From assembly GCA_038501195.1 (NCBI GenBank), contig JBBPUQ010000006.1, positions 2,604,001-2,668,000 on the forward strand: 64,000 bases of DNA, read 5' to 3'. Made by a program: the position numbers and the translations under genes. This DNA comes from Nemania diffusa. Lineage: Eukaryota; Ascomycota; Sordariomycetes; Xylariales; Xylariaceae. Under the pieces are notes generated by a model. The model was given only the letters and a program-made list of their open reading frames with translations. It was not told where the DNA came from and searched no databases. Shown piece by piece: positions 1 to 64,000 of this stretch. Position 1 is the first letter of the stretch, and each line of letters opens with the position of its first letter.

Positions 1-329
1 ATCGACCTCTTGATCACAGTGCTAGAAAGAGGCTGCATATTTAGATTTGTGTACACTGAACTGAATATATCATATATATGTACTTGATTTTTTCCCTTAT
101 ATGCTTAAATACCAGCTTGCTGGTTGATCCTAGGTATATGTAGATGTTGTTTGCACTCTCTCCCTAGAACTACCACTCTACCACCTCAAAACTAAGCCTC
201 ATATCTCTCTATCCTCATATCACCCCCGGTCTAGTGTTTATTTATCAAAAATTAAACCGAATATTTCTGGAAAGATCCAAACATTACGTCTCCGTTCCTG
301 TATATTTTCCTCGTATCTACAAAGTGGAA
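1..329. other. Upstream region of the J-domain gene
   Basis: No gene is visible. Bases about 150-230 are pyrimidine-rich (repeated CTCTC and CCTC words), which is common in fungal core promoters and 5' leaders, so this is probably the promoter and leader of the gene starting at 330. The frame is open upstream of that ATG as far as a GTG at 234, but there is no ATG there. Confidence 0.5.
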
Positions 330-1057
330 ATGACTGACCACTACGCCACGCTGGGAATCCAGGAAACGGCGACTAAGACGGAAATAATTACTGCATACCG
401 CCAATTGGCTAGGATACACCACCCAGATAAGAACCGAGAAGACACAGTTAAAGCTACTAGACGATTCCAGGAGGTAAGCACTTACATCATAAACTCGCCT
501 AGCTTTGGTATGCTTACATAGCCTATCGTTTTCAGATCCAACTAGCTTATGAAGTTTTGTCAAATGATATTAAGCGCGAACAATATGATGTACAACGGTA
601 CACACACATCCATGTGGCGGATACGCATGATATAATGAATAGAGTGGGGACGACGTGGCGAGATCGGTATGAATTTGGTCGTATGGTTTCGGAACTACAG
701 CAAGAAGCACGAATAAGAGCATATAGGCAGTGGGAATTGAGATGGGAGGCCGAGCAAGCGCAAGAAGACGAGGCGAGACAAGCGCGGCAAAACGAGGCCA
801 AGAAGGCGCCAAAATCTCCCACGGAGCTCGAGGCCCAAAAGCAACAAGCCCGGAAGGACAAGCAGTCGACGTGCTTGCACTCTAACTTTTGTGAAAAAAT
901 CAAACAGCAGAAAAAGTTCAAATGCGGTGCTTGTGGTGCGAGGCGCGGCATGATAGCATTCGAGTGCCCCCATTGTGGCCGCCATCTCTGCCAGATGTGC
1001 ATCACAGTATTTGGCCAGAAACGAGAAAGGGATGGGAAGTCTAAAGCAAATACCTAA
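330..1057 (+). CDS. J-domain (DnaJ/Hsp40) protein with C-terminal Cys-rich zinc-binding region
   Basis: Two exons, 330-473 and 536-1057, give 221 aa; the 62-nt intron has GTAAGC and TTTTCAG ends and restores the frame. Residues 4-65 form a J domain with the diagnostic HPD tripeptide at 31-33, which in this family stimulates Hsp70 ATPase. A charged Glu/Gln/Lys/Arg-rich helical stretch follows at about 100-160. The C-terminus carries a compact cysteine cluster (C178, C181, C192, C195, C200, C203) in CxxC..CxxC..CxxC spacing, with two earlier Cys at 161 and 167, probably a zinc ribbon. It lacks the Gly/Phe region and the four CxxCxGxG repeats of classical DnaJ, so it is a specialised type III co-chaperone. 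Client and location cannot be read. The J-domain call is firm; the zinc-binding role is inferred. Confidence 0.88.
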
Positions 1058-1529
1058 GGCTTCTAGAGACTTTCTCTTGCTCTACCTAAGGCCCCCGACA
1101 TAGGGCATGCAAGCACGATGGCCCCTCTATTATCCCCGTATCTTAGCTACCTATTAGTTGAAGAAGGTACGATCTTCTAGGTCGTTACTGTATTACCCTG
1201 TACCTCTAGATATCATGACGTGCTCTTCATTTACTACTACACACTGCACTCTATCATCTACCATAGCCACTCTATTCATTAACGAGCACGTCCCGTGCGT
1301 ATACATTCAGCAGATCAAGAATAATCATTGCAAACGTCAGCTCCTACCACGACCCCACGACCTACTTCTACATATATATGATGGCATCATCCGCTAGCGG
1401 GACTCGAGAGACTCGCAACCCAATGACTGGTATCTGCTTAGGTTCGTGGCACAGGATTCGCGGGGTTCTAAGTAAAGGCGCTAATGGCGGAATCGTCTAG
1501 ACGGCGCCGAGGACAGAATTCCTCTAGCC
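1058..1529. other. Intergenic, no gene seen
   Basis: Contains the 3' end of the J-domain gene and the likely promoter of the next small gene. The only long open frame (1158-1397) begins at TTG, has no recognisable protein character and is not called. Confidence 0.5.
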
Positions 1530-1862
1530 ATGGCCCGACAGGAGACGCCCCGGTACGATGTCAATAAAGATGGTGAGATACGACCGCATGTTTCCCCTAG
1601 TCACCTTCGACGACGAGCTAATACCACCCTAGTCAACCAAGTGCCAAAGTACACGCGCGAGTACCTCGAGATACTCTCGAGAACCCTCAACGCACGTCTG
1701 AAAACAATCGACGACGATGCCGTACACTACCAGGAGACTCTAGCTAGGACTCGAAGAATCCACAAATGCGTTATGGCTGTATTGATAGTCCTGGGTCTGC
1801 TTTGGTTCGTCACGTCCATCATTATCTTAATTGTTGTGTTCAAGGGAAGGGCTTTTCATTGA
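1530..1862 (+). CDS. Small putative tail-anchored membrane protein
   Basis: A single 110-aa frame starts at an ATG in good context (GCCATGGCC). The first ~78 residues are hydrophilic and charged. Residues about 80-104 form one strongly hydrophobic segment, rich in Leu, Ile and Val, followed by a short basic tail (FKGRAFH). That layout fits a single-pass, tail-anchored protein with its N-terminus in the cytosol. I recognise no family. The start context and the clean membrane segment favour a real gene, but length alone would allow a chance frame. Confidence 0.5.
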   Translation: MARQETPRYDVNKDGEIRPHVSPSHLRRRANTTLVNQVPKYTREYLEILSRTLNARLKTIDDDAVHYQETLARTRRIHKCVMAVLIVLGLLWFVTSIIILIVVFKGRAFH

Positions 1863-2781
1863 AATCGTTATCAGTATGGGGGTGGATTATATTAGCCGTG
1901 CGACTTTACGCATGAAATGGTTCACCCAAGTATGCCAACTAGGTACCTCGGGGAGTGGGTGGTTGGAATGGGTTGACTAGGAGAGGGCAGGGCGGCGTGT
2001 GATGAGAAATATAAAATTACTAGTAGTCTTACGACTGTATTAATATAGACATCTCCTACAATCCTTATATCTACTCCTTACGCATATCATGACGTGTGAC
2101 TTGGGTTCTGTCTTCGTTTTCCTCATGGCTATCTATCCTAGACTAAGTCTTGCTGTTCGCTGAAGAAGATGTCCCATTTCCTAAGATGTTGCGACGAGGG
2201 TATATGATTGGTTAGGGCCTAAAAGGCGTACTTGAACTGGCTTAGTGTGTCCAGATGACTGAGATCCGTGGAAGCGAATGCGAGCTGGGTTGATCCTGAA
2301 CCGCCCGCCCACGCAAGCATGGGGTAGACTTTCACCAACGGGATGCTACCAAATACGTAGGGCCTGTTAAAGAGCCGAGTATGGTGGCTATGTCCATTGG
2401 ATCATTCAAAGATGATATTCTATTCGTTGATATGAGTGCTCGAATCATCGACCCCTGTATAAGAGACGGAAACACCTAAGACCTGGGTAGACAAGGAGGC
2501 GCAGCCATTTGGGGATGACATCTGCATACCTAGATAATACAAGGTATAGGCTATGACGGCTTTGGCTCCCTCTTCTCCTGAGCATCGGGATTTAGATATA
2601 TCATGACTAGAGCGGCTCGTGTTTACATACCGTGGATCTAGGCGATATATCTGCATCTAGTTTTGCTAAGCACCTCCTCACGTTGAGTTCTTAGAGAACT
2701 ACCATCATCACTCATTCTCTCCTCAGAAAGCTTTCAACCGTGGGCCTCAATACATTTCATCAACGAGAAAGAACTTCGAAG
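1863..2781. other. Intergenic, no gene seen
   Basis: About 0.9 kb of mixed-composition DNA. A 78-codon minus-strand frame at 2420-2656 has no recognisable feature. The last ~100 bases before 2782 (CT-rich, ending in repeated GAAAG words) probably hold the promoter and leader of the next gene. Confidence 0.45.
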
Positions 2782-3219
2782 ATGGGCCGCAGGAGGAACC
2801 GTATTGGCATCATTGCCGACGATCACCTTGCCAATTTCCTTCCTTCCAACTATGCAACCTATGGCCAGCGGTTGGCGCCCGAAACGTACGGCCCCACGCT
2901 TTATCTTCCGGACATTACATCCCGATCCCGTAGGTGCTCTCGCCGTCAGCAGCGCCGCGGTGGGCTGGTTGCTCTCCTCTTCGGCTTGATCGAAGAGCAC
3001 TGGGCTCGTCGCACACTGGACAGAGAAGCCGATTTTGAGAGTCGGGATAGGCCTTCGTCTTACCGGCGAGGGGAGGACGAGTTTGAAACTAGGGAGAGAG
3101 CGCGAATGGAGATTGGAGATCATAGGGACGATAGCTACCGGAGAACTGTGCTGCGTGATCAAGGCACTCGGCAAGAAGGGGAGCCGCCGAGCTATGAAGC
3201 TGTCATGAAGAGCAGCTGA
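2782..3219 (+). CDS. Small Arg-rich protein ending in a PPxY motif
   Basis: A single exon of 145 aa. I chose the ATG at 2782 because the frame extends upstream only to a GTG. The N-terminus is basic (MGRRRNRIG), the middle is rich in Arg, Asp and Glu, and one short hydrophobic patch (GLVALLFGL) lies near residue 65. The C-terminus reads GEPPSYEAVMKSS, a PPxY motif followed by a short tail. Such motifs bind WW domains, for example of the Rsp5/NEDD4 ubiquitin ligase, so it could be a ligase adaptor or substrate. No named family is recognised. A long frame on the opposite strand (2734-3267) is judged a shadow because it has no motif. Confidence 0.6.
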   Translation: MGRRRNRIGIIADDHLANFLPSNYATYGQRLAPETYGPTLYLPDITSRSRRCSRRQQRRGGLVALLFGLIEEHWARRTLDREADFESRDRPSSYRRGEDEFETRERARMEIGDHRDDSYRRTVLRDQGTRQEGEPPSYEAVMKSS

Positions 3220-3928
3220 AAGGGATTGGGTTGGCGAGGAAGAGGGATGGGTGGTATGTGTATACATGTACGTAATGGAAGGGACGTATTGGAATTGGGA
3301 GATTGCTAGTTCAAAACGACATTCCGTACTTTAACTTCTCCTACATCATGCCTAATTTATATGTTATTTCATGCCATGGAGTTGAAGAAGCCTCTTGTCC
3401 TTAGCAGGCATTGTAGCTCATATAAGTTGTGCCATTCCTGTATTGGCATACTATACATGATTTCACATGGATGTCTTCGCTACATTGCATAGGTGTTTGA
3501 ACTAAGCTGCACAGAAAATGAATCTACTTTACGCAGTAGATAGTCGTATCGTAGCAAGTGTCACAATTGCTTCCGGGCGGTTTGTGCTTCTGTGGTACAC
3601 GAGATATTTCTATCAAGCTGCACCTACATAGGTAGGTACTCAGTACCTAAAGCCCCTCTTTTTGCGCAGGCTGATGTCGCGTGCATCGGCCTGGTAGACA
3701 GCTGTCTAGGTCAACAGGCCCACCTAACCCAATCACTTAAGCGAAGCCCCGCCCTTCTATTTCGGGTTAGCGCTATCTTTTGCCCTATTCCACACAATCT
3801 CTTCACTCTTTACCGAATCATCTCTCGCGAACTTTTCCTTCCACTTTGCGAACTTCCGACAACCTCACTCCTTTCCGCCCAACGCCATCGCCCGCCAATA
3901 CCCTCTAGACAACTGAGGCATCGCAACC
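3220..3928. promoter_or_regulatory. Intergenic with probable rps9 promoter
   Basis: No gene seen. The last ~170 bases before the rps9 ATG are strongly pyrimidine-rich with many CTCTTC-type words, as is usual upstream of ribosomal-protein genes in filamentous fungi. A TAGGTAGGTAC-type word lies near 3630. A frame at 3592-4038 runs through this leader and into rps9 exon 1 in a different register, so it is not a gene. Confidence 0.45.
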
Positions 3929-4665
3929 ATGGCTCCCTTGTCTTACTCCAAGACCGCAAAGGTCCCCCGTCGTCCCTTCGAGGCCGCCCGACTGTCAGTA
4001 ATCACCGGCCACTGAGCAAGAGCTTGTTCTCTGCTTAAGTCGAATGTGAATTAGAAAACTGACACGGTTCGTATAATAGTGACTCCGAGTTGAAGCTCGT
4101 TGGAGAGTACGGTCTACGCAACAAGCGTGAGGTGTGGCGTGTCCAGCTCACCCTCTCCAAGATTCGTCGTGCTGCCCGGTACGTGCCATCCTATCGCTCA
4201 GTTGGAATTATGTTCGCGTGTGTGGAGAATGAGGTCTAACCCGAACGTGTCTGCAGTCAGCTTCTTACCCTCGACGAGAAGGACCCCAAGCGTCTGTTCG
4301 AAGGCAATGCCCTCATTCGCCGTCTCGTGCGTATCGGTGTGCTCGACGAGTCCCGCATGAAGCTGGATTACGTCCTTGCCCTCAAGGTCGAGGACTTCAT
4401 GGAGCGCCGCCTCCAGACTTGCGTCTACAAGCTCGGCCTTGCCAAGTCCATCCACCACGCTCGTGTCCTCATCCGCCAGCGCCACATCCGTGTTGGCAAG
4501 CAGATTGTCAACGTCCCGTCCTTCATCGTCCGTCTCGACTCCCAGAAGCACATCGACTTCGCCCTGACCTCGGCCTTTGGCGGCGGTCGCCCTGGCCGTG
4601 TGCGAAGAAAGAAGGCCAAGGCTGCCGAGAAGAAGGATGACGAGGAGGAGGAGGAAGAGGAGTAA
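3929..4665 (+). CDS. rps9: 40S ribosomal protein S9 (uS4 family)
   Basis: Three exons (3929-3993, 4080-4178, 4257-4665) give 190 aa. Both introns (86 and 78 nt) have GT..AG ends and preserve frame. The N-terminus [21 protein letters not shown] and the core match eukaryotic uS4, including the S4 RNA-binding region around residues 105-165 ([20 protein letters not shown]). The protein binds 18S rRNA early in small-subunit assembly and lies near the decoding centre. The C-terminus is Lys-rich ([11 protein letters not shown]) and ends in a Glu run, as in fungal orthologues. Length is normal. It is transcribed toward slu7, with 235 bp between the stop codons. Confidence 0.97.
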
Positions 4666-4900
4666 ATGCGAAGCCCTAAACTTACTTCAGTTGGGCCGCT
4701 TGGGATACGGAAAAGTGATGATATTATGGGTATATATTCCCATTCAGAGCTCAGGCGTTAGGCCACAGGGAACCGGAATGCATGAACTCTTTCATGAATG
4801 ATACCACGAGTGCACTAATTGATGATTTTACTAGTGACTAAGAGTTTTGTGATGGCCTTGTGATTTTACTTGTTTTCTGTGCCAAATTATGTCGCAATTA

Positions 4901-6319
4901 CTATGATGCTAGTTGATCTCTACCTAAATATTTGGCCATAGGGTCGTCAGCTGCCGTTCGCTTCCGACGGTATTCATCTAATTCGGTTTCTGTGATACCG
5001 CCCATCATTTCTTCCATTGTTCGCTTCTTGGCGGCTGGTTTCGCAGGCTCTGCCTCCTCTGCCTGGGCATCTTGTTTTTCTTCTAGTGGGGATTCGTCTT
5101 GTATGAGTCCTGCACCTGTTCGTTGCCGCTCGGCATTTTCCCAGGCCTTTTTGCCTTCCTCTCCTGTACAATAGCTATTCTTAATGAATGAATGGCAGCA
5201 TGCATAGCCCCATTTGAAATTAGACCACCAGCTACCCCATATTGATGTGTGGTTATTCGTGAAGACATCTTCCGCGTATTTTGATCTTGCTATGGTTGTT
5301 GGTGCGCCTTTGATCAAGCCTGCCTCGTCGTATTCGACAAAGTGCTCTGACTCTGTCACCATAACATTGCGAAGCGCAGAAGGCATCGTGTTTTCCACGC
5401 CGCCATACTTGTCTTGTAGGGCTTTAAGATGTGTAATCCTCTTCTTTTCCGCCTCTTCCTTTTCCTTCTTCCGCAGAAACTCTCCGGCTGTGGGGTTAGC
5501 TTGCAAATGTTGGCTTGTGTCGCCGCTCTTTTCTTGTTTTTCCCAAGCGTAATTCTGCGCCTTTTCAAACTCTGCCGCGTCACCCGATGCGCGCAAAAAG
5601 CCTTCTTCGGCAAAGAGCTGTGCGGCCTTGTCGGCTGTGGCGCCGGCATCAACCATAGTTCTCGTCTTCGGGTCGTATTTCGCGGATTCGAGGTCGAGGT
5701 TGAGTAGATATTTCGCCGTGTCTTCTCGTAAGCGCAGCTGTCGCGTTGCTGTGCTCTGATGCCGTCCCATATCCGATTCCTCGGCATATTTCTCGCCATC
5801 GTTTTTATCCTCTTCACCGTCGTCCTTGTTTTCTTTTGCGCCCCCGTCTAAGTGGCCACGTAGCTCATCCATCTGCGTATAGCGGTTCACGACGTGGCGG
5901 TACTCCTTCGGGTCGTAGCCGTTCCAGCGATCGCGCTTGGCGTCCCAGCCTAGCTGCACGTCCTGTATGACTTCGTCGGCCTGAATGTCCTTGCCTGTCC
6001 ACTTCGCGCCTTTGGCGCGCGGCCGGCTAAGGCACTCCTTCGTCTTGTGTGTCATGGCGCCGCAGTTTTCGCACGCGCCTTTCCGATACTTGGTCGCCGC
6101 AGGGCCCAGCTTCTTGCCGCGATCGTACCATTTTGACTGGTCGTCTTTGGACTTCTGAAGGCGCTGATGCTCGAGGTAATCTGACTGGTCGCCCTCTTCG
6201 CCCGCGTAGAAGGGTCGCTTACTGATAAACGACGGGATGTATATGTTCTCTTCCTTTGACGCCGCTGACGCCTTGGAGTCGTTCCTCCGTGATGGGGGAG
6301 GAGGCGGCGGAGGCGGCAT
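4901..6319 (-). CDS. slu7: Pre-mRNA splicing factor Slu7
   Basis: A single exon of 472 aa. The start ATG (complement of 6317-6319) is followed by a poly-Pro N-terminus ([12 protein letters not shown]), then the conserved entry segment [13 protein letters not shown] and a CCHC zinc knuckle (C83, C86, H91, C96, CX2CX4HX4C). The motif [25 protein letters not shown] after it is near invariant in Slu7, and a C-terminal block contains SIWGSWW and a CHSF/SYCTG patch. Slu7 acts in the second catalytic step of splicing, helping select the 3' splice site. Length fits fungal orthologues. It is convergent with rps9 and divergent from rev3, from which it is separated by about 470 bp. Confidence 0.95.
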
Positions 6320-6787
6320 GATGGAAATTGGTGCAGAGCGGGACTAATGATTATAAAAGGTGTTCCCTAAGAGAATGTCACGTAGGAAATCCACGATGTT
6401 GGGGACTGGCTGTAGGAAACTGGATGGCTCGCTCGGAAGGTGTTTGGGCAATAAATTGTCTAAGTAGGTAGGTACATAATGTGGCTGGTGTTTCTACGCA
6501 GAAAGACTTGGAGACGTGGCTGGGGAGCCGAGCTTAAATAGTGGGGGTATTTAGGGCCGCCACCTGACAGCGCATTCGACCCGCGTCATAGCAGACAAGG
6601 GTTCTTAAATCGACGCGTCTATGATAATCGCGTTTATCAATTGGAAAATATGAGCACTTATATCACAATTTCTTTAATTGAATAGATATGCTTTTATAAT
6701 GGAAGTAATATGACAGCATGGCTTTGAGTTTTGCTCAGTGCGCTTTGGACTAACACCTCTTGCTACCATGTGCGCATATGAGTCGCC
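6320..6787. promoter_or_regulatory. Shared divergent promoter of slu7 and rev3
   Basis: 468 bp separate the two start codons, so both promoters must lie here. A TAGGTAGGTAC word is at about 6465-6475. The rev3 half (6600-6720) is AT-rich. No specific operator is recognised. Confidence 0.5.
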
Positions 6788-9700
6788 ATGGACCTTTTCC
6801 GAGTGCGGTTGAACTGCATCGACCACTACCAAGCAACCCCCACGAAATACGATCCGGCACTCCGAAATGACATCAGGCCATCCCAGCTGCGAAAAGAACC
6901 CAGGGTCCCTGTTATCAGGGTATTTGGATCGACCGAGACCGGTCAGAAGGTCTGCGCTCACATCCATGGGGCATTCCCTTATCTCTTCATAGAGTATGAT
7001 GGCAGTCTAAACCCCGATGATGGTAAGTCCATACAAGAACTGAGGACAGTCTGTTTTTGGCTTATATAAATAGTGAATGCATACATATATCGACTACACC
7101 TTTCCATTGATCACGCCCTAGCCGTGAGTTATCGACGCAACGTGTATGATGGCAATAGTAGATATGTTGCTAGAATCACCCTTGTGAAGGGAATTCCCTT
7201 CTATGGCTTCTATGTTGGGTATAGATTTTATCTCAAGATCTATATGCTTAACCCCGCGGTTATGACACGATTCGCTGAATTGCTTCGGCAGGGTGTCATA
7301 ATGAAGCAGGTACTTCAACCTTACGAGGCGCATCTGCAGTACATACTGCAATTCATGACTGACTACAACCTTTACGGCTGCGCGTTCATCGATGCCAAGA
7401 AAGCCTGCTTCAGAGCTCCGGTCCCACAGCATGAAGATAATGAGCTCTCTGCTCACTTATGGCATAGCCAGTCTGTACCGCGACCCTTCATCACTGATGA
7501 TATGGACCTCCCTCGCGTGAGCCATTGCTCAATCGAGGTCGATATATGTGTTCACGATATCCTCAACCGCAACGAGGTCAGAGAGAGACAACTTCACCAT
7601 GACTTTATTGAAAGAAACAACCCGCTACCGGCTGATATGAAGCTAGTCCACAGCATGGCTGGGCTGTGGAAAGACGAAACAAAACGTCGGAAGCGGAAAA
7701 TGCCTAATCCCATAGAAGGGAGCAGCCCCTTTCCTCCGGATGTCCTTGTATCCATGTCTGCGGATCCTCGCGACTCACAAGCACCGGGGTGGATACACGA
7801 GAAAGAATATAGGGATCAAATTCAAGAATTAGTCGGTCAAGAACACGAGCAGAGTGATGGAACTGAAGTAAGCTTCGACAGTTTTGTCGTGGGCACGCCG
7901 TTTGAGCGTAGGGTTAAAACAGTTTTGCAATCTGTCGAAGATTTGTACCCGATCAACCTAGAGTCTGGACCGGAGGCGACACAGCCTCCCGAGGACGATG
8001 GTAATCCTTCGAACAGCATTGTTGTCGATGAAGGCCGGATCCTGGACCTCGAGCCGAACGAAGACGACATGTTTCCTGACGACTCCGACGAAGATGCCGT
8101 TCGAGCTGTAAACGCATCAAAGGACGCGCCAGCCTCTAAGCCACAGTCACAGGATATTTCGTTACTACCTGCCTCAAAAGGATTAGACGTAGTAGCTGAA
8201 AAAGTTGAGAATTTACGAACTAGCGGATTGGACGCCTCAGAACATGTAGAACCACCCATTTCAAATGGAACACTAGACATGGGTTCTAACTCATGCCTGC
8301 TTCCCGGAGGTATACATACCAGTTGCTTGCGTACCAGCCATCGAGCGAAGCTTCAATTCTCTAGCGCGTTGCTGGATGCTGCTATGGACCATGGTTTAGT
8401 CAGTAAAGCTCAAAGTTCACATCGCACTCGACCAGATCGGACGCTTCTCAAACGCCATGCACAATCAGCCTTGGACTCTACAAAATCTAAGCGACGGCGG
8501 GTGGAGTTTGCATCTTTAACAAAAGCCAGTAACTCGGAGGAGTTGGCAGAACTCGACGAACAAATAACAACAGAGGTGCTCGGAAACTCAAAGCTCGCGA
8601 TACCCTCGCAAGCTAGCAAAGCTCAGGCCAAAATGGAAGCTCGAAAAGAACCAGGATTACAGCGGCTTAATTTCCCCGTCGTTAAAGACCCGCGTGATCC
8701 AAATACAAAATTACGATTAAGTCAAACAAGTTCCCAGCGAAGCGATGACGGTCACATGAAGAAGCGCGTCTCTTTCGAGGCATCCGCCCTAACTGCAACA
8801 CCCTTTGCCACCATGAATTCGCAAGCTTCAATATCAGAGTCGTCTGATTCTTCTGCAACGACAATCAAAGGGATAAAATCTGTCAACTTAACAGATATTG
8901 GATGCGCGCCGCGATCACAAGCTGGGTTCTTTGTATTCCACCAAAATGCACCGGCGGTGACAGAAGTAGTGTCAACCATGGAATTATACAACCGACCGGA
9001 TGTGATATATCAAGGCCCATACTACAGTCAAGATAAAGATGTGCCTCTAAGAGCCCGAGAATATGCCGGCCAGGAGTTTCGGCTTGAAGGCAATACTCTC
9101 CCGTTTCTCCCGGATTTTGACGCTAGTGGTGAATCCCTAGCTAATTTCGGTATCAGATCTGAAATGATGTTTGATTATCGCGAAGATGCCGAAGCATATA
9201 GGAGACAGCGCCTTGGTTGTTCTTTACGAAGCTGGGAAATTGCGCAACCTCCACCTAGCTTCGCTGAAGTACAAAAGTGGTCAGAAAGTTTTGAAACTGT
9301 AACGGACCATACGCTCGAGCCTGTCCGGAAGGTGAACGACAGCAAGTTCAAACCATATCTATCGCAAATTGATGGCGCAACGCCGAAGAACAAGCATGGG
9401 TTTAAATACTCGCAGAAGGCGAAGTCTACAAGTGTCCAACATGAAGCTCACTATATGAGTACTATGAGCCTCGAGGTTCATGTCAATACCCGCGGAAAGT
9501 TGGTTCCAAACCCCGAAGAGGACGAAATACAAGCGATTTTTTGGTGCTCAAAATCAGATGAGAATCCCGCGATCGGGAACAACGCCTCGCTGACCTCGAA
9601 ATCGGGAGTAATCATCCTCTCTGAGGATGGGTCCTTGGCACAGACCTTGCAAAGGCTAACCACAACCAAAATTATTGAGGAGTCATCAGAGCTCGACCTG

Positions 9701-11983
9701 ATGGTGAGGATGGTTGAGATCGTTCGAACACAAGATCCAGATATCCTCACTGGATATGAGGTCCACGGGAGCTCGTGGGGGTTCCTCATTGAAAGGGCTC
9801 GACTTAAATATGACTACAATCTTTGCGACGAATTCTCACGTATGAAAAGCCAATCCTTCGGACGAATTGGGAAGGATGCCGACAAATGGGGCTTCAATAC
9901 TACATCTACAATTCGAGTCACAGGGAGGCATATGATCAATATATGGAGATCTATGCGAGGAGAGCTTGACCTTCTACAGTATACCATGGAAAACGTGGTC
10001 TGGCATTTACTCCACCGGCGTATTCCTCACTACCCCTGGCAGACGTTGACTAATTGGTATATTGGAGGCAAGGCTCGAGATCTCAGCAAACTCTTACGCT
10101 ATTACTTGACACGGACCAAACTTGACATCGAGATTCTCGAGACAAATGAGTTGACCCCCAGGACCAGTGAACAGGCTCGGGTACTCGGTGTTGACTTTTT
10201 CTCGGTCTTTTCCCGTGGCTCTCAATTCAAAGTCGAGTCCATCATGTTTAGAATTGCGAAGCCGGAGAATTTCATGCTGGTATCGCCTGACAGGAAGCAG
10301 GTCGGAATGCAAAATGCGCTCGAATGCCTGCCCCTGGTAATGGAGCCTCAAAGTGCATTCTATAATAGCCCCCTTGTTGTTCTTGATTTCCAGAGTTTGT
10401 ACCCAAGCGTCATGATCGCTTATAACTATTGCTATTCAACCTTTCTTGGGCGTATAGTTAATTGGCGAGGGACGAACAAAATGGGGTTTACGGAATATCG
10501 CCGACAAAAGAGACTCCTGGAGCTCCTCAAGGACTATATCAATATTTCCCCTAACGGCATTATGTACTGCAAGGCCGAAATCAGAAAATCCCTACTAGCA
10601 AAGATGCTGACAGAGATTCTCGAAACTCGAGTCATGGTCAAAAGTGGCATGAAACAGGACAAAGACGACAAGACACTGCAAAGACTTCTGAATAATAGAC
10701 AGCTCGCGCTGAAGTTACTCGCAAATGTTACCTACGGGTATACATCAGCGTCATTTTCGGGTCGTATGCCATGTTCTGAGATCGGTGATAGCATTGTGCA
10801 AACTGGACGAGAGACTCTCGAGCGCGCAATAGCACTCATCCATTCAGTAGATAAGTGGAAAGCCGAGGTTGTGTATGGTGATACAGACAGTTTGTTCATC
10901 TACCTACCAGGCAGAACCAGACACCAAGCTTTCGACATCGGCAATGAGATTGCTAAAACCATTACCGATATGAATCCTCGACCTATAAAACTAAAGTTCG
11001 AGAAAGTTTATCACCCATGCGTGCTTCTTGCTAAGAAACGTTATGTGGGCTATAAATACGAGAGCAAGGATCAAGTCAAGCCTGACTTTGATGCCAAAGG
11101 CATTGAAACGGTTCGAAGGGACGGCACACCTGCAGAACAAATAATCGAAGAGAAGGCTTTGAAGATTCTATTTGAGACAGCTGACCTTAGCCAAGTTAAG
11201 GCGTATTTCCAGAGACAGTGCACAAAAATCATGCGTGGGGGCGTGTCTATTCAGGATTTCTGCTTCGCAAAGGAGGTTAAGTTGGGAACCTACAGCGAGA
11301 GAGGGCCACCTCCACCCGGTGCCATGATTAGCACAAGAAAAATGCTCGAGGATGCTAGAGCAGAACCCCAGTATGGCGAACGAGTACCGTATGTTGTTAT
11401 CAGCGGCGCACCAGGAGCACGGCTTATCGACCGGTGCGTGGCGCCAGAGGACCTATTGAGTAATTCACATCTTTCTCTCGATTCAGAATACTACATTTCC
11501 AAGAATCTAATTCCGCCTCTGGAGCGGATCTTCAACCTCGTCGGAGCCAATGTACGGCAGTGGTACGACGAGATGCCGAAGGTACAGCGTATTCACCGCG
11601 TAGACCCAGCCTACGGCAACTCCCTTGCCAAGAAGACGCTGGAATCATACATGAAGGCAGCTGGATGTTTAGTTTGCGGGACACACACCAAGAACGAAGG
11701 GTCTATATGCACACGATGCCAAGCCGACGTTCCCACATCCGTCCTACAACTGCAGACACAGCTAAATAGAGAGGAAACGAAGCTGCTGGATGTAACCAAG
11801 ATATGCCAGAGCTGTGCTGGGCTTGCGCCATTGGACGAGGTTTCCTGCGACAGTAAAGATTGTCCTGTTTTTTATACGCGAATGAAACAGACTGCACGGT
11901 ATAGAGCGGAGAGGGGCACTATTCAACCCGCAATCCAGCAGCTTCTTGACGGGTCAGTTGGGATTGAAGCGCTGCAATGGTAG
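6788..11983 (+). CDS. rev3: DNA polymerase zeta catalytic subunit Rev3
   Basis: Two exons, 6788-7022 and 7074-11983, give 1714 aa; the 51-nt intron splits a Val codon within LNPDDVNAYIYRLHLS, a conserved Rev3 stretch. Family B polymerase motifs are all present: DPDILTGYE (966-974) in the exonuclease-like region, DFQSLYPSVM (1183-1192, motif A), KLLANVTYGY from K1292 (motif B), and YGDTDS (1346-1351, motif C) with both catalytic Asp. The C-terminus has the two cysteine clusters of B-family polymerases: CysA (C1610, C1613, C1624, C1627) and CysB (C1656, C1659, C1670, C1675), the latter known to carry an Fe-S cluster and bind accessory subunits. Residues ~260-780 are low-complexity, as in other Rev3 proteins. 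It performs mutagenic translesion synthesis with Rev7. It appears intact. Confidence 0.96.
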
Positions 11984-12793
11984 ATTTATGATGCATATGA
12001 TACGCGAGGTATGTTCGGTAAGCAATAGCATGGTTGGTGTTCTGGATGAAGCGGGATTAGATAGTTGGTCGGTGTGCCTAGATAGAAGAGCTCTCAAGGT
12101 TTTCCCTGAATGATACCACAGCATTTTCTCACCGTGCTATAATTAATAGGCTATTTTCCATCTTATATGAATGAATACTAAATTAGATAGACTCTGGACA
12201 ACAAGCCTATCTAGGCCACCTATCAGAATGACTTTACCTTCTATTGTAGGAATTGCTACTATTTAGGAAAATTTAGGTACTCAGGTAGCTTAGGTGGGTC
12301 CTACACCCTACCTAATTTATGTACTAAAAGCTGCCCGGGAACGCATATATGCCCATATTTAGGTACACATTTAGGTACTGTAGTGTGTGAGTCGCAGGCT
12401 AGCTGTACCCCGCGAATTTAGGCTCGCCCCACATAGTTATCCTCTGTGACGTGAGATTGGGATGGGGACCTTCTACCAAGCACGCATCTGCAGACGCCTA
12501 CCTATAACCTTTACCGACCGGCCTACCTAGTATATAGGCTCAACTTGCCCACGTACACGTCGCGTGCTGGACAAAGAGTTTCGTCGCATTCGTTTCTCAT
12601 GATCTATCCCCTTGGCCCCTTGCATAAGCTAGGGCAGCTAGAATTCTTGATGGTTCAAAGAATTAGTTTGACTTCTGTACTCTTTCCCTCGGCTTGCAAT
12701 TGTATATAAATTCACATCGATGCTCGTTCGAGACCAAAGTACGCCAAGCGTAGCGGAATCGCTCTTTCTTGGGCTCTCCTTGACACCGGAGCC
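11984..12793. other. Intergenic with clustered TAGGTA-type motifs
   Basis: No gene seen. Between about 12240 and 12540 there are many copies of TTTAGGTAC, ACCTACCTA and related words on both strands. The promoter and leader of the next gene must lie in the last few hundred bases; a TATATAAAT word is at about 12703-12711. Confidence 0.5.
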
Positions 12794-15747
12794 ATGGGTA
12801 GCTGGACTGTGTTCTTGCTGACCTACCTACTTGGTGGCGTCACCTTCGTTCCTCTAGTCGTGATCGCGATCCTATTGCACGCCCACCTCACCTTTCCTGT
12901 CCGTGACGATTCCAACCCCGTACGAACTAGCGATATCGACAGCATAGTACAGCCCGGCGATGACACGAGTGACCTCGAGTTAGCTCAGAAGGAAGAGTCA
13001 AGACAGAAGCTGCTGGCTGATTCCGATGTAGCCGCGGGCTATTTTGCGGTATGCCGTGAATATACGCCCATGGGCATCAATGCCAAACCCATCGAGCGTT
13101 CCACCCCGGTTGGATCCACGACCGTTGCCGCTCCGAGTCCAAGTGTATACCAGACTATGTACCGGAGTATCTTCGATCGGAAACCGACCTCCAGCCCCTT
13201 GGACGATAATAAGAGTGTCAGCCAGCGGCCGAAGCGGGCGGGTAACGTGTTCTACATTGTCTTGAGGTAGGTCTGGTTTATAACCCTTCGCACAATCCAG
13301 CTAGGCTAATTCTGCATCCTGGTAGACATGGACATCTTATGCTTTTCGACGACGACGAGCAACTCGAAGTGCGACATGTCATTTCGCTCATCAATCACAG
13401 CGTCAGCATATACTCAGGAGGAAACCGTACACCCGAAGGCGAACTATTCATTAAGCGTAATGCAATCTGTCTCGCTCGGCGGCTAGGCGAGAAAGAGCCT
13501 ACATCTGACATGCAAATTTCAAAGCCGTTCTACTTGTTTTCTGAGAACTGCTCAGCCAAAGAGGATTTCTACTTTGCTTTGCTTAGAAATCAAGAGCAGA
13601 CATTCGCTGCCCAGAATATCGCCCCCAAACCTCAGCGATTCGATGTCAAGAATATTATATCACTTGTTCAGAAGCTGCATGCATCAGAAGACCACATGCA
13701 AACCCGATGGCTCAATGCCTTCATTGGGAGGATATTTCTCGGTGTTCACCAAACTAAGGACATTGAGAACTTGATTACAGAGAAGCTGACCAAAAAGATC
13801 TCACGTGTTAAACGTCCTGCCTTTCTTACGAGAGTTGCCATTCAAGGCATTAGCACAGGTGATTCCGCACCATATATCACAAACCCTCGTCTTAAGGACC
13901 TTAGTGTTGAAGGAGAGTGTGTCATGGAGGCCGACCTCAAATATACCGGTAATTTTAGGCTTGAAGTGGCGGCCACCGCCCGCATTGATCTTGGTCCCCG
14001 CTTCAAAGCTCGAGAGGTGAACCTTGTCCTGGCTGTAGTATTGAAAAAGCTAGAGGGCCACATCTTCCTCAAGGTCAAGCCGCCTCCCAGTAACCGGATT
14101 TGGTTCTGCTTTCAGTCCATGCCAAAGATGGAAATGAGTATCGAACCTATTGTTAGCTCAAGGCAAATTACGTATACCGTCATTTTGCGGCAAATAGAAA
14201 ACCGCATCAAGGAAGTTGTTGCAGAAACGTTGGTCTCACCTTTCTGGGACGACACACCGTTCTTCTCAACAGACCATAAAAAGTGGCGTGGTGGAATATT
14301 CGATGGAGATGATGAGGTTGTACACTCACTTGATCATGCAGCTATCGCTGCTCAAGTAGGAGACGTCGAAGAAGTCAGTCAGCTTGAGCAAACAGCGTCT
14401 CAAGCATCTTTAGAATTGCCGCCAATAGAGAAGAGCAATAGCATGCCTCTGATAGAGAATAATCAGCCAACGGGATTCTGGGCACGAAAAATAAATAAGA
14501 AGAGCTCGCAGACTAATACTAATCATCTCAACTCAGCATCAACAACGGCTCTAGATTCAAAGAAATCGTCAAGCGGCTCCTCTGACGCGCCACTTCCGAT
14601 TCGCTCTGGTTCATTCTCTACGCCAAGTCCAGTGATTGGTACAGAAGCTACCCATGCAGAGGTATTCAAGCCTACCGCATCCGTTCGCAATCACGAGGAT
14701 GCTGTGAGCACGATGGCAAGCATCTCTGCTAGATCTCAAACACACTCGCCAACACAGACACCGGTCGGCTCGCCTTCGAAAGCACCGCCAATGGTTTCAG
14801 CTCTAAATTCTTCGTCGGACTCATCAAGCGAAATAATAACTGCATCGGTAGATGATGGACGCACTCCCAAAGGCCCAGCGAGGCGTCATACGGCATCCTC
14901 TTCAGAAAGTGTGATGAGTAACGATCAACCACCAGCTTCGCCGAACTTGTCGAGCCGAAACTCGATCAAGAGCGGCACAAGCTCTATCAACAAAGGTTTT
15001 TTTGCACGCAAAGAACCTCCGTCACCTGGATTCACCGATGGTACTCCAGAGGCCAAGAACAAAACACTTGCCGCCATGTCTAACGCTGCTGCTACAGCAA
15101 AACGATGGGGCTGGAACGCTATACAGAGACAAGCCGAGCGAAATGCTAACGGCAGAAAATTATCAGATCCCCCTGTAGACCTCAATCAGCCGATGGGACG
15201 AGGTCAGCCACTTCCTCCACCCGGGACGCCACTACCGCGACCAGGAGAAATAGCAACGCCCATGGCTATACCGAAGCGGAAACCTGTAGCACCCCCGCCG
15301 CAACTAAAGCCCAAGGGTACCAAGGGTGTTAACGAGCAGAAATCAGAACGTCGTCACGTTCCACCGCCCCCCCTCCCAAGACGACGACGAGTATCTCAGA
15401 TTCATGCTACTGAAAACACAGAAGAGAACCTCCTAGTTGTTGCGGCTCCTGCTGATTCCGAACCGAATTCACCGTCTATTGAAGATACTACAAACTATGT
15501 AGAACCGTGGGTAGAAGACGCAGAAGAATCAGATGAAAACAACCCTGCATCGATAGTCGGTGAACCACTACCGTCAATTCCTAGCCTAAATACGTGGACT
15601 GAAGCGAGTACGGCTCAACCGGCGGAAGTAGACGAAGTCATCGACATGAGACACGACGAAGAGAACGACTACTCCAGCTGGATAGATAACCCTGAGTTCA
15701 AGGAATCAGACACGGCTAACACTAAAGCTGAGCCATTATATCAATAA
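12794..15747 (+). CDS. nvj2: SMP-domain lipid-transfer protein, Nvj2/TEX2 type
   Basis: Two exons, 12794-13266 and 13326-15747, give 964 aa with a 59-nt intron splitting an Arg codon (IVLRHGHLML). Residues ~5-28 are a membrane anchor (VFLLTYLLGGVTFVPLVVIA). Residues ~148-252 resemble a PH-like domain. Residues ~263-475 form the SMP domain, with RWLNAFIGRIFLG at its start and the TARIDLGP / EGHIFLKVKPPPSNRIWFCF core. The rest (~500-964) is disordered, Ser/Thr/Pro-rich, with polyproline stretches (PPPPLPRRRR). Nvj2 family proteins sit in the ER membrane and move lipids at ER-vacuole and ER-Golgi contacts. Layout and length agree with filamentous-fungal members. Family assignment is firm; the lipid cargo is not readable. 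Confidence 0.88.
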
Positions 15748-16244
15748 TATTATGCATACCTGGAGTTTTTGGGCAGGTTGGGCTAACGAAGGCGAGTAAT
15801 ATGTGCGTTTGCGCATCCAAATGCTATTGGCAGCACTGTAGAATTGATCTCACAACATCGGATGGTATGGATACAGCGGGCATGGAAGGCTACTAGTTCT
15901 AGAATTTACTGTTAATGAATGCGTAAATGGGGAGGTAGTTGATCTAAGTCAAACTCTCCTCTTTGCTAAAGCCATATATTAATTATAGCTTTATTAAACC
16001 CAACCCCCCTTCCAGGTGATATTTGTTACGGACCTTTCGGCTACTTCTGTCAGCCCGACTTCATGAAGCGATACATACCTGCGGACTCTCGGTTTCAAGG
16101 CAAACTGCAGTCAAGGATTGATACAATGAGTTGCCGAGTGGTCTGTTCGTAAGCGAGGTTTCGGGTACTCTCCTTTCAAGATCGGATTTAGGATTCTGCG
16201 AAAAGATTGCCCTTTTGAAGTAGCCTGAACCTCATCAAGGTAAA
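15748..16244. other. Intergenic, no gene seen
   Basis: Holds the 3' ends of the SMP gene (plus strand) and of the HET pseudogene (minus strand). The HET-like frame may continue a little below 16245 on the minus strand, with further stops, so the exact pseudogene end is unclear. Confidence 0.4.
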
Positions 16245-17746
16245 CTAGTTAGGATTCCAACGCCCGCAAACCCACCCCATGAAGGCAACGATGTCGCCAA
16301 TATGAAGATTACAGAATAGATCCTCGAAATCGATGACTGCTGAGCATGAAGCATCACTGGTATGAGGCTTGATGAACAGGGCTTATTTTCCAGCTTCATT
16401 TATTGCGAATGGAATCATCGAGGTACCCACGGCGTTATACGCTTCAAAGCTTCCACGGGCGGTTTCTTAACAGGCCGATGACCTCCAGAGTAACCCGTCC
16501 GATTGTTTTTTATTATCTAAAAGCCCCATCGGCATTGATGTGACCAACGACAGGCCCCGGTTACGCTCAAGTTGACAAATTGCGTCTTCTAATAGTTCTG
16601 AGAAGCTCATATGTTTGCAGTTGGAAGGTACTTTATATCTCGGACAATTAACCGACACTGTAAGGACAAGATCTCGATCCTTAGTAGTGACCCTGCTAGG
16701 GAGAGCTACCGTATCTAGAAGATACATGAATTTCCACAATCTGCCCGTTTCTGTCCGGGTACTGTCTTCGCGCGTGCCGATAAACTCTTCTCCATATAAG
16801 AATCGAGTTAGAGTATTTATCTTTGTCCGTGGTCCGTCCAGAGATGAATGGATCGCCACACCAAAAGAGATGAATATGCTTCATCAAAGGCGCAAGATGT
16901 TCCTATTGAAAGTGCACGGTAAAGGGATGTGACAGCGGGGAGCGGCTGGTATTTGGCTGGATTTATCGAAGAATCGAATCGAAGTCTTGGGGTAATGTTT
17001 AATTTCCACAAAGCCCCAAGAGCTAGGCTATCGATGGAAGGATACCGAGAGGGTTGAAATTTCTTCATTTTCAAGGGGCAGTCTAAAACCGCTTGCGAGG
17101 CCCATCCCGCTCGTATATGCCGCACGTATAATCGTTCCTGCCTGGGCCATATTTGCTGAAACTAGTTTGCGAAGCTGATATTATTCTAGCCTAAAGTGTT
17201 CTTTAGAGTGTCATTTTGGGTTGTGACTGCGATATTTGCATTCTCAACCGGGTTGGAACTTTTACTATATTGCTCGATGACACATTCGCACCTAGCGCCA
17301 GGCAGGAGTGCAATGACTTCGAAACGACGATATATCTCTAGAATCATAGCGAGCGCTGTTGCCGCCCCTTCTTCGCTGTCTTGGTTGATTGATAATTGAT
17401 TGGTCCAGCAAAACCTATGCTCGAGACACATATCGGATAGTGTGTAAACGAAGTCAGAGAAACCGCCTTCAAGTACCCATTCTGCTCCGAGGGTCATGGC
17501 TACGATATTCTTGTCTTCGAAATGGCCAATCTCTCCACGTTCCCGAGAAGAGTCGCCCCATGTATATGAGATTGCGATGGCGTTTCCGAAATCGATCTCG
17601 ACACGTTTTCTTCGCACAAGGAGGTGCTCACCGCCCGCTAGATGACAATCGGGAGCGCAACATACGGAAAAGTTGAAGACCCAGGGGCACGGTCTAGACT
17701 CATGCCATGGCATGCCATTTCCACCACGAACAGCGCGCTGCTTCAT
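16245..17746 (-). pseudogene. Heterokaryon-incompatibility (HET) domain protein, inactivated
   Basis: The minus-strand frame from ATG 17744-17746 shows HET hallmarks: AISYTWGDSS, then FCWTNQLSINQDSEEG and a VIALLPGARCEC stretch. The same frame continues as protein-like sequence past in-frame stops at 17186-17188 and 17162-17164 (both TAG) to IWPRQERLYVRHIR, the usual RxW-T-RQE-type element of this family. A register change near 16850-16890 leads to RETGRLW-like and DLVLTVSVNCPRYKVP / LLEDAICQLERN segments. Further stops follow at 16467-16469 (TAA) and 16383-16385 (TAA), and a terminal TAG at 16245-16247, with coherent coding between them (EAYNAVGTSMIPFAI; VIDFEDLFCNLHIGD). Intact relatives act in non-self recognition and cell death. 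Two TAGs fit TGG to TAG and one TAA fits CAA to TAA, RIP-type changes. An unusual multi-intron gene cannot be fully excluded. Confidence 0.75.
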
Positions 17747-18500
17747 TAAGTGGTCTTCGAAATTTCGAATTGTACTTGAAAATTAAAGTGATTAAGGCGG
17801 TTTATGTATTAGAAGCGGTAGTCAGGTTGTATTCGCTGCCTGACGGCTCATCGCCTAACAGCTGAGCCCCCAGCCTGCCTATATATTAGTTGTGAAAAGG
17901 CAGCCATTCACACATTCCCTGAAGAGAAGAATATGCAGCGCGGCCTATTAATGGCCTGCTCCGCCCCATTTATCTACAACGGGGCAAATCATCCCTGCCT
18001 TCTAGATGTCATATATCTAAGTAGCCATCCCAGACTAATTACCACTTTACTTACCTACCTTTGCATCAGCTATCGCACCAGCCTCTTTCGGTTTTTCTTG
18101 CCACGCCGTAGGGGATAAGGCTATTGTGAAGGTAGTTTAAAGACTAGATTTGTCTAATCCTGAGATACTATTTCACCTGATAAAGCGAGTAGAGCAGCCT
18201 TACACAATCTCCGCTTTGTATACCCCGGTGGATATGCGTCCTAAATTAACAATTCAATTGACTACCTAGCCTTAGCCAACATATTCGTACCGCGTGTTAA
18301 ATGTTGTACAACATAGTTAATTAAATTCGCGATTATACATTTACTTGAAGGGTTAAGTATTTCACAGTAGAAATACAAATAATTATAATGGAAGTTTGTT
18401 CTCGCGCACTACGGCCTCTAGATTACGGATATGCCCAATAGCAGGTATTGCTAGTTACCAATTCCCATAAACGCCACTCTGAACTTATGAAGCCGCCGCA
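17747..18500. other. Intergenic, no gene seen
   Basis: Contains the former promoter of the HET pseudogene and the 3' end of the secreted-protein gene. AT content rises between 18180 and 18420. The 61-codon plus-strand frame at 17933-18118 has no recognisable feature. Confidence 0.45.
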
Positions 18501-19275
18501 CTAATACATGATGTTCCTGATAAATACAGCAAAGAGACCTGAGGCTCCAATTGCCCAGACTCCAATACGGCGCCCCTCCACACCGGACGTTGCAGTTGGA
18601 GAGGAAGCAGTGGTTGACGTAGTCTTAGAAGCACCACTGGAAGTAGTGGTTGACGTAGTCCTAGAGCCACCACTGGAACTAGTGCCTGACGCCGTGGCTG
18701 TAACTGAAGCCGCAGATGTAGACCGAGTGCTCTGACTAGCATCTGTGGCAGTTGCAGCTCGTGCAGTTGTCGTTGTGGCGCTGTCGCCCAGGTTCGTGGT
18801 CACCGATCCATCGGGCCAAGTATATACGCCGGTTCCTGCATTGCCATGACCACCTATGTCGTCGACGTATTCGCCTGGAGGGTAATCAAGTTAGTTAGTT
18901 ACGAATCCACAATTCCAAGATGCGAAAGGGCAAGTAAGACGAGGTGCATATGATAACAACGTTAGAAATATTCCACATACCAGTTGCTGCATTTAAACAT
19001 AGCAACGCCCCATCTGTGTAGCGGAAACAAGTCTCGTCGCTCGCACAATCGAGAGTCGATCTTTTGTCGGCGCATCCCACAGCGTTGCATTGCCCTTGCT
19101 CAGCTTCTGCATAACAAGCTTGGAGACAAGCGGAATCGTTTCCGCAGTAATTGGCACATGCATCATCGCCTCCCGAAATATAAGGCCAATCTATCGCGTT
19201 TGATTCGGTGCATGCAGTCGCAACAGCTAAGGGGACTAGGGCTAACACTGCTGCCGCAGTCTTGGGGAAAAACAT
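18501..19275 (-). CDS. Cys-rich secreted, Ser/Thr-rich, probably surface-anchored protein
   Basis: Two exons (minus strand 19275-18981, then 18874-18501) give 222 aa. The 106-nt intron has GTATGT and CCTCCAG ends and splits a Gly codon. Residues 1-20 are a clear signal peptide (AAAVLALVPLAVATA). The mature N-terminal part has ten cysteines within ~75 residues (for example DDACANYCGNDSACLQAC), suggesting a disulfide-stabilised module. Next comes a short GGHGNAGTGVYTWPDG link, then ~75 residues made almost only of Ser, Thr, Ala and Gly, probably O-glycosylated. The C-terminus has a hydrophobic stretch (IGVWAIGASGLFAVFI) preceded by Ser/Gly, consistent with a GPI signal or a single membrane segment. 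It does not match the CFEM spacing I know. Probably a cell-wall or effector-like protein; function unknown. Confidence 0.75.
18603..18674. repeat. 36-bp tandem duplication within the Ser/Thr-rich exon
   Basis: Bases 18603-18638 and 18639-18674 are near-identical 36-mers (both contain TAGTGGTTGACGTAGTC-like cores, differing at a few bases); a third, degenerate unit follows. It encodes Ser/Thr-rich repeats, so repeat number can change in frame (12 residues per unit). Confidence 0.75.
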
Positions 19276-22200
19276 GGTGATGTGATTGGTAGGGGTTGAA
19301 ATATAATTAAAGCCAAGTGGTTGATAGCGAGCACAAAGAAGTAAGTCGAAAAAACTGCAACTCTTGAAGCCCGGAGAATTGAGATAGTAGGTAAGAACAC
19401 TGGGCTTTGGCTCATGACAATCATCTTCAGAGAGTGGCAGCAGGATTTCATCTTATGCGAAAACCCACGAACTTTGCCTCTGGAAAGCTGAGGGCTAGAT
19501 GCTATACGGTGGAGCAAGCTGAATGATGGCCATCTCTAGCTTGCCCTCTTTAAGGCTGTCTGCAATCAAGCGTCTTACAAGGCCAACTTGGCAATCCGTA
19601 TAGATGGGCCTAGTTCGTGAGTGACATCAATCGCAGATTAGCGTGGGTACTTATAATAGGTAGGAGACTAGATAGGAGTCAGCCTCAGACTTAGTATTAT
19701 TCAATAGGATCACCAGTGACCAGCATAATGTATTAAGCAAGGAACGCGACTGGATACAAACTGGGCTAAATGCGCATAAACCTATCTGGATGCGTAGTAT
19801 GGAGCGATCTACCTCAGACGTGAAAGCTACAGAGTTAAAGGTAGTCCGACTGCTGGAGTCTAATAAGTAGCCCTATCAATTCCACCATACTAAAGCTTAG
19901 GTACCTAGGTACTTAGGTCAAGCCCCAAGGGTCGAGACCGCCGCACCGCCACCTCCACAAAAATGATCTATGTATGTAGTAGCGTACCTACGATATTTCA
20001 TCAGCTCTCGTAGGTATTCGCGTGAAGACACCAATTAGATCGGGCGCAATCCGGTGATGAGACAAGCTAGGATGTCAAGCTAGGCTATTTGCGCTTAAGT
20101 CCGACTGTCCGAGTCACGGCGACGAGACGAGGAGAATGTATGGGACTACTGCATCACTATGATTGATTAGCAGACACTTTTGATCGCGTCCCAACTGTTT
20201 GGTTGTACTCTCGGCTAATCGTACACCGGTATCCTCACAGCATCCTTGGCAGCCAGGCAGTCAATCTCTTTAAAGATAATAGTTAGAAACTATCTCTCAC
20301 TAACAAAAAGAACTAGCTAGGAAATGCCTATGCGTAAGAGATGGCTCGGGTCAATCTGCCTGCCAAGGACTTGGCGATCATTAACGATTTTTGGCTTCGC
20401 TCAATTGCGGAGCATCGAACGTCAGAAGACCTGATCGCGTACGGGTCGATCTTCTATGTAAACCTTTACGCTTGGTCACGAGCACGCCAGTGGCGAGGTT
20501 TGGTAGTGGAATTTCTGACTCTACGATGAGACTTCCTGAGCTTAACTTATGAAGGCAAGTGTCATCTCTGGGAAACAGCTCTCACCCATCGTGTTAACAG
20601 CTTCACGAGCCGCTCAACTCTAATACCTTGCTCGAGAAATACTTGTAGCCCATCATTTTTGCGGTCCGCCTCCACACCCTTAGAATATTACCACCTATAT
20701 CGCATTCAGCAAGGCCAGCACGTATTAAGTCGCCATGAGCTTGTGTCTCGACCAAATATAGAACGAACGGCCCTGTATTACGCCGAGAGCTGCCAGCACA
20801 TAAAGCTGCCTACCGCCCGGACTGTAGGGCGGGAAGTAAGTGGAGAGAATTGCCTTTGAATCCGCGTGAAATTGGAGACGCAAGTATGTATTTACCCCAA
20901 GAGGAGTTGGGACGGGCTTTCCACATCTCCGTCTTCACAATTCGTGCACTTATGAGTAATTAGAGCTCGTACTTGTAGAGAGGCGGTTTTATGTTAAGGG
21001 TTGACTACTTCCGTAACATCGCGTGATGTAACATCACCGGTTTCAATACCATTGATCTGTCGATGCGGCGTTTCGACCGATAACTCCTAGTCTACGATAC
21101 CCTCGAAGCCGGCCTAAGTCGAAGATGGGAAATTTTGTCTCTGGCGACTGTGTAACTGAAACAAGAGTAATCTGTTTGTCAGAGATTCTTATATATATTT
21201 ATTTTCGGAGAAACAGGCTCCGGCCGAGGTTCAAGATGGGACTCACTATAGTTTTTTTGACATTACATGAAACCATTAAAACCTAGAATCATAAAAGGTT
21301 ATAGTAAAATCGGAACGTGTACTTGACACACACCGTGCTTTGGAGACCTGGCGAGTAGTTACAATAACACTTCTAAATGTTTTCTTGCCTTAATAGTCTT
21401 GAAATAAAACCCAGAAGTAAACTTTAGTGTAAAAAGCCTGCCTGCCCAGATAACTCGGGCAACCCGCAGAGAGAACTGCTAGGAATAAATGAAAATTTTC
21501 AACGCAGCTGTGCCAGCTTAGCCCTAATCAATACACTCCTATCTAATTTACCGGCACGGTTACAATAGCAGTACTTATTATAATACTTAATTAGATACAT
21601 GACTTGCTCTAATTAGTGAATGATGCTATAACCACCTATTTAGGTCTTTCAGCTATTGCATTCATGCAAATTTACGTAATAAACAACAACAACCAAAATA
21701 ACATTCAAAGATTTAGAGCATCACAACACAAGTATGCAAGTGCTTTGGGCTGTTATTGACTGACTACACTAATCAAACCGTGCCCTGCTATATGATTTGC
21801 GTAGCTATAAAATCAAATAGACAAAGAGTACTCTTTAGCACAGTGAGAGGACAGCTGTCAAGGCTAGGAGTTGTTGAAATTAAGCTAGAATATAAAAGTA
21901 AAAGATCACAGGACAACCTACCGTCCACTAAGACTAAAATCAGTTGGTTGTTTTCTCTGATCTCGTCCGAGCTTGCCATTATTGGTTATGGCTGAACCGG
22001 TATTAAATGAACTACAATGAAGGTAGCTAGCCACCTAGAGTGAATAGTGCATATAGCTTCACGAGAACAATGCGTCAACCCCAAGAGGCGATGACCTGGC
22101 GAGAACCTGTAGGATCACATGCTATGAAGATAGGTCATTGGTACTATGTTTGATCATTCAATAGCACGATTCTTTGACTATAATATATTCTTTAATTGAT

Positions 22201-22710
22201 TTCCGGGTGCTTTGCTCCGACGTTGTACAAGTAGTTGCCTGGGGACCCATTACCTGAGGATCCACATCAAAACACTGAATAACTAGTTAGGAAGACTCTA
22301 AAGTAGAAGATAGGTGCAAGTTGCCACCGTAGTTAATGAAGTGACTATATTTTAAAGTGTTTGTTTGTTACTGTGGTGGCGTGTTATTAGATATGGTCAT
22401 TAAGAAACCTGATTGCGAAGATACTGATGAGCCATTACATTAAATTCGAAGTTTAATTGAATAACACTAACTCTAGTGTAGCAATCACGGTCAAATGATT
22501 ATGAGGACTAGCTACTGAGTTAGCAACCTATAAAGTTCCTTCCTCTTCCTCTGAATGCACGCCATCTCTCCCTCTCATTTACCCCTTCCTCTCATCTACA
22601 TATTCTTGTTTCTCCATAACTTCCCCTACAGATTCCCTCTAAAGTTAATGCGGATACAGACTTTCTAGACCCTGATTCACAATTTGTTAACTATTTACTA
22701 AATATCCATC
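19276..22710. other. 3.4-kb gene-poor stretch upstream of the MAT-like gene
   Basis: No convincing gene. Only short frames are present: an ATG-started 62-codon frame at 20341-20529 and a 66-codon one at 20659-20859, neither recognisable. TAGGTACCTAGGTAC words lie at about 19898-19915. From about 21150 to 22500 the sequence is AT-rich with many scattered stops in every frame, which could be decayed coding DNA. Bases ~22540-22640 are pyrimidine-rich and probably form the leader of the gene at 22711. Confidence 0.45.
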
Positions 22711-25066
22711 ATGAGTTCAACAGGGCTCAACCCTGTTACCCTAACTGCAAACGTTGTGGCAATGCCTGACCACTCTGATGAAGTGCTCGAGCACCACTGG
22801 TGCCAGATTTCGGAGCGAGTTCAACATCCCAATGGTTGCCAAGTCTTGAAGCTGTCGAGCTCTGAGATAGATATGCTAGGTCACAGGGGTGAACAATATT
22901 TCAAACAGAAAGCTAGGTAAGTATATCTATATTCTAATCGCTGATAACCTTATAGTGGACCTACTTCAAGCTGATCTTCCTCTCATAAAACATGTCGAGC
23001 GTCACGGATAGAATACCCCATCGCCAACCCCACAATAACAATATTATATTGCAACATCATCACTGATAATTCCATGATCTTATATGCCAGTGCTATGTTG
23101 CTGACTTTTTGAGATATAGTTTGCTCATGAACGGGAATGCTGAATTCTACGTGGATGGCCACAACTGTGATCGATTTTACCTTGGCATTGGCGATAATCT
23201 TGTCCGCCATTTTGCCCTTACCATCCAAGTATCTCATGGATCCCGGTTCCCGGTTCTATTGCCTGCACCAGCTCCATCGGTTACAAACTACCCAACTCAT
23301 CAGCCTGCCATCGATCCATCAAGTTCTAGCCTACAGCCCCAAATGCCATCCCATGAGTTCAACTACAAGCCGCCGCCTCAGGCACCCCAATATCCAGCTT
23401 CACCCTTTGAACAATCAAACATGATGCCACCGAGATTTCCTGCCATAGTCGACTCTATAAACTATCAATCTAACAAGTGCACCACTGCTGCGAGTAGCAA
23501 CCTAGGGATCCCGAAGGCTCTCGGAAGTAAGGAAATCCACCAAGAGAATCAAAATGAGGATAATCAGCAGGACAACGATAAGAAGAACGGAAAAGAACCT
23601 CACGTAAAGCGCCCATCCAACCCTTGGATTCTGTACCGCTCATCGCAGCATCATATTGTTGTACGAAGCCAACCTAAAGGGACTCCCAATGGCGATATAT
23701 GTACGTATATTACCTACAATTCCGCTATATCTTGATTTTATTTGGATACTGACTTGACACGTTCCCAGCCAAGATCATCAGCAGCCAATGGAAAAGCATG
23801 TCGAAGGAGGAAAAGAAGCCTTGGTTTGATCTATTCCAAACCCGAAAGGCTGAGCACAAGAGACTTCATCCCGACTATATATTCCACCCTCGCGGGAAGA
23901 ACCCGGCCAACAAAAAAGCGAAGACATCATCGCCGGGAGTAGGGGGCGTCGAGAATACAGGCAGCTCCAGAAATGGAGCAAAACAGCCTCGTAGCAATGG
24001 GAGTGTCACGCAGCAAGATTTTACCGGACAGGCCCCCACCCAGGGGGGCTTCGCTACACAATATTTTGCTCCCCGACATATCATAAATGAATGGGAGGCA
24101 AACACTCCCAATGTTGGCCGCAGTCCTTTTCTACCTCAGATGAACAACAATATGGTTCTACCTGAGTCAAACAACACCAGTGCCGGCAATATCCCATCTC
24201 TGCCGGAATCAAATAACACTGGCGCCAACAACAATTTCTTTCTGCCTGAGCAGAATAACACCAGCACCGGCAATATCCTATCTCTGCCGGAGTCGAACAA
24301 CACCGGTGCTAATAACAATATGTTTCTACCTGAGCTGAATAACACCAGCACCGGCGATATCCTATCTCTGCTGGAGTTAAACAACACTGGCGCCAACAAC
24401 AATTTCTTTCTACCTGAGTCAAGCAACGCCGGCGCTAACAACAATATGTTTCTACCTGAGCCGGATAACACCAGCACCGGCAATATCCTATCTCTACCGG
24501 GATCAAATAACACTGTTGCCAACAACAATTTCTTTCTGCCTGAGCAGAATAACACCAGCACCGGCAGTATCCTATCTCCACCGGAGTCAAACAACACCGG
24601 CACTTACAACAATTTCTTTCTGCCTGAGCCTGACAATGCTAGTGCGGACAGCAGTCTATATCTACCAGGACCGGACAATGCCAGTGGAGCCAGCAGTCTA
24701 TATTCACCAGAACTGGACAATACCAACGCCGATAATACTGTATCTCTACCTGAGCTTGAAAATGCTAGTGCGGACAGCAGTCTATCTCTACCAGAGCTGG
24801 ACAATGCTAGTGGAGCTAGCAGTCTATATTCACCAGAACAGGACAATACTAACGCCGACAATAGTCTACCTCTACCAGAGCTGGAGAATGCCAGTGGGGC
24901 CGGTGGTCTATCTCTACCAGAGCTAGACAATAACCACGCCGATAATGGTCTACCTCTACTCGAGAATGAATTGTCGCTTGATAACATCTTGGGCAATGAT
25001 ATCTCCTATGAACAGTTCGACATGGGGCTGTGGGAGCTGGATGAGCTGAAATGGCAGTCCCCCTAG
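22711..25066 (+). CDS. MAT1-2-1: MATA-HMG box transcription factor, MAT1-2-1-like, with long C-terminal repeat domain
   Basis: Three exons (22711-22916, 23120-23700, 23769-25066) give 694 aa; both introns (203 and 68 nt) keep the frame. The N-terminal part (ERVQHPN, LSSSEIDMLGHRGEQYFKQKA, FYVDGHNCDRFYLGIGD) has the layout of MAT1-2-1 proteins. The HMG box spans about residues 231-304 (VKRPSNPWILYR, then SKIISSQWKSMSKEEKKPW, then HPDYIFHPR). The second intron splits the Ser263 codon, the position I know as the conserved MAT1-2-1 HMG-box intron. Residues 393-658 are 19 tandem 14-residue repeats; the tail (659-694) is acidic and could activate transcription. MAT1-2-1 proteins control mating identity and sexual development. 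The large size comes from the repeats. It could instead be a MAT-derived HMG paralogue, since APN2 and SLA2 are not nearby. The first intron's 3' end was chosen because it alone keeps phase. Confidence 0.8.
24158..24955 (+). repeat. 19-copy tandem array of a 42-bp coding unit
   Basis: The array is 798 bp, exactly 19 x 42, with no length variation. The unit encodes LPE-x-x-N-(T/A)-followed by Ser/Asn/Gly-rich residues. Copies 1-11 mostly alternate between LPEQNNTSTGNILS-like and LPESNNTGANNNFF-like versions (84-bp higher-order dimer). Copies 12-19 follow a three-version cycle (DNASADSSLY, DNASGASSLY, DNTNADNTVS; 126-bp trimer). No Lys or Arg occurs in the array. Confidence 0.95.
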
Positions 25067-26632
25067 GTGGCTTGGTGATGATTGGAGGGGATTCACCTTG
25101 ATCCATTTGCTTTTGTGGTTTTGACTTGGGGGTTGGGGCGTAGTAAGACATGGGACAGGGTCAGGGATTTGATACCACTTTCACCTTCTTGTTGACGTAC
25201 TAGGGCACGGGCACTTCTATGCGTTGCGTTTGTTGTATGGATAGCGCAGGTTGCATGTATTGCAAACTGGACACGGCTCATAGATATCTAGGTACTACTA
25301 TACGTAGGGCATATGCCACAGACCTAGATGAGGTAGTCGAGGTACCACCTGCAATTATAAAATCTCCCCTCTACACATATAGATCTCACGCGACTGCATT
25401 TGCCTACTTCGTTTCTTGACACACACGTGAGAGTGCGCGTTAAATAGCCAACAGCGGCGTGAACGTTGCTCTTTACCCTATGCTGGCTTTCTAAAGAAGT
25501 GTGAACAAGCCGACTAACCCATAGGCTCATAAAGCAGCGATCCTCAGATTTCTCACGTATCTTTCATTGTCACCATTTCCCAATTTTATTGATAAAAGAA
25601 AAAGATACGCCCCAAGATAATACAATGGTATTCACTACTTTAAACAATCCATTCACGAGTTAGGTCTTGCGCATATATTGAAATTCGATGCAAACTGTAG
25701 GACTTAAAAATGTCCATATTAAAGTTGCTGAAGAGACAGAAAAGATCACGCAGAAATTTGGAACTGTGCGCGGTAAAATATAGATAATATACAACACTCG
25801 GGGTTCATTTGACCTAAGATACTTAGTAAGACAGCCTTAGACAGGAGGTTCTGAACAAGGAAGATACCAGCGAAGGGGCAAGCCGCAGTCACGTCGGTTG
25901 AGATATAACATCAATTGTGTAACTAGATCAGTTACACGGTATAACAGTCATCTGCAATGCGGACGGTACCGCGCTTCCCGGGAATTTGTAAAGGATGAGG
26001 TCCCTGTCAGTCGTCACGGGCCTTGACTAGCTGCTTATTAGGAATTACTGTAAGTGCACAAGCCCGAGAGTTGGGTCTACCGGCATCCTAATTAGACAGT
26101 ATGCTATAGCAAGGTTCCCCAAGTGGTCCGCAGTACGTTAATGAAGCCGAAAATATATATGGCATGAAGAATGGCTTCGTGCCGTCGAGGTAGCTGGTAG
26201 CTGGCCTTCGTGTTGTCCCCGGGGGGAATTTGTATGATGTCAGGCTTCAGCAGTAATCTGTACAGTGTAAATAGATAGTGTGACAGAACAGGGCCATCAA
26301 GCCACTTCTGAAGCCACAAGCCACTTCTGACCTATGCCACAGGCTTGCAGCTGTGCCACAAGCTAACATTCTGGAGTCTCAATTGAGATCTACATATAGT
26401 CAACTCCGAGACACGATCCAGCTAAGCCTATATAAGTACAAAGGCCTAAAAGCAATTGTCAGCCCAAAATCTCCGTACATGGTCAATACCTGGACAGACT
26501 AGGTACAGCAGGTATGTACCTCTTAGTACTCGTCATCGGACTCCACGCTGCTATCCTTATCGGCTTTAAACATGGCAACCGGAGACCCTAAGACATTTCG
26601 ACTCCTGTCCTTCATATTGAACCCAACAAGAA
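25067..26632. other. 1.6-kb intergenic, no gene seen
   Basis: Holds the 3' end of the MAT-like gene and the promoter of the Zn2Cys6 regulator. Frames at 25093-25530 are short and unrecognisable. From 26340 a TATATAAG word (about 26428-26435) lies ~200 bp ahead of the next ATG and may be a TATA element. Confidence 0.45.
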
Positions 26633-28633
26633 ATGCCGAGATCAAGTATCGCGTCCACCTCCACCTCTAGCCGCATCAGTGAGGGAATTGTCAAGACTTA
26701 TAAACGTCGCCCGCGTAAACCGATAAGTTGTGAGCCTTGTCGGCATTCTAAGTTGCGTTGTGATCGCCAGAACCCGTGCACCTCGTGCGTACGCCGAAAA
26801 TGTGTCGATTCATGTGTATATGAACGGCCATCCGGGACCCCGGAGCAGCCAGCGCCCGCTTCGGCAGCAGCACCGTGCCAACCACAGACAGAGCACAGCA
26901 CCGCCGAAGGCATTCGGATAGCATCTACAGCCCCGGCCCCAGCTGGTATTGCAGGCATTGCAGACACTGCAGACACTGCCGTGACATCAAATGAACAAGT
27001 AAACACTAGTCCTGCCGACCTTCGGGAACGCCGTGCTTTAACTCATGAACGCTGGGAGGAAGTGCTGCAAAGGCCGATGAACCCAGATGAGCCATCAACG
27101 TTCGCGCCCGATGATGCAGTATCCCACGCTGCTGGCATCTGCTTCCCATTCCCTTCCGAGCCTCACCTTTCCACGAGCGATATCTTGGCATTGGTACCGC
27201 CAGCCCAATCATGTGACTACCTCATCTCACAGTTCTTCATGTATATGTCACAATTTTTCCCCATCTTACATGGCCCGACATTTCAGAAGGAGTATGCCGC
27301 TTTTGTAGGAAACCCTTCCACAGTTGACTTCTCTTGGCTAGCCGTGCTCTTCATGTTGCTGTCCATCGGCCTCCACACGCTCGATTACGACGGCGCTTTA
27401 CCAGCTGATATCAGCCCTAATGGCTCTACACTGCAAGGCTCGAACATGAGTACGCGGCGGTATCGCGAGGCAGCTATGATATGCTTGTCAAAAGACCAAT
27501 TCTTGACGAGATATCGGCTAAACACGCTGCAGGCGTTATTGCTCATTGTCTACGAGATCTGTCACGAGGAGGGCGTTGAGCGGGGCTGGACGCTGCTGGG
27601 TATTGCCCTGAATATTAGTATCGCACTACATTGCAATGCTGAGTCTACCCCCCTCGGCTTGAATCGTATCGAAATGGAACGCCGACGGCGCTGCTGGGCT
27701 GGCCTTCTCTCGTTGTATGCATATCAAATGGTTTCATATCCAGGCGTCGACATGTTATTTCTAGCAAACGTTACGGCAACAATGCCTGCCGATGTGAATG
27801 ATATTGACATACGCGAAGATTCCATATCACAGCCTTCTCGTCGACCGACGCAGATGTCGGTAATGATATTCAAAATTCGCCTATTCCAGCTGTCTAGTAA
27901 AATATGCCGTCACTTAAAGGGACCTAACAAGTTCGACGAGAAGACACGAGATCTATTCGATGCCGAAATAGCAGAGGAGCAGCGCCAATGGGATGCTACA
28001 TTTCTCGTGAACAATGAAGAGGTGCCCAGTCTCTTAGACTTCTCAAGCTTTGCTCATTGGTCCTTACAATTTCACGGCCATCATCTCTATCTCCTAATCC
28101 ACCAGCCTTTTTGTCGGCCGCGTTCCAACTCGACTTGCTTCCGCCAACAATCCCGGGCGAAATGTATCACTTCCGGTGCGGCTCTCTTAGAACTACACCG
28201 ACGGTTTTGGGAGGTCCCCCGACTTCGCCCTTGTCGCTGGACGATGCATGGACTGCACAGCTTCTATGCTGTTCATGGGGCAGTGGCATTAGCGTCATGC
28301 CTTCTAGAGGAAGAATCTCACATTTCAGGCTCGCTGCAATATAGGGATGCTTTCGTTGCAACGGTCAGCCGTGTTGAGAAGCTGCAGAATCGAAGCCCGA
28401 TCTGCATGAAAGCCTATCCTATTCTTTCTCAATTACAGTGGGTGTGAATTCGATACATATCGTAACTCAATAACTAAGAAAAATACAGAACCCTTCTATT
28501 TCCCGAGCAATACAAATGGCCCAACCCGGCAAACTCTACATTTCTAGAAACACTGGACACATGGGTTGATAACCTGCAGTGGCTCAATCCAAACACCGTT
28601 GATTGGGCAAGTTATCACTTACAAGAATATTAG
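26633..28633 (+). CDS. Zn2Cys6 fungal-type transcription factor
   Basis: Two exons, 26633-28443 and 28489-28633, give 651 aa. The first frame ends in a TGA at 28445, but a 45-nt intron (GTGAAT..AATACAG, with an ACTAAG branch-like word) joins it to a protein-like second exon (FPEQYKWPNPANSTFLE). The binuclear zinc cluster is C33, C36, C43, C49, C52 and C61 (CX2CX6CX5CX2CX8C), preceded by a basic stretch (KRRPRKP). Residues ~190-560 form the fungal-specific transcription-factor middle region (YLISQFFMYMSQFFPILHGP; RRRRCWAGLLSLYAYQM). Such proteins bind CGG-type DNA sites. The MFS transporter ~1 kb downstream and a UstYa oxidase gene beyond it suggest a pathway-specific regulator, by position only. 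Confidence 0.9.
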
Positions 28634-29632
28634 TGGCTATAGTACATTCTGACCACAATATAGAACTTTTTAGATGGCATATTGGGTGATAACAGCTGAA
28701 AACCCATCTTTCGAAGTAGCTGTTCTCAAGATTTTGGAGCCGATAGTGTTTGATCGACTTGGGGGGAAGGGAGAGCGTAGCGGGACCTGTTGAACCAAAC
28801 GAAATGACATATCCAGGTTCTTATCAAAGCTGTAAGAGAACCTAATCTCTAGCGAAATGATACCGTCTCTCCGAATGCATCAATTGACAAGAACTATATA
28901 GAGCATATCCATTTTCAAGTACTCAGGACGTCAGTGAGCGTTTGCTAGCCGAAGAGATCGATTAGCTAGTTACGCCTAGAAGACATTGGCGTGCCAAGAC
29001 AAATGGCTCTAGGCATATCTAGGGGGGAGGAGCATAGCTAACTCTCCACACGGAGTTACTAAGACTACGTATTGAATGAGATTATTTGGAACCTATATCT
29101 TGATCTAATTCTAATTTTTAGCCCTCTCTCGTTCGACTTGATTTCTAATCGGCTGCCCTTTTCGCAAAAGGAAACCAACAATAGCAACCGTCAGCTTCCT
29201 CTTATGTTCGGATCAGCCCCGAGACAAAGGCGATCTTGGCTTACACGGAGTTAGCTTAACCCGCTCTTAGACTCGGAGATGCGTCGCACAACTATAACTC
29301 ACCTATTTTTATATTGAAAATTTCTGCATTTCACAAATAGCTGTCTCCGATACACACTATACGCCTAATTTCTGACCGCATGACACACTATTAGGTATCA
29401 TTGATCAGCAGAATCTCCGTGTTTTGATGCTCCACATTGGGCCATAAGTCAGAGCCACAGCAAGAGATATGAAGGGTATAAGAGAAACGAAATTAAACTT
29501 GATGGGTCCCGGCTAGGGACTCGTAAACCTACAACTACGCCTGTGGTTAACGATTGGCGATTATTCGTTTTATCGATTTTTCTTGGGTTGTGTTTCTTAC
29601 GTTTACGGTCATGTACAACTGCCACTTTCGCC
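28634..29632. other. 1-kb intergenic, no gene seen
   Basis: Separates the regulator from the transporter on the same strand. No frame above 60 codons with a recognisable product. The transporter frame is open upstream of 29633 to a GTG at 29543, but the first ATG in good context is 29633. Confidence 0.45.
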
Positions 29633-31462
29633 ATGGCCTTCATCTTACAGCGGCGAGCACTTGCGAAGCAAGTCCAGTATCAGCTAGAACGAATAGCTAC
29701 TACGAAAGAGTCAATCTTAATTGAGAAGAGGGGCGAAACAGATACAGAAGCGATAGACGTCGAAGTAGGGGCAACCAACGAGTCTGCAGAGGACGTGTAC
29801 CTTGGCATTCCAGGTATCACTCGTCAAATAGATCAGGATGGTAGGTGGTATTACGATGTCGGATGGGCCGGTGAAGATGATCCTTTCAATCCCAAACGAT
29901 GGCCAACAGTAACTCGTCTTGGATCGACATTCCTCGTTTGTGTCGTCGCTTTCTTCGCCACATCGGCCAGCTCTATCGACAGTGTCATCATCGCCAGAGC
30001 TGCCGCCGAATTTGGTGTCTCTTCTATTGTCGAGTCATTGGCGACGGGCCTATTCTTAGTAGGCTTTGGCGCCGGCGCACTGCTCGCTAGCCCATTATCC
30101 GAACTAGTTGGACGACAACCTGTGTACATCGTGTCGCTCCTAGTATTCGAAGGCTGGACCATTGGCTCAGCACTCTCTCCCAACATTACTGCACAGCTCA
30201 TTTTTCGATTCCTGATGGGTGTCTCATCTTCCGCTCCTCTCACTGTCGCCGGAGGTTCGATTTCCGACATGTGGTCACCGCTCGAGAGGACCTTTGCTTA
30301 TCCGTTCTATGCCATACCAGGATTCGGCGGCGCTGTATTTGGTACGTAGAAGAGACATCCTAACCCTATACACGTATCAAGCACGTGGTAACTAATCGAT
30401 TACCTTTGGAATCAATCTAGGCCCTGTTATCGGGACCTGGATTGGAAACGACCCCAATTTGACCTGGCGATGGGTCGAGTGGTTGACTCTGATACTAACT
30501 GGTGTCTGCATCACATTGCTCTTCTTCTTGAAGCGCGAGACGTTTGCCCCGCGCATCCTTTATCTAAAGGCAGCTGCCTTCCGTAAATACACTGGAGACG
30601 CACGATTTAAAACTAGTAAAGAGGCTTCCGATGCTAGCGAAACCAGCGTGATCCTGAAGCGAAACTTCGAGCGGCCTTTTCAGCTATGCTTTGAACCGAT
30701 CGTCATAAGCTTCACAGTGTACTTGACGATAAATTACATCATTCTATTCACGTTTCTTGATGGGTAGGTCTTGCTCAATCTATCCTCTTGGTGGATTGCC
30801 TACTTATACATTGGCATTTAGCTATTCATACATCTTCGCTGATGTATACGGCATCAGTCAGAACCTGTCTAATACTGCTTTCTTGGGGCTGCTCGTGGGG
30901 ATACTGCTTCCTGTCTTCCTCCTCCCTTGGATATATAGCAGCACTGTTAAGCAGTTGCAGCGTGATGGGGATAAGGGATCTGGGGAGATGTTGAACCGCG
31001 AAAACCGATTATACTTCGCGATGATCGGGGCACCTACCGTACCAATTGGCCTGTTTTGGATGGCATGGACTGATTACGTGAGTTACCTCTCTCTACTTCT
31101 CATATCTAATTATCTATCTTTCGTCGCGAAACTAACATGTCAAGTCATTCATTTCAATTTGGTCGCCGATTCTCGCTTCAGTCCTTGTAGGGTTCGGGAT
31201 TGTGTGCGTCTTCATGTCGGCGAATATGTATATCATCGACTGTTACGAGATCTACGCTGCATCTGCGCTAACTTTCAATGCTTTGACTCGTTATATTGCA
31301 GCTGGTGCGTTCACAGTAGTTGGAATACCATTGTACGGAAATCTTGGGACACATTGGACGTTGACTCTGCTGGGGGCGATCAGTACATTGGCTGCTCCTA
31401 TCCCCTTCGTCCTATTTAAATGGGGTACTAATATTAGAAAACGGAGTAAATGGGCCTATTAA
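29633..31462 (+). CDS. MFS transporter, DHA1-type (drug or metabolite efflux)
   Basis: Four exons (29633-30341, 30421-30763, 30822-31077, 31145-31462) give 541 aa; introns of 79, 58 and 67 nt all have GT..AG ends and keep phase. The start is the ATG in GCCATGGCC context. The N-terminal tail contains the common fungal signature VGWAGEDDPFNPKRW just before the first membrane helix. Around twelve hydrophobic segments follow. SPLSELVGRQPVYIVSLL is motif A between helices 2 and 3, and the FGPVIGTWIG region resembles the antiporter motif in helix 5. The C-terminal half keeps the ANMYIIDCYEIYAASALTFN element typical of this subfamily. It probably exports a small molecule or drug by proton antiport at the plasma membrane. 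Substrate unknown; its position suggests a cluster product. Confidence 0.88.
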
Positions 31463-31989
31463 GTGTGTTTCACAAATTTGTATACAGGGTGGTAGATGAT
31501 ATGCTCACCAGCTGGCATATCGAGGAGCTCAGCATACTGTTTGGAATACTAGACCTCGGCGCATTAGATTAGAAGCAAACTTGATTTTCCGTTATTGTAA
31601 CTGGTCGCTAATAAACTATACACATATCCTTATAACTTAGTCCATGCTTCAAAACCTAACACAAACAAGGGAGACGACTAGCTATTACGCATGAAAGAGC
31701 TGACTAGTTTGTTGCCTTAGGGCTTTGTGCTGTCTTGAGGGTTTCTTCCTGGAATTGTGCTCGTAGCAGCGATTCGCTACGCGATCAAATATCAGACCTA
31801 ATTAGTCAAGCGTTATGTAAAGACGATATCGCTATAGTTAGAAGAAGAACTAGATATCAACACTCTTATCAAATAATCTAGCTTCATTTAGACTCCTTTT
31901 TTTTATTTTACAAAATAACAAAAAAAAAAAAAAAAAGGGAAAAGAAAAGAAGGATTGCCCATGGAGTAAAAGTGCGAGGTTGTGAACAC
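31463..31989. other. Intergenic between MFS gene and UstYa last exon
   Basis: The 3' ends of two convergent genes lie here. It includes a homopolymer A run of 18 at about 31920-31937 next to a T run, and is otherwise featureless. Confidence 0.5.
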
Positions 31990-32225
31990 CTATTCTGGAA
32001 AGCGGAAGTTCTCCCATAGTGTACCATTCGGGTGACGAGGTTTGACAGCTGATGGTCCGCTGTACCGGCTAGAAGCCCATTCCCTAACCTTGCCGAAATC
32101 TCGACAAGTATGTGTTCTGTCTGAATCAATGTAGTTTTGATGGATGGAGTCATACCAACGCGTAGGAATGACGGTCATATCTGCGTTGCATTGAATCATT
32201 TGCCGTATGTGATCAATGCAATGTA
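31990..32225 (-). pseudogene. UstYa-family (DUF3328) oxidase gene, last exon, cut off by a transposon
   Basis: This is the 3' terminal exon of the gene whose first five exons lie at 45738-46592 on the same strand, 13.5 kb away. It begins after an AAATAG acceptor with HCIDHIRQMIQCNADM, which contains the second His and the Cys of the family's second HxxHC motif, and runs through TRWYD and HTCRDFGKVREWA to a TAG at 31990-31992. These are standard C-terminal features of UstYa-type oxidases. The exon starts in exactly the phase left by exon 5. The remaining 68 bp up to 32293 are the 3' part of the split intron. It is called a pseudogene because a 13.5-kb intron is unlikely to be spliced in a fungus; the exon itself is undamaged. 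Confidence 0.85.
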
Positions 32226-32288
32226 CTATTTGAGACTGTTAATAGACTACTCAAGTCACATACCCATTAGGCTCGCTACCGGTGAGAG

Positions 32289-32293
32289 CTTAC
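32289..32293. repeat. Candidate left target-site duplication (CTTAC)
   Basis: Immediately precedes the left terminal repeat; the bases after the right repeat are CTTAT (45730-45734), matching at four of five with a C/T difference of the RIP type. Confidence 0.55.
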
Positions 32294-32563
32294 TGAAACG
32301 AAGTATGTAACACACACTACGCACTCTAGAGGACTGACTACGGTTATGTAGATCATTTCTAGAGATTTGAGGCTTAGAAGAATAATAAATAAGTAACACA
32401 AATGTATATTCGGGTGTAACAAACCCCCAAAAAAAGCTGTATAAAAAGCGTGCTAACTTTTTTTAACTAGTATAAACTAACTATTTTAAATAAAAAAAAA
32501 AAAAAACTAAGTTTTAATAATTTAATTAACTTAATTTTTATATAATTAAACTATTTATATTGT
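32294..32563 (+). repeat. Left terminal repeat (LTR-like) of the 13.4-kb element
   Basis: Aligns without gaps to 45460-45729 at a constant offset of 13166. Every difference I checked along its length is a transition. Its outer (5') ~130 bp keep G and C, whereas its inner end is AT-converted. The first mismatch that is not a transition lies at 32293, which fixes the left edge. Confidence 0.88.
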
Positions 32564-35500
32564 TTTAATTTTTTCTAATTAAAATGTAGCTGTTTTTAGT
32601 ATATTTTTAACTTAAACAAATTAAAATAAAAATAAATGTAACATAAGTTTTTTAATAAACTAAAAATACAGCAGTAAATATAAAAGTTAACATATAAATT
32701 AACTCAATTTTTTTAATTTCAAAACTTAATTTAATAAATTTGTTTTTTTAATTTGTTTAATTTAATAAGCAGTTTAGTTTTATGTTACTGTTTTTACTTT
32801 TTAATTTTACAAAAAACTTTATTAGCTTTTTTAATAGTTTATATATTAATTTTATACTAATTTTAACTTTGTTATTTTATAAACGCAATAAATCGAAGTT
32901 GTTTTATTAAATTGATTTATTTTTTTTATAGCTAACAATATAAATTTTTAATATTTTTTAAAGTTAAATCTTTTGTTTTTTTAATATTAAAGTTGTTACT
33001 AAAATAATCTATAACTATAATACAATTATATTCAATATTAGCTCTATATTTAAATATATTATATTTAAGTAATAGCAGTTTGTAGTAGCTAAATCAAAAA
33101 AAAAAAAAAAGCTAGCTAATAAATATAACTAATTAATTAAAAAATAAAAAAAACAATAAAAATAATTAAAAACAGAAATTATATAAAGTTTTTATTAATT
33201 TAATACATATAAGTTTGTTAAAAAACATAACTTTTAAATTGTAATAAAATAAACTAAATATTAAGTTTAAATTATTATTTAAAAACAAAAAATCGAATAT
33301 AAATGTAAAAAATATAAAAAAAACTAATTAATATTTATTATTAAAGTTTTTTAATTTAATAAAATTAAGCTTTTTTTTAATTTTGTTTTTTTTAGCAGCT
33401 TTTTTAGCTGCTTATGTTTTTTTTTCAGCTTATAAAGCAGTAAGCTATACTTTTTAGTTTTTTTTTTAAAAAAAAAAAAAAAAACATTTAAGTTTGTTTA
33501 TAATATATATTCTAGTAGCTTTTTTTAATTTATTATAAAACTACTAAATTATAAAATATTTAGTTAATACTTGATTTTTTATACTTAAAATCGCTAGTTT
33601 TTTAAAATTTGCTAATAGTGCAATAATATAAAAAATGTTTATAAAACTGCACTTTTAACTGCTTTATTAATAAAAAAAAAATAAATAAACAAAATAAATA
33701 AAAAAAAAAATATTAAATAAATATACAAAATAAGCTATTTATAACTAATTTATATTAGTTTTTATAGCTGCTTTATTATACTACATTAAGTTAAAAATAT
33801 ATACAAGCTTTGTTTAAAAGTTAATAAAAACAGTATATTAGTAATTATACTTTTTAATATTAAATATTATAATTTTAAAAACGACTTATTAAATTTATAC
33901 GTTTTATTTTTTAATAAAAAGTTTATTAAAATTGTTTAATTTAGTTATACAATATAAACTATAATACTTTTTAATTTTAACTTCAAATAATATACTAAAA
34001 TTGTAGTAAGTTTTATTAATAAACAACTTTATATAAACTTGAATTTTTATATTAACTGTTTAACTATATTTTTTTATTTTTTATATAGCAGTAAATAAAT
34101 AATGTTTTTGTTAATTAACTTATTTTTTATTGTAGCTATATAAAAGTGTAAAATTTTTAAAAAAAAACAACGTTTTAGCTTAAAAAAAGTATAAAATATT
34201 TACAAAAATATATTTTCGAAAAAATTATAGCTATTAAAACAATTTAAATAGTTAAAATTTTTCTAAATAAAACAAGTTAATAAAATATAAAAAACTATTA
34301 ATTTTATTTTTTTATAGCTTTTTTATATTGCAACATTTATTAGTTTGTAAATTTTTTATTACTATAAACATAGTTAATAAACTAGTTAGTTTTATAAAGA
34401 TTTTTTTAATTTATTTAACTAGTTTTTAAAAAAGTTTAAAATAAACTTTATTTTTTAAAATAATTTATTTTTTATTAACTTTAAATTATATTGTTTACAA
34501 AATATATATTACAAAATTATTAACTTTTTTAGTGTTTATATTTTTTTTTTTTTTTATAATGTTAGTTATTTTAAAACAGTTTTAAAAAAGTAAAGTTAAG
34601 TTTATTAAACAAGTAAAACTGCAGTACTAGTTATTATTTTGTTTTAATAAAAAAAAATAAACTATATAGTTTAAAAATAAAAAATTAAAAAAGTAAACAG
34701 TAACATTTTTTTATTAAACGGTTTAAAAATAGCAGAATATTTTTTTATATTTTACAATAAAAAAAGTAAATATAAAAAAATCAACAAAAAAAACAAGTTT
34801 TTACAAAATATTATAAATTATAAAATACTAGTAAAAACTGCTGTAACTAATATTGCAAATATTTTTAAAAATAACTTATTAAGCTTTTTTTTTTATATTT
34901 GTTTTAATAACTTTATATAAATATATATAATTTAAAAGCTTTAAAAAAACACTACTAAAAGTAAAATTATATATAAACTTTTTTATATTATAAAAAATAA
35001 AATATATTACTATTATTAACTTTAACAAAATAAGCTACAATTGTACTTAATATTTAAAAATTATATTAATTAAAAACTCAAGTTTTTTAATTTGTTATAT
35101 TATAGTTTATTTATAATTGTTTAAAAAATTATAGTTTGTTATATGTTTAAAATTTAAAAGTAAAAATAAGTAAAAGTTGTAATATTTAATATAACAATCG
35201 AAAGTTTTAATATAAATACTAAACATTTAGCAATTTTTTTTAGTTTTTTTTTTAGTTAAACTTTTACTGTAATAAAAAGTTAAAAAAACTATTAAGTTAT
35301 TTTTAATAACTATAAGTTAAATTATATTTCTATTGCTTTTAAAGTTTAAGTATACTTTTTGCTTTAATAATACTATTATAATATAAATATAAAAATAAAA
35401 TAAAAAATAAAATTAAAAAACATATTAATTTAGTAGTTATTTGTATATAATTTTAATATTTTTATTATAAATGTAGTAATAAATAAATAAAAGTATTAAA

Positions 35501-36516
35501 ATTATAAATAAATAAAAGTATAAAAATATAAATAAAAAAAATAAAAAATAGAAAAATTTTTCAAAAAGTAAAAACTAATGCAGTAAACTTAAATAAAAAA
35601 AAAAAATAAAAGCTAACAATATATTTAAATTTAATATTTTTATTTAATAACTTTTTTTTATAACTTTTTTAATATAAAATAAATAGTAAAAAAAATGTTA
35701 CTTTTTTAAATTATTAAAAAACTTTATATAATTAATTAAACTTTTTAAACATTTTTAAAAAGTTATTTGTATTATATAAAACTTTATAGCTTAATAAATA
35801 AATAAATAGCTTTTTTTAAGTTTTTTAAACAGCTTGTAATTTTTAAGCAACAATTTTATAACAGCTACTAATACTTTAGTTTATAAACTTTCTAATTTAT
35901 ATATAAATTATTGTTTAATTAACTGCTTAATTTAACTCTTTTAAATCAAATTAAACTTTTAAAAATAGTTATATCTGCTTATTTATTAGTATATAAAGTT
36001 TGCTACTTTTATTAGTTGCTTTTTTTTTTTTGTTGAAATTTTAGCTGCTTTTAACAAATTTTAACTATAATACAACACTTTTTTAGTTTATATTTTTTTT
36101 ATTTATATAATTTTCTTTTTTAAATTAACAAATTTTTCAAGTTTTTAATAATTTTTTTTTAATATTTTTTTTTTAATAATTTTTATAATTTATTTACACT
36201 TTTTTTATAAAATTAAAAAATATACAACATTATTATATTTATTAAAAGTTACTACTTTTATATTTAAAACTAATATTTTGTTTTATTACTAAATCAAAAA
36301 GTTTTTAGTTTTTACTATTTTAATTATTAGTTTAAACTATAAAAGTTCAATAGTTTAAATATAATTAATATAGTATAACTTATTAATAAAAAAATCCATA
36401 AAATAAATTTTTTTAATATTTAATATATTATAAATATTTAAAAAACTTATTAATTTTTAGCTTTTTTAACTAACTACATTATATTTTAAATTTTAATATA
36501 TTTTTAGTTTAAAATT

Positions 36517-36786
36517 TTACATAATATTACTAAAAGTTGTTATATTTATTAAAAAATATACTTTAACATTTTTAAAAACTTTAATACTTTTTAGTTTATT
36601 TTTATAACTATTAACAAAATTTTTAATCGAAACATTATTTTTTATATTCTTTATATTAAAACAAATTAAACTAGTTTTTAAAGCAAATATATTTTTAGCT
36701 TTATATACAATTGTTATAGAACTAAAAACTTTTATATTTAATAATTTGGCATTTTTAACGCAATATTTTATAAGTTCTATAAACAC
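36517..36786 (-). pseudogene. RIP-degenerated coding remnant in the element interior
   Basis: The only frame above 80 codons in the AT-rich interior (89 codons). It is extremely rich in Lys, Asn and Ile, as expected if Glu and Asp codons had been changed by G to A mutation on the coding strand. Not identifiable; it may also be chance. Confidence 0.25.
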
Positions 36787-39700
36787 TACTTTATTTGTTT
36801 TAAAATATACAATAAAACTAATATATAACTATTTTTTAAATATATTTTAATTTTTAGTTTTATTAGTAATATTTGCAGCAATTACAAATTTACTATTTAA
36901 AAAGCTCACTATACTTAATATTATAACAATTTAACAATTAATTAATTTAAAACAAACAAATAAACTATTAAACTTAAATTATATATTTGTTTTAATAATA
37001 GCACTGTTAAATTTATTATTTTTTTTTTTATAGCTTATAAATTAACTTAAATATAAATTAAAAGTTCAACTAATAAAAAAAAATAGTTAAATTAATAAAA
37101 AGCTATTTTATTTATATATATTAAAAATTTTCAGCTTTTTATACTTGCAATGCTTTAAATATTTTTGTAAACATAATATATGCTAATTTTTAAATTAAAA
37201 ACTTTATTTTTTATTATTAATATTAAACTACTAAATTAATAAAAAATAAACTTAGTATATAAAATATAAAAAAAAAAATCGCAAAATAACTAAATACTAG
37301 CTTTATATATTGCTAAAAAATCTATTGATTTTATTATAATAATATTTTATATAAAATCTTTATTATTTAAATTTTGTTTTTTTTTTTAAATATTTAAAAG
37401 CTTTTAATTATTTTATAACTTAATAATTATAGCTTTAAACTTTTTAGTTTTTAATCGAACTGCTATTCGTTTAATAATTAGTTCTTTTTTTTTTTTGTTA
37501 TTTATATTTAAAGCTTTATTTAAATTATTTACTAGTTTAAAATTATCAATAACTTTTTTTATAGTTTATATATTTTTATATATATTTATAAATTTTTAAT
37601 AACTTTTGTTATTTTTAATAAACTTTTTAAGTTTATTTATATAAAAAGTACTTTTAAATTTAATATTATTTATATTTTTAAATTTATATTTATTTTTTTT
37701 AAAAATTTCTTTAATTTAATAAAAACTATACTATTTATAAAATAACTTTTTACTATTATTTATATTAATTTTAAACTTTTTATTATATAAAAATACTAAT
37801 ATATTTATTTATAAACAGTTTTTAATTTTATAAATGTTATATTAATTTTTAGCTTTTATTTATTTTTGCTTTTTTTAAATAATAATTTAATAAACTTTGT
37901 TAATATTTTTTTACTAGTGCTTTAATTAATAAACTTATATAATAATTATATTTTTAATACTTTTAATTTCGTTTTAATTTAAAACTTTTTATAAAAAAAT
38001 AATATTTTTAATAAATATAATAAACAATTTTTTATAAATTAGCTTATATATATTACATTTATAATATTTAATAAAAATACAATTAAATTAAACAATTATA
38101 TTTAAATAGTTTATTTAACTTTTTTTAGTACTTTTTATTAACTTTATTAAACTTGTTTTTAAAAAAACATGTTTTTTTTTAATAAGTTTCTGCGATTGTA
38201 AATAGTATATTAAACTAAGAATTAATTTATACTTTATTTTTATAGCAGCTTTTTTAACTTTTTTTTTAAACTTTAAGCTATTATTATATTTTAACTTAAT
38301 TAAAACATTATATTGTTTAAAAATTTTATAATTTAAAAACTTATAAATATTTTTAATAGTTTAATTTTTTAAAGCTTTAGTTTTAATATACTTTAAAAAC
38401 TTGCAGCAAGCTTTAACGATATACTTTTTTTTATTTTACAAAAGTATTATTTAAATATTTATAATTTAAAAAACTAAAAAATTTATAAACATATTTTAAT
38501 AGTATTTTTTTTTAAACTTACTTTTTTAAAATTTTTAATATATAGTATACAATTTAATTATTTTATAAACGTTATTATAAAGTCTTTTTTAATAGTACTA
38601 TTAAACAATTTGTTAAATAGTTTTTTTTTTTTTTTAATATATAAAGCTATTATAACAAGCTTATATTATTTGCTTTTAAAACTTTTTAGTATTTAATATT
38701 TAACAAAATAAATATTTTGAAGTTGTTTTTTTTTATAGTTTGCTATTTTAAAAAAAGTACTTTATAGTTTGCTTTTTAAAACTAGTTTTATATTAAATAC
38801 TAATTATTTTTAAAAAATATTATAAACTAATTAAAAAATAAACTATAACAAAACTTTATTAACTTTATTTTTTTGCAAGTTTAAATATTACTTTATATAA
38901 TTTTATACTTTTTAATAAGTAGTATTTATATTACTTTATATTTTTTATATTAACTAGAGCTACATTTGCAAACTAAGCTTTTTTTTCATTTTTTATTAAA
39001 GTTAAATTATAACTTTTTTAAAAGTTTTATTAATTTAACAATATAAAATTGTTAATATAAATTTATATAACATTAAATTAAATATTAATAAAATTATTAA
39101 TATTGCTTTTTTATTTGTTGTTTTTTTTGTTTAAAAGTTTTAGTAGCTTTTTTAACAAGTTATTTATTGTAATATACTTTTTTTTAACAACATAATACAT
39201 TTTAAAATCAAACATTTTAATATAAACAATTTACTATGTTAAAGTTGTATTAAATAAAACAAAAAAGCTATTATTAAATTAAACTATTAATACTTTAGTA
39301 TTAGTTTTTAAATAAAAATAAACTTTATAGAAATAATTATATAAATGTTTTAGTATTTTTATTATAACTAAATATTTTTTTTTAGTAATATTATAGTTTA
39401 GTTTTAAACTTTTTTAACACTTTAATTTATATTAAACTAACTTAACTATATTATTAATTAATTAAATTAAAATAAATTTTTATTTTTTATTAAAAGCATT
39501 TGTTTTAACTTATATAAAACTGTTTTTATAATTAATTATAACAAAAATAAAAACATTAATTAAAACATTTTTGAAAGTTTATATAGTTTTATATTAAATT
39601 AAACTTTATATAAAAGTAATGTTTTTTTAAATTAATATAATTAAAAATAAAGCAATAATTAAATAACTTTTAATTTAAATATAGTAATATACTATAACAT

Positions 39701-42700
39701 TTAAAAAAAACTTTATATATAAAAAAATAATACATTTAAACTATTTTACAATTTTAATTATTTTAACTTTTACTAGTTTTTAGCTATAAGTACTATATAT
39801 ATAGTTTATAATTTTTACTAAAAATTAATATTATTTATTTTTAGTACTATTAACAGTTAAACTAGCTAATTTAAAATTAAATAATATAATATTAATGTTT
39901 TTAATATATTTTATTATAAATTATTAAATATTTAAAATAATTTTTTAATTTTTGTAGCAAATAGTAAAACTTTTAATAGCAATATTATTAAAAAAAAGTT
40001 TGTATTTATAAAATAAAATATTATATAAAACTTTCAACAGAACTTTTAAAAAATAAACAATAAAGTTAATATAATTTTAAAACAAAATAATTATTTATAA
40101 AGTTTTTAAAAGTATAAAAAAAGCAGTATATATATAATTATATTTATTTAAAAATATTTAATTGTAACTAAAAAATAAATTAACAATTAACAAAATTTTA
40201 TATATAGCAAAATTTTTAACAAACTTATTATAACTTTTAAAAAAACTAGTATTTTTTATAAAAATATTATTTAATTTAATAATTAAATTAATTAATTAAA
40301 GCTTTTTATTTGTTTTTTTAATAATAAACTAAATATTATAATAAAAAAAATAAAACTTTTTTAATATTTTATTTTTTAGTTGTATTTTAAATATTTTAAT
40401 AACTTTTTTTTTTAATAAAACAAAAATTAAAATTTTTTTTGTTTGTTAAATTTTATAAAAAACTGTTTTAATTATATATAAAAATATAACTTTATTTTTA
40501 AATTTATTTATTTTTAAAAAGTTTTAAACTAGTACTATTTTTTATTTAAATAGAACTTTTAATAATATTGCTTTTTTTAGCTTTATAAACTTTATATTTT
40601 TTAAATTTTTTATAAACTTTTGTATTTTTTTTAATGTTAATTTAGTATTTTTTGCTACTTTAACAAACTTGGGCTAAATTTAAATAAACACTTTTAAAAA
40701 TAAAAACTAAATAAACAAGTTATAATTTAAAAATTTTAGTTTTTTTAGCGCTAATATAAGTACTAATTAGCTAATACAATTGCTGCTTTTTTATAAAATA
40801 CTAAAATTAATATTTTAAAAATATATATTATTAATATATAATTTTTAATTATATATATATTTATTTAAATTAAATAACTTGTTTTTTTTTTAATTAATTA
40901 GTACTTTTTTTTTTAATACTAACTTTTTTTAATTGTAAAATTTTAGTAGTATAAATTTATTAAATAAAACATTATTTTAAAAATTTATTTTTTTTGTTTT
41001 ATTTTTATATATTATATTAATATTAAAAATATTGTTTTTTAAAATATTAATACTATAATTAACAAATTTATTTTATACAGCTTATAGTTTTACTGTTTTA
41101 ACTTTTTGTAAAACTGTTTAAATTATTACTTTTATAATACTAACAAAATTTTCGTTTAAAAAACTTATTAAAACTTTTTTATTATTATTAAAACTAAAAT
41201 TTTTAAAATATATAAAGTTATTAAAATTAACATTTTTTTTATATAAATTATTGTTTAAAGTTATATAAAAATTTTTCAGAATTAATAATAAAAAATAAAA
41301 TAATATATAATTTTTTAATAATAACTATTGTTTATTTATTTAATAAAATAATATTTTATATTTATTTATATAAAAATTTAGTTAATTTTTGTAAAAATTA
41401 ATAATAAATTAACTTATAATTTATAAAAAGCTTTTTTTGCTATTTATTTAACTTTTTAGTAAATAAATAGTGTTTAGTTTTTTAATATATTAACAATATT
41501 AGCAATATTAACACAGGAATTTTTTTTTAACAAAAAAACAAAAACAAAAATATAAGTACTACTAAATTGCATATTATATATATAATACTTTTTGTTATAG
41601 TATAAAAATATCTATATATATATAATAAAATTTATATTTAATAAAAATAAAAAAGTTATATTTTTTAATTTAATAATATATAAAGCTAAATTAATACTTT
41701 TTTTTATTAAATAAACTTAAATTTTAATAATTTTTTTACAAATAATACAAAATAACTTTTTAATAAACTTTTTTTAAATTAAGTTAATTTTTTATATTAG
41801 TAATTAATATTTAATAATATATTTGTTTATTAAAATATTTAATTAAATTTTAATATTAATAATTATAGTAATAAGTTTGTTAATATTATTATAACTTATA
41901 ACTATTGTAAATTTAAAGCAAAACTTAATAAAATTTTCGATTGTTTTTAAAAATATAAACATTAAATAAACTATAATAACTAGTATTTTTTAAAAAAACT
42001 TTTAATTTATATATAATTAATTTAATTTTACTATTGCAACTATAATATATAAATAATCAAGTTTATTAATATTACTATTAAAGTTTAATGTTTTAGTTTT
42101 TAAAGCAATTTTAATTACATTTAATTTTTAGTTTTAATAATTTACTTATATAAATATAAAAAAGCTTTATTAATTTAAATCAAACAAAACTATTGCTATT
42201 ATATTTATAAAAAGTTTTTTATTAAATTATAAATTAATAAAATATAAAATTTTACTTAATAAAATATTAATTATTTCAATTTTTGAACTTTTTAAGTTTT
42301 AATATAGTTGTTTAATTTTTTATAACAAAATTTTAACAAATTTAAAAGTTTTTATAACTATATTTTTAATTATAAAGTTTATTTTTTTATTAAATATGTT
42401 TTTAATTTTTTTAAACTAAATATACTTAATTAATTTTTATATATTTTTAATAAAAAAAACAAATATTGCACTAAATATTTTAAAGCTTTTTTAACTAAGT
42501 TTTATATTTATTTTAATAAAGTTTTAAACTTAGTTAATAGTGTTATTATTTTAAGTTAATAAAATGTTTTAATTAATATTAATAATATTACTGTTATTAC
42601 TTTTTTTTTGTTTAAATAATTTTATATATTTAATAATAGCTATATTAGCTTATAAAATATTAATATTTAAAAAGTTTTTATTAAAAACATATTTGATATA

Positions 42701-45459
42701 TTTTTTAATATTATTTTTATTATAATATATAATTTAAAAATATTTATTTAATAAACTTTTATTTATAAAATATTTAACTGTTATAAAGCTTTTTTTAGCT
42801 ATATATATAACAGTATTTATTATATTAACTTTTTTTATTTTTAATAAATTAAGTTTTATATTTATAACATTAATTATTTAAAAGTTATATAAAATTATAA
42901 CTGTTAATAAAACTTAATTAATTTTTTTAATTTAGTAATTATAATATTTTTGTTTAAATTTTTTATTAAATTTAATAATTTTTTTAAATATAAACTAATA
43001 ATATACTTTTTAAACTAAATAAATATTTTTACTAAAACAAAAAGTATAAATTTATTTAAAAGTTTTTTTAATAATACTTTTGCTATTTTTTTTAGCTTTT
43101 TATATTATATTTAAAAAAAGTAGTAAAATTTTTTATAAAATTAAAAAAGTTTTATTTTTTAAGTATTATTTTTAGTTATAATAAATAATATTTTTTTTAT
43201 TTATTACTTATACCTATTTGTAGTTTTTAAAATAATGCTTTAATTTGCTATAAATATAACAGTTAATATTGTTTAAGCTTTAGTTTGCTTTATATTTTTT
43301 TCGGCTTAATTGCTTTTTATTACTTTTTAATTTAAAACTAGTTATAGCAAAAACATTTAAAGTTAAATTAACAAATAAAACTTTTTACAATTAAAAATTT
43401 AACTATTATAATAAAAAACTTAGTTAATATAAATAATAAAAAAGCTATTTATATAATTATATAACAAAAACATTTAAAAAAAATGCTTAATTGTTTTAAC
43501 TTTAAAAAATAATAAACTAAAAAAAAGCTAGTTTGTTTTTAATTTTAGCTTTTTTTTTTTTTATTAGTTTTATTTTTTAAATTGTAATTTTTATTTTTTT
43601 TAATTGCTTTATAACAAAATTAACTTTGTTGTTAAACTAGTTTTTAAATATAACAGTAGATTTTTTTTGTTACAAAATTATAAACTTGTTATTTATTACA
43701 ATTTATTATTAAAACTAAATAGCTTTAAATAGTGTTTAAACTGCAAAAAATGCTAAAGTATAGTAGTTTTATTAAAAAAACTATTAATTATACAAGTTTT
43801 TATTATATATATACTATATAGCTTTTATGTTTTTAGTTTTAATATTATAATAATTTAGCTTAAATATTATAATAGTTTATTTTATTAATTCAAACTATAA
43901 TTAGTTATAAATTATAATATATAAAAAGTTATAGTTTATTTAAAAGCTAATTATAATATGTTTTAATATAAACTTTTTAATACTTTTAAACAGCTTATAA
44001 GTAAAAATTTTATTATTAAAAGTTTTTTTTGTTTTTTTTATTTCTTTTATAAAAATGCAGTATTTTTTAAAGTATAACTTTATACTTTTAATAGTATTTT
44101 TTTTTAGTTTTAATTTATACTTTTTTAATAAAGTTAGTAAAAAGTATTACTGTTTAAAGTTGCTATAATTAAACGTTAGTTTAAATTTTTACTTAGTTTT
44201 TAATTAAATATTAATATTTTTAATGTATTTGTAAATAATTTTTATTTACTGTTTTAACTATATATAAATAAATAACTGTTTAACTAAGAACTAAATAAAA
44301 ATTTTTTAAACTATAAACAGTATTTTAAGCTGTTTTAACTAATTAGTAACAGTATTTTTATTAAATAATAAGTAAAAAAATATCTTTAAGTTAAAAAAAT
44401 TTAGTAAAATTATATAAGTAGTATTTTTTATATTTTTAGTAATTGAAGCTATAGCAGTTGTAGCAATAATACTACTATTATTAAATACTTTTGTACTAAA
44501 GCTTTAAATAATAAAACTAAAGTTAATATTGTTACTAAAGCTAAATTAGCAAAATGTTTTAATAAATTTGCTTAAATTTAATAATATAAATATAATAAAA
44601 ATATAAATTTATAAAATAACAAATAAAAAAATGTTTGATTTAAACAAATATAACAATATTACTAAAGTAATAAATAATTATTTAAATATATACAAAACTA
44701 TAAAATTAAAAAGTAGCAAAAGTGTTTAAATATAATAGCAGTTTTAAGCAGTTTAATAATTACAACTTAATAAACTATTAAAAAATAATAAACTTTTTAT
44801 ATTTTAATAAATTAATCTGATTTTTTTATTGTTTTATTAAATAATGTAACTAATGTTAATTTACTAATAATTAACTTGTACTTTTGTTTATTAATACACT
44901 TTTTTAAATTTAAAGTATATTTATATTTTAAAGCTATTATTTTGTATTAATAGCTTGTTACTACTACTTACTTATTTAGCTAATTATAATTTTTATTTTT
45001 AATTTATATATTTGTAGTTATAATATAGTTTTTATAGTTTAATATAGCAAAACTATATTTTAGCTTAATATACTAAAACATAACTAACTTTTTTTTGCTT
45101 CAATTTTAAAAATACTATTTTTTATATTAAGCTTTATATTTAACAGTAACTTAATACTAGTTATAACTTTTACAGCAATAAAAATAGTTTTAAAAACTTA
45201 AACTAAAACATTTAATTTTTAATATAACTAAAGTAAAAATATTAAATATTTTTTAGTTTTTACAAATATATTTTCAAAACTATTACTTTTGTTAAAAATT
45301 TTATTAATTTAAGCTTTAAAAAACTAAGTATAATAAAAAAAATAGTATTAGTTTTATTGTTTATAATATTTTGTTTTTATTTTTTTTTTTCTATTAACTA
45401 AAGCTTTAGTTTTAAAATTTAATAGTTAATATAATATAAAGCTTTATTAAAAACATTAA

Positions 45460-45729
45460 TAAAACAAAGTATATAACATATATTATATACTTTAAAAAAC
45501 TAATTACAGTTATATAAATTATTTCTAAAGATTTAAAGCTTAAAAAAATAGTAAATAAATAATACAAATATATATTTAAGTATAACGGACTTCCGAAAAG
45601 AGCTGCATAAAAAGCGTACTAACTTTTTTTAACTAGTATAAGCTAACTATTTTAAATAAAAAAAAAAAAAAACTAAATCTTAATGACTTAATCAACTTAA
45701 CCCTTATATGGTTAAGCTACTCACACCGT
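45460..45729 (+). repeat. Right terminal repeat (LTR-like) of the 13.4-kb element
   Basis: Partner of 32294-32563. Its inner (5') half is AT-converted and its outer ~140 bp keep G and C, the mirror image of the left copy. It abuts the UstYa intron remnant (45730-45737). Confidence 0.88.
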
Positions 45730-45734
45730 CTTAT
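45730..45734. repeat. Candidate right target-site duplication (CTTAT)
   Basis: Matches CTTAC at 32289-32293 except for the last base (C/T). It lies within the first eight bases of the split intron, read on the minus strand. Confidence 0.55.
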
Positions 45735-45737
45735 TAC

Positions 45738-46592
45738 TTTGATGCATGTTGCTATGAATCCCGTTTAATACGTACTCCTCTAGGTAGAATGACATTTGTA
45801 TATGGTCCTAATAATCCAAAGTTAGCGAATATTGTTGGCCGAAAACTAATAAGTCTCAAAACGAACCAAACAATGAAGAGTATGGAACATATCAAGCCTT
45901 AGCACATGTCAGCGTTGATTGTGACGTATTGCTTCTTAGAGGAACGATCCTACCCCCCAAGATAGCCTCCCCATTGGTTGTTCCAGTATTCGGTATAGTC
46001 ATCGCCCCAGGCCTCTTTTGCTTCCTCGTCGGTTAATAGAAAATAGCGCTCTATTAGATCGTTAGATACAAGCAGTGAGCACGTCTAAGAAATCTCACTA
46101 TGCGAAAGCTCCTCCCAAGCTGCATCCACCTTAGGACCTGAGCCGATGTATCTCCAGCTCGGAGATTCAGGAGGTATGTACTCTCCATTCTGTGGGTCAA
46201 AACGCGGACTCCCTGTGAATATTTTCTGTTGTATACTGGCAGCGACTCGTGCTGGGCCTAGTAATCTAGTGTTACCATATGCTATTCATTTACTATTCAG
46301 AGGAAAAGAAATGTCTTCTCATACCAAAGTCACTAGAGTATCCGGAAGAAAGCGCGCCTAAAGAATTCCTCGCTTGGATTCTTAGTATCGCGAAGGTTGT
46401 GATTGCAATTGCCATAATTATGGAAATAGTCCAAGAGAACCCTAAAATAAGCCACAGACCTTTCGTCCCCAAATGATGGTTTCGCAAGGTTCTCCATCGT
46501 AAGTGATGAGTATCGTCGTTATGTGACGTATTATCGAACTCATGAAACAGAGATCTCTCATCTTCATCATGGATTCTCGAGTACTTAGACAT
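45738..46592 (-). pseudogene. UstYa-family (DUF3328) oxidase gene, exons 1-5
   Basis: Minus-strand exons are 46592-46325, 46257-46099, 46050-45954, 45897-45867 and 45807-45738, with introns of 67, 48, 56 and 59 nt that all keep frame. With the exon at 31990-32225 they total 286 codons plus stop, a normal length for the family. Residues ~45-70 are a membrane anchor. RFDPQNGEYIPPESPSWRY and GPKVDAAWEEL are family signatures, the first HxxHC is HTLHC at 180-184, and WGDDYTEYWNNQWGGYLGG precedes it. Exon 5 ends just after the first His of the second HxxHC; the rest of that motif is beyond the transposon. UstYa proteins perform oxidative reactions such as cyclisation on ribosomal peptides and other metabolites. 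All exons are free of stops. Confidence 0.87.
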
Positions 46593-47790
46593 GATTCAAA
46601 GAGGGATAATATTCGACATCGGCCAAAACCTTGACTTAGTCTCAACATGCAGTGAGAATCGATGAGAACGTGAGCAACCAAGGTTCCAGTATGGGTATTC
46701 AAAATGAGGGGAGATGCTTCGAGCAACAAGTCGTGAACGAAGGAGCTCTATGCTATGCTCATGCAGAGTATAGATAGCTTACGGTCAACCCATATGCATG
46801 TCGGTGATACACCATCCATGTACAGACATGCGTATTAAATGCTTCTTATCATCCAATGATGTTACAGTCACACGTGTGTTGCGAATCTAGGGAGCTAAGC
46901 TGCCAAGAGATCTGTCATTCGGCTCCTCCCACCCTGCCCCTGTCCCCCGGGTTACCACGGTATAGACATCCGGTCCGGGGTAGGCGATTGATTGAACCCT
47001 AGTTGCATCGTGGTCTTATGATTCCTATCTTCATCAGACGGGCATTTGATCATCCGATATATTGTAGCTGACGCGTTCACGCCTTTTGAAGCCGAAGAGG
47101 ATTCGTGGAAGTCGCAAAATTTGTATTTTCACGCATACTGCAGCGGTCGTAAAACGCGCGCGATTCTGTATGTCTCAGTAATAAGAAGACCTCCGTAGAC
47201 GCCACCCACCGAGTCCTAGAGTCTTAAGCGATGAGACCGAGCTCGGTACGCAAACGACTGCGAGACAAACACATCGAGCCATGGGTTAGCGCTCTATTAG
47301 GATTGTCGAGTTTTTCATACTCGCTTAATACTCTACATGAATCGTATGACTACCAAGTCTAGACAGTAGTCAAGCTTGATAGCGACTAAAGTATTGGTAG
47401 CCTGCAGAGCGAGGAAGAGTCAAGTAGCGATTGACAAGAAATCCAAGGAAATAACCCTTATTTATCGGTGCGTTAAAATACTTAATTCTTAGGATTTTCT
47501 AACTTGGTCTAAGTAGATATTTGTAGTATTACATATCAACTATCTACTCAAGTGCTGTATCATGCCCAGTGCCGGTGAAAGTCATATTATCTAGATTCGC
47601 ATACGCCGGACCAAGTGTAGGGTGGATTAATAGACCAGGCTCAAACACATTCACTCGCCTATCACGCGACCACTCATAGATCGCGTCCCAGTTCACGCAT
47701 TCATATAGATAGATAGATAAATGGATTGTCTTTAATGTCTAGGGTTTAAACTGCATAGCAGTTAGTTCTAGCTTCCGCAAAAGCACTATA
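46593..47790. other. Ordinary-composition island between two AT-rich blocks
   Basis: Contains the former promoter of the UstYa gene; no other gene is seen. A short TAGA microsatellite lies at about 47706-47718. G and C content falls sharply from about 47770 onward. Confidence 0.5.
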
Positions 47791-50700
47791 AACATAGCTA
47801 ACTGTTCACTATTTTACTTTATATATATAGTAGCTTTAGTAGCTATATTTTTACTTTATAAACAATTAAGTTATAACTTTATATTTACTTCAATTAAAAC
47901 TTTTATATTTTATATATTTAGTTTATTTAAAAAAACATAATATAGTTTATTTAATAATATAATATAGTTTAAATAAATTAATAATATATAAAAAAATAAA
48001 CTTTTTTATATATTATATCTAATTTATTTATATTTATAAAGTTAAAAAAAATATTATATTTAAAAAATTAAAAAATAGTATTAAATAATTTTATTAAATA
48101 TAATTTAAATAATAAAAATAAATTTTATAGCAATAAAAATATTTAAAAATATTTAAAAGTATTAAATAAAATATATAAAATAAAAAATATAAAAAATAAA
48201 AAATATAAAAACAAAAAATATAAAGTAGAAAAAAAAATTAAAATATAAATATTAAAAAGTTTTTTTTTTAAAAGAAAAAACAAATAAACAAAAAAAAAAT
48301 TTAAATAAAAAAATGCTATAATAGTACAATATTAAAAAATAAACAAAAAAACTAAAATAACAAATATTAGCAAAAAAAAAAAAGAAAAAAAAAAATATTA
48401 AAGCTATATAACAAACTTAAAATAAAAAAATAATAGCTTTTAATAATAAAAAAAAAACAAAAGTTAAAAAAGTTGTTTATTTTTTTAATAATAAAAAAAA
48501 TAATAACTTTTTTATTATAAATATAAAAGTAAAAAATTAGCAATTTTTATAAGCAATAATAAAAATAAATATTGTTATTAGTTAATTAAAAAAGTTCAAA
48601 AATTTAAAAAAATTTTTTTTTTTTTTTTAATAATAATATATTAAAGTTATAAGTTTTTAAAACTTTTTTTAAAAGTTAAAAAATAAGTTTAAAATTTATA
48701 GTTTTAAAACTAATTTAAAACTAATAAATATTTATTTTAAATAAGTTTTTTTATTTAAAATAGTTTTAAATAAGTTTTTTTATTTAAAATAAAATATATA
48801 AAATAATATATTTATTTAATTTTTTTTTTAAAAATATTTATAACTAAAAATTTTAGTTTTATTTAAAATTTAAAATTTTATTTAAAAAATTAATATAGTT
48901 TATATTTTTAATATTATATATTAAGTTATAATATTTTTTATAACAATTATTTATTTTATTATAAAAAAATTTAATAGTTTATTTATTATTAATATTATTA
49001 AACTAGTTTTAATAATAATTTAAAATTTATATATATTTTTTTTAAATAATTAAATTAAAGTTTATTTAAATTTAAAAAAAAAAACAATAAATTAAAAATT
49101 TCTATTTTAAAATAAATTATATAAAAATTTAATTGTAATAAATAAAAATAAAAAAAAGTTTTTATAAATAAAAAAAGTTTTTAATATATAATTAAAAATA
49201 GTTTTTTTTAAAATAAAACTTTTTAAAATTATTACTATTTAAAATTTAAATATATATTTATTATTTTATAAATAAAATTAAAATAATTATTTTTAGTTTT
49301 AAATTTTTAAAATTTAAGTTTTTTTTAAAAGATTTTAAATAACTTTTATAATATATTTTTTATATTATAAATAAAAAACATATTTTAATAAAATATTTTA
49401 TAGCTATATAAAACTTTTAAAATTTTTTAAAATTTTATAATAGCTATATAAAATAGCTATTATATTTATATAAATTTTATAAACTAGTTATTTTTTTTTA
49501 TTTTTAACTATTTTATTTAAATTTAAATTACAATAGTTTTAATTAATATTATTATTAATATTATAAATTTATATAATATATTAAATAGTTATAAGTTTTA
49601 AAATAAAAATTTTATTATTTATTAATTTTTTTATATAAATAATATTTTTTAGTTTTATAATAATAAAATTTATTATAATATTAGTTATAGTTTTTATAAT
49701 TTATTAAATATTTAAAATATTTATTTAATATATTTTAAAAAAGTTAAAAAGTTTTTAAATAATAATTTAAAATATATTTAATTTTAATTGTTTTATAGCT
49801 ATAAAATTAAATAATTTTTATATTTTTGCTTTTTTTATTTAATATTAATAAATTATTATTTTATTAAGTTTTTGTTATATTTTTAAAAATTTATTTTGAT
49901 ATAAATTTAATATTTAATATTATAAACTATATAAATTTAAAGTTAAATTTTTTTTTTAACTATATTTTTTATAAATATATTTATTTTTTTATTATTTTAT
50001 ATATTTATATATTTTAAGCATTATTTAAATTTAATATTATATTTTTTTATTAATTTATAAATTTAAATAAATATTTTTTATAAAATAATTAAAGTATTTT
50101 TCTGAAAAAATTAAATTATAATTATATTATTAATATAAATTATAATATTATTTATTAAATATATTTTTACTACTTTTTAAAAACTTTTAAAAACTTTAGT
50201 TTTTTTAATATTAAATATATTTTTAATTAAGTTTATATTTTTATATTTTTTAACTATTTTAGTTAGTTTTTTATAAATAATAAATTTATATTTAAATTTA
50301 TTATTTTTTATTTTAAAATTATTTAAAAATATAATTATATTAAAAATTAATAAACTTTTAAATTATTTTTTAAACTATATAAAAATAGTTTTTTTATTTA
50401 TTTTATTTATAAGTTTTTATAATAAGTTTAAAAAATAATATAAAAAATAAAACATTAGCTTTTTTATTTTTAAAAGTAATTATTTTATTAGCTATATATT
50501 TAATTTTTATTTTTATTAATAGTTAATATTTTTGTTTTAATTAATAATTTTTAAGTTTATTTTAATAGCTAAAAAGTAACTTTTTGCTACTATATTAATT
50601 TAATATATAAATTTTAGTTTAGCTTTATTTAATATAAATTAAATTATTAAAAATTTATTATTTATAAAAAAAGTTATATTAAATTATATTTTTTATATTA

Positions 50701-53700
50701 ATAATATTTTTTTAATAGTTTTAATTAAAGCTTTTTATATAAATTTAATATATTTATTTAATTAAATATTAATATTAACTAGTTAATTAAAAGCTTTATA
50801 TATAATTAGTTTAATTTTTTTTTTATATTATGTTTTATATTTATATAATAATATTAAAAATATTACTGTTTTAATAGTTTTTTATAAAATAGCTATAAAA
50901 AAGCTTTTTTTTATAGCTAAAAATGTTTTAATATAATTAAAAATTTTTATTATAATAATAACTTATTTTTTTATATATTATTTAAAATAAAACTTTTTAT
51001 TAAATTAAATTTTAAGTTATTAAAATATTAACTAAAATTTATATAATATTTATTTTATTTAAAAATTATTTATAATTATATTAAAAAATAAAATAAAAAT
51101 AATTATTTTTATTATAGTAATAATTTTTAAGTTAATATTTTTATGCTTTTTTAAAAAATAAATTGCTTTTATTTTTTTTAAAGTAAAAAATATTATATTT
51201 TTATATTTATAGTTTAAAATTTTTTTAATTTTTTTTTAAATTAGTTTAATATTTTTTTTTAATATATTAATAATTTTTAAAATTATAATATTATTTATAT
51301 AGTTTTAATAGCTATTATTATTGTTTATTAGTTTTATTATATATAATATATATAATATAAAAAACTAAAAAAACTTTTAAAAAATTTTATATTTTTATAT
51401 TTAAACTTTAATAAAGTTGTTTTTTAATTTAATTTAAATATTTTATTTTATAAAAAAACTATTTATTAATTAAAAAACTATATTTAATTATTTTTGCTTA
51501 GCTATATATTTTAATAATTTATTTTATAATAAAATATTAAATATTTTTTATATATTTAAAATTATTAAAATTGTTTTTTTTTTTAGCTATAATTATTAGT
51601 TTTATTTTATAAATAAAACTAATTATTAAATTTATTACTAAATAAATAAATAAAACTTTTATATATTATAATTAAAAAATTTTTTTTTTTAAGTTTATTT
51701 ATATTATATATTATATTATTAGTTTTTTGTAATTTTTATTTATATAAAATAATAAAACAATTAGTTTAAATAATTTAAATAAAAAAAAGTTAGTTTTTTT
51801 TATTTTAAAAATTATTGCAATTTAAGCTGTTTTTTAAACTATAAAAAAATATTTTATTTAAAAGATTTTTTTATTTAATTATTTATAATATTTACTTATA
51901 TAACTTTAACATATTTTAATTATATAAGTTGTAATATTATTTTTATTTAAAAAAATTAAAGCAATATTATATATAAAGCAGTAGATTTTTTTTTATATAA
52001 TTTTAATATTTTTAAAAAAATATTTTATAATTTTAAAATTTTTATTTAATAAATTGTTGTTTATATTAAAATATTTTAAAATATTATTATATAATAATTA
52101 AACTTTTTTTAACTTATTGTTTACTTTTTGTTTTATTATTAAATTTTTTAATAAAAATATTTTTTATTGTAAATATAATTTATATTATTTAATTAAACTA
52201 TAAAAATTTTTATTAGTTTTAATTTTATTTATTTTAAGCTTTTAATATTTTTATTTAATTTATTTAACTATTGTTAAAAATTTTTTTTTTTTAATTATAA
52301 GTTTATTTTAAACTTAGTTTTTTATTAAAGCAGTTTTTTAAAACTATTTTTAATTGCAATAAGCTTTTTTATACTTTTTTATTTATTATAAAATTAACTT
52401 GCTTTTTATATAGCAATTAACTTTTACTGCTTATATTGTATTAATTAATATTATAGCTAATATTATAACTATTGCTTTAATTTTTTAAAATTAAACATTT
52501 TAAATAAAGTTTAGCATTAATAATATTGAAATTTTTACTAAATTAGCAAGTTTATTTAGCTAGTTTTTTTTTACTTTTTATTTTATTTGTTTTAAAATAA
52601 ACTTATATTTATAGTTTAAAAATTTTATTTTAATAAAATAATAGTTTAATTTTAAAATATAGTTTTTATTAATATATACTTTTATAAAAAATATATTTAA
52701 AAAAAATAAATTTATAATATAACTATTTTTATAAATAAATATATTTAATTTATTAATATCGCTTATATTTATTTTAAAAAATTAAAAAAAAAATAAATAC
52801 TTTTTATTTTTAAAAGTAATTTTTAACTTTTAGTTTAAATATTTTATATTAATATTATTAACAATTAAACAATTAATTAAAAGTTTTAATAAATAAATAT
52901 ATTTTAATATATTTATATTGTTTAAAACTTTATAATAATTAAATATTAAATAATTATTAATATTAAATTATAATAAATTTTTTAATTAAATTAATTTTTT
53001 AAAAGTTATTTTTAAGTTTATTTTTTTTTAATATATATTATATTTATAGCTTATTTATTTTATAGTTTTAATAATTTAATAAAATATAAAAAATATATTT
53101 AAAATAATTTTAAATATAAATATTTTTTATTATAGCTATTTAAAGTTTTTATATTAATGTTATATTAATATTTTTTTTTTAATAATATTATAAAAAAATA
53201 ATATATATAAACTAAACTTTTTATATATTATAAATAATTATATATAAAGTTTTTAATAGTTTAATTTAGTAGTTTTATTATTATTATTTTTTATTATTAT
53301 ATTTTATTATTTTAATTTAAAAAAAAATCTAAATATATTTTTATAATTTTTTATATAGTTTAAATATTATTAGTTTTGCTATAGTAAAAAACGCTTATAT
53401 AAAAAGCTATTAAACTATTTTTTATAGTAAATATTAAAACATTTTAAAAGTTATTTTATAAAAAACTTACTTTTATATTTTTTAATATAATTATATTTTT
53501 TATACTTTTTATATTGTTATTAATATTGTTATTTTTATTTAAAATTGATTTAAATATATTAAATTTTTTTAAAGCTTTAAATATTAATAAAAAAAAAAAT
53601 CTTGCTATAATAAGTTTTTTATATTTTTTAATTAGTTAAAGTGCTTTTGTTTTTTTTAAAGCTTTAATTTTGTTTTAAATTGCTAAGTTTTTTTTTAAAT

Positions 53701-53998
53701 CTATAAAAAAGATATTTTTTGCTATTATTACAAATTAGTTTTTTTTTATATATTTTTAGCTTTTTATATATTTAATTATTTAAAGTTTTATTTTTATAAA
53801 TATAATTAGCTTTTTATTAATTTTATATAACTTAATTAAATATTTATTATAACTTATTAAAAATAAGCTATAATAGTTTATATATTTAAATAGTTTTATA
53901 TAAATATTTATTTTATAGTTTATAATATAATTGCTACAATTTTTACATTAAAAATATCAGTTATAATATTTAGCTATATAATAGCTTTAATAATTAAA

Positions 53999-54003
53999 GT
54001 TTT
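53999..54003. repeat. Left target-site duplication, GTTTT
   Basis: Identical to 59864-59868. A perfect 5-bp duplication at the exact ends of the paired LTRs. Confidence 0.85.
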
Positions 54004-54308
54004 TGTTAGTAGAACTTTTTATATATATATAAAAAAATTTAAAGTAATTTATAAAATTTAAAGTTTATTTTTAAGTTTTAAAGTTCTATATTAATTTTAT
54101 ATATATATTTTATAAAAAAAAATATAATTAAAAAAGTTATATATAAGTTATTTATATATATATATATATAAAACTTATAAATTTTATAAATTTTAATAAA
54201 TTTTTATATTTTTTATTTATTTAATTATTTAATAAAAGTTTTAGTTTAAGTTTTAATTATATATATTTAATATATATATATAAGTTTTATTAAATTATTA
54301 GTTTAATA
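54004..54308. repeat. Left LTR of the 5.86-kb retrotransposon
   Basis: Aligns to the right LTR with a constant offset of 5555 except for a 4-nt difference in a TA microsatellite near its start. Only its first ~12 bp keep G where the right copy has A; the rest is fully AT-converted. Confidence 0.88.
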
Positions 54309-57300
54309 TTAAAACTTTTTTTTTTTATATAATAATTTTAGTTTTAATATTAATTAATTTTTTGTTATTTTTTTTATTATTTAATTAATTTATATATGTT
54401 TTTATTTATATAATTAGTTTATTTATATTAACTAGTTTTTTTAATATTTAATTAAATATTTTTTTTATATAAATATTTACTAAATTGTTTTTATTATTAA
54501 TTTAATATATTTTTATAATTTTATAATTTTTATATACTTTTTAAAATAATATAATATTAATTATAAATTGTTTTTTTTATATAATTTTTAATTTAATTAA
54601 ACATTTATATAAAAACTTAAAATCAATATATATAATTAATAATATAGTTAATAATTTTATTATATAAATAATTTTTTAAAAAGTTATATTAAATATAATA
54701 GTGTAATTAAATTTATTAACTATATTATATAATTTATTTATTAATATATTATATATAACTTATTTATATTTAATTAAATTTTAATAAATAATATTATTTT
54801 TAATTATAAAAGTATTTTTTATATAACTTTTATTAGTTAATATAATTATAAATCTGATTTAAAAATTTAAACTTTTATTATTTATAAATATTTTATTAAT
54901 AAAAATAAAAATCTTTATATAATTAAAGTTTAAAAATATATAATATAATTTTTGTTATATATTATTGATTTATTATTATATTTATATATTTAATACTTTA
55001 ATATTATTTTTTAATATTTTTTAAATTTATATAATAATTAATAAATTATATAATATTTTTAATTAATATATTAATATAATATATATATTTTAAATTTATT
55101 AAATAATATATTATTAAAAATAATTTTTTATATAAAAATTAATAATATATAATTATTTAGTTTATTTTTATTAAATAAAAAAAAATCTTATTTATTTATT
55201 TAAATTTTATTTTTATTAAATTTAATAAAATATTTAAATATTAATTTTATTTTCGATTTTATATAAAATAATAGCTTAGTTTTTTTTTTATATAAAAATT
55301 TTTTAAATATAATATTAAAAATATTATTTATTTAAAATTTTATAATTATAAATTTGTTAAGTTTTTTTTTAATATATAACAAATATAAATTATATATAAA
55401 TATTTTTATATTTAATTTTTAATAATAATATTTATAATAAATTTTATATTAATATAATTTTAATTTAACTAATTTATATAATAGTTATATAATTTAAAAT
55501 ATAATATTTATTAAATATTTATTTTTTAGTTTTTTTAATAAATAAATATAAATTCTTTAGTTTAATTTATTATATAATTATATATATATTTAAAAAATAT
55601 TTTATAGTTTTATATATATACTATAATTTTAAATTAACAATAGTTTTAAAGCTATAATAAATTATTAATTTATATATTAAATTGTTAATATTTATATAAA
55701 AATTTCAACTTTATTATTATTTTTATAATTTTATATAATTAATTTAAATTTTTTATATAATTTAATTATTTTATTTTTAACTTTTGATATAAATTTAATT
55801 TAAAAAATTTTTATTTAATTATATTAGTTTAAATTATATTATATAAATTAAAATATATTTTAAATCGTTATTATATTTATTTTAGTTATATTTAATTATT
55901 TAAAAAATATATTAAATATAATAATTATATTATTTTATTTTAATTATATAATTAAAATATAATTATTAATTTTTTTTAATATAAAATATTAATTATTAAT
56001 AAATATTAATAACTTTTTTAATTTATTTTTATATTATAGTTATAACTATTTAATAGTTTAAAAAAAATTATATAAAAAGTTATTTTTTTTTTATATAATA
56101 AATTAAATATAATTTTTTATTAATAATATAATTTAATTTATATATAATAAAATTTAATTAATTTATTTATTATATTAATTATAATATTATAATTTTCGAT
56201 TATAAAAATCTTATATAGTTTTATTTAATTTTTATATTTTTTTTATATTATAACTTTATTTTAAAAAAATAAAAAAAATACTTTATATAATAATATTAGT
56301 TTATTTTTAGTTTATATAGCTTAATTAATATTAATTTTTATATAAATATTTTTTAATATTTTTATAGCTTTTTATATAGCTTTTATTTTTTAAATAATTT
56401 TTAATAAAAAAAATAAATCACTATTAATTTTAAAATAAGCTTTAAAAATTAATAAAATAAATATAAAACTATTTAATTTAACTATATTATTTAAAACTTT
56501 TATAATTATTTATAATATTGTTTTTTTATTTATATAATAATTAATTTTTTTATATAAAATATTAAATATATAATAAAATAATATATATATTTGTTTAATT
56601 TTTTTAATAATTTAATATATTTTAATAAATATTTTTTTATATAAAATTTTAATTAATTATATATTATTGTAAAATTTTTTAAATAAAAAATTTATATTAA
56701 AATTATATATAATATAATTAAATAGTTTTTAATATATTAAAATTTAATATTAATATAATATATTTTAAATATTATATATATTTAAAAACTTTAAAAATTT
56801 AACTATTTAAAATAAAATATTTATATCAATTATATATAAAATTAATTATTTATTAATTTATATAATATTAATAATAATTTTATAATTAAAATTATATTTG
56901 TTTTTTAATAAAAATTTAAATTTTTTTAAAGTTTAATTATATAATTAATAATAATAACAAAACTTTTTAATTTTTTAAAATATTAAAACATTAATATTAT
57001 TATATTTAATTTTTTATAATAATTTTATAAGTTTTTTTATATAAAAATATTTAAATTAATAATATAATTTTTAAAATTTTTATTTTATAAAATAATTTAT
57101 AATTTTTAATTAATTAATATTATTATATTATTTTATTATATAATTATATTTTATATATTATTAAAATAAATATATAGTTAATTTATATTTTATAATAATA
57201 ATAAAAATAAAATTAATATATTTAAAATATAAAATTTAATTAATTTAATTAATATTAAAATTGTTATAATATTTATAGTTTTAAAGTTTTTAATATTATT

Positions 57301-59554
57301 AAATTAAATTATTATATTATTTAAAATTTAATTTATTTATATAAAAAAGTTTTTTTATATAAAAGTTTTAATTTAAACTTTTTTAATAGTTAAAATTTTA
57401 ATTATATTAATATTTTATAAAATATTTTAATATTTTATATTATATTAATTATTTAAATAAAAATTATTTAATATTAATATTTAATTTTAAATATATATAT
57501 TTTTTTTTATTATATAATATAAATATATTAAATTTATTAAAAATTAAACTATTTTATTTTTAGTTTTAAAATTTAAATTGTTATTAAATTTATTATTATA
57601 TAAAAAGTTTTTATTATTTTTATAATTTAATATAAATATATTATATTTTTTATATAATAAAGTTTTTTATTTTAAAATATTATATATAGCTAAATATTGT
57701 TTTTTTATTTTTGATTTTTTTATTAACTATAATTAATAAACTAATAATTAAACTTTTTATAAATAAAACATTTTTTATTATTTTTATTATTTTTATTATA
57801 TAATTATTATAATTTTTAATAAAAGTTTTTTTTAAAGTTATAATTATATAATTATTTTAAATATTTAATATTATATTATTTATTAATAAAATAAACATTT
57901 ATTATATAATAATAATTTATTTTTTAATTAAAAAAAACTTATAATATTATTTATAAATTAAAAAATAAAGCTTTATATATAAATTTTTAATTAATTAAAA
58001 CAAATTTAAATTTAAATATATTAAAATATATTTATATAATTATTATATAAAATAATATTTTTTTATAATAACTAAGTTTTAAAATATATTATATAAATTA
58101 AAACTTATTAATTATAGTTTTTAATATTTTAAATATTATTTTTATTAAATTATTTTGTTTTATTTATATAAAAATAATAATAGTTTAATCAATTTAATAT
58201 TAATTATAATTAATTATTATATTAAAATAATTATTAAATATTATATAAATTTTATTTTATTTATATATTAAATTAATATAGTTAAAATAATATTGTTTAA
58301 TTTTTTTTTTTAATATAAAAAAAATATTATATAATATTATTTTTTAATAATTTTAAATTAACAATATATTAAAATAAAAATTTAAACTTTATTATATAAT
58401 ATATTATATAGTTTATTATTATAATTTTAATTAAATTATTATATTTTAATAAATATAATAAATTAAACTGTTTTAATTAAATTATTATAAATAATTTAAA
58501 TAAAAAAAAGTTTATATAATTAATTTTTATATATAAATAAAAATATAAAATATATAATAAAAATTTTAAAAATAAACATAAATTTTTAAGTTTTTATTTA
58601 TATAAAAAAAATAAATATTTAATTATTTATATTAAATATTAAAATATATATTAATATTATTAGTTTTAATATAACTAGTTATAATATTAAATAATTTATT
58701 TATATAATTAAAAGTTTTAATATATTTGCTAATATAAATATTAAAGTTATTTATATAAATATATTATTATTTAATTTTTTATTATTATTATTATTGCTAA
58801 ATTTTTTAAATATATATATAAGTTTATTATTATATATATTTTTATATATTTTGATTTTTTTATTATTTATAGCTATTATAACAAATATTTATAAATATAA
58901 ATTTTATTTAATTTTTAAAATTTATTGTAAATATTTATATAAACTATTTATTTTTAATTTTTAATTATATATATTTTTTTAAATATTATATAAAATATAT
59001 AAACATTTATATTAAAATAATTAAATTGTTTAAATTAATAATAATATTTTAATATTTAAAATTAATTTTGCTTTTTTATTTAAAAATATTAATGCTACTT
59101 TTTTTAGCTATATTTTTATATAAAAATAAATATAGTTTTTTATTTAAAAATTTAAAATAGTTAGTTTTAACTATTATAGTTATAGCTATTATAACTAATT
59201 TTATTGCAAGTTTTAATATAGTTATAAAAAATAAAAAAAAAAAAAAGTAAATATAAATATAAAAAAATAAATAAATAAATAAAATAATTAAAAAATTAAA
59301 TATATAAAATAGTTTATAATTTTATTAATTTTTATATAAAAATAACTAAATATTATATAAAAAAAGTTTTTAATTTTATAATAATTAAATTTTTTTATTT
59401 AATAATTAATTTAATTTTTTTTTTATTAATTGATATAAATAATAGTTTATTTTTTATATAAAAAATAAAAGATTTAATATAAAAACTATTTTATAACTAA
59501 GCTTTATTTTTTTATTTTATTAATTTATAATTATATTTTATAATTATTAATTAA

Positions 59555-59863
59555 TATTAATAAAACTTTATATATATATATATATAAAAAGATTTAAAAT
59601 AATTTATAAAATTTAAAGTTTATTTTTAAGTTTTAAAGTTTTATATTAATTTTATATATATATTTTATAAAAAAAAGTACAAGTAAAAAAGTTATATATA
59701 AGTTATTTATATATATGTGTATGTGGGACTTGTGAGACCTGTGGATCTTAGTGAGTCCTTGTATTTTTTATTTATTTGGTTATTTAATAAAAGTCCTGGT
59801 TTAAGTCTTAGTTATATACACCTAGTATATATATATAAGTCCTGTTAAATTATTGGTTTAATA
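59555..59863. repeat. Right LTR of the 5.86-kb retrotransposon, with an unmutated outer half
   Basis: From about 59677 to 59863 this copy keeps G and C (for example GTGTATGTGGGACTTG at 59717-59732) where the left copy has A and T at the matching positions. It is the only sizeable GC island in the second AT block. Confidence 0.9.
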
Positions 59864-59868
59864 GTTTT
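59864..59868. repeat. Right target-site duplication, GTTTT
   Basis: Identical to 53999-54003, directly after the right LTR. Confidence 0.85.
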
Positions 59869-62800
59869 ATAATTTATATTTAGTAATAATTAGTTTTTTG
59901 TTTATTTTTTTAGCTAAAAAATTTATAAAAAAAAAATAAAACATTTTAATAAAATATTTAAATAAAACAACTTAAATAACTAAATTTATAATAATATTAA
60001 TATTATATTATAACTAATATATATTAATTAATTAATATTTAATTTAAACTTTTGCTTTTTTTGTTATTTAATTTAAAAAAATATTGTTATATTTTTTTAT
60101 ATTTATATAATTGTAAGAACTAAAAAAAAACAGCTAATATAGCATATATAAAAATACTATATATTTAGGAGAAAATACTAAGTTAAAAAAAAAAAAAAAA
60201 AAAGATTAAATCTGCAACAGCAAGTTTAATTATATACAAGCTTTTTTTTTTATAATAAATATTTCTTTTATTGTTTCAATATTATTTATTATATTTTTAT
60301 TGTTTACTTTTAATATAATAAAATAAATATTTACTATAAAATATAATAAATGCTTTAATATATTTTTTATATATTGTTTTTTTATATAGTAAATATAATT
60401 TAATTATAACTACTTTTTTGCTTGTTTAAAGTTTGCTTTAAATTTATAATAACTATAAAACTAATAAATAGTTTAAACTTTATAAAATTTAATTTTATAA
60501 AGTTATATTTAATTAAACTTAGTATAATTGTTGTTGTTGTAGTTTAGTTTAATTTGTTTTTTTTTAAAAACTTTTAGCTAATACTTTAGTTGTTTAAATA
60601 GTTTTGCTTTATTAAAATAAACATTATAATATTGTTATAACAAAATAAAAAAGTTATAAAAGTTAATAATAAAATATTATATATTATTTAAGTTTTAGTT
60701 TTTTTAGTTTATTTTATAAAATAATTTTTTATATTAAATTTATAAAAACAAAAATTTTTTAACTTTTTATTTTTTATTATTAATATTTAAATTTATAACT
60801 TTTTTATTTAAATATTTATATTTTTATTTAAATAATAAATTATTTATATATTTTTATAGTTAATTTATATAAAACTAATATATTTTTTTTTATTAATTTA
60901 ATAGTTTTAGCAAATAAATATAATTTTTATGTTTTAAAATTTTATATAATACTTATATAAAAAAATAGTTGAATTTATTATTTAAACAGTTAATTTATTT
61001 TTTTTTTTTTTTAAAATATAAATAAAGTTATTTATATTAAAATTTAATTTTTATTTATATTTATTAATTTATTTAGTTATTTTGTTTTATATTTTTTATA
61101 TTTAATTTTTAATTATAAATAAATATTTATAAATTTATTTTTTAAACATTTGTATTTTTTACTAAATAAGCTTTTTTTAAATAAAAAGTTTAGTAGTTAT
61201 TTTTGTTTTATTTTTTTAATTAAAAATTATATATATAAGTTATTTTATAATAACTTTTTAAAAAAAAAAACTTTTTAATAAATTATATAATAATATAACT
61301 TAAATATTATTTAAAACTAATAGTACTTTTAACTAATTATTTTAAAAATAATTAATATAAAAATATAATTATTAATTAATTTATTAATATATATTTTTTA
61401 TTTGTTTTATTATTTTATAATATTTTATAAACAAAAAATCTAGCTTTATTTTATAAATTTATAACAATTTATTTATAAAATTTTTAATAAACTATAAACT
61501 TTAATTATTTATAATAAATTTAAACTATTTAAATAATTAATAAAAGTTTTTATAATATATTTAAATTATATTTTTTGTTATAGCTAATAAAATATAAAAT
61601 ATAGTTTAATAAAATTTAAATAAATAGTTTATTATAATAAAAATTATATTGTTATTTAATTTATTTTTAAAAAAACTTTTAAAATTAATAATAATATATT
61701 ATTAAAAATAATTTAAAACTTTAAACAAATAAAATTTATTTAATGTTTTATTTTAAAATGTTTTAATAGCTTTATAAAAACAATTAGCTATATATATATT
61801 AATATTTTTAAATATTTTTAATTATTAATATTTATTTATTACTAATTTTTTAATTTTGTTTTTTTTAAAATAAATTATTAAAATTTAATTATAAATTTTT
61901 TAAATTATTTTTATTTATAAATTATTTATATTAGTTACAATTAAATATTTTTTATATATTATTAAATTTTTAAATATTTAATAATTTATTTATAATATAT
62001 TAAATGCTAATTTTTTATATTTTTTTAATAAAAAACTTTTATAATTAATTTATAATAAAATATTAATTAAAAATATATTTAATACTAATAATAGTTTATT
62101 AATAATTAATTTATAAATTTTAATTATTTATAAAATAAAATATTTTAAAATAAAATTTTTTAAAGTTAGCTATTTTAAAGTTATAACTAGTTAAAAAAAT
62201 ATTATTATATATTGTTTGTTTTTTTTTTGTTTTTAGTTTTTTAATTTATTTTTTAGTTTTAATATAATATTTAAAATAATATTTTAAGTTTTTAGCTAAT
62301 AAATAATTATAAAGTTATAATATAATATTAGTTTAGTTTATTTAATTTGTTAAAAGTTTAATATATATTTAATAATAAAATATTTTAATATTATATAATT
62401 AATAATTATTATAAAAAATTTAATTTATTATAAATTTATTAGTTTTATTTTTTAATAAATAAGTTTTTTTATTACTATTAATATTTTTTTGTTATAAATA
62501 TTATAATTAAATTCGATTTTATAAAACATTTTAAAATAAAATATTATAAAATACTAGTTGTTTTTTAAATTGTTTTTTTATAAAAAGCAATTTATAGTTA
62601 TTTTATTTAATATATTTGTTTTTATATATATTTTTATATTAAATAAAAAATAACAAAATATTAGTATTAATAGCAAAGTTTATTTTAGCTAATTAAACAC
62701 TTTTTAATATATTTTAAATTAATTAAAACAAATTGTAATAACTATTAACTAAATTAATAGTTTTATAATATAGCTAAATTTTTTAATAAATTATTTATAA

Positions 62801-64000
62801 AAATTACAAAACTTTAAAAAAAACTACATTTTTTAAACTTAAACTATATTATATTTTTTAAATAGTTTTTATTTATAAATTATTTTAGTTTTTACTAAGT
62901 TTATTTTAATTTTATTAATATTAATAATAAATTTTAAAAATTTAGTTTTAGTTATATAAAATTTATATTTTTTTAAATCTGTTTATAATTTTATAGTTTA
63001 TAATTTATTTAAAACTTTTTTTATATAAAGTTTATATTTAACTTTATTATTTAAATATATTAATATATTATTAATATATATTATATAAAATATATTAAAA
63101 TATTTAGCTAAAATATTATTAATAAATTATTAAAACATAATTAATTTATTTATTAAACTAAAAAATAAAACATTAAATTAATATGTTTTATATTATATAT
63201 AAAATATAGTTAAAAATTTATATTTTTTTATTATATATATATAATAAAATATTTATTTTATATTTAATTTAATATAAATTTTTATTTTTATAAAATAAAT
63301 AAATGTTTTATTAATTAAAAGTAAAAAATATTAGTTTTTTTATATTAAAAAGTTCAATTTTTAATAATTTATATATAGTTTTAAAAATTTGTTGTTTTTT
63401 TATATAAATAAAACTAATATTGCTTAAAATATTATAATAAACTTAATAAAACTTTTTATTAAGTTTTTATATATATATTGCTTATAAATTTTAGTTTTTT
63501 TTAAAAACATTTTATATAAAATATTATATTTTAAGTTTTTTAAATTTTTTATAAGTTTAATTTAGTAATTAATTTTATATTTTTGAAATAATATTTAATT
63601 AAAAGTTTTTTTACTAAATATATTAAAATATTTGTAATATTTTATAAATATTATTTATTTAGTTATTTTTTAAAAGTTTTTTTTTAAGCTTTTTAATTTA
63701 AATTTTTTTTAAGCAATTATTAAATTTATTTTATATAAAAAAGTTATTTTATATAATTTAATGTTTTTTTAATATATTATTATTACAAAAGTTATAATAT
63801 TTAATATAAAAATATTAATAAGTTAATATTTATATTATTTTATAATATTTTTTTACAGTTTATATTTGTTATAATAGTTTTTTAATTTAAGTTTTTTTTT
63901 TAATAAAACTTTTTTAAATAAATTTTTTTAAAATAGCTTTATTTTATTATTGTTTGTTAATAATATTTTTATTTTTTATAATTTATATTTTATTTAGTTT

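What the first reader, a model, noticed from the sequence alone, without database searches (positions are those of the whole stretch)
31990..46592. A UstYa-family oxidase gene is split by a 13.4-kb transposon sitting inside an intron, three bases past the 5' splice site
Seen in sequence: five minus-strand exons at 45738-46592 and one at 31990-32225 join in perfect phase (286 codons), with family signatures on both sides. The second HxxHC motif is itself divided, first His at the end of exon 5 and second His plus Cys at the start of exon 6. The intron donor is at 45737 and the element begins after only eight bases, five of which are the target duplication. Inference: the gene was functional before insertion and is probably dead now.
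Basis: partly seen in the sequence, partly recalled or inferred. Interest (0 to 1): 0.88.

Follow-up and report, generated by a model that had tools for sequence, protein, structure and literature searches.

The report
Fungal UstYa gene split by retrotransposon
A fungal gene for a peptide-modifying enzyme has been cut in two by a long, mutation-riddled jumping element that landed exactly on a splice signal, so the gene is probably dead; this is a clean example of a familiar kind of event.

Summary
Window 45738-46592 (five exons) and 31990-32225 (exon 6), both minus strand, are parts of one UstYa/DUF3328 gene. Each part alone hits PF11807. In 10 of the 11 relatives that match both parts, the parts align exactly one residue apart. 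Two other UstYa genes of this genome have an intron at the same place. The insert is a 13,440-bp LTR retrotransposon (32294-45733) with 274-bp LTRs. Other copies show a 4-bp, not 5-bp, target duplication. Here it is TTAC, read GTAA in the gene: the first four intron bases, so the 5' splice site itself was duplicated and the exon-5 copy lost its G at +5. The LTRs differ by 58 transitions and no transversion, which points to RIP on a recent insertion. Beyond the window, across a 27-kb AT-rich block, lie an intact second UstYa gene and a four-repeat Kex2-type precursor gene. The split gene probably belongs to a dikaritin-type RiPP cluster. Loss of function is inferred, without expression data. 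Ordinary in kind, unusually clean.

The parts
46325..46592 (-). exon 1 of the split UstYa gene (start codon, hydrophobic membrane-type segment by eye)
   Evidence: Pfam and relatives
46099..46257 (-). exon 2
45954..46050 (-). exon 3
45867..45897 (-). exon 4, first HxxHC (HTLHC)
45738..45807 (-). exon 5, ends with the first His of the second HxxHC
45734..45737 (-). target duplication copy 1 = first four bases of the intron (GTAA); now followed by TA of the LTR, so the G at +5 is lost
45460..45733 (-). LTR, 274 bp (5' LTR if the element reads in the gene's direction); the part lying towards the element's interior carries most of its RIP-type changes
32568..45459 (-). interior of the retrotransposon, 11% G+C, RIP indices TpA/ApT 1.35 and (CpA+TpG)/(ApC+GpT) 0.49
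39276..39515 (-). remnant of a retroelement RNase H domain (PF17917, 25.5 bits, cut-off 24.8, six stops); hits at the same relative place and strand in two of the eight other full-length copies compared
32294..32567 (-). other LTR, 274 bp; its outer 91 bp show no RIP-type change relative to its partner
32290..32293 (-). target duplication copy 2 (GTAA), followed by GC (GTAAGC)
32226..32293 (-). the native intron, 68 bp, GTAAGC...AATAG
31990..32225 (-). exon 6: second His and Cys of the second HxxHC, C-terminus, stop
29405..30346 (+). neighbouring open stretch with a major facilitator transporter match (PF07690); the rest of that gene was not modelled; possible cluster member
26633..28447 (+). 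neighbouring Zn2Cys6 transcription factor (PF00172, PF04082), possible cluster member
47750..64000 (.). start of a second AT-rich block (3-9% G+C per kilobase from 48001 on) that runs to about 11 kb past the window end; separates the split gene from the second UstYa gene

Best explanation
A 13,440-bp LTR retrotransposon, probably of Ty3/Gypsy type and probably in the gene's own reading direction, inserted right after the first four bases (GTAA) of the last intron of a UstYa-family oxidase gene in a fungus close to Xylariaceae. Integration duplicated those four bases, which are the 5' splice site. Each side of the element now carries a donor core, but the exon-5 copy reads GTAATA instead of GTAAGC. 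RIP then riddled the element with C-to-T changes, leaving its two outer rims nearly clean. Shown: the gene, the element, its ends, the duplication, the one-sided mutation pattern. Inferred: RIP as the cause, exons 5 and 6 no longer joined, and any product stopping five residues after exon 5 inside the LTR, without the second HxxHC Cys and the C-terminus, so that the enzyme step is lost. The gene probably belonged to a dikaritin-type RiPP cluster with the intact second UstYa gene and the repeat precursor beyond the window.
For: Gene: (part A matches 14 of 14 relatives, part B 11 of 14; in 10 of those 11 B begins exactly two residues after A ends). Intron at the same place and phase in a paralogue on C1 and in the second UstYa gene; 15 of 52 PF11807 exon hits in the genome, the finding's own included, start at profile 159-169. 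Element ends and 4-bp duplication. Recent insertion: 58 transitions, 0 transversions, no gap. Type and direction: RNase H remnant at the same relative place in 3 of 9 full-length copies. Read-through stop. Cluster. A homologue of the second UstYa gene shares the contig length of the first gene's homologue in Xylaria sp. FL0043 (184186) and Ustulina deusta (481305, tags 298728 and 298731).
Against: No RNA data; removal of the large intron is not excluded. The intron in the second HxxHC is not universal: 8 of the 52 exon hits run across that position in a frame without a stop. No reverse transcriptase or integrase hit lies inside the element, and 6 of the 9 full-length copies show no RNase H hit either, so type and direction rest on weak hits. 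The C contexts of the 58 LTR changes are broad (CT 21, CA 19, CG 9, CC 9), not the pure CpA of textbook RIP (recalled). The precursor found no relative (0 hits among 1297 candidates). Linkage rests on equal contig lengths and tags for 2 of the 14 first-gene relatives; the other 12 have no second-gene relative on a contig of the same length.
Confidence: 0.9

Rival explanations
1. The gene still works: the 13.5-kb intron is removed, using either copy of the duplicated donor, and a normal enzyme is made.
For: Both parts are intact and open, the intron's 3' end is untouched, and a donor core (GTAA) remains at exon 5.
Against: The gene's four other introns are 48-67 bp. The exon-5 donor lost G at +5, which 7 of 8 other donors that I read by eye keep (four, three, one; the paralogue's other donors were not counted). 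The element is 11% G+C with RIP-type indices, a state usually silenced (general knowledge).
Confidence: 0.05
2. A shortened protein of exons 1-5 plus five LTR-encoded residues is made and has some role.
For: The frame runs from exon 5 into the LTR and stops after SNKTV. In another UstYa gene of this genome a solo LTR of the same family supplies the last six residues (ETVWVT) and the stop.
Against: The second HxxHC, found in all signature genes of a lichen survey and suspected to be part of the active site (PMC12048977, passages), would be broken.
Confidence: 0.12
3. The split is an assembly error or two unrelated UstYa fragments lying near each other.
For: The genome holds 52 PF11807 exon hits, so stray fragments are possible.
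Against: Matching phase, adjacency in 10 of 11 relatives, matching target duplications and paired LTRs at both joints, and a contig of 4.6 Mb.
Confidence: 0.02

Closest known systems
UstYa/UstYb family (DUF3328, Pfam PF11807) of dikaritin RiPP clusters
   Same: Pfam hits on both parts, two HxxHC motifs, a partner UstYa gene and a Kex2-type repeat precursor nearby
   Different: One copy is interrupted; the pair lies 28.6 kb apart across AT-rich DNA; tyrosinase and methyltransferase genes were not searched for; the precursor (repeat DYIFIDLPDKR) matched nothing
Fungal LTR retrotransposons under RIP, e.g. crapaud of Podospora anserina (PMC10787394, passages read)
   Same: Full copies RIP-mutated and solo LTRs frequent
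   Different: LTRs 274 bp here against 339-443 bp in that paper; a 4-bp, mostly NTAN duplication; a reciprocal left/right mutation pattern in nine of nine LTR pairs compared, which I did not see described in the passages read
Transposons associated with fungal secondary metabolite clusters (e.g. PMC5576322, title and start of abstract in the listing only)
   Same: Transposable elements lie at and around such clusters
   Different: Here the exact base of insertion in an enzyme gene can be read

Membership tests
UstYa / DUF3328 (PF11807) | profile match above the curated cut-off | tested here: met
   58.0 and 56.4 bits for the two parts, cut-off 25
UstYa / DUF3328 (PF11807) | two HxxHC motifs | tested here: met
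   HTLHC in exon 4; the second read by eye across the exon 5/6 phase
Dikaritin RiPP cluster | precursor with signal peptide and repeated cores between Kex2 sites near UstYa genes | tested here: met
   L073:3834-4178, four repeats ending DKR, 1.3 kb from the second UstYa gene; signal peptide and Kex2 sites judged by eye only
Dikaritin RiPP cluster | UstYa pair linked in relatives | tested here: inconclusive
   Equal contig lengths in 2 of 14 first-gene relatives, near tags in one; contigs not fetched
Dikaritin RiPP cluster | tyrosinase and methyltransferase genes (part of the older definition quoted in PMC12048977) | not tested
   open stretches of L073 and L074 were listed but not scanned with a family library
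Dikaritin RiPP cluster | product made and cyclised | not testable with these tools
   needs chemistry
LTR retrotransposon | paired terminal direct repeats TG...CA | tested here: met
   274-bp LTRs, no gap, 79% identical with transitions only; TG...CA in many other copies; in the window the final CA reads TA
LTR retrotransposon | short target duplication | tested here: met
   TTAC both sides; exact 4 bp in 19 of 20 solo and 8 of 9 full copies
Ty3/Gypsy superfamily | RT, RNase H, integrase in that order | tested here: inconclusive
   RNase H remnant in 3 of 9 copies; RT and integrase not seen in the element

The most novel reading that the evidence does not exclude
RIP stops short of the edge of homology. 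In nine of nine full-length copies compared, the outer part of each LTR keeps its C and G while the same letters in the partner LTR, lying inside the element, are mutated. Each LTR pair is thus a natural experiment that separates position relative to the homology edge from sequence. It suggests that a site needs roughly 60-200 bp of homology beyond it to be mutated, so every RIP-killed element keeps two nearly clean rims.
Probability: 0.55. Interest if true: 0.55.

Novelty: new member of a known kind. Interest (0 to 1): 0.42.

Why it matters
It is a base-exact record of how a retrotransposon probably silences a biosynthetic gene: the duplicated target is the splice donor itself. It probably also marks a dikaritin-type RiPP cluster, with a precursor that matched nothing in the one search made, that AT-rich DNA has dilated by about 40 kb (and the 13.4-kb element). 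The LTR pairs give a self-controlled measure of how RIP behaves at homology edges, and warn against dating such insertions by raw LTR divergence (79% identity here, with no transversion).

Tried and rejected
A 5-bp duplication (TTACT or CTTAT) was considered and rejected after reading the ends of other copies. A near-zero native intron, which would follow if the left element end lay near 32230, was rejected because homology to nearly all other copies begins at 32282-32296. Preference of the family for splice donors: duplications are NTAN in 16 of 19 solo copies, and GTAA is simply one such site, so no special targeting is claimed. Preference for UstYa genes: 2 of 81 listed LTR starts lie within 250 bp of the start of a UstYa hit (31 merged loci), but one of the two is the finding itself, so I claim nothing. 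Blast of the element against the next AT-rich block gave only low-identity matches (about 58%) that I take for composition. The PDB sequence search with exon 6 gave nothing. The precursor search gave nothing. Paper searches: UstYa with transposon insertion (7 papers, off topic), LTR at a splice donor with RIP (12 of 49 listed), RIP at edges (none, 10 of 11 listed, 10 of 16 listed), LTR and Xylaria. By title and abstract start I recognised none as the same observation. I read passages only of PMC9233826, PMC12048977, PMC7329392, PMC8403587, PMC10787394 and PMC12543289. An ungapped edge profile was misaligned in some pairs and was replaced by the gapped one. Possible further full-length pairs on C5 and C9 were not compared.
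Full report
What was checked. I re-derived the gene model from the sequence. Five minus-strand exons (46592-46325, 46257-46099, 46050-45954, 45897-45867, 45807-45738) have introns of 67, 48, 56 and 59 bp; one exon lies at 32225-31990. Each part alone is a UstYa protein by Pfam, covering profile positions 18-150 and 168-220.

The two parts are one gene. Of 14 relatives found with part A, all match A and 11 match B; the three misses are short proteins of 124, 145 and 188 residues. In 10 of the 11, A ends at its last residue and B starts exactly two residues later, leaving room for the one codon divided by the intron; in the eleventh (P0013), A aligns short of its end. The best relative, of Xylaria sp. 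FL0043, is 62% identical over A and 79% over B. A genome-wide search with part A found the gene itself, a paralogue on C1 with exons 42-62% identical, and one 31% match on C8.

The divided motif is an older intron, not an effect of the element. A paralogue at C1:1060232-1061420 and the intact second UstYa gene have a phase-1 intron at the same place inside the second HxxHC. In the whole genome 15 of 52 PF11807 exon hits, the finding's own included, begin at profile positions 159-169, near the same junction. Against a universal intron, 8 of the 52 run across it in a frame without a stop (both counted from its table).

The element. A direct repeat of 274 bp bounds it: 32294-32567 and 45460-45733. 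Other copies fix the ends as TGAAAC...GTCTCA on the window's plus strand, with RIP-type variants. Of the LTRs I read as solo, 19 of 20 have an exact 4-bp target duplication, 16 of these 19 of the form NTAN; the twentieth (L029) has CTAT and CCAT. Of nine full-length copies compared, eight have exact duplications and one differs by a single C/T. In the window the duplication is TTAC at 32290-32293 and 45734-45737. Read in the gene it is GTAA, the first four bases of the intron.

Effect on splicing (inference). The donor at the far side is GTAAGC; the copy at exon 5 is GTAATA. Seven of eight other donors that I read by eye carry G at +5. Reading on from exon 5 gives SNKTV and a stop within the LTR. 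Loss of function is therefore likely but untested.

Type and direction. An RNase H remnant (PF17917, 25.5 bits against a cut-off of 24.8) lies at 39276-39515 on the minus strand. Hits at the same relative place and strand occur in the C3 and C8 copies: 6982, 6993 and 6992 bp from the LTR start (distances worked out from its table). The other six of the nine full-length copies show none. So the element probably reads in the gene's direction. No RVT_1, RVT_2 or rve hit falls inside it; the two RT searches did find other, stop-ridden elements. Five other full-length copies measure 13.38-13.46 kb and three 19.3-20.4 kb (places), so about 13.4 kb is the family's usual size.

Age and RIP. The two LTRs differ at 58 of 274 positions, all transitions, with no gap. 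Over nine full-length pairs there are 501 transitions, one transversion and two single-base gaps (windows of 276 bp for the eight others), on 274 bp, counts 501 and 0. Ordinary mutation has therefore hardly begun, and raw LTR divergence would badly overstate age. Positions are reciprocal: within the first 78 bp from the left edge, 1 change is on the left LTR and 164 on the right; within the last 59 bp, 2 are on the right LTR and 172 on the left. The stretch without any change at the outer edge is 56 to 203 bp long in the 18 LTRs. Caveats: changes shared by both LTRs are invisible in pairs. The window's right LTR differs by two C-to-T steps in its last 17 bp from the pattern that I took from other copies, so the rims are nearly, not wholly, clean. 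The mutated C contexts are broad: CT 21, CA 19, CG 9, CC 9, against CT 38, CA 21, CG 15, CC 11 counted in the two less mutated halves. CpA is hit most often per site, but not alone. Nine pairs come from one family in one genome.

Surroundings. To the left lie a stretch with an MFS transporter match and a Zn2Cys6 regulator. To the right, normal DNA ends near 47.7 kb and an AT-rich block runs to about 75.1 kb in window numbering. Just beyond it, a second UstYa gene (C6:2679174-2680032, minus, four exons, open, HDLHC and HARHC) is followed by a gene for a 115-residue precursor, secreted by the look of its start, with four repeats of the type EADxDYIFIDLPDKR (C6:2681333-2681680). The best homologue of the second UstYa gene, in Xylaria sp. 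FL0043, sits on a contig of 184,186 bp, the same length as for the first gene's homologue. In Ustulina deusta both sit on contigs of 481,305 bp with tags 298728 and 298731. I take this as a sign of linkage, not proof. Published descriptions of dikaritin clusters, with precursor repeats, Kex2 sites and UstYa homologues, fit (PMC9233826, PMC7329392 and PMC12048977, passages read). Other genes of such clusters were not searched for.

Verdict. A confirmed, ordinary kind of event with unusually clear anatomy.

Noticed in passing
own genome C6:2681333-2681680 (L073:3834-4178): Repeat precursor peptide gene (four EADxDYIFIDLPDKR repeats) next to an intact UstYa gene, just outside the window; no relative found in the one protein search made.
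   Followed up: partly
own genome C2:1315985-1316258: A solo LTR of the same family sits at the end of another UstYa gene; the reading frame runs from the gene into the LTR, which supplies six residues and a stop.
   Followed up: partly
window 32294-32567 and 45460-45733, and eight other full-length copies: Reciprocal RIP-type changes in LTR pairs: outer parts nearly clean, inner parts mutated; 501 transitions against at most one transversion in nine pairs.
   Followed up: yes
own genome C14, C15, C16: Several reverse transcriptase hits sit in open frames reported as about 4,000 to 19,000 codons without a stop; unexplained, possibly masked stretches or an odd repeat array.
   Followed up: no
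own genome C12, C13: Many reverse transcriptase hits are interrupted only or mainly by TGA, as might be expected of a mitochondrial genome with intron-coded proteins.
   Followed up: no
own genome C10:3771284-3772006: A Copia-type reverse transcriptase match in an open frame of 2,041 codons, so an apparently young Copia element exists in this genome.
   Followed up: no
window 23109-25066 (+): HMG-box match in a stretch with a long run of imperfect repeats (LPESNNTGANNN type); it lies in two open stretches.
   Followed up: no
window 47750-64000: AT-rich block with G+C as low as 2.8% in one kilobase, a near-complete loss of C and G.
   Followed up: partly
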